A stretch of 61,009 nt of DNA from NCBI GenBank assembly GCA_027080775.1, contig JALWPV010000043.1, forward strand, positions 1 to 61,009. The letters are read 5' to 3'. The notes beneath the pieces were generated by a model. It saw nothing but the letters and a program-made list of their open reading frames with translations. It did no database searches and was not told where the DNA came from. Every line of letters starts with the position of its first letter. The stretch's first letter is position 1. The stretch is from Acidilobaceae archaeon (GTDB taxonomy: Archaea > Thermoproteota > Thermoprotei_A > Sulfolobales > Acidilobaceae). Shown one piece after another: positions 1 to 61,009 of this stretch. The position numbers and the translations under genes were made by a program.

Positions 1-14
1 GGGAGGCGGCCTGC

Positions 15-272
15 GTGAGGGTGGTCTTGAAGGTAGGCAGGAAGGGTATAGTGGTCCTGCCTAAGAGGCTGCGGGAGGCGCTGGGCGTCAGGGAGGGCGA
101 TGAGATTGTGGTCGAGGTCCGCGGGGGCGAGGCCGTCCTAAGACCCCTAAAGCCCGTGGTGGTCGACGTGGACCCGAGCCTCGTCGAGAGGATCCTCCGA
201 GAGGAGTACGAGCTCGAGAAGCGCAGGTACTCGGGGATGGTCTCCCGTGAGGAGGCTGGTGGTAGACACTAG
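15..272 (+). CDS. vapB: AbrB/MazE-family antitoxin (VapB-type)
   Basis: An 85-residue protein with an N-terminal SpoVT/AbrB swapped-hairpin fold: KVGRKGIVVLPKRLREALG followed by VREGDEIVVEV. This is the DNA-binding half of AbrB-type VapB antitoxins. The charged C-terminal tail (about residues 50-85) is the part that normally wraps and inhibits the PIN toxin. The start is GTG. The 3' end overlaps the downstream PIN-domain gene by 26 bases, the usual translational coupling of vapBC operons. It probably represses its own operon together with the toxin. The family call is firm; the cognate pairing is inferred from the overlap. Confidence 0.9.
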   Translation: MRVVLKVGRKGIVVLPKRLREALGVREGDEIVVEVRGGEAVLRPLKPVVVDVDPSLVERILREEYELEKRRYSGMVSREEAGGRH

Positions 273-696
273 CGTGCTCATAGACTACATCAACGCTAGG
301 AGCCCCTACAGGGCCAAGGCCGCCAGGCTACTAGAGGACGCTGCCACCGGGCACCTGAGGCTATACGTCAGCACGGTAACCCTGAGCGAGACGCTCTACG
401 TCGTCTCGAGGGTCTACCAAGCCGCTGGTATGGCGGATCCTAACGGGAGGGCCCTCGACTTCGTCGAGTGGGTTAGGGGTAGGGCGCGGGTGGTCGATAT
501 AGATGAGGCGATAGCGCTGAGGGCGGGGGAGCTCAAGAAGGAGCTGGGCATAGCGCTCCCGGACTGCTACGTCATAGCAACAGCCGAGGCGGTAGGCGGT
601 ACGCCACTCTTCAGGAGACCGGAGAGGGAGATGGAACCCGTACTGGAGAGTCTCAGAGCGCTGGGCGTGAGGTTCCTATCCGAGGAGGAGCTGTAG
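247..696 (+). CDS. vapC: PIN-domain ribonuclease toxin VapC
   Basis: A 149-residue PIN-domain protein. The first acidic motif is VVDTSVLIDYI (Asp7), the second is the Glu in LSETLYV (about residue 48), and the third is the Asp in LPDCYVIATAEA (about residue 106). The fourth acidic position is less clear: where PIN toxins usually have a T-x-D turn, this protein has TPLFRRPERE. VapC toxins are Mg-dependent endoribonucleases that act on tRNA or rRNA. It is coupled to the upstream AbrB-type antitoxin by a 26-base overlap. It is probably functional, but the changed last motif leaves some doubt. Confidence 0.9.
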   Translation: MRRLVVDTSVLIDYINARSPYRAKAARLLEDAATGHLRLYVSTVTLSETLYVVSRVYQAAGMADPNGRALDFVEWVRGRARVVDIDEAIALRAGELKKELGIALPDCYVIATAEAVGGTPLFRRPEREMEPVLESLRALGVRFLSEEEL

Positions 697-766
697 GCCC
701 ACTCCGAGTGCCAGGCGGCATTGATTAGGTTCTCCTGCCCTAGATGTTCCCTCGGGGCTCTGGGGC

Positions 767-1387
767 TTGCCTGGCGCTGCTAGGGGGCGGTGGGAGGAGC
801 TTCTCAGGCTCTTGGGGGAGGACGAGGAGTTCCGCTACGCGGTCGCTGGGCTCCTAGGCCTGGATGAGATCCTGAGGAGGCTAGACTCGGTTGAGAGGGC
901 CCTCCTCGCTCTCCAAGAGCAGGTTAGGACCCTCCAGGAGCAGGTCAAAAGCCTCCAAGAGCAGGTCTCCAGGCACACAAGGGCAATCGAGGAGATGGCC
1001 TCGACAATCCACGCTATCGGGGCGAGAGATGGCGCCTCTGCGGGAGGATCCCCCAGGGAGACAATGCGATGTCTACTCGACGACCTCCTAAAGGTGTACA
1101 GGGTGTCCGAGTGGGTGTACCACGATAGGGAGGGCCTAGTCTACGGCAACCCCTCCACGGTGGAGGCCATGATCCTAGTCAGGAACAATGAACACGTGAT
1201 CGTCAAGCACAAGCTCTTGGCCGACCGCGCGGATGTAGCTGAGCTCCACAAGATAGGCATCCTCTACGAGAAGGCCACGGGCGTGAAGCCCAAGCTACTC
1301 CTGGTGGCATTAGCCATAAGGAGGAGGGCCCGGGAGTTAGCTGAGAGACTCGGTATTGAGACGCGGGGCGAGGTCATAGAGCCCTGA
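767..1387 (+). CDS. Coiled-coil protein with PD-(D/E)XK-like C-terminal domain (DUF3782-like)
   Basis: A 206-residue protein in three parts: an N-terminal helical region, a long coiled coil (about residues 35-80) built from repeats of the type LQEQVKSLQEQV, and a C-terminal domain (about 115-206). The C-terminal domain resembles the archaeal coiled-coil nuclease-like family annotated DUF3782/DUF1626. In that family the core carries an E-x-K; here the equivalent strand reads VIVKHKLL, so the catalytic Glu seems to be replaced. The protein may therefore be structural rather than catalytic. Such proteins are common in crenarchaeal accessory regions and their role is unknown. Start chosen at TTG 767. 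No partner gene is evident. Confidence 0.7.
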   Translation: MPGAARGRWEELLRLLGEDEEFRYAVAGLLGLDEILRRLDSVERALLALQEQVRTLQEQVKSLQEQVSRHTRAIEEMASTIHAIGARDGASAGGSPRETMRCLLDDLLKVYRVSEWVYHDREGLVYGNPSTVEAMILVRNNEHVIVKHKLLADRADVAELHKIGILYEKATGVKPKLLLVALAIRRRARELAERLGIETRGEVIEP

Positions 1388-1477
1388 GCCCAGAGTGGCA
1401 GGGCAGGGCCAGCGCCTCGAGGCGCTTGATCCCAAGCGCTTGGGCGACAACCCCTGGGGCTATGTGGATGTAGGCAG

Positions 1478-1977
1478 TTACGAGCTGCTGGCTTTGCGGG
1501 CGAGCCTTAGGATCCTGGCCTGCTCCTCGGGCGTGAGGCTTGCCCAGTAGCCTGGCCCCACTATCTCATCTACTAGCCCCTGGAGGGATCTCTGGTCGAA
1601 GCTTAGGACGGTTCTCACGCCGTACTCTCTTGCGGTTACTGCTGTGACTGCGTCGGTGTAGCTCAGGCCCTTCCGCGCTATATGGGCCTTGAAGAGTTCT
1701 AGGGCGCCCTCTCGATCTCCATGCTGGCGTGTATAACCTCTATGAAGCCGCTCTCCACGAAGGCCTCCAGGAAGGCTCTTGAAGCCTCGGGTGAGACCTT
1801 GTACTTTAGTATGGTCAGGCTTTCGTCGAGGATGTGGTTCGTCACGAGGGGCCTCCCCCACCTACCTTCGGCCAAGTGAGCTACCAGGCCCAGGGAGTCA
1901 AGGTGGTGCGCGTCCCCGAGGCTGTAGAAGGTGAAGAAGACCCCAGTGCCAACTATCACCGCCAAGCCCCTCACCAC
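1478..1977 (-). pseudogene. Frameshifted PIN-domain toxin (vapC remnant)
   Basis: Two overlapping minus-strand frames together encode one PIN protein. The N-terminal frame (1977 to 1699) gives the start and the helix LVTNHILDESLTILKY. The C-terminal frame (1861 to 1478) gives LSYTDAVTAVTAREYG and VRTVLSFDQRSL, the third and fourth acidic motifs. Continuity is restored by adding one G to the G run near 1707-1709, so a one-base loss is the likely break. In addition the first catalytic Asp of the V-D-T-G motif is Gly (VGTGVFF), encoded GGC instead of GAC. The toxin thus carries two independent inactivating changes. It lies next to its antitoxin gene on the same strand. Confidence 0.8.
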
Positions 1978-2236
1978 GGTACAGGTACTCGTCTACCTCC
2001 CCGGCGTCCGTGGGGCCAACGTTCCTCGCGTGGCGGAGGCTCCCGAAGACTATGCTGGCGTCGAAGCTGGTCCTATCAAGGCTCTCCTCGGCTAGGTCTA
2101 GGACCCTCTTGAATGCCTCCCCGAGACTCTTATACCCCAAGCGCTTGGCCAGCCTCTCCAGCCTGTCGCGGTCCTCTCGCCTAACCCTAATGGTCGAGTA
2201 GCCCTCCCCGGAGGCCACCCCGACTCCCTGGAACAC
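1898..2236 (-). CDS. VapB-type antitoxin preceding the broken vapC
   Basis: About the first 85 residues look like a short archaeal antitoxin: YSTIRVRREDRDRLERLAK, then LGYKSLGEAFKRVLDLAEE, a ribbon-helix-helix-like DNA-binding start and an acidic tail. The frame runs 80 bases into the toxin gene (toxin start at 1977). That overlap is longer than usual, so the last 25 or so residues (rich in G, W, P) may come from another frameshift. A GTG at 2218 is an alternative start. An AT-rich stretch with TTAATTTA at about 2250-2258 is a plausible TATA element for nearly leaderless transcription. Confidence 0.65.
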   Translation of the reverse strand: MFQGVGVASGEGYSTIRVRREDRDRLERLAKRLGYKSLGEAFKRVLDLAEESLDRTSFDASIVFGSLRHARNVGPTDAGEVDEYLYRGEGLGGDSWHWGLLHLLQPRGRAPP

Positions 2237-2453
2237 GGAAAGCAGTTACCAATTAATTTACGGGTATACGAGCGTGATGTGTGGAGCTAGCGGGTCTGGG
2301 CCTGGAGGGCCCGGGGGCCGCTTCCAGCCGGGAGCCCTAAGGTGCGATGCGCTCTCCCCGGGAGGCCTTGGGGCGTGGTTGTGGCTAACGGTCTAATACC
2401 CCCAGCCTCCTACTGGTGGCCCTTAGAGTGTTGGGCCCCGGAGCTGTGGTGGT

Positions 2454-3854
2454 TTGGCTAGGGGGGCTCTGGGCGAGGACGTCGAGGAGGCCGTTGCCGG
2501 TGGTACGTGGCTCTTCCTCTCGATGCTAGCTATGAGCCTTGCGGGCTTCCTGTTCTGGCTAGTGGTGGCTGGCCTCGCCGGGGTGGGCACGGTAGGCGTG
2601 GCCGGCTCGATTGTGAGTGCCTCCGGGGTGGCTGTGACCCTCGCCTCCGCGGGCCTGGTGCTCGCTGTAGCACGGGAGGTGGCGGCGAGGGGTCCCAGGG
2701 CCATCCCGGCGAGCCTGGCGGCCGGGATCCTCCTGGGCACCCTGGCTGCTGGCCTGGCGTGGCTGCTGGCCTCGAGGCTCTCCCAGGGGGGCCCGAGGGG
2801 CTACGCCTCCCTGCTGGCCTTCACGAGCGTCGCCTCCGGGGCGGCTCTAGCCTCCCTCTTGGGGCTCGAGGAGTTCAGGGGCTACTTCGCCTCGAGCCTC
2901 GGGGGTGCCCTGGCGAAGCTAGCCGTAGGGGCTGGGCTGGCGCTCGCGGGCTACGGGCTCGCCTCGGCCCTCGCCGGCTACCTGGCGGCTCCCCTGGCAG
3001 TTCTGGGGATTGGCCTCGCGCTCCTGGCCCCGAGGCTCCGCGGCCCCAGCCTCCGGGGAGGCGGGGGTGGCGGGGTGCTCCGCTCGATACTGGGCCTCAC
3101 GGCCAGTAACTACCCCTACATACTCTCCAGCCAGCTGCTGACGATGCTCAGCATCTACGCCTACGCCCTCCTCTCTGGGGAGGCCTTCTCGACGGGGGTC
3201 CTATACATAGCCATGATGGTCGCCCTAGTCCTCACCGCGATACCGGGCTCGATGCTGAACGCCGCCTTACCCATAGCCACGAGGAGGGGCTGGGATCCCT
3301 TCGCGGAGGCCGCCCGCCTGGGCCTTGCACTCACCAGCCCACTGGTCGCCGTGGCTATAGCGGCCCCTGGGCCCCTGCTGGCGCTGGTGAACCCCGGCCT
3401 CTCGGGGGGAGCGTGGGCGCTGGTCGTGCTCTCCTCCTCGGTAGCCCCGGCGACTATCCTCAATGCCTCGATAAGCAAGCTCAACAGGGACGCCAGGAAG
3501 CGGGAGCTGGCCCTGCTAGGCTTAGCGAGGCTCCTCGTGCTCCTAGCACTCATAGCCCCGCTAGCCAGGCTGGAGGGCATAGTAGGCGTGGCCCTGGCGT
3601 ACCTAGCGGCTAACGCCGCCCCCCTCCCCCTGGCCCTCCGCTACCTCGAGGCCGACTCCAAGCCCCTCCTTGGCCTCTGGGCGATACAGGCCGGGCTACC
3701 CCTAGCCCTGGCCCAGGCCCACTGGAGCCCCTGGCCCACCGCAGCCCTCGCGGCGGCCCTAACGCTCCTGCTCCAGCACGCCGCCAGCATAGCCGGCTTG
3801 GGGGAGATCAGGGACACACTCCAGGCCGCCCTGGCAGCCATTAGGAGGCCCTAG
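2454..3854 (+). CDS. Polysaccharide/lipid-linked oligosaccharide flippase, MOP superfamily (Wzx-like)
   Basis: A 466-residue, very hydrophobic protein with about 12-14 membrane segments and few charged residues outside short loops. Length and layout match Wzx/RfbX-type flippases of the MOP superfamily, which move lipid-linked glycans across the cytoplasmic membrane. Visible support is the repeated A/G/L-rich helices and an N-terminal amphipathic stretch (GEDVEEAVAGGTWLFLSM) typical of the family. It starts at TTG 2454 and converges with the APS kinase gene, overlapping it by four bases. The neighbouring sulfate-activation genes and the downstream glycosyltransferases suggest export of a surface glycan. 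Confidence 0.75.
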   Translation: MARGALGEDVEEAVAGGTWLFLSMLAMSLAGFLFWLVVAGLAGVGTVGVAGSIVSASGVAVTLASAGLVLAVAREVAARGPRAIPASLAAGILLGTLAAGLAWLLASRLSQGGPRGYASLLAFTSVASGAALASLLGLEEFRGYFASSLGGALAKLAVGAGLALAGYGLASALAGYLAAPLAVLGIGLALLAPRLRGPSLRGGGGGGVLRSILGLTASNYPYILSSQLLTMLSIYAYALLSGEAFSTGVLYIAMMVALVLTAIPGSMLNAALPIATRRGWDPFAEAARLGLALTSPLVAVAIAAPGPLLALVNPGLSGGAWALVVLSSSVAPATILNASISKLNRDARKRELALLGLARLLVLLALIAPLARLEGIVGVALAYLAANAAPLPLALRYLEADSKPLLGLWAIQAGLPLALAQAHWSPWPTAALAAALTLLLQHAASIAGLGEIRDTLQAALAAIRRP

Positions 3855-4414
3855 GCCTCCTCCAGCCTCTCGAGTATCAGTCTAACGAGTCTCCCGGCGC
3901 TCTCCCGGGGCTCCTCGCGGGTGGTGTCGAGGACTAGGTCCGGCTCCTCGGGGGGCTCGTAGGGGTCGCTGACGCCGGTGAAGTGCTCTATCTCCCCCCG
4001 TAGGGCCCTCTTGTAGAGGCCCTTCGGGTCCCTCCTGATGCACTCCTCGAGGGGGCACTTTACGTATACCTCCAGGAAGGGGGCCTCCTCCTCCACGATC
4101 TCCCTGACCTCGGCCCTAACGCTCCGGTAGGGGGACACGAAGCTGCACAGCACGATAACGCCGTTCCTGGCTAGGAGCCTCGCTATCCACGCGACCCTGA
4201 GGAGGTGCCTCCTCCTCTCCTCCCTCGTGTAGCCGGCGTCGGGGTTTATGGTCCTCCTGACCCAGTCACCGTCGAGGACCTCGACCCTATACCCGAGCCC
4301 CCTCAGCTCGCTGGCTGCGAGGCTGGCGATGGTGGTCTTACCGCTCCCCGGGAGCCCGGTGAGCCACGCGACGAGGCCCCTCTCCAGGCACCTAGCGCCA
4401 GGCACTCCAGCCAC
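3851..4414 (-). CDS. cysC: Adenylylsulfate (APS) kinase
   Basis: A 187-residue kinase that phosphorylates APS to PAPS, the sulfate donor of sulfotransferases. It has the P-loop GLPGSGKTT (about residues 20-28), the substrate motif LDGDWVRR, the FVSPYRSVR segment that contacts APS, KGLYKRA, and the FTGVSDPYEPP lid, all in family order and at family length. It starts at GTG 4414. It is 29 bases from the next minus-strand gene, a TauE/SafE-like permease, and near ATP sulfurylase, so the two-step sulfate activation pathway is complete here. The presence of PAPS synthesis suggests sulfation of a glycan or assimilatory reduction. Confidence 0.95.
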   Translation of the reverse strand: MAGVPGARCLERGLVAWLTGLPGSGKTTIASLAASELRGLGYRVEVLDGDWVRRTINPDAGYTREERRRHLLRVAWIARLLARNGVIVLCSFVSPYRSVRAEVREIVEEEAPFLEVYVKCPLEECIRRDPKGLYKRALRGEIEHFTGVSDPYEPPEEPDLVLDTTREEPRESAGRLVRLILERLEEA

Positions 4415-4442
4415 GCCCCCACGCCAGCCTGTGGGGCAGGGA

Positions 4443-5219
4443 TTATTTCGTGGCCAGGGCCCACGCGAGCCTCGCTACCGCACCCGCCACGGCGAGGGCC
4501 GCCACGAGCAGTGGGATCCCCCTCTCGGGAGTCCTGCCCAGGAGCCTGGCTGCCGGCGCCGCCGCCAGGAGGCCCCCGACGAGCAGGCCAACCGCCAGCT
4601 CCAGGTCCATGTAGCCCCCCGCCCAGTAGAGGCCCGCTAGGAGCGCGAGGAGGGGCAGCTTCATGGGCGCGGCCAGCGCCACGGCCTCCCGGGGCTTGGC
4701 TCCGAGGATCCTCTGGGCCCACACCATCAGGAACCCGTAGCCCCCCACGAGGGCCTTGTAGGCGCCAGCGGCCAGTGCGAGCGCGCTGGCTGCGAGGGCC
4801 GGGTGCCCCGGGGGATCCCGGGGGCCCCGCCTCCCCTCGGAGGCAGCATAGGCCAGGGCCGCAGCCGCGAGCCCGGCGAGGAGGGCGGCGTATAGCAGCG
4901 AGGCCCCCCGCGGCTCCAGTCTGGTGAAGGCCAGCCCCGCCCCCAGGGAAGAGGCCGTGGCCGCAGCCGCGAGGAGCCAGGGCCTCCCCTGCGTGGAGCC
5001 TGTGATGTTGCCCTCCCTCAGGTGAGCCGCGTAGGCCAGCGGTATCGACAGGGCCTCAGCTAGGGCGGAGGCCGCGACGACGCTCCTCGGGTCGAGGCCT
5101 GCGAGCCCGGCTAGGATGACGCCCGCCGCCAGGCCGAAGCCAGCGGCGTAGGCGTAGTCCAGTAGGCCCGCTGCTACTCCAGCTGCTAGGCCTAGGGCGA
5201 GTGCCTCCAGGCCGCCCAC
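4443..5219 (-). CDS. TauE/SafE-like membrane permease
   Basis: A 258-residue integral membrane protein with about eight helices. The N-terminal half (AGFGLAAGVILAGLAGLD, then SVVAASALAEALSIPLAY and a loop HLREGN) fits the first repeat of TauE/SafE anion exporters: a Gly-rich helix, a Pro/Asp loop and an A-S/T-rich helix followed by a His/Arg loop. Members export or import sulfite, sulfoacetate and related anions. Its place between APS kinase and ATP sulfurylase supports a sulfate/sulfite transport role, but the substrate is inferred. It is divergently transcribed from the RHH/sat operon across a 64-base AT-rich spacer. Confidence 0.65.
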   Translation of the reverse strand: MGGLEALALGLAAGVAAGLLDYAYAAGFGLAAGVILAGLAGLDPRSVVAASALAEALSIPLAYAAHLREGNITGSTQGRPWLLAAAATASSLGAGLAFTRLEPRGASLLYAALLAGLAAAALAYAASEGRRGPRDPPGHPALAASALALAAGAYKALVGGYGFLMVWAQRILGAKPREAVALAAPMKLPLLALLAGLYWAGGYMDLELAVGLLVGGLLAAAPAARLLGRTPERGIPLLVAALAVAGAVARLAWALATK

Positions 5220-5283
5220 CCCATTAATTAAATCCCATTACACCCGGCTCGGGGGAGGCCGCTGTATTAATTATATTTAATGA
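5220..5283. promoter_or_regulatory. Divergent promoter between the permease and RHH/sat operons
   Basis: This 64-base gap is far more AT-rich than its surroundings and holds two TATA-like blocks. TTAATTAAAT lies at the left end and faces the permease gene; ATTAATTATATTTAATG lies at the right end and faces the RHH gene. Both lie so close to their start codons that transcripts would be almost leaderless, as is common in Crenarchaeota. The RHH protein encoded immediately to the right is a natural candidate for binding here. Promoter assignment is inference from base composition and position. Confidence 0.6.
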
Positions 5284-5553
5284 GTGCGGGGCTGGAGTTG
5301 GGGGTGGCGGCTGCTGGCGCAGCGCTCCAGGAGGAGGGGCCGCTACACCACGGTCTCGATACCAGTTAGCCTCTACGAGAGGATCAGCCGCCTCATAGAG
5401 GGCACCGGCTTCACGAGCGTCTCCCAGTTCGTCACCTACGTGCTGAGGGAGGTGGTATCCGAGATGGAGGAGGAGAAGCTCAGGAGCGAAGCTGTCAGCG
5501 AGGAGGAGAAGGCTGCCATAATCGAGAGGCTCAGGAGGCTCGGCTACCTCTAG
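5284..5553 (+). CDS. Small ribbon-helix-helix protein with LGYL tail (1)
   Basis: An 89-residue basic-then-acidic protein. After an Arg-rich leader, residues about 20-55 form a ribbon-helix-helix: YTTVSIPVSLYERISRLIE, then FTSVSQFVTYVLREV. The acidic helix that follows ends in ERLRRLGYL. That tail is shared with the RHH protein at 9561-9770 and resembles the extreme C-terminus of many sulfatases and phosphodiesterases (family knowledge). The stop codon is five bases before the GTG alternative start of sat, so the two are probably cotranscribed. It is likely a small regulator of sulfate genes or a partner of an AlkP-type enzyme. GTG 5284 is the only suitable start before the fold. Confidence 0.75.
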   Translation: MRGWSWGWRLLAQRSRRRGRYTTVSIPVSLYERISRLIEGTGFTSVSQFVTYVLREVVSEMEEEKLRSEAVSEEEKAAIIERLRRLGYL

Positions 5554-5569
5554 GGGGGTGGCCCGGGGG

Positions 5570-6736
5570 ATGGTGTCGAGGCCCCATGGGGGCAGGCTCG
5601 TGGATAGGGTGGTCAGGGGGAGGAGGCGGGAGAGGCTGCTGGAGGAGGCCCTCGAGCTCCCGAGGGTGGAGCTAGACGCGGGGCTGGCCTCCGATGTAGC
5701 CAACATCGCTCACGGGGTCTACAGCCCGCTGGAGGGCTTCCTGGTCCAGGAGGACTACGAGTCCGTACTCTACGACATGAGGCTCTCGAGCGACATACCC
5801 TGGACCATACCTATAGTCCTAGACGTGGACCCCAGCCAGGTGGCGGGCGTGAGAGAGGGGGACGACCTAGCCCTATTCTACAATGGCAGGCCCCTCGCCC
5901 TAATGAGGGTCGAGGAGGTCTACGGGTGGGACAGGGGCGAGTACGCTGAGAGGGTCTTCAAGACGAGGGACCCCAGGCACCCCGGTGTCAGGAAGGTCAT
6001 GGCTAGGCGTGAGCTCCTCGTCGGGGGCCCGGTTGACCTGCTAGCCGAGCCCCCCGAGCCCTTCGAGGCCGTGAGGCTCTGGCCCAAGGAGACTAGGGTC
6101 CTCTTCGAGGCCCGCGGCTGGAGGACTATAGCGGCCTTCCAGACCCGGAACGTGCCCCACACGGGCCACGAGTACGTCCAGAAAGCCGCCTTGACATTCG
6201 TGGACGGCCTGTTCATCAACCCCCTCGTCGGCTGGAAGAAGCCTGGGGACTACAGGGACGAGGTTATAGTAGAGGCCTATAAGGCCCTCATCAAGCATTA
6301 CTACCCGAGGGACTCCGTGGTATTCAGCGTCCTCAGGATGGAGATGCGCTACGCTGGTCCCCGAGAGGCGATACACCACGCTATAGTCAGGAAGAACTTC
6401 GGGGCAACACACTTCATAGTAGGCAGGGACCACGCGGGAGTAGGAAGCTACTACGGCCCCTACGAGGCCTGGGACCTATTCCGCGAGTTCCCCGACCTAG
6501 GGATAACGCCGCTATTCGTGAGGGAAGCCTTCTACTGTAGGAAGTGCGGGCAGATGGTCAACGAGAAGATATGCCCCCACCCCGAGGAGTACAGGGTGAG
6601 GATAAGCGGCACCAGGCTCAGGGAGATGATCAAGAGGGGCGAGAAGCCCCCGGAGTACATGATGAGGCCCGAGGTAGCCGAGGTAGTCCTAAGCCACCCC
6701 AACCCCTTTATAGAGGAGGGCGAGGCGCAGGGCTAG
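5570..6736 (+). CDS. sat: ATP sulfurylase (sulfate adenylyltransferase)
   Basis: Converts ATP and sulfate to APS and pyrophosphate. About 388 residues from ATG 5570 (GTG 5558 is an alternative), the usual length of archaeal single-domain Sat. Visible motifs: SRPHGGRLV at the N-terminus, the substrate-binding QTRNVPHTGHE with the paired H-x-x-H, GRDHAGVG, and a C-terminal Cys/His cluster (CRKCGQMVNEKICPH) matching the zinc site seen in thermophilic Sat enzymes. ISGTRLREMI closes the catalytic domain. It is the partner of the APS kinase encoded 1.1 kb upstream on the other strand. Confidence 0.97.
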   Translation: MVSRPHGGRLVDRVVRGRRRERLLEEALELPRVELDAGLASDVANIAHGVYSPLEGFLVQEDYESVLYDMRLSSDIPWTIPIVLDVDPSQVAGVREGDDLALFYNGRPLALMRVEEVYGWDRGEYAERVFKTRDPRHPGVRKVMARRELLVGGPVDLLAEPPEPFEAVRLWPKETRVLFEARGWRTIAAFQTRNVPHTGHEYVQKAALTFVDGLFINPLVGWKKPGDYRDEVIVEAYKALIKHYYPRDSVVFSVLRMEMRYAGPREAIHHAIVRKNFGATHFIVGRDHAGVGSYYGPYEAWDLFREFPDLGITPLFVREAFYCRKCGQMVNEKICPHPEEYRVRISGTRLREMIKRGEKPPEYMMRPEVAEVVLSHPNPFIEEGEAQG

Positions 6737-6752
6737 AGCAGCGCGGCCTGAG

Positions 6753-8138
6753 GTGCATAGGGTGAGCGTGGGTGGCGGGGGGAGGATAAGGAACATCGTA
6801 GTCATAGTAGTCGACACTCTCAGGAAGGACTACGCTGGCCCCATCGAGAAGGCCCTCTCGAGCTACGGGTTCGTCTCCTACGACCGCGTCGTGGCACCCG
6901 CCCCCTGGACGGTGCCATCTCACGCCTCCATGTTCACGGGGCTCTACCCCTCCCTCCACGGGTCCCACGAGACCCGCGATAGGAAGATCCCCTACGTCCC
7001 CTACCGTGGGAGGAATGCGTTAGCGAGGAGCCTCCGGGAGCGGGGCTTCAAGCCCTGCCTGTTAACGGCGAACCCCCTAGTCCACCCCCGCCTCGGCTTG
7101 GAAGGCTTTGACTGCGTGTTCGAATATGAGATGTATCCCAGGAGGCCCTTGTCCGCCCGAGAGATCGATGCAATCAGGGAGGTGAAGAGGGAGATAGGCT
7201 CTCCGAGCTCGGGGCTCAGACTCCTGCTAGCCCTAGCGAGGAGGGGGCATGCGGCTATAGCGTTTAAGCTACCCCTAGACAAGCTTTACCGCACCCTCTG
7301 GCTATGGCAGGCCAAGAGGAGGGGCTGGCCCCGCGAGAAGGGGTGCTCGGTCCTCCTCCCAAGGCTCGCGAGGATCCTGGAGGGCGGGAAGCCATACTTC
7401 ATCTTCGTTAACCTCATGGAGGTGCATGAACCGTACAGTAGCCTTGACAACGAGGCCGTCGGTGCCAAGGCTTTGAGCACCGGCAATCCTCCCCCGGAGC
7501 TGGTGAGGCTCTGGAGGGAGAGGTACCCGGAGCACGTGAGGTACGTGGCTGACAAGCTGGCCGAGGCCCTGGAGCACCTGGAGCGCCGGGGAGCGCTCTC
7601 GAGCAGCCTCGTGATAGTAACGAGCGACCACGGCCAGCTCCTCGGGGAGAGGGGGCGCATAGACCACGGCGTGTTCCTCGACGACGAGCTACTCCTAGTG
7701 CCATTCCTAGTAAGGTACCCTGACTGGATGGAGGCTGCCCCAGCTAGTGCCCCGGAGGGTAGGTGGCTTAGCCTGACGCGCCTGAGGGACGTCGTGGATC
7801 TCATACTCCAGGGCGAGCCGGACTGGCCGCGGAGGCTCTACGAGGAGACCGTGTACGCCGAGTCCCACGGGCTCATCTGGGACTTCAGCCCATACCTAAC
7901 CCCCGAGGAGCTAGCGGCCCTAAAGGAGAGATACGAGCGCCACCGCATAGCCGTCTACCACGGATACTACAAGGGCGTCTTCGACGCAGCCTCGTGGAGC
8001 CTCGAGGAGGCAGTCTCCTACAGGGGGCCCCTAGGCGAGGGGGAGAGGGAGGCGCTCAGGAGGGAGGCGGTGAGGTTCCTCCTCTACACGGCAAGACTGA
8101 GGAGGCCGCGGCTCCTCAAGAGGATAAAAGGAGGATAG
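6753..8138 (+). CDS. Alkaline-phosphatase-superfamily (sulfatase-like) hydrolase or transferase
   Basis: A 461-residue protein with the metal-binding AlkP fold. The first motif is VVIVVDTLRKDYAG (metal Asp). The nucleophile segment is APWTVPSHASMFTGLYP. The second metal site is VTSDHGQLLGERG, followed by RIDHGVF. A true sulfatase needs a Cys or Ser in C/S-x-P-x-R for formylglycine; here the position looks like Thr in W-T-V-P-S, so a phosphodiesterase or phospho-transfer activity is as likely as sulfate-ester hydrolysis. No signal peptide is visible. It starts at GTG 6753, 17 bases after sat, so it probably belongs to the sat operon. Confidence 0.8.
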   Translation: MHRVSVGGGGRIRNIVVIVVDTLRKDYAGPIEKALSSYGFVSYDRVVAPAPWTVPSHASMFTGLYPSLHGSHETRDRKIPYVPYRGRNALARSLRERGFKPCLLTANPLVHPRLGLEGFDCVFEYEMYPRRPLSAREIDAIREVKREIGSPSSGLRLLLALARRGHAAIAFKLPLDKLYRTLWLWQAKRRGWPREKGCSVLLPRLARILEGGKPYFIFVNLMEVHEPYSSLDNEAVGAKALSTGNPPPELVRLWRERYPEHVRYVADKLAEALEHLERRGALSSSLVIVTSDHGQLLGERGRIDHGVFLDDELLLVPFLVRYPDWMEAAPASAPEGRWLSLTRLRDVVDLILQGEPDWPRRLYEETVYAESHGLIWDFSPYLTPEELAALKERYERHRIAVYHGYYKGVFDAASWSLEEAVSYRGPLGEGEREALRREAVRFLLYTARLRRPRLLKRIKGG

Positions 8139-8163
8139 CCCCTGACCGCGCCTACACGCTGGG

Positions 8164-9540
8164 GTGCCCATGGCATTGCCTCGGAGGCTGTTCTTCCTCG
8201 GCCTGGACTCGCTGCCGCCCCGGGTCCTTTACGAGGGCCTCGACGGTGGGGCCTTCCAGTACCTCAGGGGGCTCGTGGGGGAGGGGGCCAGGTGGGTGAT
8301 GAGGACCTGCCACCCCCCCATCACCGTGCCGGCCTGGATGGTTATGTTCACGGGTAAGACGCCAGGGGAGTTGGGGGTCTACGGGTTCAGGCACCGCCGC
8401 CCCGGGGAGTTCGGCTACTACATTGTGAATAGCGGGTACATCAAGGCCCCTACCATATGGGACGAGGCCTCGGGGAGGGGCCTCCGGGTCGGGGTCTACG
8501 GTGTGCCCCCCACCTATCCTCCCAGGCCGCTCCACGGGTTCATGGTCACGGACTTCACCACCCCAGGGCCGGAGAAGCCCTACACCTTCCCCCCGTGGCT
8601 CAGGAGGGAGCTGGAGGCCTCGACGGGGCCCACTATCTTCGACATAGTCTACCGGAGCGAGGACAAGGATCGGGTGGCTAGGGACCTGCTTAGGATGCTC
8701 GACAACCACCTGAGGCAGGTGGAGTACCTGGCTACGAGGAAGAAGTGGGACGCATTCTTCTACGTGGAGATAAGCGTTGACAGGGCGCACCACGCCTTCT
8801 GGAGGTACTTTGACCCCAAGCACCCACGCTACGAGGAGCACCCCCGCTATAGCCGTGTGATACCCGAGGTCTACAGGAGGATAGACGAGTGGCTCGAGCG
8901 CCTCCACCCCCGGCTCCCCAAGGACACGATACTGGTGGTGGCGAGCGACCACGGCATAAAGGCGATGAAGGGCGCCTTCACGGTGAACCAGTGGCTCGCG
9001 GAGCAGGGCTACCTCAAGCTCAGGGTTGACCCCTCGAGCCTCAAGCCCGGCACGGACCTCGGGGAGGACATGGTTGACTGGCAGGGCACCATAGCCTGGG
9101 CGTGGGGCGGCTACTATAGCAGGGTATTCGTGAACCTCAAGGGCCGCGAGAAGCACGGCGTCGTGGAGCCGCGCTACTACGAGGAAACCCTGGAGCAGCT
9201 CAGGCGAGACCTAGAGTCCATAAGGGGGCCCCGGGGGGAGGAGTGGGCCAACAAGGCCTACAGGCCCAGCGAGCTATACCCGGAGGTCAACGGCGACCCA
9301 CCAGACCTCATGCTCTACCTGGACGACCTCAACTGGAGGCCCGCCGGGACCCTCGGCTGGCCCACGAACTACCTGGAGGAGAACGATAGGGGCCCCGACG
9401 ACGCGGTCCACGACTGGCACGGGGTCTACGCGGTCTACGACCCCGAGGGCACCCTCGAGCGCGGCGATAGGGGCGTAATGCCCATAGAGTCCATCAAGGC
9501 ACACCTAGAACAGCTTATATTCAGCAAAGAGGAGGGCTAG
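8164..9540 (+). CDS. Type I phosphodiesterase/nucleotide pyrophosphatase family protein
   Basis: A 458-residue AlkP-superfamily enzyme. Motifs in order: FFLGLDSLPP (metal Asp), CHPPITVPAWMVMFTGK with Thr as probable nucleophile, ISVDRAHHAFWRYFD, VVASDHGIKAM (metal Asp and His), and HDWHGVYAVYDPEG near the C-terminus. This is the archaeal nucleotide pyrophosphatase/phosphodiesterase type. Candidate substrates are nucleotide sugars, APS/PAPS or phospholipid-type esters; the neighbourhood favours sulfonucleotides or glycan precursors, but this is inference. Either GTG 8164 or ATG 8170 could start it. The gene is 21 bases before the second RHH gene. Confidence 0.85.
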   Translation: MPMALPRRLFFLGLDSLPPRVLYEGLDGGAFQYLRGLVGEGARWVMRTCHPPITVPAWMVMFTGKTPGELGVYGFRHRRPGEFGYYIVNSGYIKAPTIWDEASGRGLRVGVYGVPPTYPPRPLHGFMVTDFTTPGPEKPYTFPPWLRRELEASTGPTIFDIVYRSEDKDRVARDLLRMLDNHLRQVEYLATRKKWDAFFYVEISVDRAHHAFWRYFDPKHPRYEEHPRYSRVIPEVYRRIDEWLERLHPRLPKDTILVVASDHGIKAMKGAFTVNQWLAEQGYLKLRVDPSSLKPGTDLGEDMVDWQGTIAWAWGGYYSRVFVNLKGREKHGVVEPRYYEETLEQLRRDLESIRGPRGEEWANKAYRPSELYPEVNGDPPDLMLYLDDLNWRPAGTLGWPTNYLEENDRGPDDAVHDWHGVYAVYDPEGTLERGDRGVMPIESIKAHLEQLIFSKEEG

Positions 9541-9560
9541 CCTGGGGGTGCACGTAGGCC

Positions 9561-9770
9561 TTGGCAGGTGACAAGGTCGAGGTCAGGATAAGCCGGGACC
9601 TCTACGAGAAGGCCCGCGAGTTCATAGAGGAGACGGGGGGCTTCAAGAGCGTCGACGAGCTAGTCGAGTTCCTCCTCCAGGAAGTCCTCTCCGGCGAGGA
9701 GGAGGCAGGCCTCACCCAGGAGGACGAGGAGAAGGTCAAGGAGAGGCTCAGGAGCCTAGGCTACCTCTAA
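9561..9770 (+). CDS. Small ribbon-helix-helix protein with LGYL tail (2)
   Basis: A 69-residue protein. VEVRISRDLYEKAREFIEE and FKSVDELVEFLLQEV form an RHH-type strand and two helices. The acidic helix ends in KERLRSLGYL, nearly identical in layout to the RHH protein beside sat. It starts at TTG 9561, 21 bases after the phosphodiesterase gene. The C-terminal R-L-x-x-L-G-Y-L is a known ending of many AlkP-superfamily proteins, so the tail may have been captured from, or may mimic, the neighbouring enzyme family. It is predicted to dimerise and bind DNA. The target is unknown. Confidence 0.75.
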   Translation: MAGDKVEVRISRDLYEKAREFIEETGGFKSVDELVEFLLQEVLSGEEEAGLTQEDEEKVKERLRSLGYL

Positions 9771-9830
9771 CCCCTCTGGACCACTAGGCCTGGGGAGGTT
9801 GTCAATGCCCTTTCTTAAGTTCCGGGGCCC

Positions 9831-10301
9831 GTGCTAGTCTCGGGGCCGTCCGGCTTGAACGGTGTGGATAAGCGGCAGTACGAGGCTTTCCTACGCGAGG
9901 CGCGTGAGGCGCTCGGGGTCGCGGAGCGCATAGTTGGTGGTATGAGCCTCGAGGATTTCATGCGGAGCCCCGAGGCGCGCTTCGCGTTGCGTTACGCCCT
10001 CATACTCTTCGTCGAGTCCGTGGTAGACGCTATAGTCCTCGTCCTAGAGTCCGTTTATGGTGTAGCCCCGGAGTCATATAGGGAGGCGGTGCTACTAGCG
10101 GGGGAGAAGGGCATACTCTCCTACTCTACCGCCAGCGAGCTTGCAAGGCTGGCTTCGCTGCGCAACATGCTGGTGCATCGATACTGGAGGGTCGACGATG
10201 AGAGAGTCTACCGGGAAACGAGTAAAGGCCTCGGGGTCGCCCGGAGGGCCCTGGAGGAGCTTGAGAGGCTTGGCGAGGCTCTCGAGGGTCGAGGAGGCTA
10301 A
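9831..10301 (+). CDS. HEPN-domain toxin, HepT-like (DUF86)
   Basis: A 156-residue all-helical HEPN protein. The RNase motif R-x4-H-x-Y is present as RNMLVHRY (about residues 110-117), in the typical sentence SLRNMLVHRYWRVDD of HepT proteins. HepT is an RNase toxin neutralised by AMPylation or polyadenylation of the Tyr in this motif by its MntA partner. The gene runs into the downstream nucleotidyltransferase gene by about 30 bases, as in hepT-mntA operons. The start could be internal to the leader near 9831. Confidence 0.85.
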   Translation: MLVSGPSGLNGVDKRQYEAFLREAREALGVAERIVGGMSLEDFMRSPEARFALRYALILFVESVVDAIVLVLESVYGVAPESYREAVLLAGEKGILSYSTASELARLASLRNMLVHRYWRVDDERVYRETSKGLGVARRALEELERLGEALEGRGG

Positions 10302-10734
10302 GAGGAGGAGCACCCATCTCTCCCGGGAGCAGAGGAGGGAGGCGCTGGAGGCCATCAGGGACGCACTCAAGCCTAGGGGCGAGGTCCTCTTGGCGCTCGC
10401 CTTCGGGGGGATCCTTGTGGAGGGGAAGCCCATAAGGGACATAGACGTTGCCGTCTACACGGGCTACCATGTATCCCCCGAGGAGTGGCCCTACTACGCT
10501 GGCGAGCTGAGGGACCTGCTCGAGGCAGCGGTACGCTCCAGGCTGGGCCTCCGGAAGGCCGTCGACGTGGTGGTGCTAGAGTACGCCCCGCCCGGCCTCA
10601 GGGCGGCTATACTAGCGGGGGGCCGCCTGCTGGTGAACCGCAGGCCCGGCCTTAGGGCTCTCCTGCTCCTCCACTCGCGGGACGAGGAGAGGAGCATCCA
10701 AGCCAAGGCAGCCCGGGCCCGCCGGGGATCCTAG
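10270..10734 (+). CDS. MNT-type nucleotidyltransferase antitoxin (MntA-like, variant active site)
   Basis: About 154 residues from TTG 10270 (TTG 10261 is an alternative), overlapping hepT. It has a Pol-beta-type nucleotidyltransferase core: LALAFGGILVEGKPIRDIDV followed by AVDVVVLEYAPP with the third acidic residue. The canonical motif is G-S-x10-D-x-D. Here the Ser is Gly and the spacing is nine residues, so the catalytic loop differs from standard MntA. This may be a divergent antitoxin that still modifies HepT, or one that inhibits by binding. It ends with four bases overlapping the convergent glycosyltransferase gene. Confidence 0.8.
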   Translation: MARLSRVEEAKRRSTHLSREQRREALEAIRDALKPRGEVLLALAFGGILVEGKPIRDIDVAVYTGYHVSPEEWPYYAGELRDLLEAAVRSRLGLRKAVDVVVLEYAPPGLRAAILAGGRLLVNRRPGLRALLLLHSRDEERSIQAKAARARRGS

Positions 10735-11804
10735 GCCTTGTAGGCCTCGTAGTTCCTGTAGGCCCTCTCTACTACCTCCCTGTACCTGAGGTACGCTGGC
10801 AGCATTAGCAGCAGGCTCCCGGCCCCATAGAGGTTGAACTTGACATAGTTGTAGAGGGCCCTCCGCAGACTGTAGCCCTCGCGGGGCAGCCTCGAGGCGG
10901 CCCCAGCGAGGGGTATAGCGAGTCCCAGGACGGCTAGTAGGGGCTTCACGGCCCCTAGGCCTATGAGGGCCGCCGCCAGGAGGTCCGAGGCTAGGTGGTA
11001 TGTGCTCCTCTGCCTCCTCCGGAGGGCCCTGAGTATCGTGCTGGGGATCGAGCCGTCGTATAGGCTCCAGACCTCGTGGACCAGGGACTTGTAGGCCAGG
11101 CTCGAGAGGTACTCCCCTATGGGGGCCCTCCTGTAGACGTCCGAGTAGGGGCCCAAGTTGAGGTCTACGGCCGGGTGCCAGCCACCTGGGGGCCAGGCCT
11201 CGAGGACTGGTATGCCATGGTACCACGCTTTGAGGCCCAGCTCGGCGTCCTCACAGCACACCATGTCCTCACTCAGCCGCAGCACGCCGAGGCTACCCGG
11301 GGGTATGAGGGTCGCCCCCAGTGGTGGCCACTTGAGCTTGGAGACCCGGGGCTCGCCTATTCGGGCCCTGCGGGCCCTCTCCAGGAGGGAGCGGGCGTCC
11401 CCCTCCAGCTCGGCCCTCGACTGGTAGTAGCGGAACTCGTAGGGGGCGTGGACTATCGCCTTGCCCCGGCTTGCCTGGGCGAGCGTGCAGACTAGGTCCC
11501 CCGCCAGTAGCATGACGTCGGAGTCGAGGAAGAAGACGTGGTCGAAGCCCCCCGCCTCTAAGGCTATCTCCATGCCCCTGTTCCTGGCCTGGGGGATGTT
11601 ACCCTCGTAGACCTCGACTACATGCTCTACCCCCCGCTCCTCGAGGATCCCCCTCACGAGGCCGAGGGTCCCGTCGCAGCTCCCCCCATCAACCACTATG
11701 AAGAAGTGCTCCACACCCTCCTGGGCTAGAGCCGACTCAAGGCTATACCCTACCGTCGCCTCGGAGTTCATGGTGAGCACGATGAACGCTACCCGGCACC
11801 CCAT
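10731..11804 (-). CDS. Membrane-anchored family 2 glycosyltransferase
   Basis: A 357-residue GT-A glycosyltransferase. The GT2 start is VAFIVLTMNSEATVGYSLES, with VVDGGSCDGT for nucleotide binding, the metal-binding D-x-D as FFLDSDVMLL, and an ARNRGMEIA helix. An acceptor-side E-D is seen in VCCEDAELGLKAW. The last 90 residues contain about three hydrophobic helices that probably tether the enzyme to the membrane, as in dolichyl-linked glycan assembly. A TATA-like block (GTTATATC on the coding strand, about 11838-11845) lies some 35 bases upstream of the ATG, fitting a short leader. Confidence 0.88.
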   Translation of the reverse strand: MGCRVAFIVLTMNSEATVGYSLESALAQEGVEHFFIVVDGGSCDGTLGLVRGILEERGVEHVVEVYEGNIPQARNRGMEIALEAGGFDHVFFLDSDVMLLAGDLVCTLAQASRGKAIVHAPYEFRYYQSRAELEGDARSLLERARRARIGEPRVSKLKWPPLGATLIPPGSLGVLRLSEDMVCCEDAELGLKAWYHGIPVLEAWPPGGWHPAVDLNLGPYSDVYRRAPIGEYLSSLAYKSLVHEVWSLYDGSIPSTILRALRRRQRSTYHLASDLLAAALIGLGAVKPLLAVLGLAIPLAGAASRLPREGYSLRRALYNYVKFNLYGAGSLLLMLPAYLRYREVVERAYRNYEAYKA

Positions 11805-11875
11805 AGGGTCCCCAGGCCCACTCCAGCTGGGGGCCAGCCGATATAACAGGCCTCTCGAGACCCGCCGGAGGCCGC

Positions 11876-13036
11876 CTAGCCCGCCCGTAGGAGCCCGCGG
11901 CGCGCAAGGTACTCGGCGTACCCGTCTACTATGCGTACTATCCTCTCCTTGAACCTCTCCTTCGAGAAGGCCAGGGACCTCCTATAGGCTAGCCTGTGGA
12001 GGCGCTCGTAGTTCCTTATCGCGTAGCGTATCTTCTCCACGGCCTCCTCCACGCTGCTATAACCCAGGCCGTACCTCCCCCTCTCCACTATGTCGAACCA
12101 GGGCCCCCCGGACTTGTAGACCACCGGCACTAGCCCGGCGTTCATCCCCTCCACGACCGCTATGCCGAAGTGCTCGTTAGGCATAGCATGAAGGTAGACC
12201 TTGGCTTTGAGGAGCAGCTCCTCCAGCCTCCGCTGTGGAATGTTGGGGTGGAGGTGGACGTTCCTCAGGCCCCTCTCCTCCACCATACCCCTTATCCTGT
12301 TGTAGTACTCGACTGAGGCCCTGGTAGGCGTGGAGCCCGCTATGTGGAACTCGTACTCAGGCAGCCTACTCGCTATCTCAACCACCACCTCGTGCCTCTT
12401 CTCCAGCGTGAACCTGCCTATGGAGACGACCATGTCCTCCCTCCTCGAGGCCTCGACCTCCCCGGGGGTGAACCTCAGGTCCACTGGGGGGTAGACCACG
12501 AGCGCCCTCCGCCCCAGGGTTCTCAGTATGAACGCGGCGGAGAACCTCGAGTTAGTCAGCAGGAGAGTCTTGGATCTCCTCCTCATCCTACTCTTCTGTA
12601 TGGAGTAATAGGGGGCGAAGTAGAGCCTCCAAAAGCCCCTAGCATACTTGCTATAGGAGTCCTCCCACACAGCTATTATCGGAAAATGCATGTAAGTTAT
12701 ATCAGCGTCGAAGACCAACATATCGCCGTGAGTATTGATTATTATATCATATCTACCCCTTAGCCTCGGAATCAGCGCTGAGGAGGCAAGCCGCATGTAT
12801 ATAGCCAATGCATTAACTTGGAAGGGAAGTAATCTAACCTCCTCATCAGGCCTGACCACGTCTCCCCAGGCCCGCCTCACCTTCTCCCAATCAGTAGGCT
12901 CGACCGTAGCGAGGGTCACGTGGTAGCCCCTCTCCTTGAGCGCCTCAATTACTGCCACGCAGACCCTCTCAGCGCCGCCAGTCGGCGAGAGGGAGTTGTG
13001 GACCACGGCAACCCTCACGGGCCTCCCGCTCGTCAA
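11876..13036 (-). CDS. GT-B glycosyltransferase, family 4 (ALG2/ALG11-like)
   Basis: A 386-residue GT-B enzyme. The N-terminal domain opens with VAVVHNSLSPTGGAERV, the typical glycine loop of GT4 mannosyltransferases. The C-terminal domain contains VVSIGRFTLEKRHEVVV and the donor-binding E-x7-E region NEHFGIAVVEGMNAGLVPVV. The NEHFGI-VEGM signature is that of ALG2/ALG11-type enzymes, which extend dolichol-linked oligosaccharides using GDP-mannose. It is predicted to be a cytoplasmic face enzyme of N-glycan or surface glycan synthesis. It starts at ATG 13036 and precedes the GT2 gene on the same strand with a 71-base gap. Confidence 0.9.
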   Translation of the reverse strand: MTSGRPVRVAVVHNSLSPTGGAERVCVAVIEALKERGYHVTLATVEPTDWEKVRRAWGDVVRPDEEVRLLPFQVNALAIYMRLASSALIPRLRGRYDIIINTHGDMLVFDADITYMHFPIIAVWEDSYSKYARGFWRLYFAPYYSIQKSRMRRRSKTLLLTNSRFSAAFILRTLGRRALVVYPPVDLRFTPGEVEASRREDMVVSIGRFTLEKRHEVVVEIASRLPEYEFHIAGSTPTRASVEYYNRIRGMVEERGLRNVHLHPNIPQRRLEELLLKAKVYLHAMPNEHFGIAVVEGMNAGLVPVVYKSGGPWFDIVERGRYGLGYSSVEEAVEKIRYAIRNYERLHRLAYRRSLAFSKERFKERIVRIVDGYAEYLARRGLLRAG

Positions 13037-13220
13037 TGGCTACCCCCGCTACCAGGCAGCGCACCACGCGCTCCCTATGCCCCGGAGCCTCCCGGTGATG
13101 AGCCCCTATAACCGGGCCCCCAGGGTTTTGTATGTCGCAGAGGCCCACAGCCATTGGGGGCGGCCACCATAAATACCCCCCACGCCCACCACAGGGGGCC
13201 GCGGGGGTGCGCCGAGGCCA

Positions 13221-13682
13221 GTGCCCGGGGCGCCAGGCGGTAGCACGGGCCCCCGTGAGGGGGACCCCCTGGAGGAGGCTGCGAGGAGGCTCCTAGCCCC
13301 GGGCAGGCTAACCAGGGCCCTCCTAGCCAGGGAGCTGAGGAGGGCCCGCCGCCTCGGGCTCTACTGGAGGATCCTGGACCCCCTGGAGAGGGCCCTCCTG
13401 GCCGCCGCGGCCAAGGCGCCGATAAACAGCTACAAGCCCAGCAGCCCGACGGCGAGGAGGCTCGCCGAGATCATAGCCAAGCTAGAACTTCACACCATGA
13501 GGGGCGCGGTCCTACTCGCGGGGCTCAGGAGGGCCCTCCAACTCAACCCCCGCCCCCTGGCCGGGGGGCTCCGGGCCCTCCTAAGCTGGGCCCGGGAGAA
13601 GCTCGATTACATCCTCTACCTCGGGAGGAACCTCCTAGTGGTACACTTATACTTCGAGCCCCTAGCGGGTGCAATGGCGTGA
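13221..13682 (+). CDS. Conserved-looking helical protein of unknown function
   Basis: A 153-residue basic, Leu/Ala/Arg-rich protein predicted to be almost entirely helical. It has no recognisable motif. A central segment (AAAKAPINSYKPSSPTARRL) is the least repetitive part. The coding pattern (GC-rich third positions and a clean frame) supports a real gene. It starts at GTG 13221, about 45 bases after a TATA-like block ATAAATACC near 13170, and precedes glycosyltransferase genes on the same strand. A role in glycan synthesis is only suggested by position. I do not recognise the family. Confidence 0.55.
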   Translation: MPGAPGGSTGPREGDPLEEAARRLLAPGRLTRALLARELRRARRLGLYWRILDPLERALLAAAAKAPINSYKPSSPTARRLAEIIAKLELHTMRGAVLLAGLRRALQLNPRPLAGGLRALLSWAREKLDYILYLGRNLLVVHLYFEPLAGAMA

Positions 13683-13745
13683 CGCTAGCCCTGCGGTGCA
13701 TGAGTCCGGGTATGGCGTCTGTAGCGGCTTGTAGGGACGGCGCTA

Positions 13746-14489
13746 TTGCATGCTGACGCCCCCGGGGGAGGGCCCCTGGTGTCTGTTGTTATGCCTGCCT
13801 ATAGGCTCTCGGGCCTCGTGGGGGAGAGCATTAGGGCCGTGGATGGGGTGCTCCGCGCCGCGGGCTACCCCTACGAGATCATAGTTGTAGACGATGGCAG
13901 CCCGGATGACACCTACGGGGAGGCCCTGAGGGCCTCCCGGGGGAGGCCGGTCAGGGTGCTGCGGCTCAGGAGGAACAGGGGCAAGGGGGCCGCCCTCCTC
14001 GCCGGCTACAGGCGTAGCAGGGGGGATATCGTGGTGTTCTTCGACGCCGACCTCGACATAGACCCGAGACAGATACCCCTACTCGTCCGGGCTCTCCACG
14101 CCACAGGGGCCGACGCCGTGGTTACATCGAAGTGGCACCCCAGATCCCGCACGGAGGCCAGCCCCACGCGCTGGTTCCTCAGCAGGGCCTTCCACGCCCT
14201 CGAGAGGCTCCTCCTAGGCGTGAGGGTCACCGACACCCAGACCGGAGCCAAGGCCTTCAAGAGGCAGGCCCTAGACGAGGTCGCCCCACGCCTCACGGTG
14301 AAGAGGTACGCGTTCGACGCCGAGCTACTAACAGCCATAACAGCCCGGGGCAAGACCATCGTGGAGATCCCAGCGGTCTGGAGGATAAGGCTGAAGTCGA
14401 GGTTCCACCCCCTCGAGATAGCCAGGATGCTCCTAGACCTCCTAGCCATAGCCTACAGGCACAGGGTCAAACACCAATACACAGCCTAG
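13746..14489 (+). CDS. Family 2 glycosyltransferase, dolichyl-phosphate sugar transferase type
   Basis: A 247-residue soluble GT2. Motifs: LVSVVMPAYRLSG, EIIVVDDGSPDDT, NRGKGAALLAGYRRSRGD, the D-x-D as VVFFDADLDID, and TDTQTGAKAFKRQ, which matches the acceptor side of dolichyl-phosphate glucose/mannose synthases (Alg5/DPM type). It probably charges dolichyl phosphate with a sugar for use on the outer face of the membrane. No C-terminal membrane segments are seen, so it is the short form. It starts at TTG 13746 and is 25 bases before the next GT gene. Confidence 0.88.
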   Translation: MHADAPGGGPLVSVVMPAYRLSGLVGESIRAVDGVLRAAGYPYEIIVVDDGSPDDTYGEALRASRGRPVRVLRLRRNRGKGAALLAGYRRSRGDIVVFFDADLDIDPRQIPLLVRALHATGADAVVTSKWHPRSRTEASPTRWFLSRAFHALERLLLGVRVTDTQTGAKAFKRQALDEVAPRLTVKRYAFDAELLTAITARGKTIVEIPAVWRIRLKSRFHPLEIARMLLDLLAIAYRHRVKHQYTA

Positions 14490-14514
14490 ACCCCCGCGGG
14501 GGAGCAGGCTCTGC

Positions 14515-15657
14515 GTGGGGGGCCTCAGGATCCTGTGGCTCAACTGGCGGTGCATCAAGCACCCCCTCGCCGGGGGCGCGGAGGTCTACACACACGAGGT
14601 CGCCACCAGGCTAGCCGGGATGGGCCACGAGGTCCTACTGGTAACCAGTAGAGCCCCGGGGCTCCCCAGCATGGAGGACCTGGGGGGCTACAGGGTCATA
14701 AGGAGGGGCGGCAGGCTCACCGTCTACCCGGGGGCCTGGAGGGCCTACAGGCATCTAAGGGGGGAGGGGTGGAGGCCCGACGTCGTTGTGGATGAGGTCA
14801 ACACCATACCATTCCTGACCCCCCTATACGCCCGGGAGCCCATAGTGATGCTCATACACCAGCTCTGCAGGGACTGCTGGCGCCACGCCCTACACCCCCT
14901 AGCCCAGCCTCCCGGCTGGCTCCTTGAGAGGCTCCTCCACAAGCCCTACACCAGAGCCGCCCGCAGCGGCAAGCTCAAGGCCGTCGTCACAGTCTCAGAG
15001 AGCACCAGGAGCGACCTCCTGGGGCTAGGGTACCCCCCAGAGCTGATCCACATAGCCCCAAACGGCCTGGACTGGAGCGCCTACAGGGACTGCCCAAGCC
15101 TAGCCCGGAGCAAGGAGGACCTAGTAGCCTACGTGGGCAGGATAGCCCCCTACAAGCGCCTCCAAGACCTCCTACGAGCCTGGAGCCTAGTCGAGAGGGA
15201 GCACCCGGAAGCCAGGCTAGAGGTAGCAGGCAGAGCCGACCCAGGCTACCTCGCCAAGCTCAAGCGCCTAGCCGGCAAGCTAGGCCTCAGGAGGCTCCAA
15301 TTCAAGACAAGCATACCACACGGGGAGAAGAAGAGGATCCTAGCAAAAGCCAAGACACTAGCATACACCTCCACCCGCGAGGGCTGGGGCCAGACAATCC
15401 TAGAGGCAGCAGCATGCGAAACCCCCGCGGTAGCCTACAACGTCCCAGGCCTCCGAGACTCCGTGAAGCACATGGAGACAGGCATCCTCGTACCACCCGG
15501 GAACACGCGGAAACTGGCGGAAGCCCTAGCAACACTACTAGCAGACGACGGCCTCAGGGAGAGGCTAGCAGGAAACGCCTACAAGCACGCCAGGAACTAC
15601 ACCTGGGACAAGACAGCCGAGAAGTTCCACGAGATAATAGAGGCCGCCACAGCCTAG
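14515..15657 (+). CDS. GT-B glycosyltransferase, family 4
   Basis: A 380-residue GT4 enzyme. N-terminal AGGAEVYTHEVATRLAGMGH is the glycine loop; PELIHIAPNGLDWSAY links the two domains; VAYVGRIAPYKRLQDLLRAW begins the donor domain. The donor-binding acidic pair is in TSTREGWGQTILEAAACETP (E-x7-E), followed by GLRDSVKHMETGILVPPG. It transfers a sugar from a nucleotide or dolichyl donor in glycan synthesis. It starts at GTG 14515, in line with the upstream GT2. The coding strand becomes strikingly A/C-rich toward the 3' end. Confidence 0.9.
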   Translation: MGGLRILWLNWRCIKHPLAGGAEVYTHEVATRLAGMGHEVLLVTSRAPGLPSMEDLGGYRVIRRGGRLTVYPGAWRAYRHLRGEGWRPDVVVDEVNTIPFLTPLYAREPIVMLIHQLCRDCWRHALHPLAQPPGWLLERLLHKPYTRAARSGKLKAVVTVSESTRSDLLGLGYPPELIHIAPNGLDWSAYRDCPSLARSKEDLVAYVGRIAPYKRLQDLLRAWSLVEREHPEARLEVAGRADPGYLAKLKRLAGKLGLRRLQFKTSIPHGEKKRILAKAKTLAYTSTREGWGQTILEAAACETPAVAYNVPGLRDSVKHMETGILVPPGNTRKLAEALATLLADDGLRERLAGNAYKHARNYTWDKTAEKFHEIIEAATA

Positions 15658-15693
15658 CACACGGGGCCCCGGCGGGGGCTGCTGGGGTAGGCC

Positions 15694-16209
15694 TTGCTCC
15701 TCGTGAGAGAGCTTAGCGTGGAGGGGTTCCGGGGCATCAGGAGGCTAGCCCGCCCTCTGCGCCTCGAGAAGCTGAACGTGCTAATAGGCAGGAACGACGC
15801 CGGGAAGACGAGCATCCTAGAGGCGCTATTCCTACTCTCAGAGCCCTACATGGAGCCCTGGGAGTCAGAGGCGGAGAAGTGGAAGCGGGAGCTATACCTG
15901 TCCATCTACAGGAAGCCTGCTAGCGCGGCAGCTTACATCTCCGGTCTGCATGGGAGCAAGTCGCCCTCAACTCTAATCTATGGCTATGCGGGGGGCGCCA
16001 GGCTCTCATATGTACTAGATGGCAACATTGAGGTCAGCGTCGAGATCACGAGTGAGGCGCCGATAAGCTTTCCTGATAAGGGTAAGGCTCTCCGCCTCCT
16101 GAGAAGCAGGCCGCCTGCCCTATTCATACCCGACTCCACAGACTTGGAGCTCGAGGACACCCTAGCCAGGGGCCTAGACCCCAGGCTAACCCCCGAGCTA
16201 GAGCTATGA
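15694..16209 (+). CDS. Truncated RecF/OLD-type ATPase (N-terminal part only)
   Basis: 171 residues. The start matches the ABC-type ATPase head of RecF/OLD-like proteins: LSVEGFRGIRRLARPLRLEK, then the Walker A LNVLIGRNDAGKTSILEAL. The family usually continues to about 350 or more residues with an ABC signature and Walker B (L-I-D-E-P-E); neither is present. The frame ends at GLDPRLTPELEL. So the gene is either an internally deleted remnant or an unusual half-size form. Its TGA overlaps the ATG of the next gene (ATGA). It starts at TTG 15694. Confidence 0.7.
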   Translation: MLLVRELSVEGFRGIRRLARPLRLEKLNVLIGRNDAGKTSILEALFLLSEPYMEPWESEAEKWKRELYLSIYRKPASAAAYISGLHGSKSPSTLIYGYAGGARLSYVLDGNIEVSVEITSEAPISFPDKGKALRLLRSRPPALFIPDSTDLELEDTLARGLDPRLTPELEL

Positions 16210-16829
16210 TCGTAACCCGAGGCAAACCCCCAGGAGCAACCCTCGCAGCAGCGCTCATCCTAGGCGACGGGCCAACCGACGAGGCGCTGGTAGAGGCCGT
16301 AGCAAGCCACTACAACCACAGCAAGGCACTAGCCATACCCGAGGCCCCCACCAGGGAGACAGGCCTCACCAAAGCCCTCGAGAGGGCCTGGTACATAATA
16401 GCCAAGCTAGGCATCACCAGGATCCTACTAGTAATAGACAGAGAGCACCTACCCCAGAACAAGAGCAGGCTAGAACGGGAGATGCGCCGCGCAGGCCTAC
16501 ACGCCACAAGCATCGAAGCCCCACACCCAAGACTACTAATAGCCAGAGCCGAGACAAACCCACCCCACACCAGGAGGGCCACCATACTAATAGCAGCAAT
16601 GGGGGAAGACCCACCCAGCGTCGAGGCGGACATAGCCAAGCTAATAGAGGAGACACACGGCGACAAGGTAGAACCAACCAAGAAGAACATACGAAAACGG
16701 CTAAAAAGCCACGGACTAACACTAAAACAACTAGCAGAAAAAGCCACCAGACAACAACTAGAACAAGCACTACCACACCTAACAAGAGCACTCAAAACAC
16801 TAGCAACACAAGACCCCCAAACAACATGA
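16206..16829 (+). CDS. Toprim-like partner of the truncated ATPase (weak call)
   Basis: A 207-residue protein coupled by ATGA to the RecF/OLD-like fragment. ALILGDGPTDEALVEAVAS and TRILLVIDREHLPQN could be the acidic strand-turn elements of a Toprim-like nuclease domain (compare E-G-x-x-D and D-x-D in OLD nucleases), but the first acidic residue is not standard. The last 80 residues are Lys/Gln/Thr-rich helices. OLD systems pair an ATPase with a Toprim nuclease, which is why I suggest it. The coding strand from about 16550 is nearly devoid of T and poor in G, marking the edge of the AT-rich island. The function is uncertain. Confidence 0.5.
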   Translation: MIVTRGKPPGATLAAALILGDGPTDEALVEAVASHYNHSKALAIPEAPTRETGLTKALERAWYIIAKLGITRILLVIDREHLPQNKSRLEREMRRAGLHATSIEAPHPRLLIARAETNPPHTRRATILIAAMGEDPPSVEADIAKLIEETHGDKVEPTKKNIRKRLKSHGLTLKQLAEKATRQQLEQALPHLTRALKTLATQDPQTT

Positions 16830-17659
16830 CACACAACACCCAACACAAACCACTAGTATCAATAATCATACCAACATACAACTCAGCAAAAACACTACCA
16901 CTAACCCTAGAATCAATAAAAAGGCAGACATACAAGAACATAGAGGTTATTATCGTGGACAGCTATAGTCAAGATAAAACAATTAAAATAGCTAGGAGAT
17001 ATAATGCAAGAATAGTACTAACGCACGGCAGGCTTCTCTGGGCAAGATACCTAGGCCACTTACACGCCAAAGGAGAGGTAGAACTCCTCCTAGACTCCGA
17101 CCAAATACTCAACCCTACAGCCATTGAACGCGGTGTTAAGATGATGCTTAAGGAATACGACATGTTGATATTAGAGGAGAAAAGCTATAAGCCTAGAACG
17201 CTGATACAGTGGCTTTTTTACTTTGATCGGAGGCATATACATGCGATAAAAGACTTACACCCGGTACACGGTGTTTTACTAGCAAGAATGTATCGTCATA
17301 AACTGTTGCATAAGGCCTTCAATCGTATAAGGTATAAGCTGCCTTTGAGGGTAATGTATCGGCTTGTGTCGCAAGATCATGCCATAATATATTATGAGGC
17401 ATGGCAGCATGCGAATAGAGCAGGTATTCTAGAAGATGCTGTCTATCATATTGAGCCGGCTACGTTAGCTGAGGTGGTAAGGAAATTCTATCGATATGGG
17501 AAAACAGAACTTAGCATATCAAAATTCTATCCGGAACTATCAAAAGGTAAGAGGACTCCTAGGAAAATAAGCATAAAACCGTATTCTCTAATATCGCTAG
17601 CACTATGGCTTGCAAAGGCTATACCATATGCCCTAGGAAAGCTTAATACCAATCTGTAA
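16826..17659 (+). CDS. Family 2 glycosyltransferase (AT-rich island)
   Basis: A 277-residue GT2. LVSIIIPTYNSAKTLPLTLE, EVIIVDSYSQDKT, and the D-x-D-like ELLLDSDQILNPT are the GT-A landmarks. A hydrophobic C-terminal stretch (SLISLALWLAKAIPYALG) may bind the membrane. ATG 16826 overlaps the preceding stop (ATGA), so it is translationally coupled to the Toprim-like gene although they are not obviously related. The composition passes from A/C-rich to plainly AT-rich along this gene. It is likely part of a strain-variable glycan locus. Confidence 0.87.
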   Translation: MTHNTQHKPLVSIIIPTYNSAKTLPLTLESIKRQTYKNIEVIIVDSYSQDKTIKIARRYNARIVLTHGRLLWARYLGHLHAKGEVELLLDSDQILNPTAIERGVKMMLKEYDMLILEEKSYKPRTLIQWLFYFDRRHIHAIKDLHPVHGVLLARMYRHKLLHKAFNRIRYKLPLRVMYRLVSQDHAIIYYEAWQHANRAGILEDAVYHIEPATLAEVVRKFYRYGKTELSISKFYPELSKGKRTPRKISIKPYSLISLALWLAKAIPYALGKLNTNL

Positions 17660-17693
17660 AAGCTTGCATGAAAATGAGTTAATACATTTAATT

Positions 17694-18668
17694 ATGTTAA
17701 ATAAAAAGATTAAAAATAATATAAATAAAGAATATCCTTTAGTCTCGATCGTAATACCAACACATAATAGAAAAAAGAAAGTAGCGCGACTAATAAAATC
17801 CATACTTAAATCTGAGTACCCCGAAGATAAGCTTGAGATTATTGTAGTTGATGATGCATCGACCGATAGTACATATGATTATATAAAGAAGTTATTTCCA
17901 CAAGTCAAAGTTATCCGCAATGGAGAGGAGAAACTGCTTGCTGAATCGCGAAATATAGGCGTTAGAGCTTCACATGGAAAATACGTGTTCTTGATTGATG
18001 ATGACAATGTTGTAGATAGAAATACGATAAAAGAACTCATAGACTACATGGAGAAGCAACCTAAAGTAGGTGTTGCAGCACCTCTCATGTACTTCCTGAG
18101 CGATCCAAAAAGGCTATGGTGTGCAGGCGTAAAACGTAACTACTGGACAACAATAACCAAATACATAGGTTTCAATAGTATAGATGCAGGCCAGTTCAAC
18201 GAACCCTACGAATCGGATGATTTTCCAAACGCTTTCATAGTCAGGAGAGAAGTCCTCGAAAAAATTGGCTTATTTAACTCAAAACTGTTTCCTATACACT
18301 ACGATGAAGGAGATTTCTGCCAGCGCGTAAAAAGAGCTGGATATAAGGTAATGGTAGTGCCAACAGCGAAGGTGTGGCATGACATACCTTTACCAGAGGA
18401 ACGCAAAACATTCACTTTACGTTTAAAGAGCCCGCTTAGAGCCTACTACACATCTAGAAACAGGATACTCTTCCACTGGAAGTGGAGTAGAAATATGCTA
18501 CAGAGGATAGTAGCGTTAATGGCTTCGCTAGCAGTAATACTGTACTACATTATAGTCGTAGTAAGAGACGATAGCATTGAGGATAAGGGTAAGATTATTT
18601 CAAATATTCTAAGAGGAATAATTGACGCGTTCAAGATCATAGGTAAAGGGGAGGTTAAGGATTTTTGA
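17694..18668 (+). CDS. Family 2 glycosyltransferase, rhamnosyltransferase-like (AT-rich island)
   Basis: About 324 residues from ATG 17694 (TTG 17664 possible). PLVSIVIPTHNRKKK, EIIVVDDASTDST, the D-x-D as FLIDDDNVVD, and YDEGDFCQRVKRAGYKV are the standard GT2 motifs; the last contains the catalytic-base E-D type segment. C-terminal residues about 265-300 form a hydrophobic helix pair (ALMASLAVILYYIIVVV). The call as a surface-glycan transferase rests on neighbours. The stop overlaps the TTG start of the AlkP-like gene. Confidence 0.88.
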   Translation: MLNKKIKNNINKEYPLVSIVIPTHNRKKKVARLIKSILKSEYPEDKLEIIVVDDASTDSTYDYIKKLFPQVKVIRNGEEKLLAESRNIGVRASHGKYVFLIDDDNVVDRNTIKELIDYMEKQPKVGVAAPLMYFLSDPKRLWCAGVKRNYWTTITKYIGFNSIDAGQFNEPYESDDFPNAFIVRREVLEKIGLFNSKLFPIHYDEGDFCQRVKRAGYKVMVVPTAKVWHDIPLPEERKTFTLRLKSPLRAYYTSRNRILFHWKWSRNMLQRIVALMASLAVILYYIIVVVRDDSIEDKGKIISNILRGIIDAFKIIGKGEVKDF

Positions 18669-19612
18669 ACATTTATAATAAATTAATGGACTTCTTAACA
18701 TCAATAATATTCCCAAGTGCTGACGGAATAAATATTTTAGAACTTGAATGGGACTACCTCATAGTGCTCGATGCGTGTAGATGTGACATCTTCGAGAAAG
18801 TTTATAAATACTTCTTTCCTGAGAATACTAGCTTTAAGTGCATATCATCGACAGCATCGTCAACGATGGAATTCATGCGGAAAAATATTTTGGAGTCTCC
18901 ACAAGTTCTTAGAAAGCTTAAAAACGTTGTCTTCGTTAATGCAAACCCTGTAATAGACCATGTGCTAGGTGATCGCATTTATAGGATATTTTACAGATAC
19001 ATCCCGCTATGGAGGAAGTACTGGAATGAGGATCTAGGCACAGTAGAGCCTAAATACACATACAAGGTGACACTGAAAACCTTCCTTAAGTATCCGGGTA
19101 AGAGAATGATGGTGTGGTTTCTGCAGCCACATTACCCGTATATAGACGAGAGATTTCGCCACATAAACGCTTTGGGCAGGGAATTCATGAATGAAGCGAT
19201 ACGGAGTAGCCGAAACAAAAACCTGGCAGTATTGATGAGAATAGTTACAACCCTAGCACGAAGGGGATATTTATGTGCTGGTATACCAGACAAGGTGTGT
19301 GAATATACGAGTCAAGCACGACTAGACGTCGTGAGGGCATATATTTATAATCTAATTATAACTTTAAAATACGTTAAGAAACTCGTAAAAATGCTATCAG
19401 GGACAATAATAATAACATCTGACCACGGAGAGGCTTTTGGTGAGAGATTAAATAGACTTGCGCCCTTACAGGTATACGGGCACATCTCTAGGATAAGAAT
19501 AAAATCCTTAGTTCAAGTGCCATGGCTTCAAGTTACAAATAATATATCACAAAATGAAACTATAAAAAATATAATTAAAGAAGTTACAATACTATTAACA
19601 AATTTAAAATAA
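18665..19612 (+). CDS. Sulfatase/AlkP-superfamily protein (AT-rich island)
   Basis: A 315-residue AlkP-fold protein, shorter than the two near sat. DYLIVLDACRCDIFEKVY carries the first metal Asp; SSTASSTMEFM is the nucleophile region; IIITSDHGEAFGERLN and YGHISRIRI carry the second metal site. Proteins of this length and pattern occur beside glycosyltransferases in archaeal and bacterial polysaccharide clusters, where they may add or remove phospho or sulfo groups on glycans. TTG 18665 overlaps the previous stop. The catalytic class cannot be fixed from motifs alone. Confidence 0.75.
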   Translation: MNIYNKLMDFLTSIIFPSADGINILELEWDYLIVLDACRCDIFEKVYKYFFPENTSFKCISSTASSTMEFMRKNILESPQVLRKLKNVVFVNANPVIDHVLGDRIYRIFYRYIPLWRKYWNEDLGTVEPKYTYKVTLKTFLKYPGKRMMVWFLQPHYPYIDERFRHINALGREFMNEAIRSSRNKNLAVLMRIVTTLARRGYLCAGIPDKVCEYTSQARLDVVRAYIYNLIITLKYVKKLVKMLSGTIIITSDHGEAFGERLNRLAPLQVYGHISRIRIKSLVQVPWLQVTNNISQNETIKNIIKEVTILLTNLK

Positions 19613-19650
19613 AAAATAAATATTTATTAAAAATATTATATTACTTAAAA

Positions 19651-22356
19651 ATGAAAAAGAAAGTTTTAATTAGATATTCACACACATTAATAATACTTTT
19701 ATTGTTAGCACTAGTAATGCCAATTTTTCTTCATTGGAAGATCTTTGAAAGTGATGCGTGGCCAAAACAGCTCCTTATAACTAAAAATCTCTATGTATTT
19801 TATAAGTTATCATTATATTTAAATATTAATATAATTAGATTTAATGAAATATTATATTATATTATTGAAATAATATCACTTTTTATAATAATTTATTCAT
19901 TTAAAAGAATTATATATAATAAAAAAAGTAATATATTAGGTACATTACTATGTTTATTAGCAATTATTTATTTTGAATTTTATCCATATAATAAGCTTAG
20001 CGATGCTATTTTTAGAGGCATATATGTTTTAATGACAATTGCTGCCTCACTATCAGTATACATGTTAACCTCAGTTGTTACATCTAATAATTTAAAAGAT
20101 ATTTTAAAAACTTCGTTTTTATATTCAATTTTTCTTTTTCTTACATCTATAATTATCGGCCAAAGGGATCCCAGAATACTTGTCTATCCACTGACATTAA
20201 CTTTTTTGATATTAATAATAAGTTTTATTTTAGTAATTTTTACTAGAAAATTTTTATTTACATTTATTAAAGTGCTCTTGTTCTTTGTTCCTCCCCTAGT
20301 CTTACTTTATCTTATGGGATCTATAAGAGTAAAAATTTCAGAGTCGTTGGCACCGATTGTTCCCTTAGACTTGGATGCTTTTAGAGGTAGATATGATGCT
20401 TTTCATTTAATCTCGGGTACCTCATGGGTTCTAGCTCATGTTCCTTCTAAATTATTGATTGCTGTAACATTTTTTGTATTTTCTATGTTAATTCTTTTTT
20501 CGATTTTATTCTTTAAAGAAATTGAAAATAAAAAAGTTTTAAATAGATCTCTAGGATACGACAAAGAAATTGTAATAAATGGCTATGTAATAATATTAAC
20601 TTATATTATAATATTATTATTTGAATTAAATATAAAATCTATTATAAGATTTTTATTAAATTTTGATTATACTATGCTTTTGCTTAATAAGGTACCTTTT
20701 ATAAGAGATTTTCTCATAATGCTGAGGATTCCTAGGTTTATGGATTTTTCTAATAAAGTAATTGTAACTTTTCTTATGATTCAACTTGGAGAAATCCTTG
20801 GAAGAAGCCGTTTAAAGAACATAAAGAAATATTTAAAAATTATGATCGTATTAATTATAATATTTTCATTTATTTTAGCTATATGTAACATCTTAATGTT
20901 AAAGCCATTAATGAAAGAGGGAGCTGTATTAAACTATAACCCAAAATCAATAGTTTTGCTAGGCGCTCCCAGTAAGCCTTTAGCAAGGGACTTTCCAATA
21001 GCCGGATGGGATAAAGAGAAGCTACTGCTTGAAGCGTTTTTGCTTGGAAGGATAAAAGTTGGGTCATTGATTCTTTATGACGACGGCATTATTCCTATAA
21101 AATTTAGACCTTATGCAAATATTTTTAAAAATGCTGGCTTCTCAGTTAGTGAGTTAAACTTAACTCGATATTTTGCTATTGTAAAGTTAAATAAAACTAT
21201 GATAGTAGGAAGGCCTGTATTAATTCCTCAAGGCTTATACCTTGGAAGTGAAGCATGGAAAAAGGGTTATATACCTGTTTATCTAGATCAAATTGTGCCT
21301 TTGAATATTGTAAAGAAAATACTTAATTTAAAAATACCTATAATGATTTACAAAAATAAAGAAGAAACAGCTAAAATTTTAGCTATGTGGTTGATACTGA
21401 ATAATAGGACATTAGATGCTAACTCAGCAATTAAGATTATAGTGCCTTCGTTTTACGCTAAGACCTTTACTCCAAGCCTGACACAGTGGAGCCCCGGGTT
21501 TATAGGAGATCCTCATCACGGAATTTTCTATGAACCCGCAAAAATATACGAATATGACTATACCTATAAGTTAAACTGGGGGGTTATTCAGGGTAGAGCT
21601 GTAAAAGAGCCTTTAAGAATACCATTTAAGCTCGGGACTTCAGGAAAATATGTTATAATGGTAAGGCTCATGAGTACTGGAAACGGGTCGCTTAGACTTT
21701 ATTTAGATGGGAGAAATTGCGCGTATTTAAAGATAAATAAGACTGAAAACATAAATTCTAGAATAGGATTCATATGGGTTGATGTTTGCAATATTAATAT
21801 TAAAAAAGGTATTCATTTATTGAAGATCTACTGGCTTCCTGCAAAAGAAGAAAGTGCTGCCTCTACTATTTACCTTAATTTAATATTGCTTGTTCGTGAA
21901 AAATTGTGGAGAGATGTATTAAATTATTCATTAAATTATATAAATAATAATAATATAAATTTATCAAGTTTATCTAATATAACAAAGAGACCCCTAATTA
22001 ATGTTAGAGAGTCTAAGACTCTTTATCCTTTCTTAGGAAGAGAATTTAATATAAATATTTCAATTAGTAATATAAGAGAAGGGGTACCCTGGATAATAGT
22101 AACACGGCTCCCATGGGGGTATCCTCTTAAGATTAATAATAATAAAAATATACTGGAGGCCTTCTCTACTCCTGTAGATTATGTGAAAACCGGTATAATT
22201 ATAATTTCTAAAAATAATAGGTTAACTTTTCAAATAAAAGAATACCAAGAATACACGACACCAATGGGTTTCATTAAAATAATCACTATATACTTGGCAA
22301 CAATAATATTGCTTTACGGTTTAATTTGTTTTGCAAAGAAAAATTTGAAAAAATAA
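19651..22356 (+). CDS. Large membrane protein with extracellular beta-rich domain, possible GT-C enzyme
   Basis: 901 residues. The first 430 or so residues hold about 11 membrane helices. A first outer loop with FESDAWPKQ resembles the acidic loop of GT-C glycosyltransferases, which use dolichyl-phosphate sugars. Residues about 430-870 are hydrophilic and extracytoplasmic; GKYVIMVRLMSTGNGSLRLY and IHLLKIYWLP look like strands of a carbohydrate-binding jelly roll. A last helix (IKIITIYLATIILLYGLI) and a KKNLKK tail anchor the C-terminus inside. I do not recognise the family. It may be a polymerase or transferase acting on the lipid-linked glycan. GC content here is very low. Confidence 0.6.
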   Translation: MKKKVLIRYSHTLIILLLLALVMPIFLHWKIFESDAWPKQLLITKNLYVFYKLSLYLNINIIRFNEILYYIIEIISLFIIIYSFKRIIYNKKSNILGTLLCLLAIIYFEFYPYNKLSDAIFRGIYVLMTIAASLSVYMLTSVVTSNNLKDILKTSFLYSIFLFLTSIIIGQRDPRILVYPLTLTFLILIISFILVIFTRKFLFTFIKVLLFFVPPLVLLYLMGSIRVKISESLAPIVPLDLDAFRGRYDAFHLISGTSWVLAHVPSKLLIAVTFFVFSMLILFSILFFKEIENKKVLNRSLGYDKEIVINGYVIILTYIIILLFELNIKSIIRFLLNFDYTMLLLNKVPFIRDFLIMLRIPRFMDFSNKVIVTFLMIQLGEILGRSRLKNIKKYLKIMIVLIIIFSFILAICNILMLKPLMKEGAVLNYNPKSIVLLGAPSKPLARDFPIAGWDKEKLLLEAFLLGRIKVGSLILYDDGIIPIKFRPYANIFKNAGFSVSELNLTRYFAIVKLNKTMIVGRPVLIPQGLYLGSEAWKKGYIPVYLDQIVPLNIVKKILNLKIPIMIYKNKEETAKILAMWLILNNRTLDANSAIKIIVPSFYAKTFTPSLTQWSPGFIGDPHHGIFYEPAKIYEYDYTYKLNWGVIQGRAVKEPLRIPFKLGTSGKYVIMVRLMSTGNGSLRLYLDGRNCAYLKINKTENINSRIGFIWVDVCNINIKKGIHLLKIYWLPAKEESAASTIYLNLILLVREKLWRDVLNYSLNYINNNNINLSSLSNITKRPLINVRESKTLYPFLGREFNINISISNIREGVPWIIVTRLPWGYPLKINNNKNILEAFSTPVDYVKTGIIIISKNNRLTFQIKEYQEYTTPMGFIKIITIYLATIILLYGLICFAKKNLKK

Positions 22357-22402
22357 TTTAGATCTCGATGTTGAGTCAAAAGTTAGGAGGTAGATATTTT
22401 AT

Positions 22403-23693
22403 ATGGTCAAGCTTAGGGTTTTAGTAGTAAATTATAAATTTTCAAATCTAAGAGGAGGGGTTCATAGGATTCAAAATTTAAGTAAGGGATTGAAAGATCT
22501 TGGATTGAAACAAGAATATGTTTCTGTATACGGAATTTCGGAAGATTTAGAAAAAATAAAATATGAAAATAGAAATATTTTAATAAGAAAATATTTTAAT
22601 ATAATTACAAAATATAAGATTTTAGGAATAATAAATAATACGTTTTTATTTTAATATAATTACAAAATATAAGATTTTAGGAATAATAAATAATACGTTT
22701 TTAAATGTAGTTATGTTAATAATAAATATAATAAAATATTATTTAAAAGAAAATAAATCAAAACCCGTTAAGATTGTAATGGTAAGCGTTCCATTACTAT
22801 TTAAGCTTATACCATTTTTATTACTAAGAAAGCAAAGAGTGCTCATTGTTGATTTTGGTGATATATGGTCTAGATATACATATATATTTCATAAATTATT
22901 AAGAAAGAATACTAATATAATTGATCTATTAGCTAATTTCTATACCACTATAGAAGAAGTAATTGGTTTAAATATTTTAGCTCAATTACATAAAATGCAC
23001 AATGTAGTTTTAATAACTGTCCCCACGAGGGTTATGGAAGTGTTTTTGAGAAGGTATGGTTTCAATAATGTGTATTTCCTTTACCATCCCGTCGATATAT
23101 GTTTAGATTCCGGCAAGCATGCTAAGATTGCTTTTGAAAAGAGTTTAAATATTATAATTTTTTCTTCGTCAAATTTAACGAGTACTGAGGAGTTAGAGGT
23201 GCTTTTAAAAATTTCAAATTTTATAAAAAGAAAGAATTTACAATATAAGATTTTTATAATAAATAATAATTATAAGAAAGAAAAAGAAAGGTTGAGCAAA
23301 TATGTGGATAATAGTAGTTTAATTGTGCTTCCAGTCTTGAGAAGAAAATATTATTTAAAACTTTTACAGAAAATGCATTTAGCTATTGTTCTGGAACCAG
23401 AGAATGTGGCATGGATTTCCTTAATACCTAGACATATATCCAAAGTAGCCGAATTTTCCTGTCTAGGCATACCCACTATAACAAATAGTCGAGTTTTGAG
23501 GGACTATGTCATAAATGGGTACAACGGTTACATAGTACCTCTAAATAATATACCATTGGTAGTTCAAAAAATTATAGAAAAACCCGAATTATTTTATAGA
23601 TTAAAGGCCAACTCGTTGAAGTTTTGTAATGAGAAGCTATTTTATCGCAGAGTAGCGTTCAAACTTCTGAACCTTATACTACAAAATCTATAA
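22403..23693 (+). pseudogene. GT4 glycosyltransferase split by a 55-bp tandem duplication
   Basis: Two frames belong to one GT-B gene. The first (22403-22654, 83 residues) gives LRVLVVNYKFSNLRGGVHRI, the GT4 opening. The second (to 23693) gives FGDIWSRYTY and, near its end, HISKVAEFSCLGIPTITNS and NGYNGYIVPLNN, the donor-binding domain. Between them 22593-22647 is repeated exactly at 22648-22702. The unit is 55 bp (3n+1), so it shifts the frame and brings an immediate stop. Removing one copy leaves 1236 bp, an open frame of 411 residues, normal for GT4. As it stands it is broken. Because the duplication is perfect it must be recent and could revert. Confidence 0.9.
22593..22702. repeat. Perfect 55-bp direct tandem duplication
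   Basis: Copy 1 is 22593-22647 and copy 2 is 22648-22702; they are identical over all 55 positions. Each unit begins ATTTTAATATAA and ends ATACGTTTTT. The repeat lies inside a glycosyltransferase gene and changes its reading frame by +1. It is not bounded by other repeats and has no insertion-sequence features. Confidence 0.97.
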
Positions 23694-23943
23694 ATAAAAT
23701 ATATAAAAATTAAGAATAAAAATAATAATAAAATATTTCTCAATCTAAGAGATTACTTACAAATGTATAATACTAACTAGTGCTAACTAGATAGGAAGGT
23801 CAGTAGGAGTACATGTACTAATGTTAAACTCGAGATGTTTGCCCTCTTAATATAACTTTTTGAGCTTTTGATTGTTTTTAACGTTCTTGGTGATGTCCGT
23901 AATAGCCTAAGTTTCATTAAATAATTAGTACAGTTGATGTTAG
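23694..23943. other. AT-rich intergenic tail of the island with short repeats
   Basis: 250 bases with no gene, between the broken GT4 gene and the converging epimerase gene. It contains a strongly A-rich run (23694-23740), a direct repeat CTAACTAG at 23773-23780 and 23783-23790 (10-bp period, one helical turn), and the palindrome GTACATGTAC at 23809-23818. No transcript or terminator structure is convincing. It marks the right edge of the AT-rich island. Confidence 0.6.
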
Positions 23944-24894
23944 TCAGACTAACTGCTTTGCTGTTTGCCTGACGGCCTCTAGGCTTGTCATCGTTGGCTT
24001 CCAGCCTGTCTCTCTTGTTATCTTGGTTATGTCTAGTAGCATGTGTTTTACGTCTCCGGGCCAGCCTCGGCCGTCGGGTGTTGCTGGTTTGTAGATGTAT
24101 TTTACCCCCTCGAGGCCTAGGGCTTCGGTTATGGCATCCGCGATTTCCTTGACTGTTATCCAGTCTTTGTTGCCTATGTTGTAGGTTAGGGTGGGTTCTG
24201 GGGTTTCTAGGGCGTGGTTGGCTGCGGCTAGGGTTGCCGCTACTGCGTCGGTGATGTGTAGGTAGCTTTTCTTTTGGGTGCCGTCGCCTAGTATCTCGAG
24301 TCTCCTTGGGTTGCGTTTGAGTTTCCTTATGAAGTCGTGGATGACTCCGTGTGTTAGGCGTGGTCCGACTATGTTGGCGTAGCGTAGCACTAGGCACTTG
24401 ATGTGGTAGAGCCTGGCGTAGGTGGCGCAGAGGGTCTCGGCTGCTGCTTTGGTGGCGCCGTAGACGCTTATCGGCTCTGGGGGGTGGTCCTCGGGGGTGG
24501 GTATGACTTTGGGGTCGCCGTAGACCGTGCTGCTCGAGGCTAGCACGAACAGCCTGACCCCCGAGGCCCTGGAGGCTTCCAGTGCGTGCATGGTTGCGGT
24601 GAGGTTTTGGTGGTAGTGCTCTAGTGGCGCCCGGGTGGAGTGGCGTACCTCGGGGTTAGCTGCCAGGTGGAACACTACGTCGACGCCCTCTAGGAGGCGT
24701 GGGGGCCACGCCGCGGGGTAGAGGAGATCCGCCTCCACGAAGGTGAAGCCCCTCCTACCCAGGGCCTCCCGGAGGTTCTCGAGGCTGCCTGCGCTGAGGT
24801 TGTCGAGGCCAACGACCTCCCAGCCAGCCTCGAGGAGCGCCTCGACCAGGTGGCTGCCAATAAAGCCCGCCGCACCCGTCACGAGGGCCCTCAA
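23944..24894 (-). CDS. NAD-dependent sugar epimerase/dehydratase (GalE-like)
   Basis: A 316-residue extended SDR enzyme. The Rossmann motif is VTGAAGFIGSHLVEALLEAG; VVGLDNLSAGS follows; VFHLAANPEVRHS and SSSTVYGDP carry the catalytic Ser/Thr; YGATKAAAETL carries Y-x3-K; LRYANIVGPR is typical of UDP-glucose 4-epimerases of archaea. It likely interconverts UDP-hexoses for the glycan cluster. ATG 24894 lies 37 bases from the palindrome CTCATTAATGAG. The 3' part (lower numbers) becomes A/C-rich on the coding strand as it approaches the AT-rich island. Confidence 0.88.
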   Translation of the reverse strand: MRALVTGAAGFIGSHLVEALLEAGWEVVGLDNLSAGSLENLREALGRRGFTFVEADLLYPAAWPPRLLEGVDVVFHLAANPEVRHSTRAPLEHYHQNLTATMHALEASRASGVRLFVLASSSTVYGDPKVIPTPEDHPPEPISVYGATKAAAETLCATYARLYHIKCLVLRYANIVGPRLTHGVIHDFIRKLKRNPRRLEILGDGTQKKSYLHITDAVAATLAAANHALETPEPTLTYNIGNKDWITVKEIADAITEALGLEGVKYIYKPATPDGRGWPGDVKHMLLDITKITRETGWKPTMTSLEAVRQTAKQLV

Positions 24895-24930
24895 CCCGCG
24901 CCCAGCCCGGTAGACTGTGTGTGCCTCCGA

Positions 24931-24942
24931 CTCATTAATGAG
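24931..24942. promoter_or_regulatory. Palindromic AT-containing element upstream of the epimerase gene
   Basis: CTCATTAATGAG is a perfect 12-base palindrome in an otherwise GC-rich stretch. Its ATTAAT core sits about 42 bases upstream of the epimerase ATG on the minus strand, a position suitable for a TATA box with a short leader, and the symmetry could also serve as an operator. Inference only. Confidence 0.4.
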
Positions 24943-25148
24943 CCACCTAGCATCTCCGGGATTTGATTGCCCGGGGGGTTCCCTCCTAGTAGGTTCTGGG
25001 AGAGGGCATTCGAGTGATGTAGATGGAACACGCTGGTTTTACATGGAGTTGTCGTGTTTTTATGTTTGCGTTCCCCAGCATGTTGTTAGTTGGTGTTGAG
25101 TTTGCTGGTAGTGGATTAAAGTAGAGAGTATTTGGGGTTGGTGGGGTA

Positions 25149-26252
25149 ATGTTGGTGTGCGGGGCGCCTTATGTTTCGGTTATTTGGCTTAATTATAATA
25201 GCTATGGGATTAGGGGTGTTGTGAGGGAGTCCCTCAGAAGCGCCTTATGGCTTGATTATCCTTGCTATGAACTCATAGTTGTGGATAACGCTTCTAGTGA
25301 TGGTAGCTGGGAGCTCATCAATAAGTGGCTGGGGGAGCTGGGGGCTGGAGAGGGGGTTCGGGTTAAGAGGCTCCGGCTCAGTAGGAATTACGGATTTGTT
25401 GGTGGGAACAATTTTGCTTATAGGTTTAGGGATAGGAGGAGTAAGTATGTCGTGCTTCTTAATAATGATGCCATAGCGTTAAGGGACAGCTTGAGGAGGA
25501 TGGTCGAGTTCATGGAGGGGGATCCTTCGGTCGGCGCTGCCCAAGGTGTGATACTGCGCCCGGGCCTCAAGGTTGATAGTGCGGGAGCGTTTGTGACGGA
25601 GTTCATGGCGTCTCTGCACGCCTATTCCGGGTGTAGAGCTTCCAGGGTGCGGAGGCCCTTCTATGCGACTTACGCCTCTGGGGCCTACAGCATCTATAGG
25701 GTGGAGGCGCTTCGGAGGGCTGGCTTGGGGGATAGGTTATTCGACTGGGAGTTCTTCGCTTACCACGACGATAACGTGCTGGGCCTCAGGCTCTGGCAGA
25801 GCGGGTACAGGGTGGCGGTGATCCCCCATGTGACGGCTATACACGTTGGCAATGCCACCTTCGGCAGGTACACCTTCAAGAGGCTATACCACAGCATCCT
25901 CGGCGTGACAGCGCTCAACGAGGCGGCTAACAGCAGGTTCAAGGGCCTCAACAGGCTCCTCATTCTACTCTTCGCCCTGAGGGCCTCCCTGCTCTCGCTA
26001 GCCACAGGAGGAGCCTCCCGGGGGCAGACGCCCATCAAGGGCTTCATAGATGGGCTGAGGATCGCTGCCAGGAAGAGGGAGAAGATAGACCTCTACAGGG
26101 CCCCCATACCGAGCTACCCCCCATGGATCACGGTACTCTCGACGGTGATGCGGAGGCTCATGGAGAGGTACCTCCTCAAGATAGACCCCCAGGAGGCCTT
26201 CAGATACCGAGGGTCCCCCACCCTCCCCCCGAGCCCGGCGGCAAACGGGTAG
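25149..26252 (+). CDS. Family 2 glycosyltransferase, rhamnosyltransferase-like
   Basis: A 367-residue GT2. YVSVIWLNYNSYGIRG, ELIVVDNASSDGSWEL, NYGFVGGNNFAYRF, and VVLLNNDAIALRD (N-N-D in place of D-x-D, usual in WbbL-type rhamnosyltransferases) are clear. WEFFAYHDDNVLGLRL carries the catalytic acidic residues. The next four genes make dTDP-L-rhamnose, so this enzyme is a good candidate for using it. ATG 25149 follows a TATA-like ATTAAAGT at about 25114. The 5' third is markedly G/T-rich and the 3' third C/A-rich. Confidence 0.9.
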   Translation: MLVCGAPYVSVIWLNYNSYGIRGVVRESLRSALWLDYPCYELIVVDNASSDGSWELINKWLGELGAGEGVRVKRLRLSRNYGFVGGNNFAYRFRDRRSKYVVLLNNDAIALRDSLRRMVEFMEGDPSVGAAQGVILRPGLKVDSAGAFVTEFMASLHAYSGCRASRVRRPFYATYASGAYSIYRVEALRRAGLGDRLFDWEFFAYHDDNVLGLRLWQSGYRVAVIPHVTAIHVGNATFGRYTFKRLYHSILGVTALNEAANSRFKGLNRLLILLFALRASLLSLATGGASRGQTPIKGFIDGLRIAARKREKIDLYRAPIPSYPPWITVLSTVMRRLMERYLLKIDPQEAFRYRGSPTLPPSPAANG

Positions 26253-26313
26253 CCCCGGGGGGCGCCGTGCATTATACCGTCGTAGACTCCCCGATCCCCA
26301 GGGGATTAAGGCT

Positions 26314-27357
26314 ATGGGGGGGCGTCCTGGGAGGCTTCTAGTCGTTGGGGGCGCCGGTTTTATTGGGTCTAACTTTGTTAGGCACGAGCTCGTGGAGGCT
26401 GGGGCTGGTGATGTAGAGGTTCTGGTTTACGATAAGTTGACTTATGCGGGTAGGCTGGAGAACCTCCACGATGTGAGGGGCCTAGGGGGCTTCAGGTTCG
26501 TGAGGGGCGACGTGTGTGATGAGGGCCTCCTGGAGAGGGTTGTGGGGGAGTTCGAGCCCGATGCAGTAGTTAATTTCGCGGCTGAGACCCACGTTGATAG
26601 GAGCATAAACGAGCCGGCCCCCTTTATCCGGACGAATGTACTGGGCGTCTTCACCCTCCTCGAGGTCCTGAGACGCCTTGGGGGGGACACGGTTTACCTC
26701 CACGTGTCGACCGACGAGGTCTACGGGGACCTCTGGGGCGTGGAGGGCGAGGCCGACGAGTCCTGGCCCTTGAACCCCTCGAGCCCCTACTCGGCCTCCA
26801 AGGCTTCTGCTGACCTGCTGGTTAGGGCCTATGGTAGGACCTATGGGATCAGGTACAGGATAGCGCGTCCCTGCAACAACTACGGCCCCTACCAGCACCC
26901 CGAGAAGCTTATCCCTAGGACTATAGTCAGGCTTCTCCTGGGCAGGCCCGCCACGATATACGGGGATGGAGGGCAGGTTAGGGACTGGCTGTACGTCGGG
27001 GATACGGTGCGCGCCTTCGACGCTATCCTCAGGAGGGGCGGGGACTTCGAGGTCTACAACATATGCGCTCACCAGTATGCTACCGTGAAGAGCGTAGTGG
27101 AGGCGATCGTGAGGCTCATGGGCCGCGACCCAAGCCGCGATATAGTGTACGTTGAGGGGAGGCCCGGGGAGGACAGGCGGTACGCCATGAAGTGCGACAA
27201 GATAGCCGGGCTCGGCTGGAGGCCCCGAGTAAGCCTCGAGGAGGGGCTTAGAGCCACGGTGGAGTGGTACACGGGCAACCGCTGGTGGTGGGAGCCCCTA
27301 GTCGACGAGAGGTACGTGCTCGCCGAGAAGCCCTGGAGACCGGGGGGAGGGCCTTGA
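26314..27357 (+). CDS. rmlB: dTDP-glucose 4,6-dehydratase
   Basis: A 347-residue SDR, the second enzyme of dTDP-L-rhamnose synthesis. LVVGGAGFIGSNFVRHEL binds NAD; HVSTDEVYGDLWG contains the D-E pair that protonates and abstracts during dehydration; YSASKASADLLVRAY carries Y-x3-K; RPCNNYGPYQHPEKLIP is the RmlB signature. The length is typical. Its TGA overlaps the TTG start of rmlD by two bases, so the pair is translationally coupled. It starts at ATG 26314. Confidence 0.96.
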   Translation: MGGRPGRLLVVGGAGFIGSNFVRHELVEAGAGDVEVLVYDKLTYAGRLENLHDVRGLGGFRFVRGDVCDEGLLERVVGEFEPDAVVNFAAETHVDRSINEPAPFIRTNVLGVFTLLEVLRRLGGDTVYLHVSTDEVYGDLWGVEGEADESWPLNPSSPYSASKASADLLVRAYGRTYGIRYRIARPCNNYGPYQHPEKLIPRTIVRLLLGRPATIYGDGGQVRDWLYVGDTVRAFDAILRRGGDFEVYNICAHQYATVKSVVEAIVRLMGRDPSRDIVYVEGRPGEDRRYAMKCDKIAGLGWRPRVSLEEGLRATVEWYTGNRWWWEPLVDERYVLAEKPWRPGGGP

Positions 27358-28268
27358 GGGTGCTCGTGACGGGCGGCACGGGCCTCCTAGGCTGGTGGCT
27401 CGTCAAGGCCTTCCTCGAGACTGGCTTCGAGGTACACGCGACCTATCATACCAGAAAGCCCTTGGGGCCCAATGGGGCATCGTGGCGCAGGCTCGAGCTA
27501 GCGGATCCGGCGGACGTGGCGCGGGTCTTCGAGGAGGCCAGGCCCGACGTTGTGGTCCACGCGGCTGCCTACACCGATGTGGATGGCTGCGAGAGGAGCC
27601 CCGGGCTGGCCTATAGGGTGAACTACCTGGGCACGCTTGCCGTGGCCCGCGAGGCCGCCCGCCGCGGGGCCTTCATGGTATACGTGTCGACGGACTACGT
27701 ATTCGACGGCGAGAGGGGCCTCTACAGGGAGGAGGACACCCCGAGGCCCATCAACTACTACGGGCTCACTAAGCTACTCGGGGAGGCGTCCACGGCGGCG
27801 CTCCCCGGGGACTCAAGCCTCATTGTAAGGGTCAGCGGCCTCTACGGCTACAGCCCCACGGGTAAGAGGAACTTCGGCGTCAACGCCCTCGAGGCCCTCC
27901 TAGAGGGGAGGAGCGTGAAGGCGTTCGATGACCAGTACCTCTCCCCTACCTATGCCCCCTGGCTGGCGGGCGCCATAGCAAAGCTTGTCTCAAGCGGAGC
28001 CTCCGGTGTGCTGCACGTGGCCGGGGAGAGGATGTCGAGGTACGAGTTCGCCCTGAGGCTAGCCGAGGCGGTGGGCGCCGACCCCAGCCTCGTGAGGCCG
28101 ACCCCGATGTCGAGCGCGAGGCTGGCCGCCAGGAGGCCCCGTGATTCAAGCCTGGACGTACGCCGCGCTAAGGCGCTAGGCATAACGCACCCACCCGCCG
28201 CGCAGGCCATAAGAGGGTTCGTCGAGGAGTACCTGAGAGCGCGAACAGAGGACCCATCCACGTTATAG
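27354..28268 (+). CDS. rmlD: dTDP-4-dehydrorhamnose reductase
   Basis: About 304 residues from TTG 27354. LRVLVTGGTGLLGWWLVKAF is the Rossmann motif; VVHAAAYTDVDGCERSP is characteristic of RmlD; VYVSTDYVFDGERG and YYGLTKLLGE give the catalytic Thr and Y-x3-K. It reduces dTDP-4-dehydrorhamnose to dTDP-L-rhamnose with NAD(P)H. The TTG overlaps the stop of rmlB. A longer reading frame exists upstream, but it only shadows rmlB. Confidence 0.94.
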   Translation: MRVLVTGGTGLLGWWLVKAFLETGFEVHATYHTRKPLGPNGASWRRLELADPADVARVFEEARPDVVVHAAAYTDVDGCERSPGLAYRVNYLGTLAVAREAARRGAFMVYVSTDYVFDGERGLYREEDTPRPINYYGLTKLLGEASTAALPGDSSLIVRVSGLYGYSPTGKRNFGVNALEALLEGRSVKAFDDQYLSPTYAPWLAGAIAKLVSSGASGVLHVAGERMSRYEFALRLAEAVGADPSLVRPTPMSSARLAARRPRDSSLDVRRAKALGITHPPAAQAIRGFVEEYLRARTEDPSTL

Positions 28269-28309
28269 CGCTGGCTAACGCGGCCCCCAAGAGGTGGCGG
28301 TGGCGCGGG

Positions 28310-29383
28310 ATGCCCAGAGTGTCAGGTGTTATCCCAGCTGCCGGCGAGGGCACTAGGCTCAGGCCCCTCACACTGGCGGCTCCTAAACACCTCATCTCCC
28401 TCCTGGGCAAGCCGATGATAGGGTACCCAATAGAGCACCTCGTGGAGGCGGGCGTGAGTGATATCACGATCGTTGTAGGGTACCTGGGACACCTCATACG
28501 CGGGGCCCTGGGCGATGGCTCCAGCTTCGGCGCCAGGCTCAGCTACGTCACCCAGGAGGAGAGGCTAGGCATAGCCCACGCCATCCACCTAGCCATAGAG
28601 GAGGCCAGCATCGCTGGCCCATTCGTGGTTTACCTCGGCGATAACATCCTCAAGGGAGGCATAATGAGGTACCTCAACCGGTTCCTCGAAGGAGGGTATG
28701 ACGTATACATACTCCTGGCTCGAGTGAGGGATCCCTCGAGGTTCGGCGTCGCTGTATTGAGGGACGGGAGAATAGTAAAGCTCGTTGAGAAGCCGAGGCA
28801 TCCCATATCGGATCTCGCAGTGATAGGTGTCTACTTCTTCCGAGACCCTGATCTAGTGGAGAAGGCGTTCTCAACGCTGAAGCCCTCGGGGAGGGGCGAG
28901 TACGAGATCACGGAGCTCATACAGTGGTTCATAGACCACGGCTACAATATAGGCTACGAGACCGTATCGGGGTGGTGGAAGGACGTTGGCACCCCGCAGG
29001 GGCTGCTGGAGGCGCTTTACCTCCTCCTAGACGAGGTGGAGCCCCGGCTCGAGGGGTCCGTTGAGGGGGAGGTCTACGGGAGAGTCATCGTCGAAGAGGG
29101 CGCGGTTGTGGAGGGCAAGGTCTACGGGCCAGCATATATAGGCCGCGGCTCCCGCGTGGGTCCCAAGGCCAAGGTGGAACACTATGTATCCCTAGAGCCT
29201 GCCTCACACGTGGCAAGCGGCACGGTCACCCGCAGCCTCCTGCTGGAAGAGTCACTAGTCGACATCAACTCGCTGAGGCTAGTGGACAGCGTCATCGGGA
29301 GGAGAGCTAGGATCACGTGCAAGCGCGAGCTCTACGGGACCCTACAAGCCGCCCTCTCCGACTATAGCTCTGTCGAGATCTAA
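28310..29383 (+). CDS. rmlA: Glucose-1-phosphate thymidylyltransferase, long archaeal form
   Basis: A 357-residue nucleotidyltransferase. VIPAAGEGTRLRPLTLAAPK is the nucleotide-binding signature; VVYLGDNILKGG holds the metal Asp; GRGEYEITELIQWFID and WWKDVGTPQGLLEA are RmlA landmarks. The last 110 residues add left-handed beta-helix repeats (EGSVEGEVYGRVIVEEGAVV, then GPAYIGRGSRVGP), as in archaeal bifunctional-looking sugar-1-P nucleotidyltransferases. It makes dTDP-glucose from dTTP and glucose-1-P, the first step of the pathway. ATG 28310, 41 bases after rmlD. Confidence 0.94.
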   Translation: MPRVSGVIPAAGEGTRLRPLTLAAPKHLISLLGKPMIGYPIEHLVEAGVSDITIVVGYLGHLIRGALGDGSSFGARLSYVTQEERLGIAHAIHLAIEEASIAGPFVVYLGDNILKGGIMRYLNRFLEGGYDVYILLARVRDPSRFGVAVLRDGRIVKLVEKPRHPISDLAVIGVYFFRDPDLVEKAFSTLKPSGRGEYEITELIQWFIDHGYNIGYETVSGWWKDVGTPQGLLEALYLLLDEVEPRLEGSVEGEVYGRVIVEEGAVVEGKVYGPAYIGRGSRVGPKAKVEHYVSLEPASHVASGTVTRSLLLEESLVDINSLRLVDSVIGRRARITCKRELYGTLQAALSDYSSVEI

Positions 29384-29405
29384 CTAGCCTCGCCGGGCGG
29401 TGGCC

Positions 29406-29969
29406 ATGCCCTTCAAGGAGTTCAAGAGGCTGGAGATACCGGATGTGATCCTCGTCGAACCCGTAGTCTTCCCGGATGAGAGGGGCTTCTTCGCGGAGCT
29501 CTACAAGAGAACACCCTTCCTCTCCGAGGGGATACCCTACGACTTCGTCCAAGTCAATATCAGCAAGTCCAAGAAGGGCGTGGTCAGAGGGCTCCACTAC
29601 CAGCTGAGGCCCATGGAGCAGGGCAAGCTCATCACCGTACTCAGGGGCAGGATAGTCGACGTGGCAGTCGACATTAGGAGGGGGAGCCCCTGGTACGGCA
29701 TGCATGTAGCAGTCGAGCTCTCAGAGGACAACCCCAGGCTCCTCTGGGTACCACCCGGCTTCGCGCATGGCTTCCAGGCGCTAGAGGATGAAACCCTACT
29801 ACTCTACCTGGTAACCAAGGAGTACAGCCCCGAGCATGAGAGGTGCATAAGATGGGACGACCCGGATCTAGGCATACAATGGCCCCTCCCCAGGAGCGCT
29901 ATATTAAGCGAGAAGGACAAGAAGTGCCCCCCGCTAAGGGAGGCGGAGACGAACTTCCACTACCCCTAA
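29406..29969 (+). CDS. rmlC: dTDP-4-dehydrorhamnose 3,5-epimerase
   Basis: About 187 residues from ATG 29406 (GTG 29400 possible). A cupin-fold epimerase: VFPDERGFFAELYKRTPF, VVRGLHYQLRPMEQGKLI with the catalytic His, VDVAVDIRRGSPWYG, and WVPPGFAHGFQALED carry the signature residues. It is the third enzyme of the dTDP-L-rhamnose pathway. With rmlB, rmlD and rmlA immediately upstream the set is complete and collinear (B-D-A-C), probably one operon. Confidence 0.96.
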   Translation: MPFKEFKRLEIPDVILVEPVVFPDERGFFAELYKRTPFLSEGIPYDFVQVNISKSKKGVVRGLHYQLRPMEQGKLITVLRGRIVDVAVDIRRGSPWYGMHVAVELSEDNPRLLWVPPGFAHGFQALEDETLLLYLVTKEYSPEHERCIRWDDPDLGIQWPLPRSAILSEKDKKCPPLREAETNFHYP

Positions 29970-30062
29970 CACCCCCGCGGGCCCTGAACTTTAGCTGGTA
30001 CCAGCATCCCAGCCCGTAAGCCCTAAAGGATCTCCAGTAGTGCCAAACTAGCGCAACGGGAG

Positions 30063-31394
30063 TTAACAGATACATCGTGGGATTATCCATGCCTCTAGGC
30101 CGTGGGTGTGGCCTGAGTATATCTTGGTGCATGCGTCGAGGCCTCTGAAGCGCCGCCGGTACTTGAACCCACCTCGTATCCTGGGGGAGACGTGTCTGCT
30201 CTTGCTGTTGCAGCGTGGGAAGAATAGTATCGTGGGGGCTATGTCCCGTAGTTCGGGTGTGAATGCGTTGCCGTGGTGCGCCGCTACCTCGATCGCCACG
30301 CTGATTGTTGTGGCGAGTGTGCGTCCTTTGTAGTGGTGTTTGAAGTAGCTCAATGCTTGAGCGAGGGCGTCCCCGCTTAGGTCGGATGGGTAGAGGAGGA
30401 CAACGGGATCATGGGATACCAGGTAGAATAGTGACCTGAAGGGTGCTGCCTGTGTAGTTGGGGAGTAGAACTCTCTGACGCTAGCGCATAAGGCTTTCCT
30501 ATCGCTGCCGTACTCGCTGGTTTCTAGGCTGTATGCTAGTGAGAAATTATTGACTATGTCTCCGTGGAGCGCCAAGAGTTCGTAGTCATCGAGCTCAACG
30601 GCTGCCTCGGCGAAGAGGTACTCATACGTTACGGGGCGCTCTTCGCTGCCCATAGCTAGTGCCTCCTGCAGGCGTCTAGTCTCCCCCTCCTCGGGTGTGG
30701 GGCTCTTTGTCTTTGTTAGAATCTCATCGAGGTTAATGGTCTCGACGATTTTGCCTGGCGCCAGCCTATCGAGGATGTCTCCTGCCTCGCGCTCTCCTCG
30801 TTCCAGGGCTTCATTGCAGGCTCTCCCCCGCTTCTCCCTGCACCTCCTCATGGCCTCATCTAGCTTCCTCCTCAATCTATCAGCGAGTTTACCGCATTTC
30901 AGGCGAGCTTCACTATTAAATGGGGGCCATATGACATGGTAGACTAGCTCCCCGGCTTGGAGCCTTGACCCCTGCGATACGCCTACACGCTCTACGCTAC
31001 CCGTAATACCGGTGAGATCCGAGATGGATGGCGGGGGGAGTCTAAGCAGGGCCGCTGTGGCCACGGCGAGTTTATGGTACTCCGCCACGGCCTCCCTGCA
31101 GGCCTGCAGGTCATACACTGCTGGCAGTATAACGAGGCTAGGCGTGGGCCACTGCCCGGCTCTGACGAGCCCCGTTACTATGGAGTAGTGGTCATAGTCC
31201 ACGTGCGAGAGTATCCAAGCCCACCCACCACGAGGCCTCCAGTCATATCCTAGTAGACCTCCTAGGATTCTAATAGTTCCCTGATAGCAAGAGGGGTAGC
31301 TACCGCCATCGGTCACAACCATCGCTCCTTGATCACGCCAGTTGTGTATGAGCATGAAGCCCCAGCCCATAGGAGGCAGGATCAGGTGGCACAT
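30063..31394 (-). CDS. Metallo-beta-lactamase-fold protein with ComEC-like motifs
   Basis: A 443-residue protein. The metal motif is ILSHVDYDHY (His64, Asp66, Asp68, His69; H-x-D-x-D-H). A helical insert rich in Arg/Glu (about 170-240) separates it from LALHGDIVNN, VVLLYPSDLSGDA and VAAHHGNAF, which correspond to the Asp and the HH of the ComEC/Rec2-type MBL domain. No membrane segments are visible apart from the N-terminus. Such soluble MBL proteins occur in mobile and defence loci and may be nucleases or phosphodiesterases. It has its own AT-rich promoter and is divergent from the defence-region genes. Substrate unknown. Confidence 0.7.
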   Translation of the reverse strand: MCHLILPPMGWGFMLIHNWRDQGAMVVTDGGSYPSCYQGTIRILGGLLGYDWRPRGGWAWILSHVDYDHYSIVTGLVRAGQWPTPSLVILPAVYDLQACREAVAEYHKLAVATAALLRLPPPSISDLTGITGSVERVGVSQGSRLQAGELVYHVIWPPFNSEARLKCGKLADRLRRKLDEAMRRCREKRGRACNEALERGEREAGDILDRLAPGKIVETINLDEILTKTKSPTPEEGETRRLQEALAMGSEERPVTYEYLFAEAAVELDDYELLALHGDIVNNFSLAYSLETSEYGSDRKALCASVREFYSPTTQAAPFRSLFYLVSHDPVVLLYPSDLSGDALAQALSYFKHHYKGRTLATTISVAIEVAAHHGNAFTPELRDIAPTILFFPRCNSKSRHVSPRIRGGFKYRRRFRGLDACTKIYSGHTHGLEAWIIPRCIC

Positions 31395-32110
31395 GAATCG
31401 CCACCCACAGGTGAAATCCAGCGATTCACTGGTTAATAAATTTAGTAGTATATAAAATATAAACGTTCCTCAGAATTTTTCGATCACCTGCACTCAGCAA
31501 GGCGCTCTTCAACAGTATCCAACAGTATCTCAGAAACGAAGCATAGTAGGTAGTGTTAGGTAGAGTGAGTGCACCCTCCTCGGCACATCTCTGGGCATCC
31601 CTCCGCGCGTATGTTCTCCTGTAATCATTTCCCTCCCTCCCCGGTTTTCGGAGCTACGGATTCTTTTTCAGGGTTCGAGACGTGTTCGAGCCCCTTCAGG
31701 CCCAGAGTTAGCCCTAGGAGGCGTTGACGCCTCCGAGCCTTGAGGTCCCCTCTCATACTACATTACGTACTCTATCTAAGGTGTACTGCCTCTGCAGCCG
31801 CTCTTGGGCGTTGGGGGCTCCTGGGGGAGTGGCCTATGAATTCCTAGGAGGCGTTGCCCCGGAGGGTGGCGAAGGCTCTATATTAGGGGTTATTGATTAT
31901 AGGGTGTCTTCGTGGAGGTGTCGATCCCTACTAGGACAATCGAGCTGTGAGACCGTATAGACCTTGCTTCTGCTCGGGGATTACGTCTATGGAGTCCATG
32001 CTGGAGGGCTAGGGCTTCGGGCCTTGTGTGGGGGGTTTGTGCAGCGTGTTCTGTTTTGTAATTGGAATTATAGGTGGTGTTGCTCCTGGGATCGCGTGGG
32101 GGAGACGATC
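31395..32110. other. Long intergenic region with MBL promoter, hairpin and direct repeat
   Basis: About 700 bases without a supported gene. The left end (31430-31465) is AT-rich with TATATAAAATATAAA and is a good minus-strand promoter for the MBL gene. At 31717-31734 GGAGGCG-TTGA-CGCCTCC forms a perfect 7-bp hairpin. A 14-base direct repeat CCTAGGAGGCGTTG occurs at 31713-31726 (overlapping the hairpin) and 31843-31856. The rest is T/C-rich with no coding bias. I see no tRNA or insertion sequence. Confidence 0.6.
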
Positions 32111-32467
32111 TTGACTGGTGGAAGCGCTGAGGGCGGGGGCGTGCGCCTTGTTAGGAGGTCCCCGGATTTCGTTGAGCGCTTTGCCCAGATGGTTATAGTG
32201 TCTTTCCCTAATGACGGCTCGGTATTCGTACTGGACTTCCTCAAGCCCGCCCTGGATATAGTGGCCGACGAGTCAGGACGAGTGACTAGTGTTAGGGGTG
32301 AGATGGAGCTCAATGCGCGGATAATCCTGCCGCCGCTTGTTGCCAAGAGGCTTCTAAGGGCTCTGGGTAGCATGGTTAGGAGTTATGAGGAGAAGTTTGG
32401 GGAGATAAGGGACGTCGCCGGGGAGCAGGAGAGAGGGGTAGAGGGTGGTAGAGAGGGCGCTGCCTAG
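32111..32467 (+). CDS. DUF3467-family protein
   Basis: About 118 residues from TTG 32111 (GTG 32141 possible); the frame is open further upstream but without coding character. FVERFAQMVIVSFPNDGSVF, VLDFLKPALDIV and the closing ILPPLVAKRLLRALGSMVRSYEEKFGEI region (about 70-100) match DUF3467, a short bacterial/archaeal family with the pattern A-K-R-L...Y-E-x-K-F-G-x-I. The function is unknown. The 3' end overlaps the open frame of the PaREP1 gene but not its probable start. Confidence 0.7.
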   Translation: MTGGSAEGGGVRLVRRSPDFVERFAQMVIVSFPNDGSVFVLDFLKPALDIVADESGRVTSVRGEMELNARIILPPLVAKRLLRALGSMVRSYEEKFGEIRDVAGEQERGVEGGREGAA

Positions 32468-32711
32468 GGTAGGGCTGCAGAGTAGTGGGCTCGCGATGGG
32501 TGGGCTCACCAGGTTTAGTAGTAGGCATGTCGCCAGTACTACCAGGGCTCCTATTCTCTATGAGGCCGTCGTGGCTAGGCTACCCGAGTACCAGGGACAT
32601 CCGAGCCCCGGGCGATTCCTGGTCGTGGGATTCCCGTTGGCGCCCGTGGGGCTTAGGGTCTCCGGGCCCGCGGAGTCTGGCACGGGCGCCGTTGGCCCCG
32701 TTGGAGGCTTC

Positions 32712-33284
32712 ATGGTGGAGATTGAGGCTGAGTGGCCGGAGCTGAGGGGGCTTGTTGCCAGGGCTAGGCGCGGGGAGCCCCTCAGCGAACTAGACGAGGC
32801 ATGGTTGAGGGAGCTCTCGGAGGCGACAGGCTGGGATAGCGGGGATATCCTGGAGGACCTCGGGATGGCGGGGGCCGATCCCTCGGAGAGGGTGGAGCGC
32901 TACCGCGGGATCCTCGAGAAGTACCTGGAGGAGGCTAAGCGCCACTATGAGAGGGGCGACACTAGGCAGGCCGCCGAGAAGCTCTGGGGGGCCATAACGG
33001 CGCTCGTCAAGCTATACGCGGCCTTGAAGGGCGTGCCCGTGGTGCACTGGAGCCGGGGCAAGATGGAGAAGGTAATCGCGAGCAACGTGGAGGGCGAGCT
33101 ACGCGGGCTCTTCCTGGAGCTACTAGACAAGGGCAGCGCTCTGCACGAGCACTTCTACGAGGGCCACATGACGCGCGAGACCTTCGAGGAGAGGTGGAGA
33201 AGCGCACTCCACCTAATCGAGGAGATCCGGAAACGCCTGCCCGGGAACCCACAGAAGCCCCGGGAGCCCGGGAGCAAACACTAA
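32712..33284 (+). CDS. PaREP1-family protein
   Basis: About 190 residues from ATG 32712 (MVEIEAEWPEL). The second half is the PaREP1 helix pair: ILEKYLEEAKRHYERGDTRQ, AAEKLWGAITALVKLYA, then a loop PVVHWSRGK and HLIEEIRKRL. PaREP1 proteins are multicopy helical-bundle proteins of crenarchaea related in shape to HEPN proteins. The role is unknown, but they often lie in variable regions with toxin-antitoxin genes. The open frame extends upstream to 32445 without conserved features. Confidence 0.75.
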   Translation: MVEIEAEWPELRGLVARARRGEPLSELDEAWLRELSEATGWDSGDILEDLGMAGADPSERVERYRGILEKYLEEAKRHYERGDTRQAAEKLWGAITALVKLYAALKGVPVVHWSRGKMEKVIASNVEGELRGLFLELLDKGSALHEHFYEGHMTRETFEERWRSALHLIEEIRKRLPGNPQKPREPGSKH

Positions 33285-33506
33285 CGCAGGCCCTCGGCCT
33301 CGTAGCGCTCGCTCCTCAATCTCGAGGGGCTTCTCTTGAGTGTGCTTCTCTATGCCTCCCGATTCTAGGGGTCGGGTGGGGTGTCGCGTTCTTGGGGAGG
33401 TTACCCTTTTGTGCTGAGGGTTAGGCTTGTTCTCTTAATCCTGCATGATCCGCTATCTCGGGGTTCACTACCATAAGGTATTACTCCCTTTAGCCTAGTA
33501 TCGAGT

Positions 33507-34370
33507 GTGAGGGGGATGCGCGGATCGGCTGGTGCGCCCATCCTCGTGTTGCTTCCGCTGGTGCTGATGATGGGTTCACAACTATTTGTTGCTGTTAACA
33601 ATAATCACGTAATTAATGATATTACTAGCGTTACCAAGCAGGGCCCCACGGGTGGGTCTGCGGGCGAAGGCGGGAGCCCCGGGTTCGATGATTATATTAT
33701 TAGCTTTTATGATATGGTGGTGAGAAGGGGGTATTATAGGGGGACACTCGCCCTTGCAGGGTATCTTGCTGGCATGCCCTATCTTCCCGTATGCAGCGAG
33801 GTAGGCTCTCTGGTGGGTGTTGATGATCTCGAGGGGGAGCTGCGTGGGTGGCTGGTCTCGTATGAGAGGATGGCTAAGGTGCTGGAGAGTAGGCTTGGAG
33901 TGCGCGTGCCTCATCCCAGCTACAAGGCGTTGCTCGGGCTCCTAGGCGGTAAATACGCGAGAGAGGCTCATGCGGGCTACGGTCTCTACTGTAACGTTGC
34001 GAGGGAGTATGATGGCCTAGTCTATACTGCTAGGCTCCTGTTACAGGATAGACAGGATAGCTGGCGGGCAAGTCTCTACTACTGGTTCTACGCTAACCTG
34101 ACGGGCCTAGTAGTAGACCTCGCGTTGATCGAGGACGGCGCTAGCTACACGCTGGCGTACAGGATCTCCAGCCAGGTGATCAGCGGAGAGGGATTACAGC
34201 ACATAATCATGGAGTACAGCGTAAAGCACGGCAACTATAGGGTGCTAGAGGCCCTCCTAAGCCTGCTGAACTGGGACTCGAGGGGTGGAATCCATAAGAT
34301 TGTAAATAGCTACAAGGACGACCCCGGCAAGCTCATACAGGAACTAGACAATCTAATTAATACCCGCTAG
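33507..34370 (+). CDS. Unknown protein with N-terminal signal/anchor
   Basis: 287 residues. PILVLLPLVLMMGSQLFVAV (about residues 11-30) is a signal peptide or membrane anchor. The rest is hydrophilic and helical, rich in Tyr and Leu (YKALLGLLGGKYAREAHAG, LYYWFYANLTGLVVDLALI), with three Cys. No motif is recognised. The gene stands alone between PaREP1 and a vapBC pair. The 5' part is G/T-rich and the 3' part A/C-rich like many genes here, supporting that it is truly coding. It is likely surface-exposed. Confidence 0.6.
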   Translation: MRGMRGSAGAPILVLLPLVLMMGSQLFVAVNNNHVINDITSVTKQGPTGGSAGEGGSPGFDDYIISFYDMVVRRGYYRGTLALAGYLAGMPYLPVCSEVGSLVGVDDLEGELRGWLVSYERMAKVLESRLGVRVPHPSYKALLGLLGGKYAREAHAGYGLYCNVAREYDGLVYTARLLLQDRQDSWRASLYYWFYANLTGLVVDLALIEDGASYTLAYRISSQVISGEGLQHIIMEYSVKHGNYRVLEALLSLLNWDSRGGIHKIVNSYKDDPGKLIQELDNLINTR

Positions 34371-34612
34371 GACCTCAGTGGATTCGAGGGGCCTTGGCGT
34401 CCAGGCCTCTCACCCTCTTCGAGCGGTCATGCGCATCCGGGCTCTCCTTCCGGGTTCTCCTGTAAACGGCGTGGGCGCACGCTGCCAGGGACGGGAAGGG
34501 ACCGGCCTCCCCGGGTTTCACCCTTTACCTCCCGGGGCTTCCATGTGGTCCCCTGTGGTAGGGAGTGTTTTTAGGTGTCTGGGTCTGCTTGGCTCTTCCT
34601 GGGCGGATTTGG

Positions 34613-34867
34613 TTGGGCCTGGTTGCCAGGGCGCGTGTGGGCAGGAAGAATATGCTCTACATACCCAAGAGGATAGCCGAGGCTGCCGGTATAAGGGAGG
34701 GTACATTCGTGAGGCTGAGGGTGAAGGGTAACAAGGTGATCATGGAGGTGGTGCCCGACCCCTTCGAGCTAGCGTTGAGGGGCCCCAAGTTCGCCAGGAC
34801 CAGCTTCGAAGAGCTTGAGAGGGAGTCCGAGGAGATGCAAGATGAACTCCTCGGAGGGCAGGCTTAG
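34613..34867 (+). CDS. vapB: AbrB-family antitoxin (VapB-type)
   Basis: About 84 residues from TTG 34613, or 76 from GTG 34637. VGRKNMLYIPKRIAEAAG, IREGTFVRLRVKGNKVIMEV is the AbrB swapped hairpin. The tail (FEELERESEEMQDELLGG) is acidic and binds the toxin in related systems. It overlaps the PIN gene by 26 bases, the same overlap as the vapBC at the left end of the window. The frame is open to 34565 but those residues (WVCLALPG) do not belong to the fold. Confidence 0.85.
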   Translation: MGLVARARVGRKNMLYIPKRIAEAAGIREGTFVRLRVKGNKVIMEVVPDPFELALRGPKFARTSFEELERESEEMQDELLGGQA

Positions 34868-35303
34868 GATACTGCTGGACACCACGTACCTGCTACCTAT
34901 CGTAGGGGTGGATGTAGAGGGTGTAGGGGAGGCACTTAGAGCGCTCGAGAGGCTCTATAGGCTGGGGAGGGCCGAGGTCTACTACACGCCCTTCAACCTA
35001 CTCGAGATACTAGGCAAGCTCTCGAGGATCAACTACGACCCGGGAAGGGTGAGGCTCGGGCTAGCATCCATTAGAGAAGCCTTCAGGGTAACCCACCCAA
35101 CACCAGCGGGGTACATGAAGGCCCTGGAGCTACGCAGGAGGGGCTTCAAAGACGCCGTAGACCTCCTACTCTATACGACATCGAAGACGCGGGGGCTAAC
35201 CTTCCTGACGAGAGACCTGAGTCTCATAAGATTCCTAGAGAAGGCGGGGGAAGACACAGCCAACATATTATACGAGGAGGATTTCACTAGGAAACACGGC
35301 TGA
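34842..35303 (+). CDS. vapC: PIN-domain ribonuclease toxin VapC
   Basis: About 153 residues from ATG 34842. LRILLDTTYLLPIVGVD holds the first Asp, FNLLEILGKLSRI the Glu, and FKDAVDLLLYTTSKTRG, LTFLTRDLSLIRFL the third and fourth Asp. All four acidic positions of a PIN nuclease are in place. It is coupled to the AbrB-type antitoxin upstream. The pair sits about 0.5 kb upstream of the six-gene defence-like set on the same strand but is separated by its own intergenic region. Confidence 0.9.
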   Translation: MNSSEGRLRILLDTTYLLPIVGVDVEGVGEALRALERLYRLGRAEVYYTPFNLLEILGKLSRINYDPGRVRLGLASIREAFRVTHPTPAGYMKALELRRRGFKDAVDLLLYTTSKTRGLTFLTRDLSLIRFLEKAGEDTANILYEEDFTRKHG

Positions 35304-35772
35304 CCCGATGATACCCACTACACGAAACCAGCCGCCGGGGCACGATTGAACAGCTGGGCCCTCAAGCTGGCTCCGACGCGATGGCCAGCTAGCCAGGGCG
35401 CGGGCGGTCACGTACTCCTCTCTCGGCAGCTAGCCGGCTGGACGGCAGCGCCCGTATCTCCTCGTCAGTCCCCCCGGGGTACTCTCGGTCGTCTCCCGGT
35501 TGGCGTTGGCCCTGGCTCCTCGATGGAGACCCCCATGGGCTGTGGAGCCGAGTACCCACCTTGCGTCGGGCGGACCCGCGGGTCGCTGGTAGCCGCTCGT
35601 GTTGGGGGCGCTAGTGGGCTCTCCTACCCTGCTTTGGGAAGGACTTGAGGGTATCTTGGAAGGTGTAGGTATTTCCGGGAAAAACGGGTGGAAGAGAGAT
35701 TTTGGTTGTTATTGGTAGTCTGGGAAAAACTTAAAAGTGTAGGAAAGGAGGAGTGTAGTTGGGGCTGGGAGA
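35304..35772. promoter_or_regulatory. Intergenic region and promoter of the defence-like operon
   Basis: About 470 bases without a gene. The last 110 are purine-rich and contain a good archaeal promoter: AACTTAAAAGTG (TATA core 35730-35738) about 35 bases before the ATG at 35773, giving a leader of roughly 13 bases. A 9-base direct repeat GGGAAAAAC occurs at 35677-35685 and 35722-35730, the second abutting the TATA box, and GTGTAG occurs three times (35664, 35737, 35753). This arrangement could be an operator that silences or activates the operon. The remainder (35304-35650) shows nothing recognisable. Confidence 0.6.
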
Positions 35773-37671
35773 ATGGGTGATGTGGCGTCTCTCTTGGGGG
35801 GTGCGCGTAGGGAGGCGTTGAGGAAGAGGCCCTCGGTTGAGCCCCTGATCGTTAGGACCGGCTACTACGTGGGCTCTCTGGGTGAGAGGGAGATTCAGGG
35901 TGTAGCGGTTAACGCCCCCTTCGGTAGCGGGAAGACCTTTGGCATAGCGCTCAAGAGCTACCACGACTCCAGGCTCGGCGTCCACCCCGTCGACGGCACC
36001 AGGGTTGTGGTTCTGCGTGCGAGGGAGCTCGTGGGCAGGGATGAGTACTTCGATAGGCTCGCAAGGGATTCCAGGAACATAATGTGCGGCGGCCTCCTCC
36101 TAAGCGCCCTCAACTATGCCTCGAGGAGGTATGAGAGGTGCACGGCCGAGGGGGACGCCTCGTGCTATACCACCCTAACCAGGGGGGAGGCCGAGGGGAT
36201 AGCCGCTCTCCTGGATGACACCGGCCTAGCCGGGGGCCTGGGGAGGGGCGTGGGAGTGGAGGCGCTGGCGGAGTTCCTGAGGAGGGCCCAGAAAGACGTG
36301 CTGAGAGGCGCTAACATCGCCGTCGTCATAGATGAGGTTGAGGGCTTCCTATCCGAGCTACACCTGAGGGCTGGCGACGTGGTCTACAGCAACCTGGTGG
36401 CGATGTCGAAGCTCCACGACCAGGGCGTGTGGGGGGTGAAGCTCGTCATGCTCATCCAGAGTAGGGTCATAGGGGGGGAGTGGGACGAGATGATAGCGAG
36501 GATAAGGGAGGGGAGGCCATACGTATCAGAGGAGCTCAGGGGCGTGATAGAGGTCGCCGGCGAGTCCAGCATATACCCGTGCCCCTCTACCGGGGAGAGA
36601 ATCGACGTCTCGGCCCTCATGGGTAGGGTGAAGCTCACGGCTATGACCTACTACCGCGGGGACGTCTATGTGGACTACGCCAGGCAGGCTCTCAGGAGGA
36701 TAGCGGCACTCAAGGGAAAGCTGGACCGCCGCATAGTGGAGGCGGCGGAGGACTACGCTGCCCAGTTGAGCGACTACTACGTCGGCGAGGAGGCCTCGAG
36801 GCGCCTGGCCTTCCTCGAGGCCATAGCCCCCCGCATAGCCTTCGACTACATGGACGAGCTTATAGAGGATATGCTACTAAGCGGGAAGAGCGACGTGAGG
36901 GAGGCGCTGGACATAGCGCTCCACAGGGTCGCGGAGGAGTGGAGCAGATACGATGACATACGGAAGTTCTACTCGAAGCTCGTGATAAAGAGGATCCCGG
37001 GCCACCGCAAGCTCTACAAGGGCAGCATCCTGAGCCCATACAAGATGCTAACCCCGAGGGACTACAACGCAATCGTCAAGGGACTCGCGAGGGACCTATA
37101 CGCGGAGCTAGTGCGCGACACCGCAGGGACGACCTGCGTCTCCGAGCCCCGCAGCGCCCGCTACCACTCCAACTACATAGCCGTGGTCTCATGCCCCCTC
37201 CAGGGGGGCATGCTCTCGGGCGTCCTAGTCCTGAGGGCAACGGCGAGCAAGCCCTCGAAGACCCAGAGCACCGAGAAGCTGGCGTCACAGCTGGCGAGGT
37301 ACATGAGGAGCCTGATAGAGTCGACAACACCCCAGACGACGAGGAGGCAGGGCAAGAACGACAGGTACCACGACGTCATCGGAGTGATGCTGGTGCCCGA
37401 GGAGACGCCCAGCACCCTATACCTCAGGCTCGAGAGCGCCTTCGATAACGCCTTGAGATCGCTCAAGCCAGCCCTCAAGGGGCTGGCGAGGAGGCCACCC
37501 ATAACGGTCGTGCACCAGATCAGGGACGAGGACTTCATAATAATAGCCGAGAAGATAGCTGGGAGAAGCCATAGCCTAAGCCTAATCGACCAGTTCGTGG
37601 AGGAGAGATACAAGGATGTAGTAGCTGAGCTCGCGGGCAGGGTCAAGCCCCGCATGCATGGGGGTGCCTAG
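35773..37671 (+). CDS. P-loop ATPase, first gene of the DISARM-like set
   Basis: 632 residues. Walker A is VNAPFGSGKTFGIAL (about 46-60), Walker B is ANIAVVIDEVEGFL (about 180-193), and KLVMLIQSRVIGG (about 223-235) looks like a sensor-1 strand. These place it in the AAA+/STAND-type group but I cannot name a family. A large helical C-terminal region (about 300-630) carries no known motif. The Cys-containing insert around residues 105-131 is unusual. It is followed after two bases by the next gene. In related defence loci an ATPase of this kind senses invasion or drives loading of the helicase; that role is inference. Confidence 0.75.
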   Translation: MGDVASLLGGARREALRKRPSVEPLIVRTGYYVGSLGEREIQGVAVNAPFGSGKTFGIALKSYHDSRLGVHPVDGTRVVVLRARELVGRDEYFDRLARDSRNIMCGGLLLSALNYASRRYERCTAEGDASCYTTLTRGEAEGIAALLDDTGLAGGLGRGVGVEALAEFLRRAQKDVLRGANIAVVIDEVEGFLSELHLRAGDVVYSNLVAMSKLHDQGVWGVKLVMLIQSRVIGGEWDEMIARIREGRPYVSEELRGVIEVAGESSIYPCPSTGERIDVSALMGRVKLTAMTYYRGDVYVDYARQALRRIAALKGKLDRRIVEAAEDYAAQLSDYYVGEEASRRLAFLEAIAPRIAFDYMDELIEDMLLSGKSDVREALDIALHRVAEEWSRYDDIRKFYSKLVIKRIPGHRKLYKGSILSPYKMLTPRDYNAIVKGLARDLYAELVRDTAGTTCVSEPRSARYHSNYIAVVSCPLQGGMLSGVLVLRATASKPSKTQSTEKLASQLARYMRSLIESTTPQTTRRQGKNDRYHDVIGVMLVPEETPSTLYLRLESAFDNALRSLKPALKGLARRPPITVVHQIRDEDFIIIAEKIAGRSHSLSLIDQFVEERYKDVVAELAGRVKPRMHGGA

Positions 37672-37673
37672 GG

Positions 37674-38918
37674 GTGGCGGCCGGGATCCTAAGCGAGGTA
37701 GCCGAGAACCTCTCAAGGATAGTCAGCTCACTCAGCGTGAGAAGGAGTACCAGCGGCAGGAGGAAAAAGGAGCTCCTAGCAGAATACATCAAAAGCATGG
37801 CGGGCCTATACGAGGAGCACGCCTACCTACCACAGGTCTACCCCGTCTTCGCCGTCAACTTCAGCTACCACCAACCCCGCGTATGGAGAGAGATCGCCAG
37901 GAGCCTCGAGGGGCTCAACACCGCCCTCCAGGAGGCCCTCCAGGCCCGGGGGGTCCTCGGGAGAGTGGAACCCGGGACACCCCAAGGATTCATAGTGCTG
38001 ACGCTCGTGGCCTCCGCACTCCTCTGCGTCGAGGCAGCCCGCGGCTACAAGCCAGAGGCCAGATTCCGCATGGGAGGCGTCACGGTGGGCACCGCCGGGT
38101 ACTGCAGTATCATGAGGCACGCCCATAGGACCAGCCTCCTCCTCGGATCACACAAATTTGTTGATTATGCCTTGGAGTTTGTGAACGAGGCAATACAGGA
38201 TTTCGTCGCTAAAACCACGTCTAAGAAATGTAGTGGATGCAAGGACAAGGCAGGACCCATAGGGAGCCTAAGGAGCCTCTGGGCATTCCGCGGCGAGTGC
38301 CCGGTTTGCTACGATGCCTTCCGCGCAGAGTTTACCAGCAGAATACTGACGGCCTACCGCGGCTACCTCGCCTCGCTATACGCCTTCAGATGGATGTACA
38401 GCAGTGCCGTGCTCTACGGCCACGAGACAAAGGGAGTCATAATGCCGGAGCTCCGGGGCGTCAGGGCCAATTATCCAGCCCTGGCGACGTATCTCGGGAG
38501 GCTCATAGCCCAGGCCATCGAGGTGTGGTCCGGTAGGATACCGGACTACAGCGCCTTCGAAGGCCTAGCCCAGGTCATAGTCGAGTACCTTGATCTCTAC
38601 ACTTCCTTCCGTGCTGAGGCCAGCAGGCTCCAGGGCAGCGGCAGGGTGGAGAGCGTCTACAGGCTTGACAGCGTGAGTAGGTGGCACGCCAACGTGCAGG
38701 GTATCATACGCGACAACCCGGCGCTCTCACTAATCGTCCCCACGGGCCTAGGCGATGTAGTCGACGACCTAGTGAACTACGCTGTTAACGAGCGCGTCCA
38801 CGCTATAGCAGCCGCGAACTATGCCCCCGAGGCGTGGGGGGCCTTCCAGTGGTTCAGCGCCGTAGACCTCGAGAGCCTCATAACCAAGAGGATCCTCAGG
38901 GCGGGGGCTGGCCAGTGA
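37674..38918 (+). CDS. Unknown protein with four-Cys zinc-finger-like insert
   Basis: 414 residues, mostly helical. About residues 183-215 contain KKCSGCKD and RGECPVCYDA, a C-x2-C ... C-x2-C knuckle pair likely to bind zinc. No family is recognised. It starts at GTG 37674, two bases after the ATPase stop, and its TGA overlaps the ATG of the nuclease gene, so it is tightly coupled in the operon. The DNA around the zinc knuckles (about 38145-38235) is noticeably richer in A/T than the rest of the gene. Possible roles are a structural or DNA-binding subunit of a complex with its neighbours. Confidence 0.65.
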   Translation: MAAGILSEVAENLSRIVSSLSVRRSTSGRRKKELLAEYIKSMAGLYEEHAYLPQVYPVFAVNFSYHQPRVWREIARSLEGLNTALQEALQARGVLGRVEPGTPQGFIVLTLVASALLCVEAARGYKPEARFRMGGVTVGTAGYCSIMRHAHRTSLLLGSHKFVDYALEFVNEAIQDFVAKTTSKKCSGCKDKAGPIGSLRSLWAFRGECPVCYDAFRAEFTSRILTAYRGYLASLYAFRWMYSSAVLYGHETKGVIMPELRGVRANYPALATYLGRLIAQAIEVWSGRIPDYSAFEGLAQVIVEYLDLYTSFRAEASRLQGSGRVESVYRLDSVSRWHANVQGIIRDNPALSLIVPTGLGDVVDDLVNYAVNERVHAIAAANYAPEAWGAFQWFSAVDLESLITKRILRAGAGQ

Positions 38919-39634
38919 TGGCCGGGCTCAAGGGCCTCTCGGGACTACTAGCCGGGACACTATGCCCCAAGATGAGGCTCAAGTTCTCACGCGCCGTGGA
39001 TAGGAGGCACTCCGAGGTGAAACGCGAGGCCCTCAGTAGACTGGAGAAGCGCTTAGCCAGCACAGGGCGGAAGCTAGTAGCGGCGGCTGGCGTGCGGACT
39101 AGCGAGGCCACGGTGACCCTAAGGCTCGGAGGCAAAACCTACACTGGGAGACCTGATATAATCGCGCTGGTGGAGTCCCGGGGCCGCTACGGCCTAGTCG
39201 TGGTGGAGGCGAAGTCCAGCAGGGAAGCGGCGATGAGCGCCCAGACTTTGATCCAGGCCTCCCTCTACGCTATCCCAGCATACCTATGCACCCGCTACAC
39301 AAAAGGCTGCACGATGAGAGGCCAGGGCGTCATCCTCGAGATAGACGCGAGGCACCGCGACCTAGGGGCTACCCTCAAGGCGGAACTCGACAGAGAAGCG
39401 AATCTGGCCACGCTCTCGAGGAGCGGGATCATGGAGTTCCAGGTACTCGTAGCCAGTCCCGAGGGAGTGGAGGATGTAACCGGGGACTCAATCGATGTAA
39501 TAGAGAGCCTACTCGCAGCACCAATCCACCACGCCCTCAGCAATGACGCCATAGTGCCCGGGCCCTGGTGCAGGTACTGCGAGCACCTCCACAGCGGCAC
39601 CTGCACGGCGGGCCTCGCCGTTCCCCGCTCATAG
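38918..39634 (+). CDS. Cas4-like PD-(D/E)XK nuclease with Fe-S cysteines
   Basis: 238 residues. The nuclease core is TGRPDIIAL (Asp80), LVVVEAKSS (Glu97, Lys99) and the RecB-type QxxxY as QASLY (113-117). Four cysteines lie in the Cas4/AddB order: one near the N-terminus (Cys16 in TLCPKMRLKF) and three at the C-terminus (WCRYCEHLHSGTC: Cys218, 221, 229), the 4Fe-4S staple of these enzymes. Cas4 proteins are 5'-3' exonucleases or trimming endonucleases. No cas1, cas2 or CRISPR array is nearby; it lies between the zinc protein and the helicase. ATG 38918 overlaps the previous stop. Confidence 0.88.
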   Translation: MAGLKGLSGLLAGTLCPKMRLKFSRAVDRRHSEVKREALSRLEKRLASTGRKLVAAAGVRTSEATVTLRLGGKTYTGRPDIIALVESRGRYGLVVVEAKSSREAAMSAQTLIQASLYAIPAYLCTRYTKGCTMRGQGVILEIDARHRDLGATLKAELDREANLATLSRSGIMEFQVLVASPEGVEDVTGDSIDVIESLLAAPIHHALSNDAIVPGPWCRYCEHLHSGTCTAGLAVPRS

Positions 39635-39648
39635 GGGGGTGGTACTGG

Positions 39649-42600
39649 GTGGCGGTTCCAGGAACCAAGCGGCGCCTGGGCTGGGATGCCCTTGTCTACG
39701 CTTACCAGCACGTGGTACTCGCCGACCTCGCCGCCATGAGAGGCCTCATTCCCTCTCTAGTAACCCTGGCGCCGGCCCCAACCAGGAACAGGCTGATAGT
39801 AGCGAGGCCCCATCGCAGGACCGGCCTCCAGGATCCAGAGCAGCGGCTAAGCCTGGCTGAGGTACTCCAGGCTATAAGGAGGGGCATAGAGCGCTACCAC
39901 GAGGACCGAGGAAGAGTCACGCGGGCCTCGCCAGAGGAGATCGCTGAGGCCTTCATCGAGCTATTAAGGATGGGCTACATAGTCATACACTACCCCCAGC
40001 AAGACCGGGAGGCCAGCCGGGACGCCGGGCAGTCGAGTGACGGCGTCATCAGAGAGGCTGCCCGGCTAGTCAATGAGTACATCAGGAGCAACGTGGATAG
40101 TGACCTCGACATAGCCGGCTTCAACTTTAAGTCGTACCACGGGGAGCTGGCGAGGCTAGCGGCTAACGCCTCGCCACTCCCATCCCGTTACGAGGCAGTG
40201 GGCTTCCTAGCGCTGCCAGCAGTGTTAGAGCCCCTACCCTCAGGGGCCCAGACCCCCGGCCTACCCGGGGAAGCTAGGCGGTGGCTCCGCAGCCAGTGCC
40301 CGAACAAGGATGAGGGTGAAGCCCTCCTCTCAGCCCTAGAGGATGCCCTGGAGAGGGCGGGGTACCAGAGGCTAAACACCTACCAGTACCAAGTCATATC
40401 CGAGTACTTCAAAAGGCGTAAGCAGGGCGGCAACCCCCTCGATGCCGTCCTAACAGCCCCCACGGGTGCTGGCAAGACCCTCGCCTTCACGGTGATAGCG
40501 CTGCTCGAGATCCTCGCCGCCAAGTGCAGGGGCGAGAAAACCCGCGTGGTCCTAACCTATCCCAGGAAGACCCTAGCGAGGGACCAAGTGGAGGATATTG
40601 CTAGGATACTGGCGTTCCTGAACGATAACATAGAGAAGAGGGGCTTACCGCCACGCTACACGGTATTCCTGTGGCTCAGGGACGGGAGCAGCGGCGTCGA
40701 GAAGTGCCCCCCAGACGGTAGTGACTGCGTGGAGCTCCCCAGGAAGCCGGAGCCAATCAGGGGCATCACTATACCAGCCAGAGAGGGCTCGCCGTACGCA
40801 ACCCACTACTACGACAATAGGGCCCGCGCCTACAAGTCTCAACCCAGATGGCTAATAGATGTTAAGGATGATGTAATAATTGAGATCCCCGGGGGCCCCT
40901 CAGGATCACCTCTCAGGGTAAAACCTGGGGATGTAGCTGACATAGTAGTGACGAATTACGACATGCTATTCAAGGAGAGCCTGGACATCCTGAGGGGAAC
41001 CCCCACGCCACTCGGCAGGATCCTCCGCGAAGCCGGTATCGTGGTGCTCGACGAGGCACACATGGTCATGGGCGGAAATCAGTCCATAATGGTTCAAACA
41101 TACGCCCTCGCCCTCGACGTCGCTGGGAGGAGGCCCGGCATAATACTATCAAGCGCCACCCTACTCGAGAGGAGGCTCCTCGACCCAAGAGCCTCGCCGC
41201 TCAACGTTGTCGCACTCGAGGTCAGGCAGGGGCCAAGCCGCAGCGAGGCACTCGAAGCCTTCAGGGGGCTCCTAGGCCTGGAGCCCTCGAGGGACACCGT
41301 GTACATCGACTACTACGATACAGCCTCGAGGGGACCCGGCGGCTGGAAGCTCACCCTCTGGACGATCATATACCCCAGCCTGCTCAAGAAGCCCATGACA
41401 GCCCTCAACGAGGCAATAGTCTCCGTGCTCCACACGTTAGCAGCGGCCAGGGCCAGATGGGATAACGGGGCTCAGGCCAAGGCGATAGTGTTCATAGAGT
41501 ACAAGAGTAGCCTCCGCGACGTGGCCTCAGAGCTGACAGAGAGGATAACCCTGGAATCAGGAGACGTATACGATAGGGTACTACTCACAAGACTCTTCGA
41601 CGAGCACTACTCGAAACTGAGAAGGCTAGTGGAGAAGTTAAGGCCCAACAGCGCCTCCCTCCAGCTACCCCAGGGCGACCGCAGAGAAGCCTACGGGGAG
41701 ATAGCTGATGGGACACGCAAGCTTGCAGCCCAGAAGGGGATAAAGGATATCGCAGGCATACTCTGGAGCGAATACTTCGAGAGGTTCCACGCTCTTGCAC
41801 CCTACGCCTCCATTGAGGATCACGCCTTCATACTCAGATGTAGAGTGGGCACCGTCAGGCCGAGCCGTCGCCTAGAGGAGGCGGTCAAGCACATAGTATC
41901 CAAGGCTAACAGAGCCCTACCGCCGCCTCCCCTCAGCTGTGATGTGTGGATGGAGCACATGCTACTACACGCAGCGCTAGCCCGGAACCATAGGCCCTGG
42001 GAGAGCGGTCAGGCCCTCGAGGACTACTATAGAGAGGTGAGCGCCCTCGGCGGCGCGCTAGGCTTAGACCTCACTAGATTCATACCAGTGGTCACCCACC
42101 ACGGCGACTACATAGGCGCCCACAGGCACCTCGCCGACAGGCTCCTGGAGGAGGCGAACCCCCTAGTGATACTGGCGACTAGCACCCTAGAGGTGGGCCT
42201 CAACATACCCGGCATCGTAGCAACAATACACTACATCCTGCCCCGAGAGCCGGGGAGGATCCTCCAGATGGTCGGGAGGAGCGGCAGGCGCCCCGAGACC
42301 ATGAGGGTCTCACACGGGGTAGTCATACTACGCCAGAACGCCTGGGAGTCATCCAAGAGGGTGGAGGTACACGCCTTCCGCTACTTCAACGAGATCGCAT
42401 CGCCCCCCACGCCAAGCCTGAAGGGCGACCCCTACTACCTAGCACGGCTATGCATAACAATGAACCAGACTAGATGCACTATGTTCCACGGCCACGTTGA
42501 TCGGAGTGTCGGAGACGTGGCAGACTATATTGTCAGGAAAAGATTCGACATCATAGGCGAGACTACCAGGGCGGCACGTGCGATGAGTGCTCTCGTAACC

Positions 42601-43017
42601 GTGGGATCCTGGTGCTCCCCCAGCCTTAAGAAGAAAATAGACTCCGCTAAGAGATCGCTGGGAGCCCAATATAGGGAGCTGAGCAGCGCCCTTGACGCGA
42701 TGCATAAGGCATGCAGCGGCACTAACCACGCGGTGATCCTCGCTGCAGCCGAGAATGCGTACACACTAATCCTCGACGCGCTGGTGAGCGGCAGCCTCCA
42801 GGCTAGTGCCCAGCGTAGACTCGAGGATTTACTAAGAGAGATCTCCAAGCTACGCGCTAGCATATACTCCCACATTGCCCGCTCGATAGCTCAAGCCCTT
42901 GGTGGGCAGTACGATTTGGATGAAATAGTTTCGCGGCTCGTCTACCCGAGGGGCTTCGAGGTGCCCGGCGCTGGCGATCTCGAGTCCCTAGCGGGTAGAG
43001 TAATACTGGTGGGGTGA
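39649..43017 (+). CDS. Large DEAH-box SF2 helicase (DrmA/YprA-like)
   Basis: About 1122 residues from GTG 39649. Helicase motifs in order: LTAPTGAGKTLAFTVIAL (I), VVLTYPRKTLARDQ (Ia), IVVLDEAHMVMGG (II), ILSSATLLERR (III), KAIVFIEYKSSLRDV (IV), ILATSTLEVGLNIPGI (V), ILQMVGRSGRRPETM (VI). A long insert lies between motifs IV and V (about 300 residues), and about 250 residues precede motif I. The general layout fits the helicases of DISARM (DrmA) and YprA/MrfA, which thread or unwind DNA. It is followed after six bases by a DUF1998-like gene, the same pair of partners. A Cas3 HD domain is absent. Confidence 0.88.
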   Translation: MAVPGTKRRLGWDALVYAYQHVVLADLAAMRGLIPSLVTLAPAPTRNRLIVARPHRRTGLQDPEQRLSLAEVLQAIRRGIERYHEDRGRVTRASPEEIAEAFIELLRMGYIVIHYPQQDREASRDAGQSSDGVIREAARLVNEYIRSNVDSDLDIAGFNFKSYHGELARLAANASPLPSRYEAVGFLALPAVLEPLPSGAQTPGLPGEARRWLRSQCPNKDEGEALLSALEDALERAGYQRLNTYQYQVISEYFKRRKQGGNPLDAVLTAPTGAGKTLAFTVIALLEILAAKCRGEKTRVVLTYPRKTLARDQVEDIARILAFLNDNIEKRGLPPRYTVFLWLRDGSSGVEKCPPDGSDCVELPRKPEPIRGITIPAREGSPYATHYYDNRARAYKSQPRWLIDVKDDVIIEIPGGPSGSPLRVKPGDVADIVVTNYDMLFKESLDILRGTPTPLGRILREAGIVVLDEAHMVMGGNQSIMVQTYALALDVAGRRPGIILSSATLLERRLLDPRASPLNVVALEVRQGPSRSEALEAFRGLLGLEPSRDTVYIDYYDTASRGPGGWKLTLWTIIYPSLLKKPMTALNEAIVSVLHTLAAARARWDNGAQAKAIVFIEYKSSLRDVASELTERITLESGDVYDRVLLTRLFDEHYSKLRRLVEKLRPNSASLQLPQGDRREAYGEIADGTRKLAAQKGIKDIAGILWSEYFERFHALAPYASIEDHAFILRCRVGTVRPSRRLEEAVKHIVSKANRALPPPPLSCDVWMEHMLLHAALARNHRPWESGQALEDYYREVSALGGALGLDLTRFIPVVTHHGDYIGAHRHLADRLLEEANPLVILATSTLEVGLNIPGIVATIHYILPREPGRILQMVGRSGRRPETMRVSHGVVILRQNAWESSKRVEVHAFRYFNEIASPPTPSLKGDPYYLARLCITMNQTRCTMFHGHVDRSVGDVADYIVRKRFDIIGETTRAARAMSALVTVGSWCSPSLKKKIDSAKRSLGAQYRELSSALDAMHKACSGTNHAVILAAAENAYTLILDALVSGSLQASAQRRLEDLLREISKLRASIYSHIARSIAQALGGQYDLDEIVSRLVYPRGFEVPGAGDLESLAGRVILVG

Positions 43018-43023
43018 GGTATC

Positions 43024-45471
43024 ATGCCGCTCGATGATGTATTAGGTGATATCCGCGAGATACCCCCGATGCGTCCCATAAGGAAGGGTGGGAGCGTCAG
43101 GCTAGTGTACCCCTTCTACATGTACGATAAAGCAGGCGGTGCAGTTGAGAACCAAGCCTACATCGTGGAGCTAGTCGTAGACGCATCCAACCACGAGATA
43201 ACCTTCAAGAAGGTGGGTATCAAGAAGCATTTCAAGGCTCCAGTTGAGACGCCGGATTTCATTATGGCCCCATCGCTGAGAGCGCTCTACAAGCTTGCGG
43301 GTGGAGCCCTATCAGGCCTTCCGAGGGGCTTGTTGTCGTGCCGCGACCCCTTCGTGCACTCCTCGGGATACGCTATGAGGGGCCATCTAGTTGCCGTCAT
43401 CTTCGATGGCGAGCCGGGTGATGAGCCTACAATCTACCTGGTCGCCGGTACAGCGGAGCTCGTGAAGGGCTCCTGCAGGCAGGGTAATAAGCCCGCCTAT
43501 AAGGGTTTCAACATCGCAGTCCTCTACGTGGCGGGACCCAGCGACTCCAGCGAACCCAACGGGTGCCCCGCCTCCTTGGCGTCAATCAGTGGTACCCGGA
43601 ACGTAAGGATAGTTGTGGAGGATCCGGCAGGGAAGATGGGGGGCACTATGGAGCTAGAGAGCGACTCTCTCTACTGTTACCCTGTGTATCCCCCTTACAA
43701 GGCGAGGGGTAACAAGTTCTACCCCGCTACAGTTGTGGCAACCATATCACCAGCTGAGCATGTGGGCCTAGGCTATGGAGCCGTGTTCGAGCTACTAGTT
43801 GGCACCATATTCGCGAGCACGGGCACCTCGGCGTGGGACCTTCTAAGCGGCGCCAAGGCAGGCTACCCCCAAACGCACTTCATACCTTCACCGGCCCTCC
43901 TGTCCTCATCTCCCAGCCAGAGATGGCATAATAGAGCCCTAACGCTGAGGGCCCAGGAGGTCCCGCTACTACGCCTAGAGCTTGGCAAGAGGCGGGGCAG
44001 CACTGAGAGCGTCGCTGAGAGGGCCTGCAGAATCGTGAGGGCCCAGATCCTCCGAAGCCTAGGCCCTGAAAGCCCGCTGAGGGCCTCGAGGATCTTCGAG
44101 CTAGAGGATGCATACACGGGCCGCATAGTCGTTCCACGGGAAATATTGGAGAAGGTGATAGATAGAATTGAGGGGCTCGGCTTCAAGGGCCAAGTGTGGA
44201 GGGATCTCGTGGATGGCCTCAGGGGGATCCTGCAGGAACAGGGGGGTGGTGTAGAGCTATTCCGGTGGACCGGTCAGCGGGACTCAACGTTTGATGTGCA
44301 CGTTGATCCCAAGCTGGTAGCCAAGGCTCTCGTGAATGAACTAGTAGCGTATCCGCTCCTGAGTCAGGCTCTCAGTGATAAGGATGTCCTAGACGGAGTT
44401 TTCCGCAGGGTCGCAGCGGTCCGCTACCGGAGGATAGCCGTCATAGGCGAGCCTGTGGCGGACCTGCTCGTGGGTAGGGCAGGCACGGCGTCCGAGGCGC
44501 TCTACGTCCACGCGTGGATGAACTTCACCCCCATAAGACTCCTGGCAACGATGTACTGGGCTCTCTCAAGCATAGCAGGCTCTCCACGGCAGGTGCAGGG
44601 CAAGCGGAGGGCCCTACGAGATACGGGTCTCCTCGTACTATCCTGGGGGCTGATGGCGGCTGCCTTCGCGTGGAAGCATGGGGGCAGGAAGCGGGGAGGT
44701 GGTAGCCACTGGCGGTCCATCCTGCTCGATAGGCTCTCCAGCAACGTTGGGGCCTTCGCCGTGCTAGCCGGGGCCCACGGGCTGGCGCATATAGCGATGC
44801 AGGCGATGGCGGATAGCTTCGGGATCTCGAGGCCCGACCTCTACATGAGGGAACTGGCGAGGCTCTACCTGCACGATCATAACCTACTGAAGGTGAGAGG
44901 CCAGCCACGTGGGACGGCGCTATTGATAGATGGGGCCCTCCTGGTCTCGCCCGGACCCTCTCTCACAGGCGATTTGAGCGTGGCAGCAGCCATGGAGGGC
45001 TTATACCACGCCGTGGGGAAGCAGGGCTTCATCAACGACATAGACGGCCTCTGCGGCGAGCTGTTGCGCGCGGCGGGCCCCTACGGCGACGGGGTCTGCA
45101 TAGACGTTTGGAGGCGCTCCACCAGGAGCTACCAGGCAGCGAGCCAGGCGGCGCCTCCGGATCTGAGGAGAGTCTCGGAGTACCTATTAGGCCCCTTCGA
45201 CCTGGCGGGAAGCGCTATGAGCGAGGCCTACTACCCGCCGCCCGAGACCGCGGTGCGCCTCCTAGAGATGCTCGCGCGGGAGAGGGGGCTCCACGTCGAT
45301 GAGGTTAAGGCCTACGCCTCACAGCTGGTCAAAGCCAAGCTACCGCTGTGCTATGATGCCTGCGAGATGTGCGTTATGAGCGATGATTGCCCCCTGATCT
45401 CGAGCCCTGTCCAGCAGCACCTCGTGAGCAGGTCCGGGGCATACCTGCTATGCCACGCCTCCGGGCGCTGA
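43024..45471 (+). CDS. DUF1998/DrmB-like protein with C-terminal Cys cluster
   Basis: 815 residues. The N-terminal 450 are not recognised. The region about 570-640 (VLAGAHGLAHIAMQAMADSF, then LYLHDHNLL) resembles the DUF1998 pattern of an H-x-L/H helix. The end reads LCYDACEMCVMSDDCPLI followed by SRSGAYLLC: a C-x3-C-x2-C-x5-C cluster and a closing S-R, which is how DUF1998 ends in YprA, MrfB and DrmB. DrmB is the partner of the DISARM helicase. The gene follows the helicase after six bases and is certainly in its operon. The assignment rests on these short motifs and should be tested by profile search. Confidence 0.7.
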   Translation: MPLDDVLGDIREIPPMRPIRKGGSVRLVYPFYMYDKAGGAVENQAYIVELVVDASNHEITFKKVGIKKHFKAPVETPDFIMAPSLRALYKLAGGALSGLPRGLLSCRDPFVHSSGYAMRGHLVAVIFDGEPGDEPTIYLVAGTAELVKGSCRQGNKPAYKGFNIAVLYVAGPSDSSEPNGCPASLASISGTRNVRIVVEDPAGKMGGTMELESDSLYCYPVYPPYKARGNKFYPATVVATISPAEHVGLGYGAVFELLVGTIFASTGTSAWDLLSGAKAGYPQTHFIPSPALLSSSPSQRWHNRALTLRAQEVPLLRLELGKRRGSTESVAERACRIVRAQILRSLGPESPLRASRIFELEDAYTGRIVVPREILEKVIDRIEGLGFKGQVWRDLVDGLRGILQEQGGGVELFRWTGQRDSTFDVHVDPKLVAKALVNELVAYPLLSQALSDKDVLDGVFRRVAAVRYRRIAVIGEPVADLLVGRAGTASEALYVHAWMNFTPIRLLATMYWALSSIAGSPRQVQGKRRALRDTGLLVLSWGLMAAAFAWKHGGRKRGGGSHWRSILLDRLSSNVGAFAVLAGAHGLAHIAMQAMADSFGISRPDLYMRELARLYLHDHNLLKVRGQPRGTALLIDGALLVSPGPSLTGDLSVAAAMEGLYHAVGKQGFINDIDGLCGELLRAAGPYGDGVCIDVWRRSTRSYQAASQAAPPDLRRVSEYLLGPFDLAGSAMSEAYYPPPETAVRLLEMLARERGLHVDEVKAYASQLVKAKLPLCYDACEMCVMSDDCPLISSPVQQHLVSRSGAYLLCHASGR

Positions 45472-45539
45472 GGGCCCTCCGGCGTGGAGGGGCTGATCTT
45501 TGACGCCCTAAGAAGCGGGGGCGCCCAGCGCGGCTGCTG

Positions 45540-46784
45540 GTGGGCGTCTTGATCAGAGACTGTAGGCTCCCGAAGCAGAGCGACGACACGGTGAAGATCG
45601 TCAGGAGCGTCCACGTGGCAGTCGGCTACTACCCGGCTAGGTTCCCCTACAGGATAGCACTCGGCTTCATGGGCTGGCTCGGGGGGGCTAGTAGGGTCCT
45701 CGACCCCTTCGTGGGCTCGGGGGTCGCCTGCACCGCGGCCAGGCTCTGGGGCCACGAGTGCGTCGGGTTCGACATAAACCCCTTCGCGCGGCTACTAGCC
45801 AGGGTCTCGAGCAGCACCCTGAGCAGCAGGGACGAGGAGGCTCTCGCCAGGGCCCTCCGCGGGCTCGAGTCCTACAGGGGGCCGGGGTGGAGGCCTAGGT
45901 GGGGTAACGTCGAGTACTGGCACCCACCAGTCGTGCTAGAGGCCCTTGAGAGGCTCTGGGGCTACATCCACAGCCTAGGGGACGACCGCGAGCTCTACGT
46001 GTGCATACTCAAGGTGGCGCTGGCCAGGGTCTCAAGGCTCTTCAGCTACGCCGACCCCGAGATCCCCAAGCTCTACAGGGGCCGGGGCCTGGAGAAACTC
46101 GAGGCCCTCCTCCACGGCAGGCCCCCCAGCGCCATAGAAGACCTGATAGTCGGCCGCCTCCGCGAGCGCGTCTCGAGGATAGTCAGGGCCCTGCGTGAGT
46201 ACACGCGCCTAAGGCCCCGAGGCCCGGCCCCCCGCCTGGATGAGCTGGACCTCGCACGCGAGCCCCTGCCCCAGGGCCTCGCCGGCGTCGACGCCGTCTT
46301 CACCAGCCCCCCATACCTGGCCGCGCACGAGTACACCAGGAGCACGAAGCTCGAGCTCTACTGGCTCGGCTACTCCGACAAGGAGGTGAGGGCCCTGAGG
46401 AACAAGGAGATACCCTACGGGCCCGTAGAGCCCTACAGGGTAGAGAGCCCCACCTTCGAGCGCCTGGAAGAGGACATAGCGTCGAGGGCCCCCAGGCTCC
46501 TAGCCTTGTATAGGAGGTACTTCTGGGCCCTCGCCAGGGCCTTCGATGAGATAGCGAGGCTGGGCCCACCCATCATAGCGCTCTTCGTGGGCCCCGCAAC
46601 CATAGCCAGCATCCCGGTGCCGATACACGCCATACTAGCCGAGCACCTATCCACACGGGGCTACACACCGCTATGCCGGAGCGTCAGCGCTATCAGGGCG
46701 AGGAAGCTGTTCCGCAGGCGGAACAACAGCAACCCGAACGGGATACAAGAGGAGACACTCATAATCCTCTCGAGGAAGCCATAG
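45540..46784 (+). CDS. DNA N4/N6-methyltransferase (SPPY type)
   Basis: 414 residues. Motif I is VLDPFVGSGVACTAARLWG (AdoMet binding), followed by CVGFDINPFARLLAR (motif II). The catalytic motif IV is VFTSPPYLAAHEYTRS (TSPPY at about 255-259). Motif I precedes motif IV, i.e. gamma/zeta-like order. It modifies exocyclic amines of cytosine or adenine, but the site is unknown. GTG 45540 (TTG 45549 possible) is 68 bases after the DUF1998-like gene on the same strand. As in restriction-modification and DISARM loci it probably marks host DNA against the nuclease complex. tRNA or RNA methylation cannot be excluded. Confidence 0.85.
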   Translation: MGVLIRDCRLPKQSDDTVKIVRSVHVAVGYYPARFPYRIALGFMGWLGGASRVLDPFVGSGVACTAARLWGHECVGFDINPFARLLARVSSSTLSSRDEEALARALRGLESYRGPGWRPRWGNVEYWHPPVVLEALERLWGYIHSLGDDRELYVCILKVALARVSRLFSYADPEIPKLYRGRGLEKLEALLHGRPPSAIEDLIVGRLRERVSRIVRALREYTRLRPRGPAPRLDELDLAREPLPQGLAGVDAVFTSPPYLAAHEYTRSTKLELYWLGYSDKEVRALRNKEIPYGPVEPYRVESPTFERLEEDIASRAPRLLALYRRYFWALARAFDEIARLGPPIIALFVGPATIASIPVPIHAILAEHLSTRGYTPLCRSVSAIRARKLFRRRNNSNPNGIQEETLIILSRKP

Positions 46785-46850
46785 CAGAAACCACTCCAGC
46801 CCGAGTGCCAACGAGGCCAGCGGCGGGATCCCACGCCATCCCCACAGGGG

Positions 46851-48524
46851 CTATCCGAAACTCGCTATGCCTGCTAGGGCTATGGTCGAGCCTGCCAGGG
46901 CCGCTAGGAGTAGGAAGGCCTTGATCGCGGGGTCGCGGCTCTCCCCGGCCTGGATTGCTGCTAGCTGCTCGATGGGGGCGTTGAGCAGGATCCTGTGGGC
47001 GAGCATCGCCGGTAACGCGAGCAGGAGGGGCGACGAGGCCGCGAGGGGCGCCCATAGGGGGCCCGGGGGGGCTAGGAGGCCAGCCAGTAGGAGTGGGGCC
47101 TGGTCCTGGCTGCCCCAGGTCCATAGGGTCAGGGCGTGGAACACGTTGAGCGGCGCTGGCTCCGGCTTGAGGGCCAGGGGCTCTAGGCTGGAGGCGACGG
47201 GCCCGACGGCGGAGGCCCCCGGGGCGGCGAGCCTCTGGGCGGCCTCCGCTAGGAGCAGCGCGCCCACGAGGAGGGCGAGGAGGGCGGCGAGCCTCCCCGG
47301 CTCCTTGAGGCTGCGGCGGTGGGCGAGGGGGTAGGCGGCGGCGTACATCACGTAGGTCCAGGGGTGCACGAGGGCTACGAGAGCTGCTAGCACGGGTAGA
47401 GCCAGGCTCCCAGGGGGCGCGGCTAGCATGAGGAGGGCGAGGGGGAGTGCTATGCTATTGGCCTGGAACCCCCCTATGATGAAGGTGGCCGCGGTCCTCC
47501 CCGACGCCGCCAGGAGCGCCGCCAGGGCCCCGGCGCGGGGCCCCGCTAGCCTGGAGACCGCCACGTAGGATGCAGCCGCTAGGAGCGTGAGGGCCGCGAT
47601 GGGGTGTATCACGTCGACCAGGATCCTCGGGTCGACGAGCCCCGCCGCCAGGTAGAGGAGGGCCAGGTAGGCGGGCCTTGCCATCCCGGAGTACGCCTCG
47701 AGCCCCGCCCTGAGGCCTTGGGAGCGGGCCAGCGAGAGGAAGCCCATGTAGTACCTAGTGTCAACACTGACCCAGGCGCCCCCAGGGTTCACAGTAGGCA
47801 GGTGGGGGAGCGCAACGAGGAAAGCGGCGAGGCCAGCGGAGGCAACCACGCTCCAGGGGCACCACCCACACTCGCCCCCAGGGGATCCCAGTCGCCCCAC
47901 ACGGCCCGGCGGGGCCCGGCCCCCCAGTAGGAGGCGCCTGAGGGACTCGTGGATCCCGGGCCTGCCCAGGAGTATGGCTGCGAGGGCCGCGAGGCCCACT
48001 ATCACCGCTAGGGGGGCGAGCACCCAGGTCAGGGCGGCCCAGAGGAGCCTCTCCCTGACCACGAGGGCCCAGGCCGGGCCCGCCCAGCGGCCGAGGGCGA
48101 AGTAGGAGAGCCCCCCGGCGAGGCCGAGGGCTTCCACAAGAGAGGCGGCGAGGGCCGTGGAGGAGGCCACCCAGCCCAGCCCCCGGCCCCTGTAGGCCGC
48201 GAGTCCCAGGGCGGCCGCGGGGCTGTAGAGGGCTAGGGCCCAGGGCCTCATGGTTAGAGTGTAGATGGTGTAGCCAGCGAACGCCAGGAGCAGCCCCAGG
48301 AGGGCGGGCCCGCCCCGGCGCCTCGAGGCGGCGTAGGCTAGGAGCCCGGCCAGCACTATGAGGTCAAGCTGGGGGAGGCCGAGGAGGGGCTTAGAGTTGA
48401 CTAGGTACACCACGACCCTCCCACGGGCCACGGGCCCCGGGAGGAGGCCGTAGCTCGCATAGTAGAGCGCGTAGACCCCAAGGGCGCCTGCGGCGAGCCT
48501 CGAGGGTAATCCCCGCAGCCTCAA
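46851..48524 (-). CDS. Multi-pass membrane protein, possible GT-C glycosyltransferase
   Basis: 557 residues with about 12-14 hydrophobic segments. A loop in the middle, NPGGAWVSVDTRYYMG, has the acidic residue in a position that resembles the catalytic loop of GT-C enzymes, which use dolichyl-phosphate sugars, but the loop follows rather than precedes the first helices. There is no known domain. GC-rich third positions support coding. It converges with the methyltransferase gene and is divergent from the small gene at 48613. A role in surface glycan or lipid synthesis is a guess. Confidence 0.5.
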   Translation of the reverse strand: MRLRGLPSRLAAGALGVYALYYASYGLLPGPVARGRVVVYLVNSKPLLGLPQLDLIVLAGLLAYAASRRRGGPALLGLLLAFAGYTIYTLTMRPWALALYSPAAALGLAAYRGRGLGWVASSTALAASLVEALGLAGGLSYFALGRWAGPAWALVVRERLLWAALTWVLAPLAVIVGLAALAAILLGRPGIHESLRRLLLGGRAPPGRVGRLGSPGGECGWCPWSVVASAGLAAFLVALPHLPTVNPGGAWVSVDTRYYMGFLSLARSQGLRAGLEAYSGMARPAYLALLYLAAGLVDPRILVDVIHPIAALTLLAAASYVAVSRLAGPRAGALAALLAASGRTAATFIIGGFQANSIALPLALLMLAAPPGSLALPVLAALVALVHPWTYVMYAAAYPLAHRRSLKEPGRLAALLALLVGALLLAEAAQRLAAPGASAVGPVASSLEPLALKPEPAPLNVFHALTLWTWGSQDQAPLLLAGLLAPPGPLWAPLAASSPLLLALPAMLAHRILLNAPIEQLAAIQAGESRDPAIKAFLLLAALAGSTIALAGIASFG

Positions 48525-48612
48525 CCCCCACTAGCCTGTAGCTGGCACGATGGTGTCACGCTTAAATAGGGAAGCCCACGACTACACTACCGGGCCGTAG
48601 GGGGTACGAGCC

Positions 48613-48849
48613 TTGAGGAACATACTCTTAGGGGCGCTGCTAGCGGCCGTCGTAGTCCTAGCGGTCGCCGCGAGCCTGGGCCACGCGCCGGTAAACGCGG
48701 CCAACCCATACGCCGTCGGGGGCACCCTCAAGGCCCCGGAGATGGGCGCCCCACACGCCGGGGGCCACACGGCCCTAGTCGTGGGCCTCGTAGCAGGTGC
48801 AGCCGTAGCGGTGGGGGTCTACGTCTCAGCTAAGGTGAGCAGGGAGTAG
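48613..48849 (+). CDS. Small exported or double-anchored protein
   Basis: 78 residues. An N-terminal signal or anchor (ILLGALLAAVVVLAVAAS), a short extracellular loop of about 30 residues with Pro and His (GAPHAGGHT), and a C-terminal helix (LVVGLVAGAAVAVGVYV) with a basic tail. It starts at TTG 48613; a TATA-like CTTAAATAG at about 48561 lies upstream. No family is recognised. It could be a small surface or secreted protein retained by its tail helix. The frame is clean and in phase with codon use. Confidence 0.55.
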   Translation: MRNILLGALLAAVVVLAVAASLGHAPVNAANPYAVGGTLKAPEMGAPHAGGHTALVVGLVAGAAVAVGVYVSAKVSRE

Positions 48850-48947
48850 CCGCTCCCCCACCATATGCTGCACTCAAACGCCTCCCGGAGAGCCATAGGG
48901 CCTGTTTTATGTGAGTAGCCCGTACCCGGGGGCTGGGGTCCCCGCTC

Positions 48948-49190
48948 TTGGGTGACCGGGCTGGCCGTGGTGGTGGCCTGGCCTCTAGGCTCGCTGGCAG
49001 AGTCACGGTGGCGATGGCCGTTGCATTCATGGTCATGCTTGTGGGGGCCGCGGTCGCCCTCGCCTTGAGCAGGGAGGACCTGGCCAATAGCATGGCCGAG
49101 GTGGCGTACTACTTCCTAGTCATAGCGGTGGTGGCCGCCCTGATCGACGTTGCCTTAGAGGGCCCCGGGGAGGACTCCGGGGAGGCCTAG
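48948..49190 (+). CDS. Small two-helix membrane protein
   Basis: 80 residues with two membrane helices (VAMAVAFMVMLVGAAVAL and VAYYFLVIAVVAALIDVAL), a basic N-terminus and an acidic tail. The start is TTG 48948. Its stop overlaps the end of the convergent caspase-like gene by four bases. No family is recognised. The size and topology resemble many archaeal membrane micro-proteins with unknown roles. Confidence 0.5.
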   Translation: MGDRAGRGGGLASRLAGRVTVAMAVAFMVMLVGAAVALALSREDLANSMAEVAYYFLVIAVVAALIDVALEGPGEDSGEA

Positions 49191-50026
49191 CCCTTGCTCG
49201 TGTAGACTATGAGCCTCGCCCCCGTCTGGGGGTCGTAGCGGTACTCGCTGGGCAGCTCCCGGGCCGCCCGGGTCCAGGAGTGGTACTTGGCGTAGTAGTC
49301 TACCAGCTCCTCTAGGGTCTGGTCGGCCCTGGTCACGGTCACGTTCTTGTCCCAACCTATCACGGTTGAGGCTCCCTTCTCGAGCAGCACGCCCGCGAGC
49401 TGCTTGGAGCCTGCGAAGCATGTTGCCAGTATGAAGGTTGAGCCCCTCTTTATGGGTACGTACTCTCTGATGTACTCTTGGGTCACGGCTATGTAGGTCT
49501 TATTCGGCTCCTCCACGGGCCTGCTGAAGGGTATCCCCTCAACAACAAGCCCCCTCCTCTGGAGGTCGACGTAGAGGTCGCTGCGGTACTTCTGGCCCGT
49601 GAAGAAGCCGACGAGCACCCTCAGCTGGCCGGTCTGGGGGTTGTAGATGTTGGCCCAGCCCGTGTGGCCCCTGAATATGATCACGTCGTAGAGCTGGAAG
49701 AGCCTGAAGTCCTCCAGGGTGAACCTGGGCCCGGGGATCACTGTGACGGTGCAGTTCAGCCTGTGGAAGACGCCGACTATATGCTCTATGAGCCCCGGGT
49801 TGGGGTAGTCCTCGGAGAGCTGGTCCACGACCAACACGCTACAGGGCCCATACAAGCCGCTGGCGCTCGAGAAACCCCTCGCGGCGCCCCTCTCGACCCC
49901 CACGCGGTAGAGGGGCAAGCCGACAGCGGCGGCAACGATGGCGGCGAGGACCAGGGCCTCCCAGACCCTCAGCGTCCTGGGGTGCGAGGAGCTCCTCCCG
50001 CGGGGCCTCCTGGAGCGCCTAGTCAA
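49187..50026 (-). CDS. Membrane-anchored caspase/CHAT-like (clan CD) protein
   Basis: 279 residues. After a basic N-terminus, ALVLAAIVAAAVGLPLY (about 24-40) is a signal anchor. The rest is outside the cell. VLVVDQLSEDYPNP begins the Rossmann-like core; YDVIIFRGHTGWANI (His121) and STFILATCFAGSKQ (Cys203) give the His-Cys dyad of clan CD peptidases (caspase, gingipain, CHAT, separase), with the same strand-then-G-H-x-G and strand-then-C-x-x-G layout. Substrate and trigger are unknown. In bacteria and archaea such domains act in signalling and defence. It is next to a HEPN/MNT pair, facing away. ATG at 50026. Confidence 0.75.
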   Translation of the reverse strand: MTRRSRRPRGRSSSHPRTLRVWEALVLAAIVAAAVGLPLYRVGVERGAARGFSSASGLYGPCSVLVVDQLSEDYPNPGLIEHIVGVFHRLNCTVTVIPGPRFTLEDFRLFQLYDVIIFRGHTGWANIYNPQTGQLRVLVGFFTGQKYRSDLYVDLQRRGLVVEGIPFSRPVEEPNKTYIAVTQEYIREYVPIKRGSTFILATCFAGSKQLAGVLLEKGASTVIGWDKNVTVTRADQTLEELVDYYAKYHSWTRAARELPSEYRYDPQTGARLIVYTSKG

Positions 50027-50107
50027 GCCGGCAGCACTCCCACCCCTACAGCCCCGCCGGGCTCCACTATTAGCCCTGCCCCACCCCCACCCGGGCGGGG
50101 GCGTGGG

Positions 50108-50524
50108 TTGCTGGATTGCCCCGAGGCCCGCCGCTGGCTCAGGCAGGCCAGCTACACCCTCGAGTCAGCCAGGCTGGACCTCGAGGGCGGCTACTATAGC
50201 TGGGCCTGCTTCAAGGCCCACCAGGCGGCCGAGTACGCCCTTAAGGCGCTGCTGAGGGCCTCGGGGCTCGAGTCGTTCGGCCACGACCTCCTAGCCCTCT
50301 GGAAGAGGGCCCTAGCCCTCTGCGGGGGCCTCGAGGGGCTGCACGGCTGCGTGGCGCTCCTCAACAAGATGTACATACCGCCCCGCTACCCCGACGCCTG
50401 GCCCGGCGAGGCGGCCCCCTACGAGAGCTACACTGAGAGGGACGCCCTCGAATCCATAGAGTGCGCCGAGGCCATCCTGGGAGAGGTTGAGGGGTGCCTC
50501 AGGGGTGCGTGTCCCGAGGAGTAG
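50108..50524 (+). CDS. HEPN-domain protein of a HEPN/MNT pair
   Basis: About 138 residues from TTG 50108; upstream open frame is only antisense to the caspase-like gene. WLRQASYTLESARLDLEGG, YSWACFKAHQAAEYALKALL and SFGHDLLALWKRAL are the typical helices of COG2250-type HEPN proteins, the H-D-L being the conserved end of helix 3. Such proteins are toxins or regulatory RNases, neutralised by the adjacent nucleotidyltransferase. The 3' end overlaps that partner by 20 bases. Confidence 0.8.
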   Translation: MLDCPEARRWLRQASYTLESARLDLEGGYYSWACFKAHQAAEYALKALLRASGLESFGHDLLALWKRALALCGGLEGLHGCVALLNKMYIPPRYPDAWPGEAAPYESYTERDALESIECAEAILGEVEGCLRGACPEE

Positions 50525-50942
50525 GGTCGAGGAGTGGCTCCGCGTACTAAGCAGGGTGGAGGAGCTAGCCGGGAGGCTGAGGGCTAGGCTGGGCCCCGTG
50601 ACGCTCGTGCTCCACGGCAGCTACGCGCGGGGGGACTTCAACCTCTGGAGCGACGTCGACGTGATCATAGTGAGCCCCGCCTTCGAGGGCCTCCGGGTCC
50701 TAGACCGCTACGACCCCCTACTAGACCTGCTCCCACCCGGCTTCGAGGCGATCCCAATGACCCCCAGAGAGCTCAGGCGGGCCCTCGAGAAGCCGGCGTG
50801 GAGGCAGGCCCTAGCCAGGGGCTACATAATAGTGGCGGATGACCTAAGCCTCGAACCCCTACTAAAGAGAGCCGCAGGGCCCCCCAGGAGCCTCCGAGAG
50901 CTCAAGAGGAGCCTTCGAGAACTCCTAGCAGGCACTGCATAG
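50505..50942 (+). CDS. MNT-type nucleotidyltransferase, partner of HEPN
   Basis: About 145 residues from GTG 50505. The catalytic motif is GSYARGDFNLWSDVD, a perfect G-S-x10-D-x-D, with a third acidic residue on the strand after FEAIPMTPREL. It adds nucleotides to the HEPN partner or senses it, as shown for MntA. This pair follows the classical order HEPN then MNT, and the active site is standard, unlike the pair at 9.8-10.7 kb. Confidence 0.85.
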   Translation: MRVPRSRVEEWLRVLSRVEELAGRLRARLGPVTLVLHGSYARGDFNLWSDVDVIIVSPAFEGLRVLDRYDPLLDLLPPGFEAIPMTPRELRRALEKPAWRQALARGYIIVADDLSLEPLLKRAAGPPRSLRELKRSLRELLAGTA

Positions 50943-51008
50943 ACCCTCCATACCCTGGTCTTATAGGCCCCTACCACCCCACAGGGCCTCCGGGGTGTCG
51001 CCCGTATT

Positions 51009-51713
51009 GTGTTGGCTGAGCTCGTCGAGGCGCCCCTTGGGTTCCCCCTGAGGCCCCGGGCCTGGCTGCGGGGCCAGCCAGGCCCCGGCTCCCAGCCTGT
51101 CGTCCCCGAGGTCAGGCTTGCCATCCTTAGGATCAGCGAGCTACAGCCCCACGAGATGGTCGAGCCCACCCGGCTGCTAAGGGTTGCGCGGAGCATAGCC
51201 TCGAGGGGCGCTATCCTAAGGCCGATCATAGTGGAGGAGGGGAGCCTCACCGTGATAGATGGGCACCACAGGCTCGAGGCCCTAAGGCTCCTAGGCGCAC
51301 GCTACGCCCCCGTAGTCCTAGCGGCCTACGGCAGGGAGGTCGAAGGCATAAGGGCGCCGAGGAGGATCCTCCGGGCCCCCGCCACCAACGCGGGGGAATC
51401 ACTCGACTCGGCGGCGCGGAGGCTCGAGCCGCTCCTCGACCCCGGCCCCTCAAGGCTAATCCTACGGGCTGGGAGCGAGACCCTGGAACTGAGGGCCTCA
51501 AAGCCCTCGGCGTACAGGGCCCTCGAGAAACTGGCAGGGCAGGCCCCAAGGCTCCCCCGTGCCTGGAGCATCACCGTGGAACCCGAGCCCTTCACGCCAG
51601 ACGAGGTCCTCAAGGCCGCCCAGGCCAGCGCCAGACTCCCACCCAGATCCACATACCACGTAACACCCCTCAAGAGCCTCCACGCCCCCGTCAGACTCGC
51701 CCACCTACTCTAG
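51009..51713 (+). CDS. ParB/SerK-like protein, probable free serine kinase
   Basis: 234 residues. ISELQPHEMVEPTRLLRVAR followed by SIASRGAILRPIIVEEGS and the motif VIDGHHRLEALRLLGARY resemble SerK of Thermococcus, an ADP-dependent kinase that makes O-phosphoserine. The H-E and D-G-H-H-R elements are the family-conserved active-site pieces; length (about 230) also fits. Several Desulfurococcales make cysteine from O-phosphoserine, so this would supply cysteine synthesis, in line with the sulfate genes earlier in the window. A DNA-binding ParB role is less likely since there is no HTH domain. Copy A of the tRNA-like repeat begins 23 bases after its stop. Confidence 0.7.
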   Translation: MLAELVEAPLGFPLRPRAWLRGQPGPGSQPVVPEVRLAILRISELQPHEMVEPTRLLRVARSIASRGAILRPIIVEEGSLTVIDGHHRLEALRLLGARYAPVVLAAYGREVEGIRAPRRILRAPATNAGESLDSAARRLEPLLDPGPSRLILRAGSETLELRASKPSAYRALEKLAGQAPRLPRAWSITVEPEPFTPDEVLKAAQASARLPPRSTYHVTPLKSLHAPVRLAHLL

Positions 51714-51735
51714 CGCCACCAGGGGACCCCCAGGC

Positions 51736-51782
51736 CTTCGGAGCCTGTGGCCCCGGGCTGGAAACCCGGCGGGCCCGCCACA
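51736..51782 (+). repeat. tRNA-Arg(TCG) 3'-half-like element, copy A
   Basis: 47 bases identical to copy B at 52689. From 51731 it folds like a tRNA 3' half: anticodon stem CAGGC, loop CTTCGGA (anticodon TCG), stem GCCTG, variable loop TGGCC, T-stem CCGGG, T-loop CTGGAAA, T-stem CCCGG, then CGGGCCC, discriminator G and CCA. All segment lengths are canonical. The T-loop departs from T-T-C-R-A-N-Y, and no 5' half (which should begin GGGCCCG) is present upstream, so this is not a working tRNA. It lies between the SerK gene and the first vapBC cassette, and has no TATA box next to it. Confidence 0.75.
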
Positions 51783-51862
51783 TCTTTACGTAGAGTAAAA
51801 GATGATGATTTTATGATGACCAAATAGGTTATTGTATTTAATTTAAATTACTTAATTGATTA

Positions 51863-52324
51863 TTACGATAATCTGCTTATTAATGTATTGTAATCTTTAT
51901 TGCTCAATAAGTAGTAGGCTTCGGCGCCGGATTTTGCAGCGTTATCTCTCATTTTTCTGTCATTACTTATCAATATCGCGTCTACATGCTTAGCTGCCGC
52001 TATATAATAAGCGTCGACTGCTCTACAGCCAGTAAGCAATGCTATTTCTGCCGCCTTATCATGAATGAGTTTCTCATCTATCACATTGATGTGTCCGAGT
52101 ACTATATTTAAAATGTCTAGAACGTTCTTAGGGTCAATTCTCCTCACAAGTACTGCACGGAGCTCCACCTCGAACAGGAAGGGCTCGTAAACCGGTAGGC
52201 CAAGGTCGGATAGCCTGTCGAGAACCCCTCTTGCCCTCCTATGCCTCTCCGGATTCCCCGGGAAGAATAGGTAGTAGTCGGCAAAGACACTAGTGTCTAC
52301 CACGACGGCATGAATGGGTCTCAA
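51863..52324 (-). CDS. vapC: VapC toxin of TA cassette 1
   Basis: A 153-residue PIN-domain protein. HAVVVDTSVFADYYLFF gives the first Asp, LFEVELRAVLVRR the Glu, CRAVDAYYIAAAKHVD and AILISNDRKMRDN the third and fourth Asp. It is probably an RNase toxin. It has the usual position downstream of vapB, with an eight-base gap. The gene is AT-richer than the flanking chromosome, as are all three cassettes, suggesting they were acquired. Confidence 0.88.
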   Translation of the reverse strand: MRPIHAVVVDTSVFADYYLFFPGNPERHRRARGVLDRLSDLGLPVYEPFLFEVELRAVLVRRIDPKNVLDILNIVLGHINVIDEKLIHDKAAEIALLTGCRAVDAYYIAAAKHVDAILISNDRKMRDNAAKSGAEAYYLLSNKDYNTLISRLS

Positions 52325-52332
52325 TTCATTGG

Positions 52333-52527
52333 CTACCTCCTCTCCTCTGCAAACTCCTCAACCACGTCTCGGTCAACCTTGAACCTGTACTTGCCAGCCT
52401 CCTCCCGAAACCCCCTAAAAGTCCTCTTTACCACAACTATCTCGAACTCCTCTCCCTCGCTAAACTCAACGTAATCAATAGGCCTAAATGCCCCCCTCTC
52501 ATATCTTACCCTAATTATCTTAGACAA
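52333..52527 (-). CDS. vapB: VapB antitoxin of TA cassette 1 (DUF104/AF2212-like)
   Basis: 64 residues. SKIIRVRYERGAFRPIDYVE then FSEGEEFEIVVV is the short beta barrel of DUF104/AF2212 antitoxins (consensus I-x-V-x-Y-E-x-G-x-x-x-P), followed by a helical acidic tail that binds the toxin. It starts at TTG 52527. The other two cassettes have antitoxins of the same family, so the three are paralogues. Confidence 0.88.
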   Translation of the reverse strand: MSKIIRVRYERGAFRPIDYVEFSEGEEFEIVVVKRTFRGFREEAGKYRFKVDRDVVEEFAEERR

Positions 52528-52653
52528 CCCCTTGCACCCATATCATGTATAGCTTCACGAGCCAATTAGCCTTTTCCTGCAGAGATGTTTCCAGATTATC
52601 CTCCCTGATATTCTGTATGGATAATCGTTTGTGGAGAGCGTTCCCAAATTATG

Positions 52654-52680
52654 GTTTCCGCTGGAAACTTGGTTTATAAG
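52654..52680. promoter_or_regulatory. Palindromic operator and TATA-like box, cassette 1
   Basis: GTTTCC-GCT-GGAAAC (52654-52668) is a perfect inverted repeat; TTTATAAG at 52673-52680 follows. The same pair recurs at the two other cassettes. The TATA core is symmetrical enough to serve the vapBC strand, giving a leader of about 120 bases, or the plus strand, where transcription would begin inside the tRNA-like element about 25 bases away. VapB proteins commonly bind such palindromes to autoregulate. The direction is unresolved. Confidence 0.6.
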
Positions 52681-52688
52681 TCTCGGGT

Positions 52689-52735
52689 CTTCGGAGCCTG
52701 TGGCCCCGGGCTGGAAACCCGGCGGGCCCGCCACA
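52689..52735 (+). repeat. tRNA-Arg(TCG) 3'-half-like element, copy B
   Basis: All 47 bases are identical to copy A. Here the 5' side of the anticodon stem is CGGGT (52684-52688), which still pairs with GCCTG through G-U pairs. The shared sequence continues leftward into AAGTCTCGGGT, common to copies B and C but not A. It lies between cassette 1 and cassette 2. Confidence 0.75.
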
Positions 52736-52860
52736 AAACATAACAAGCCGTCGCTAACCCCGGGTGAGGGATTAGTTAAACCTGGAAAATCCCAGACCAT
52801 GGCTGAGGACTCTTCAGCCTTGATAATCACGTGATATAATCCCTACTCGCCCCTGGAATT

Positions 52861-53331
52861 TTAAGGCATAACTTTTAGCCATGGTATTCGTTTAAAGTCT
52901 TCGTCAAATGTGAGAATGGCGTTTATGCCGTAGTGTTTACACGTTAGAGCTATGATTGCGTCTCTGGGTGCTAGTCTATAATTATCCATTGTGTTAACTA
53001 TTTGACTTGGCTGCGCCCTAATATCTGCTACTACTTTCACATATAGCTCTCTTAGTAGTGAGACAAACTTGCCTAGGCTTTCCTTTGCGAAGGATATGCC
53101 TTTGCTTCTAATGAGTCTCCTTAGGTCATAGGCTCTCTTTATACTATACCTGTTCATCGCCTCTCTTCTTATAATGAAATGGAGAACTTCGTCAACGACA
53201 CCAATACTCGTCATTAAGAGGGGATATTTATCTAGGAGTTCTTCAGCTTCAGAAGCACGAGCGCCCTCGTAGAGTAGCTGGATGAAGACGTTAGAATCTA
53301 CAAAGACATATTCCCTCATAGGGGCTCCCAC
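52861..53331 (-). CDS. vapC: VapC toxin of TA cassette 2
   Basis: A 156-residue PIN-domain protein. YVFVDSNVFIQLLYEG carries the first Asp, VVDEVLHFIIRRE the Glu, LAPRDAIIALTCKHYG the third and AILTFDEDFKRIPWLKV the fourth acidic site. The closing DEDFKR-PWLKV is shared with the toxin of cassette 3, so these two are closer to each other than to cassette 1. It overlaps its antitoxin gene by 16 bases. Confidence 0.9.
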   Translation of the reverse strand: MGAPMREYVFVDSNVFIQLLYEGARASEAEELLDKYPLLMTSIGVVDEVLHFIIRREAMNRYSIKRAYDLRRLIRSKGISFAKESLGKFVSLLRELYVKVVADIRAQPSQIVNTMDNYRLAPRDAIIALTCKHYGINAILTFDEDFKRIPWLKVMP

Positions 53332-53528
53332 TCTGCTTCAGCTAGTAGCTCCTCTATCTCCTCCTCAGAGGCTTTACCTAGTATGCCACGGTACCTTTGC
53401 AAAATCTTCTTCCTCTCTTCACCGACCGGGACAAGCACTGCTATTCTCTCCTCGCCCTCTCGAAGGTCGAGAGGCTCCAATGGCTTAAGCACACCCTTCT
53501 CGTACCTTACACGTATAACTTTGGACAA
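53316..53528 (-). CDS. vapB: VapB antitoxin of TA cassette 2 (DUF104/AF2212-like)
   Basis: 70 residues. SKVIRVRYEKGVLKPLEPLD and LREGEERIAVLV form the DUF104 barrel; the tail YRGILGKASEEEIEELLAEAE is helical and acidic. The first 25 residues are nearly the same as in the antitoxin of cassette 3, evidence of duplication. It starts at TTG 53528. Confidence 0.9.
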   Translation of the reverse strand: MSKVIRVRYEKGVLKPLEPLDLREGEERIAVLVPVGEERKKILQRYRGILGKASEEEIEELLAEAEWEPL

Positions 53529-53656
53529 TCCTAGCTCCCGCCTGGATACTACGTATGTCAGGGCAATTAGCCCTTTTTCTCAAGCTGAGTGTTTCCAGAT
53601 TATCAGCAATGATATCCAAAGGGATAACCCTTTATGAAGTGTGTTTCCATTTCATG

Positions 53657-53683
53657 GTTTCCATTGGAAACTTTGTTAATAAG
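53657..53683. promoter_or_regulatory. Palindromic operator and TATA-like box, cassette 2
   Basis: GTTTCC-ATT-GGAAAC is a perfect inverted repeat with the same arms as at cassette 1 but a different three-base centre, so the arms are under selection. GTTAATAAG follows at 53675-53683 in the place of the TATA-like box. It is the likely binding site of the VapB paralogue. Confidence 0.6.
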
Positions 53684-53691
53684 TCTCGGGT

Positions 53692-53737
53692 CTTCGGAGC
53701 CTGTGGCCCCGGGCTGGAAATCCCGGCGGGCCCGCCA
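53692..53737 (+). repeat. tRNA-Arg(TCG) 3'-half-like element, copy C
   Basis: As copies A and B up to the T-loop, then GGAAATCCCGG with one extra T, which makes the last 20 bases AAATCCCGGCGGGCCCGCCA identical in form to a genuine archaeal tRNA 3' end. After CCA it continues AATT instead of CA, so the shared element ends exactly at the CCA, which is the expected edge of a tRNA-derived attachment site. Confidence 0.75.
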
Positions 53738-53863
53738 ATTAAATACCCCCTATATAAGTCTTCCTCTTTCTCTAGAGTGGGAGTGTGGCTCCTGTTTTCA
53801 ACCAAGAATGTGGTGGCTCTGGCCACGTAGATGATAATCCTGCATGATAATCTCTCTGAGAGT

Positions 53864-54295
53864 TTATGGAACTACTTTGAGCCATGGTACTCGTCTGAAG
53901 TCCTCATCGAAAGTAGCAATTGTGCTTATGCCGTGTTTGAGCGCAGCTACCGCTATTAACGCATCGTTAGGTAGCAGTCCATAGCTTTCTACTAGGCTTA
54001 AGAGCTCCTCGACGCTGGTCTCCGGTGTTATCAGGTTGAAGAGCAAGAGCAGAGGCCTTACATCTTCCTCTAGAAGGTTCTTAACCTTCTCATCCTGCTT
54101 AGCAATTAGCTCTTTGAGCTTATAGCGGGAGACATCTAATGCAAGTCTCAGATAAACGTAGATAACCTCACCGGCTATTGTCCCTGTTATATACCCACTC
54201 CACTCGCCGTTAATCACCTTCTCTACTAGGGCCCTTGCCTTCTCGTCTCCAGCTAGATACTTTATTAGTACATTGGAGTCATAGAGGACCTTCAA
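53864..54295 (-). CDS. vapC: VapC toxin of TA cassette 3
   Basis: A 143-residue PIN-domain protein. MKVLYDSNVLIKYLAGDE carries the first Asp, TIAGEVIYVYLRL the Glu, GLLPNDALIAVAALKHG the third and STIATFDEDFRRVPWLKVV the fourth acidic site. All are intact. It overlaps its antitoxin gene by 17 bases. The C-terminal DEDF-R-PWLKV is shared with the toxin of cassette 2. Confidence 0.9.
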   Translation of the reverse strand: MKVLYDSNVLIKYLAGDEKARALVEKVINGEWSGYITGTIAGEVIYVYLRLALDVSRYKLKELIAKQDEKVKNLLEEDVRPLLLLFNLITPETSVEELLSLVESYGLLPNDALIAVAALKHGISTIATFDEDFRRVPWLKVVP

Positions 54296-54485
54296 TCTCT
54301 ACCTCCTCTAGAACCCTCTCAACATCCTCAGGCCTGACTCGGGGGTTCCTTTTCTTGAGAACCCCGAAGAGTTCTCTTACCGGCTTCTTAATAGATACCA
54401 GCAGAACCTCCCCCTCCTCTAAGTCCAAAGGCTCGAGGGGTTTGAGGACTCCATTCTCGTACTTCACACGTATAACCTTAGACAT
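54279..54485 (-). CDS. vapB: VapB antitoxin of TA cassette 3 (DUF104/AF2212-like)
   Basis: 68 residues. SKVIRVKYENGVLKPLEPLD then LEEGEVLLVSIKK is the DUF104 barrel, followed by KRNPRVRPEDVERVLEEVEI, an acidic helical tail. It is nearly identical to cassette 2 in the first 20 residues. It has an ATG start at 54485, unlike the TTG starts of the other two. Confidence 0.9.
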   Translation of the reverse strand: MSKVIRVKYENGVLKPLEPLDLEEGEVLLVSIKKPVRELFGVLKKRNPRVRPEDVERVLEEVEIEGPL

Positions 54486-54576
54486 ATTCTAACCCCGAGC
54501 GTATGGTTAGGGGTCGAGGCAATAAGCCTTTCCTGTAGGCGTGATTATCATCCTTGGAACCCGTTTCCAATTCATG

Positions 54577-54603
54577 GTTTGCGCCGGAGACTTTGCTTAA
54601 TAC
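54577..54603. promoter_or_regulatory. Degenerate operator and TATA-like box, cassette 3
   Basis: GTTTGC-GCC-GGAGAC keeps the spacing of the palindromes at cassettes 1 and 2 but each arm has changed (one base in each, T-C to G-C and A-A to A-G type changes), so symmetry is partial. GCTTAATAC follows at 54595-54603. It still sits at the same distance from its vapB gene. Confidence 0.5.
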
Positions 54604-54613
54604 ATCCCGGGGC

Positions 54614-54631
54614 CTTCGGAGCCTACAGCCC
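54614..54631 (+). repeat. tRNA-Arg(TCG)-like element, truncated copy D
   Basis: Only the anticodon arm is retained: CTTCGGA loop, GCCTA on the 3' side, and the first bases of the variable region. The sequence then diverges (CTAGCGATAGC). The 5' side GGGGC can still pair in part. It marks the outer edge of cassette 3. Confidence 0.55.
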
Positions 54632-54833
54632 TAGCGATAGCTCTGAAGTTTGTAATATTTCATTCATCGATCCTGGGATGGTGCCTGCTCTCGGAAAGCG
54701 CTCACCCACGCGGCCTAGCCCCTAGGGTACGGTTCTCCGCTTCAGGGTTCGCCGGGGGCCCTCCCGGGTAGCCTGGGTAGGTACTGCCACCTATGTCCTA
54801 CCCGGAGGGAGGATCCCACTGGGGGCTCTCCTC

Positions 54834-55910
54834 TTGGCTGTGGCCGGGGTTAGGGCTTGGAGGTGGGGGCGCTACCGAGTCCTCGTGGAGGGGGCTGGGG
54901 GCTTGGAGGTGGAGGAGGTCCCCGTCTACCGGAGCAGTGGGGGGCCCTTGATGAAGGTTCTCCTCAGTAGCGCCTGCATGATGGACTGCCGTTACTGCCC
55001 GTTCTCGAGGTACTGCAGGGTCCCCAGGGAGAGGTGGCCCCCGGGCAAGCTCGCCAGGGCCTTCACGGCTGCGTGGCAGATGGGCCTCGTTGGGGGCCTC
55101 TTCCTCTCGAGCGGCCTCTACGGCGACCCCGAGAGGGTGGCGGGGGACATGGTCGAGGAGGCCCGGAGGGTCAGGGAGCTGGGCTTCAGGGGCTACATAG
55201 CCCTCAGGCTCATGCCCGGCACCCCAAAGTGGCTAGTCCGCGAGGCCCTCGGGGTCGCTGATAGGGTCGGGGTGAACCTCGAGGCCCCCAGCCCCAGCGG
55301 GCTAGCGGAGATAGCCCCTAGCAAGGGGAGCTGGAGCCTCGACCTCCTCGGCCCCCTGCTCTACGCAGCCCGGGAGGCCCGCGACCCCAGGAGGGTCTCC
55401 ACACAGCTGGTCCTCGGGGCGGCGGGCGAGACTGATGAGGAGCACGTTACCCTGGCGGCGAGGCTCCTAGGCGAGGGGGTGGGCGTGATCTACTACAGCC
55501 CCTACACCCCCGTGCCGGGCACGCCCCTCGCCAGGAGGAGGCCCCCCACCCCCGCGTGGAGGGCGAGGCTCCTCAGCGAGGCCGTGGCCCTCATGAGGGA
55601 CTACGGCTACGATCCACGCTGGATACTAGACGCCCTAGACGACCGGGGCATGCTCCCGAGGCCCAGGAGCCCCGGGGAGACCCTCAAAGACGTCATCGCC
55701 AGGCTCCACCCCGAGTGGTACCCCGTAGACCCCTCAACCGCTGGCTGGAGCGAGCTAGTCAGGGTGCCCGGGATAGGCCCCAAAGCCGCCTCCAGGATCC
55801 TCAGGGCCCGCGAGGCGGCCCGGGGGGCAAGGCTCGACGCCGCGGTGAAAGCCATACTAGGCCCGGCGAGGTATAGGAGGGCCAGGCGCTACCTCCACAC
55901 CACCCACTAG
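54834..55910 (+). CDS. Radical SAM protein with C-terminal helix-hairpin-helix (COG4277-like)
   Basis: 358 residues. The Fe-S motif is SSACMMDCRYCPFSRYC (C-x3-C-x2-C at residues 48, 52, 55). VNLEAPSP, STQLVLGAAGETDEEH and YYSPYTPVPGTPLA are typical of radical SAM barrels. The last 60 residues contain LVRVPGIGPKAASRILRARE, a helix-hairpin-helix that binds DNA. This combination is that of COG4277, annotated as putative DNA modification or repair proteins. It starts at TTG 54834. It is just outside the TA cassette array. The reaction is unknown. Confidence 0.85.
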   Translation: MAVAGVRAWRWGRYRVLVEGAGGLEVEEVPVYRSSGGPLMKVLLSSACMMDCRYCPFSRYCRVPRERWPPGKLARAFTAAWQMGLVGGLFLSSGLYGDPERVAGDMVEEARRVRELGFRGYIALRLMPGTPKWLVREALGVADRVGVNLEAPSPSGLAEIAPSKGSWSLDLLGPLLYAAREARDPRRVSTQLVLGAAGETDEEHVTLAARLLGEGVGVIYYSPYTPVPGTPLARRRPPTPAWRARLLSEAVALMRDYGYDPRWILDALDDRGMLPRPRSPGETLKDVIARLHPEWYPVDPSTAGWSELVRVPGIGPKAASRILRAREAARGARLDAAVKAILGPARYRRARRYLHTTH

Positions 55911-55928
55911 CCCCCCAGGGGGCCGCTG

Positions 55929-56744
55929 TCAGGGGTCCTCCTTGAGGAAGCCCCTGACGAGCCCGGCCAGCTCGTCCTGCTTCTGGAGCACGAGGCCGTG
56001 GCCAGCGTCACTATAAACCACCAGCCTGGCGTTGGGGATCCTCTCGGCCAGCACCTTCGAGTTCTCCACGGGCAATACGATATCGCGGCCCCCACCCACG
56101 ACTAGCGTTGGAGCCCTGATCAGGTGGAGCCCGCTGCAGGACTCGAACTTCATGACTGCCTCTAGCTGCCTCCTATAGGCGTGGCCTGGCATGGGGTTCT
56201 CGAGGACCCTCCTGGCTATGGCCTCTACCTCGCCCCTGTGGGCCTCGAGCCACTCCCTGGGGAAGAGGGTCTCAATGGTCTTCTCAGCGATGACCTCCGG
56301 GGGCGTCGTGGACCTGTCTAGGAGGAGCTGCTCGAGCGCCTCGGGCCTCGGGGGCACGCTGCAGGGGCCGCCGGGCCCAGTCGTGACTAGGACTAGCTTC
56401 CTAACCCTCTCCGGGTGGCTTATCGCCATCTCCTGCGCTATCATGCCCCCCATCGAGACGCCGAGCACGCTCGCCCTCTCCAGGCCTAAGTGGTCCATGA
56501 GGCCTATAGTGTCGAGCGCCATGCCCTCAATACTATACTCGACGTCGGGCTTATCGCTCCTACCGGCCCCCCGGTTATCGAACACCACAACCATGAAGTC
56601 CCTCTGAAGGGCCTCTAGGAAGCGGGGAGGCCACCAGCCGGAGTCAGCTCCGAGCCCCATGATGAGCACGAGAGGCTCGCCGGAGCCCATGACCTCATAG
56701 TAGAGCCTGACCCCGTTAACAAGAGCGTAGGGCGAGGCCCCCAC
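55929..56744 (-). CDS. Alpha/beta-hydrolase
   Basis: 271 residues. LVLIMGLGADSGWWPP is the oxyanion-hole region, VLGVSMGGMIAQEMA the nucleophile elbow with Ser, VGGGRDIVLPVENS the acidic residue and YSDAGHGLVLQK the His. This is the full catalytic triad of the AB hydrolase fold, of the 3-oxoadipate enol-lactonase/BioH-like group. Probably an esterase or lactonase; the substrate is not determined. It stands alone, convergent with the radical SAM gene. Confidence 0.9.
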   Translation of the reverse strand: MGASPYALVNGVRLYYEVMGSGEPLVLIMGLGADSGWWPPRFLEALQRDFMVVVFDNRGAGRSDKPDVEYSIEGMALDTIGLMDHLGLERASVLGVSMGGMIAQEMAISHPERVRKLVLVTTGPGGPCSVPPRPEALEQLLLDRSTTPPEVIAEKTIETLFPREWLEAHRGEVEAIARRVLENPMPGHAYRRQLEAVMKFESCSGLHLIRAPTLVVGGGRDIVLPVENSKVLAERIPNARLVVYSDAGHGLVLQKQDELAGLVRGFLKEDP

Positions 56745-56874
56745 CCTCTAAGGAGTGGTCCTTATAGGCGCTAATAATATATTACGGAGCTCGATGTAAA
56801 GCGCCGAGGACCCGCGGCGCGAACCCCCTAGGGCGATACCCTAACATAGGGATCCGGCTAGGGAGGAGGGGGCG

Positions 56875-57303
56875 CTAGCACTTCTCGGGCTTCCTAACAA
56901 CTATGACTGGGATCGTCGATTTCGCTACTAGCTTCAATGTGACGCTCCCGATTAGCACGTCTACGAGGTAGGAGTGACCCTTGTGGGGTATGAGGACGGC
57001 GTCGTAGTCGCCACTGTTCGCAAGCTCTAGTAGCACGCTAGCCGGGTCGCCCTCCGCTATTATATAGTCGATCTCGTCGGCCTCGACGCTCAGGCTCGCT
57101 AGGAACTCCCTCATCTTCTCGTCGGCCCTGCGCTTGGCCTCCTCGAGGGCGCCGGGCTCCAGGAAGTCCTCCAGCTCCTTCATCCCGAGTGGTAGGACAT
57201 AGGCGAAGACCGCCCTCTCGACCCTCGGCAGCAGCCTGAAGCCCCTCTCCACCGCGCATCTCGAGCCGGGGGAGAAGTCCACCGGCACTAGGAGCCTCAC
57301 CAA
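56875..57303 (-). CDS. Universal stress protein (UspA family)
   Basis: 142 residues. VRLLVPVDFSPGSRCAVERG begins the Rossmann-like core. The nucleotide-binding end reads IPHKGHSYLVDVLIGSVTLK, matching G-x9-G-S of ATP-binding Usps, then LVAKSTIPVIVVRKPEKC. It follows the ACR3/BASS-type transporter gene by 17 bases on the same strand, so the two are probably cotranscribed, which suggests stress or regulation linked to transport. Confidence 0.92.
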   Translation of the reverse strand: MVRLLVPVDFSPGSRCAVERGFRLLPRVERAVFAYVLPLGMKELEDFLEPGALEEAKRRADEKMREFLASLSVEADEIDYIIAEGDPASVLLELANSGDYDAVLIPHKGHSYLVDVLIGSVTLKLVAKSTIPVIVVRKPEKC

Positions 57304-57320
57304 GCCCCTGCCACCCCCCG

Positions 57321-58406
57321 TTACTCGCCGCCTACAGCTCCTGGCGTGGCGACCTTCCTCGCGACTACTCTCTTCTCGACGATCATGAGCCTCTCCGGGC
57401 TCTCGCCGTAGAGCCTCATTATCCTAGGCCTCAGCTTGATGTATGTCAGCAGGAAGACCACCTGGAACACTGGGAGGGTCGCCGGGGCTATCGCCACAAG
57501 GGGCGAGAAGGCCGTCGCGGCGATTGCTATGGCGGTCCCCTCGTTCTTGCCTATGCTCGGGAACAGGGTGGCCATGGCGTCCCTATAGTTGAAGCCCACC
57601 GCCTTGAGGAAGAACGTCATGAACGCCAATGAGACCGTGCCGAAGACCATGGCGGAGTAGAAGACCCCTAGCACCGAGTTCAGGTGGGTTATGATCATCT
57701 TGGAGCTGCCGAAGAATATCTCGAATATTATCATGAACATGCCCAGCATTGTGGTGGTGGGGAACGCTGGGCTTATCCTCCTGAACCTCTCCACGCCCAG
57801 GCGCCTCACAAGGGCCTCGTGGGTAGCGACCCCCACTACGAGCGGCGCTATTATGACCAGGAGTATCGTCTTGACGAGCACCATTGTAGGCACGCTGACG
57901 TGGTAGGCGGAGCCGTAGAACTTAAGGTACAAGGGTATGAGGGGCACGGCCACGAGGAACGAGACGACCACCAGCGCAGTGGCCAGCTCTATGTTGCCGA
58001 GCATGAGGCCAACGTAGCCGACGCTCATCGAGGAGCATGGCACAAGCCACGCTATGAAGAGTCCCAGCCTCAGTAGGGGGTTGTCGAGGAACATGTGGCC
58101 GAGCAGTATGGCCCAGAGGGGCCCCCAGCCGAAGTTCATCAGGAGGGTTATGGCTAGCGCCTTCCAGTTCCTGAACGCCTTACCCAGGTAGGCGACGTCA
58201 AGCATAACCATCATCGGGAATATCATAAGCATTATAGCGGCCATCTCCAATTCCTTGATGAGGGGCTTGTGGAGCGCCACCCACCCAGCCTCGTAGTAGC
58301 CGCTAACTAGGCCCGCCGCTATGGCTATGCCAGCGTAGACTGCTAGGAACTCGTCCAGGTGATCCCTCAGCCTCTCCAGCCTACTCCTCTCCCGGGCTAC
58401 CGCCAC
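57321..58406 (-). CDS. ACR3/BASS-family membrane transporter
   Basis: 361 residues, about ten membrane helices. AWLVPCSSMSVGYVGLMLG resembles the P-C-x-x-M segment conserved in arsenite exporter ACR3 (the Cys is essential there), and GKNEGTAIAIAATAFSPLVA is the conserved crossing-helix Glu region of the bile acid:sodium symporter fold. It may extrude arsenite or move organic anions. No arsR or arsenate reductase is nearby, so the substrate is open. The usp gene follows directly. Confidence 0.8.
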   Translation of the reverse strand: MAVARERSRLERLRDHLDEFLAVYAGIAIAAGLVSGYYEAGWVALHKPLIKELEMAAIMLMIFPMMVMLDVAYLGKAFRNWKALAITLLMNFGWGPLWAILLGHMFLDNPLLRLGLFIAWLVPCSSMSVGYVGLMLGNIELATALVVVSFLVAVPLIPLYLKFYGSAYHVSVPTMVLVKTILLVIIAPLVVGVATHEALVRRLGVERFRRISPAFPTTTMLGMFMIIFEIFFGSSKMIITHLNSVLGVFYSAMVFGTVSLAFMTFFLKAVGFNYRDAMATLFPSIGKNEGTAIAIAATAFSPLVAIAPATLPVFQVVFLLTYIKLRPRIMRLYGESPERLMIVEKRVVARKVATPGAVGGE

Positions 58407-58662
58407 CTCCAGCTCCCCGAGGGGGGAGGGCTTGGAGTAGTGGAGGATTTTTAAATCTATATATTATCAATTCTACTTATTTAAAAAATGAATGATTGCT
58501 TGAATACAATATTTAACTTCGTCAGTTTTTAAGTATATAAGTTTAAAAATATATTGACCAAACGTTCATATTGACTAGTCAGTAAAAAGAATACCATAAT
58601 AAATAATAGAAATAAATAATTACCCAAAGAGGTCTGGACGCGCCGGGACCAGCCCCTAAACC
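58407..58662. other. AT-rich intergenic region
   Basis: 256 bases, of which about 58445-58625 are strongly AT-rich (TTTAAATCTATATATTA, AATAAATAATAGAAATAAAT) in a GC-rich surrounding. The left side probably provides the promoter of the transporter/usp operon (TTTTTAAATC, about 58448). No gene or structured RNA is apparent. Confidence 0.6.
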
Positions 58663-59098
58663 CTACCAGATGACGTCGACCTTCAACCTCCTCGCTACAT
58701 AGGAGAGGTCGGTATCGCCCGTCACAATGGGTGCCCCAAGCCTCCTGGCCAGAGCTATCGTTGTAGCATCCGCCGCCGAGAGCCTTCTACGCTTAAGACT
58801 AGGATCTCCCGAAGAGGCGAGAAGCCTATCACTCAGAACCTTCACCTCGGATGCCTCTAACGCTACGTTAGCTTCAAGTGGCTCAACTATGAAGTATGTC
58901 TCGACGAACTCTAGCTGTTCTTCTTCGCTTGCGAAGGGTAATCGGCCCCTCCTCCAGTGGCATGCCAGCTCATAGACTATCTAGTTTTACTGAGTCTGAC
59001 GGCCTCAAGTACATCAAGCGCCTTCTCGGAAGCCCGGCCCATGAGGTCTGCCATGATTGCGTAGGTATCAACCACTACTGCCCTAGCCTCCTCAGCCA
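58663..59098 (-). pseudogene. Broken PIN-domain toxin (vapC remnant)
   Basis: The minus strand starts with ATG at about 59098: MAEEARAVVVDTYAIMADLM carries the first Asp, but the frame stops near 58980 after RLSKTR. A second frame continues VYELACHWRRGRLPFASE (Glu) and ends with LSAADATTIALARRLG, APIVTGDTDLSYVARRL (third and fourth acidic sites) at 58663. A short deletion of some 20 bases with frameshift, or a decay series, explains it. The protein is inactive. The upstream antitoxin is also broken. Confidence 0.8.
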
Positions 59099-59335
59099 TC
59101 GCTCTTCGGCCTCGTTCAACTCCCTCTCGGCCCTGTCAACGTCAACGTTGAACCTCCTGCCTCGCTCCCTAAGCTCGCTCCAGAGATCCCTAGCCCTCAA
59201 GGCCATCCTGCCACCCTCAACTATCCCAGGCGTTCACCCTAATACTCTTGGGGATTACTATGACGCCACGCTTACCAACTCTAACCCCGACTCGGAGCCC
59301 GCTCAACAGGTTCACCTGCCGCAGGGTCAGGTAGA
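59098..59335 (-). pseudogene. Broken AbrB-family antitoxin (vapB remnant)
   Basis: The minus strand encodes VGVRVGKRGVIVIPKSIRVN, the start of an AbrB hairpin (about 59300-59230), then a stop; a shifted frame continues PGIVEGGRMALRARDLW and ERGRRFNVDVDRAERELNE, the toxin-binding tail, to about 59085. The second half of the hairpin (I-R-E-G-D...) is missing, so a deletion and frameshift have removed it. It is the partner of the broken PIN gene. Confidence 0.7.
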
Positions 59336-59436
59336 TTATGTGTTCAGGCGGGTAAGAGGAAGACCCGTTCCTCTAATAGCTCTAGTTCCAGGGAAGAGTC
59401 GCTGGCTAGCCCCATGTTTCAGTCGGGTGCAGGCTC

Positions 59437-60210
59437 GTGGCGGGAGAGGGTGCAGTTGTCGATCGCCTCAGGGCCTCCGAGGCCGGGAGGGTGGCGGAGA
59501 TACTCAGGGCTCTCCCGGAGTGGTTCACTCCAAACGCCGCTGTGGAGGCGGGGAGGGACGCGGCCTCCATGACGGGCTTCGCCGCGAGGCTGGGGGGCGT
59601 TGTGAGGGGCTTCGTGCTGGTCGACGTGAGGGAGTGTTGCGTTGAGATAGCGTGGCTAGCCGTTGAGAGGGGCTTCCAGGGCAGGGGCCTGGGGAGCCTC
59701 CTGCTGGAGGCAGCCGAGGACTACGCTTGCAGTAGGGGCAAGCATGTCTTGGCGGTCAAGACCTACGGCGGCATGGACTACGAGCCCTACATGAGGACGC
59801 TCCGCTTCTATGGGAGCAGGGGCTTCAAGCTCTACGGGGTCATCGATGAATACAAGCCCTTCGGCGGCCAGCCAGCCGCCATACTCATCAAGCGCCTAGA
59901 CTGCGGCCAGCCCCCGGGGAGCGCTCGAGGAGCCCCGGAGAGGCCCCGCTCCCAGGCCCCTCAGGCCTGGTTCCCCGGATGGCTCCTCGACCTAAACGGC
60001 CTCCTCAGGATCCTCCTCAGGCTCGGGAATAGGAGGGGCGTCTCCTTCATGTACTCCCGGTATCTCTCGCCCCAGTACTCGATGAGCTCGCCCTCCTCAA
60101 CCCTAGCCAAGGCGACCCACGCCGGGACGAGCGCGGCGGCGACGAGAAGCCCCGCCGGGCTCGCCAGGGTGAGGGCCATCGCCGCCTGGGCAAGCATTAC
60201 CAGCATGTAG
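59437..60210 (+). CDS. GNAT N-acetyltransferase with long antisense-overlapping tail
   Basis: 257 residues. The first 160 are a GNAT domain: EIAWLAVERGFQGRGLGSLL (motif A, acetyl-CoA binding R-x-x-G-x-G/A) and LRFYGSRGFKLYGVI (motif B). The substrate may be a small molecule or protein N-terminus. The frame has no stop until 60210, so the last 80 or so residues run antisense to the methyltransferase gene (59961-60458). That part has no coding character of its own and could be a neutral extension. It starts at GTG 59437. Confidence 0.85.
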   Translation: MAGEGAVVDRLRASEAGRVAEILRALPEWFTPNAAVEAGRDAASMTGFAARLGGVVRGFVLVDVRECCVEIAWLAVERGFQGRGLGSLLLEAAEDYACSRGKHVLAVKTYGGMDYEPYMRTLRFYGSRGFKLYGVIDEYKPFGGQPAAILIKRLDCGQPPGSARGAPERPRSQAPQAWFPGWLLDLNGLLRILLRLGNRRGVSFMYSRYLSPQYSMSSPSSTLAKATHAGTSAAATRSPAGLARVRAIAAWASITSM

Positions 60211-60458
60211 AATGGGTGCCTGCAGAGCCTGTAGGGGCCCTCCGTGTACAGCTCCCCGACGTCCCCCGGGCTATCGTGCCTGGCTGGGTAGGACCTGTGG
60301 ATGGCGGAGGCCAGGGCTACCGAGGCGTAGAGCATCACTGCCCCCACGGCGCTGAGCGCCGCCCGGGCCAGGCCCCCGAGGGGTAGGCCGCCAGCGTTCC
60401 AGGCGGAGGCCGCTGCCACTAGAGCGGTGCCCAGGCCTGCCAGGAGCCTCCTCATCAA
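59961..60458 (-). CDS. Isoprenylcysteine carboxylmethyltransferase-like membrane protein (ICMT/PEMT fold)
   Basis: 165 residues with about four membrane helices. The signature GPYRLCRHPFYMLVMLAQ (R-H-P) and the closing EEGELIEYWGERYREYMKE match the ICMT/PEMT/NnrU-like family that binds AdoMet near the membrane. Archaeal members methylate unknown lipids or proteins. It has a small gap (seven bases) from the SpoIIM-like gene on the same strand. Its 3' end is antisense to the tail of the GNAT gene. Confidence 0.85.
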   Translation of the reverse strand: MMRRLLAGLGTALVAAASAWNAGGLPLGGLARAALSAVGAVMLYASVALASAIHRSYPARHDSPGDVGELYTEGPYRLCRHPFYMLVMLAQAAMALTLASPAGLLVAAALVPAWVALARVEEGELIEYWGERYREYMKETPLLFPSLRRILRRPFRSRSHPGNQA

Positions 60459-60465
60459 TACTGAC

Positions 60466-61005
60466 CTAGCCGAGGAGCCTCACCTCCGCCACCTCCACCG
60501 CCGCGAGGACAAGGAAGGCCGTGAAGGCGTAGGCCACGAGCCTGGCAGTGCTCCTAAGGGTAGAGTCCCACCTGCACAGGAGGTCCCCGCAGCCCAGCTG
60601 GATGTAGTAGGCCTCCACGGCGCCGAGCCATAGGAGTATGTACACCTGGCTCTCGGCCACTCCATAGGCCAGGTGTGCCTTCCCGGAGTAGCCCGCGAGC
60701 CACGAGGCCAGAAGCTCCCCCGTGGAGGCGGAGGAGAAAGCGACGGCGAGCGCCCCCAGGGCGGGGTGCAGGACCGCAAGGGTAGCCCCCAGGAAGAAGG
60801 AGCCCGTGTTGGCCAGCCAGATACTGGCTACCGCATACAGGGCTCCATGCTCCCTGATGAATGATACGGACTCGACCGGGGAGGCCCTCGAGGACTCGTA
60901 GAGGACGAGGCCCACCACAATAGAGACCACGAGGTAGACAAGCTCATACACCACACCCCAGAAGAGCAGCCCTCGAGACACCCTCCCCCGCAACGCCTCC
61001 CACAC
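60466..61005 (-). CDS. SpoIIM-like (DUF95) membrane protein
   Basis: 179 residues, about five membrane helices. LANTGSFFLGATLAVLHPALGAL and the segment HLAYGVAESQVYILLWLGAVEAYYI look like the archaeal DUF95/SpoIIM family, which has the H-G-x-x-E-x-P/A loop (here H-L-A-Y-G-V-A-E). The function is unknown. It starts at GTG 61005, very near the window edge, so a longer upstream start cannot be excluded. Confidence 0.55.
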   Translation of the reverse strand: MWEALRGRVSRGLLFWGVVYELVYLVVSIVVGLVLYESSRASPVESVSFIREHGALYAVASIWLANTGSFFLGATLAVLHPALGALAVAFSSASTGELLASWLAGYSGKAHLAYGVAESQVYILLWLGAVEAYYIQLGCGDLLCRWDSTLRSTARLVAYAFTAFLVLAAVEVAEVRLLG

Positions 61006-61009
61006 AAGC

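What the first reader, a model, noticed from the sequence alone, without database searches (positions are those of the whole stretch)
22593..22702. Perfect 55-bp tandem duplication that switches off a glycosyltransferase
The unit 22593-22647 is exactly repeated; 55 is not a multiple of three, so the GT4 gene is split after codon 83. Deleting one copy gives 1236 bases, an open 411-residue GT4 gene with start and donor domains joined. Identity of the two copies shows a very recent event, and precise loss by slippage or recombination would restore the gene. This looks like a phase-variation switch of surface glycan structure, comparable to bacterial contingency loci, or a fresh mutation in a culture.
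Basis: seen in the sequence. Interest (0 to 1): 0.72.

Follow-up and report, generated by a model that had tools for sequence, protein, structure and literature searches.

The report
Recent duplication breaking a glycosyltransferase gene
In the draft genome of an uncultured heat-loving archaeon, a 55-base piece of a probable sugar-transferring enzyme gene is copied twice in a row, which breaks the gene; this is most likely an ordinary recent mutation that could undo itself, not a demonstrated switch, and an assembly error is not fully excluded.

Summary
Bases 22593-22647 are repeated exactly at 22648-22702 (exact match 57 bp at offset 55; chance maximum 13 bp). The extra 55 bp shifts the frame and splits one gene into an 83-codon 5' ORF with a ribosome-binding site and a 326-codon 3' ORF without one. 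With one copy the gene reads through for 411 residues. Both parts align, in order, with intact GT4-type enzymes of related archaea, but the GT4 assignment is weak (Pfam below cut-off).

The genome is probably a MAG (85 contigs, final k = 127) of Acidilobaceae. The gene ends an AT-rich, probably imported block inside a variable rhamnose/glycan locus. The congener contig holding the downstream part of this locus lacks the block.

55 is a metaSPAdes k value, so I tested for an artefact. Contig ends overlap by 127, not 55. No perfect duplication of period 55, 77, 99 or 127 was found in 4.65 Mb of mostly JGI contigs. No second comparable duplication turned up in 1.06 Mb of this genome. The artefact is less likely but not excluded without reads.

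Best reading: a recent spontaneous tandem duplication, reversible in principle, like pneumococcal cap3A/cap8E/tts. Nothing shows an evolved switch.

The parts
22593..22647 (+). first copy of the 55-bp unit (in the original reading frame)
22648..22702 (+). second, identical copy; the upstream frame meets TAA at 22652-22654 inside it
22403..22654 (+). 5' fragment of the GT4-like gene, 83 aa, preceded by AGGAGGT ribosome-binding-like sequence
22713..23693 (+). 3' fragment, 326 aa, carrying the weakly recognised GT-B donor domain (Glycos_transf_1, E = 0.0027, below cut-off); no ribosome-binding-like sequence
16826..23693 (+). AT-rich (22-40% GC) five-gene block: two GT2, a sulfatase-like protein, a 901-aa protein without family matches, the broken GT4-like gene; sampled genome 62.7% GC
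26314..29969 (+). neighbouring dTDP-rhamnose genes rmlB, rmlD-like, rmlA, rmlC (surface glycan context)
   Evidence: rmlD-like by eye only

Best explanation
A recent, spontaneous 55-bp tandem duplication in one lineage of an uncultured Acidilobaceae-like archaeon, made by replication slippage or end repair at a 2-base microhomology (TA) in very AT-rich DNA. It shifts the reading frame and so inactivates the last gene of an imported surface-glycan block, a GT4-like glycosyltransferase. Because the copies are identical and adjacent, one can be lost precisely again, which would restore the gene; that makes the change reversible by default, as for random duplications in pneumococcal capsule genes. 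The array, the frame break and the two ORFs are shown. That the event is real DNA rather than assembly, its recency and its reversibility are inferred. That it is a selected switch is not claimed.
For: Exact 57-bp offset match, far beyond chance. One-copy frame open for 411 residues with no other lesion. The 5' part aligns to the N-terminus and the 3' part to the C-terminal domain of the same intact relative, in order (L113: residues 4-48 and 239-390 of the joined reading). Relatives pass Pfam GT4/GT1 cut-offs. RBS-like sequence only before the 5' ORF. No other lesion among the five tightly packed genes of the block. The contig-end overlap found is 127 bp, so the final k spans the whole 112-bp array. 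No perfect duplications at 55/77/99/127 in 4.65 Mb of mostly JGI contigs, while a non-triplet 47-bp one does occur. Tandem duplications occur among spontaneous mutations of Sulfolobus acidocaldarius, an archaeon of the same broad group (PMC7785828, PMC3139894).
Against: 55 is exactly one of the metaSPAdes k values used for the MAG set from which the congener probably comes (PMC9793634). No reads or second assembly of the locus could be examined. GT4 identity is weak. No close homologue exists to show that the one-copy form is the ancestral or functional state.
Confidence: 0.64

Rival explanations
1. Assembly artefact: two overlapping pieces of sequence sharing 55 bases, from the k = 55 stage of metaSPAdes, were joined without collapsing the overlap; the real gene has one copy and is intact.
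For: 55 is in the ladders 21,33,55,77,99,127 and 33,55,77,99,127 used for that MAG set. The AT-rich block in a 63% GC genome may be poorly covered. One copy gives a perfect ORF. The event is the only one of its kind in the sampled genome.
Against: The only long contig overlap found is 127 bp, so concatenation would be expected to duplicate 127, not 55. A 127-mer contains the whole array. No ladder-length duplication in 4.65 Mb of mostly JGI contigs. The junction bases must come from some read or path.
Confidence: 0.26
2. An evolved phase-variation (contingency) switch of surface glycan structure working by gain and loss of the 55-bp copy.
For: Probable surface-glycan gene, frame-shifting unit, exact copies that can recombine, and bacterial capsule precedents.
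Against: No second such site in 1.06 Mb of the genome. No hypermutable short repeat seen at the site. Structure not above shuffles. No relatives in the other state. The gene itself is nearly unique.
Confidence: 0.05
3. The split is real and functional: the two ORFs, or a +1 frameshift in the 20-base overlap of the open frames, still give an active enzyme.
For: The open frames overlap at 22635-22654.
Against: No RBS-like sequence before 22713; the shift needed is +1, and the T-run is not a canonical -1 heptamer; the split cuts the N-terminal half of a probable GT-B fold.
Confidence: 0.03
4. First step of ordinary gene decay in an imported block (pseudogene) that happens to be caught early and will not revert.
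For: Foreign base composition, variable locus, congener contig without the block.
Against: All other genes of the block are intact and the gene has no second lesion.
Confidence: 0.02

Closest known systems
Pneumococcal capsule phase variation by spontaneous sequence duplication in cap3A, cap8E and tts (Waite et al. 2001, pmid 11886554; 2003, pmid 12624211; cited in PMC4243769 and PMC4022640)
   Same: Duplication inside a surface-polysaccharide gene that breaks it; described as spontaneous and reversible.
   Different: There reversion was seen in culture; here only one sequence state is known, in an archaeon, from an assembly. The original papers were not held, so duplication lengths were not compared.
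Spontaneous tandem duplications in Sulfolobus acidocaldarius pyrE (PMC7785828, PMC3139894)
   Same: Archaea of the same broad group; duplications inside a coding gene recovered as loss-of-function mutations.
   Different: Those were selected in the laboratory; sizes and reversion were not compared here.
Microhomology-mediated tandem duplications of fission yeast ssp1 (Dan et al. 2021, doi 10.1073/pnas.2019060118; via PMC13207564)
   Same: Local duplication in a coding region, giving a premature stop and said to be reversible.
   Different: Those use microhomology pairs; here only 2 bases are shared, and the organism is an archaeon.

Membership tests
Reversible spontaneous tandem duplication in a surface-glycan gene (pneumococcal type) | exact tandem duplication that breaks the reading frame | tested here: met
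Reversible spontaneous tandem duplication in a surface-glycan gene (pneumococcal type) | target is a surface-polysaccharide biosynthesis gene | tested here: inconclusive
   Weak GT1/GT4 similarity, glycan gene neighbourhood
Reversible spontaneous tandem duplication in a surface-glycan gene (pneumococcal type) | reversion by precise loss of one copy at measurable rate | not testable with these tools
   needs reads or cells
Contingency locus (evolved phase variation) | hypermutable sequence at the site, recurring in the genome | tested here: not met
   No other perfect duplication of 20 bp or more in 1.06 Mb sampled; no unusual folding
Contingency locus (evolved phase variation) | both states seen in strains or reads | not testable with these tools
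   no homologous locus in 60 relatives by DNA; reads not available
GT4 glycosyltransferase | curated profile score above cut-off | tested here: not met
   Glycos_transf_1 17.7 bits against a cut-off of 26.4; joined reading 17.0 bits
GT4 glycosyltransferase | collinear similarity to accepted GT4 enzymes over both domains | tested here: inconclusive
   3' part against L112, L113, L115, L659 at E 5e-9 to 6e-7 in a five-sequence comparison; 5' part only weak (L113, E 0.0025)
GT4 glycosyltransferase | GT-B fold | tested here: inconclusive
   single-sequence model of the 3' part too poor (pLDDT 42)

The most novel reading that the evidence does not exclude
A natural population of a hyperthermophilic archaeon switches a surface glycan by high-frequency gain and loss of a 55-bp tandem duplication in a glycosyltransferase gene, a kind of phase variation for which I found no archaeal report in the few searches made.
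Probability: 0.06. Interest if true: 0.65.

Novelty: new member of a known kind. Interest (0 to 1): 0.27.

Why it matters
If real, it is a natural snapshot of the reversible-duplication mutations known from pneumococcal capsule genes, now in an archaeal glycan locus, and raw reads could show directly whether both states coexist. If it is an artefact, it is a useful warning: an exact duplication whose length equals an assembler k value should be checked in reads before a gene is called broken.

Tried and rejected
Ladder-length artefact test: no 55/77/99/127 duplications in 4.65 Mb, so not supported, though not excluded. DNA hairpin at the breakpoint: no better than shuffles. Homologues by DNA: none in the broken gene or the 901-aa gene among 60 relatives beyond short AT-rich scraps; by protein in genome contigs: none; only distant GT4s in the order and phylum. 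PDB search with the 3' part: nothing. Structure prediction of the 3' part: too poor to search with. A second structure job with relatives was not tried because the tool does not accept those sequences. The congener contig could not be opened in the annotated collections. Two scripts gave output swamped by masked contigs and were rerun without N.

Full report
Observation. The 55-bp unit at 22593-22647 is repeated exactly at 22648-22702. The match at offset 55 is 57 bp long, so the two flanks of the original single copy share only TA. In 40 Markov simulations of the surrounding AT-rich block the longest exact match at any offset was 13 bp, so chance is excluded. The upstream frame runs from ATG 22403 through the first copy and stops at 22652-22654 in the second copy; the downstream ORF starts at 22713. 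Read with one copy the frame is open for 1236 bases.

What gene it is. The 3' part scores 17.7 bits with Pfam Glycos_transf_1, below the cut-off of 26.4, and nothing in NCBIfam or the PDB matches it usefully. Distant relatives in other archaeal genomes are clear GT4/GT1 enzymes by Pfam, and the two fragments align to them in order, strongly enough for the 3' part and weakly for the 5' part. So 'GT4-like glycosyltransferase' is likely but rests on distant similarity. The 3' ORF has no ribosome-binding-like sequence and a single possible start near its beginning, while the 5' ORF has AGGAGGT, as expected for one broken gene rather than two genes.

Setting. The window is contig C43 of an 85-contig genome of 1.78 Mb. 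The nearest named relative at rmlA is an Acidilobaceae MAG (92% protein identity). The gene is the last of five close-packed genes at 16826-23693 with 22-40% GC against 62.7% in the sampled genome. Upstream and downstream lie glycosyltransferases and dTDP-rhamnose genes. The congener contig G002:C38 keeps rmlA, rmlC and one GT2 but not the block; its genome is only about 66% complete, so the block could lie elsewhere. This looks like an imported cassette in a variable surface-glycan locus; import is inferred from composition and patchy presence.

Artefact test. The length 55 equals a metaSPAdes k value. The vent MAG study that matches the naming style of the congener used '-k 21,33,55,77,99,127' or '-k 33,55,77,99,127' and a 1000-bp minimum (PMC9793634); that this genome belongs to the same study is my inference. 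The start of the window overlaps the end of contig C56 by exactly 127 bp, which points to a final k of 127, longer than the whole array. Among 525 stretches (4.65 Mb) of IMG/VR contigs, mostly JGI assemblies, perfect tandem duplications of period 18-400 were nearly all multiples of three; there were single cases of 22 and 47 bp and none at 55, 77, 99 or 127. In 1.06 Mb of this genome no other perfect full-length duplication of period 20 or more was found; one stretch with a CRISPR-like array (L104) was left out of that final scan, and its array copies are far shorter than their spacing. These results make an artefact less likely but cannot exclude it; the upper bound from 4.65 Mb is only about 0.6 per Mb.

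Mechanism. I hold most likely that slippage or end repair duplicated the 55 bp in a recent ancestor or in part of the population. Tandem duplications are recorded among spontaneous mutations in Sulfolobus acidocaldarius. Perfect adjacent copies can be lost precisely, so the change is reversible by default, as reported for pneumococcal capsule genes and yeast ssp1. Nothing found here marks the site as an evolved switch: no recurring hypermutable sequence, no folding signal, no allele in the other state.

Verdict. Real sequence feature as assembled; best read as a recent frame-breaking duplication of a known kind, with an assembly artefact as the main rival. Interest is low to moderate until reads are examined.

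Noticed in passing
window 16826-23693: AT-rich five-gene glycan block inside a GC-rich genome, missing at the corresponding place of a congener contig; its last gene has only distant relatives in about 400 genomes of the phylum.
   Followed up: partly
window 1-127 and the end of G000:C56 (L064): Exact 127-bp overlap between the window's start and the end of contig C56, pointing to the final assembly k and to the two contigs adjoining in the assembly graph.
   Followed up: yes
L104 (G000:C1:20001-32799) about 9422-11900: Array of about 25-bp exact repeats spaced 60-68 bp, CRISPR-like.
   Followed up: no
window 51736-53720: Direct repeats of 29-47 bp at offsets 953, 1003 and 1956, apparently three copies of one element.
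   Followed up: no
L652 (G002:C38) 6778-8406: A membrane protein that resembles an archaeosortase/exosortase by eye, next to the glycan genes of the congener.
   Followed up: no
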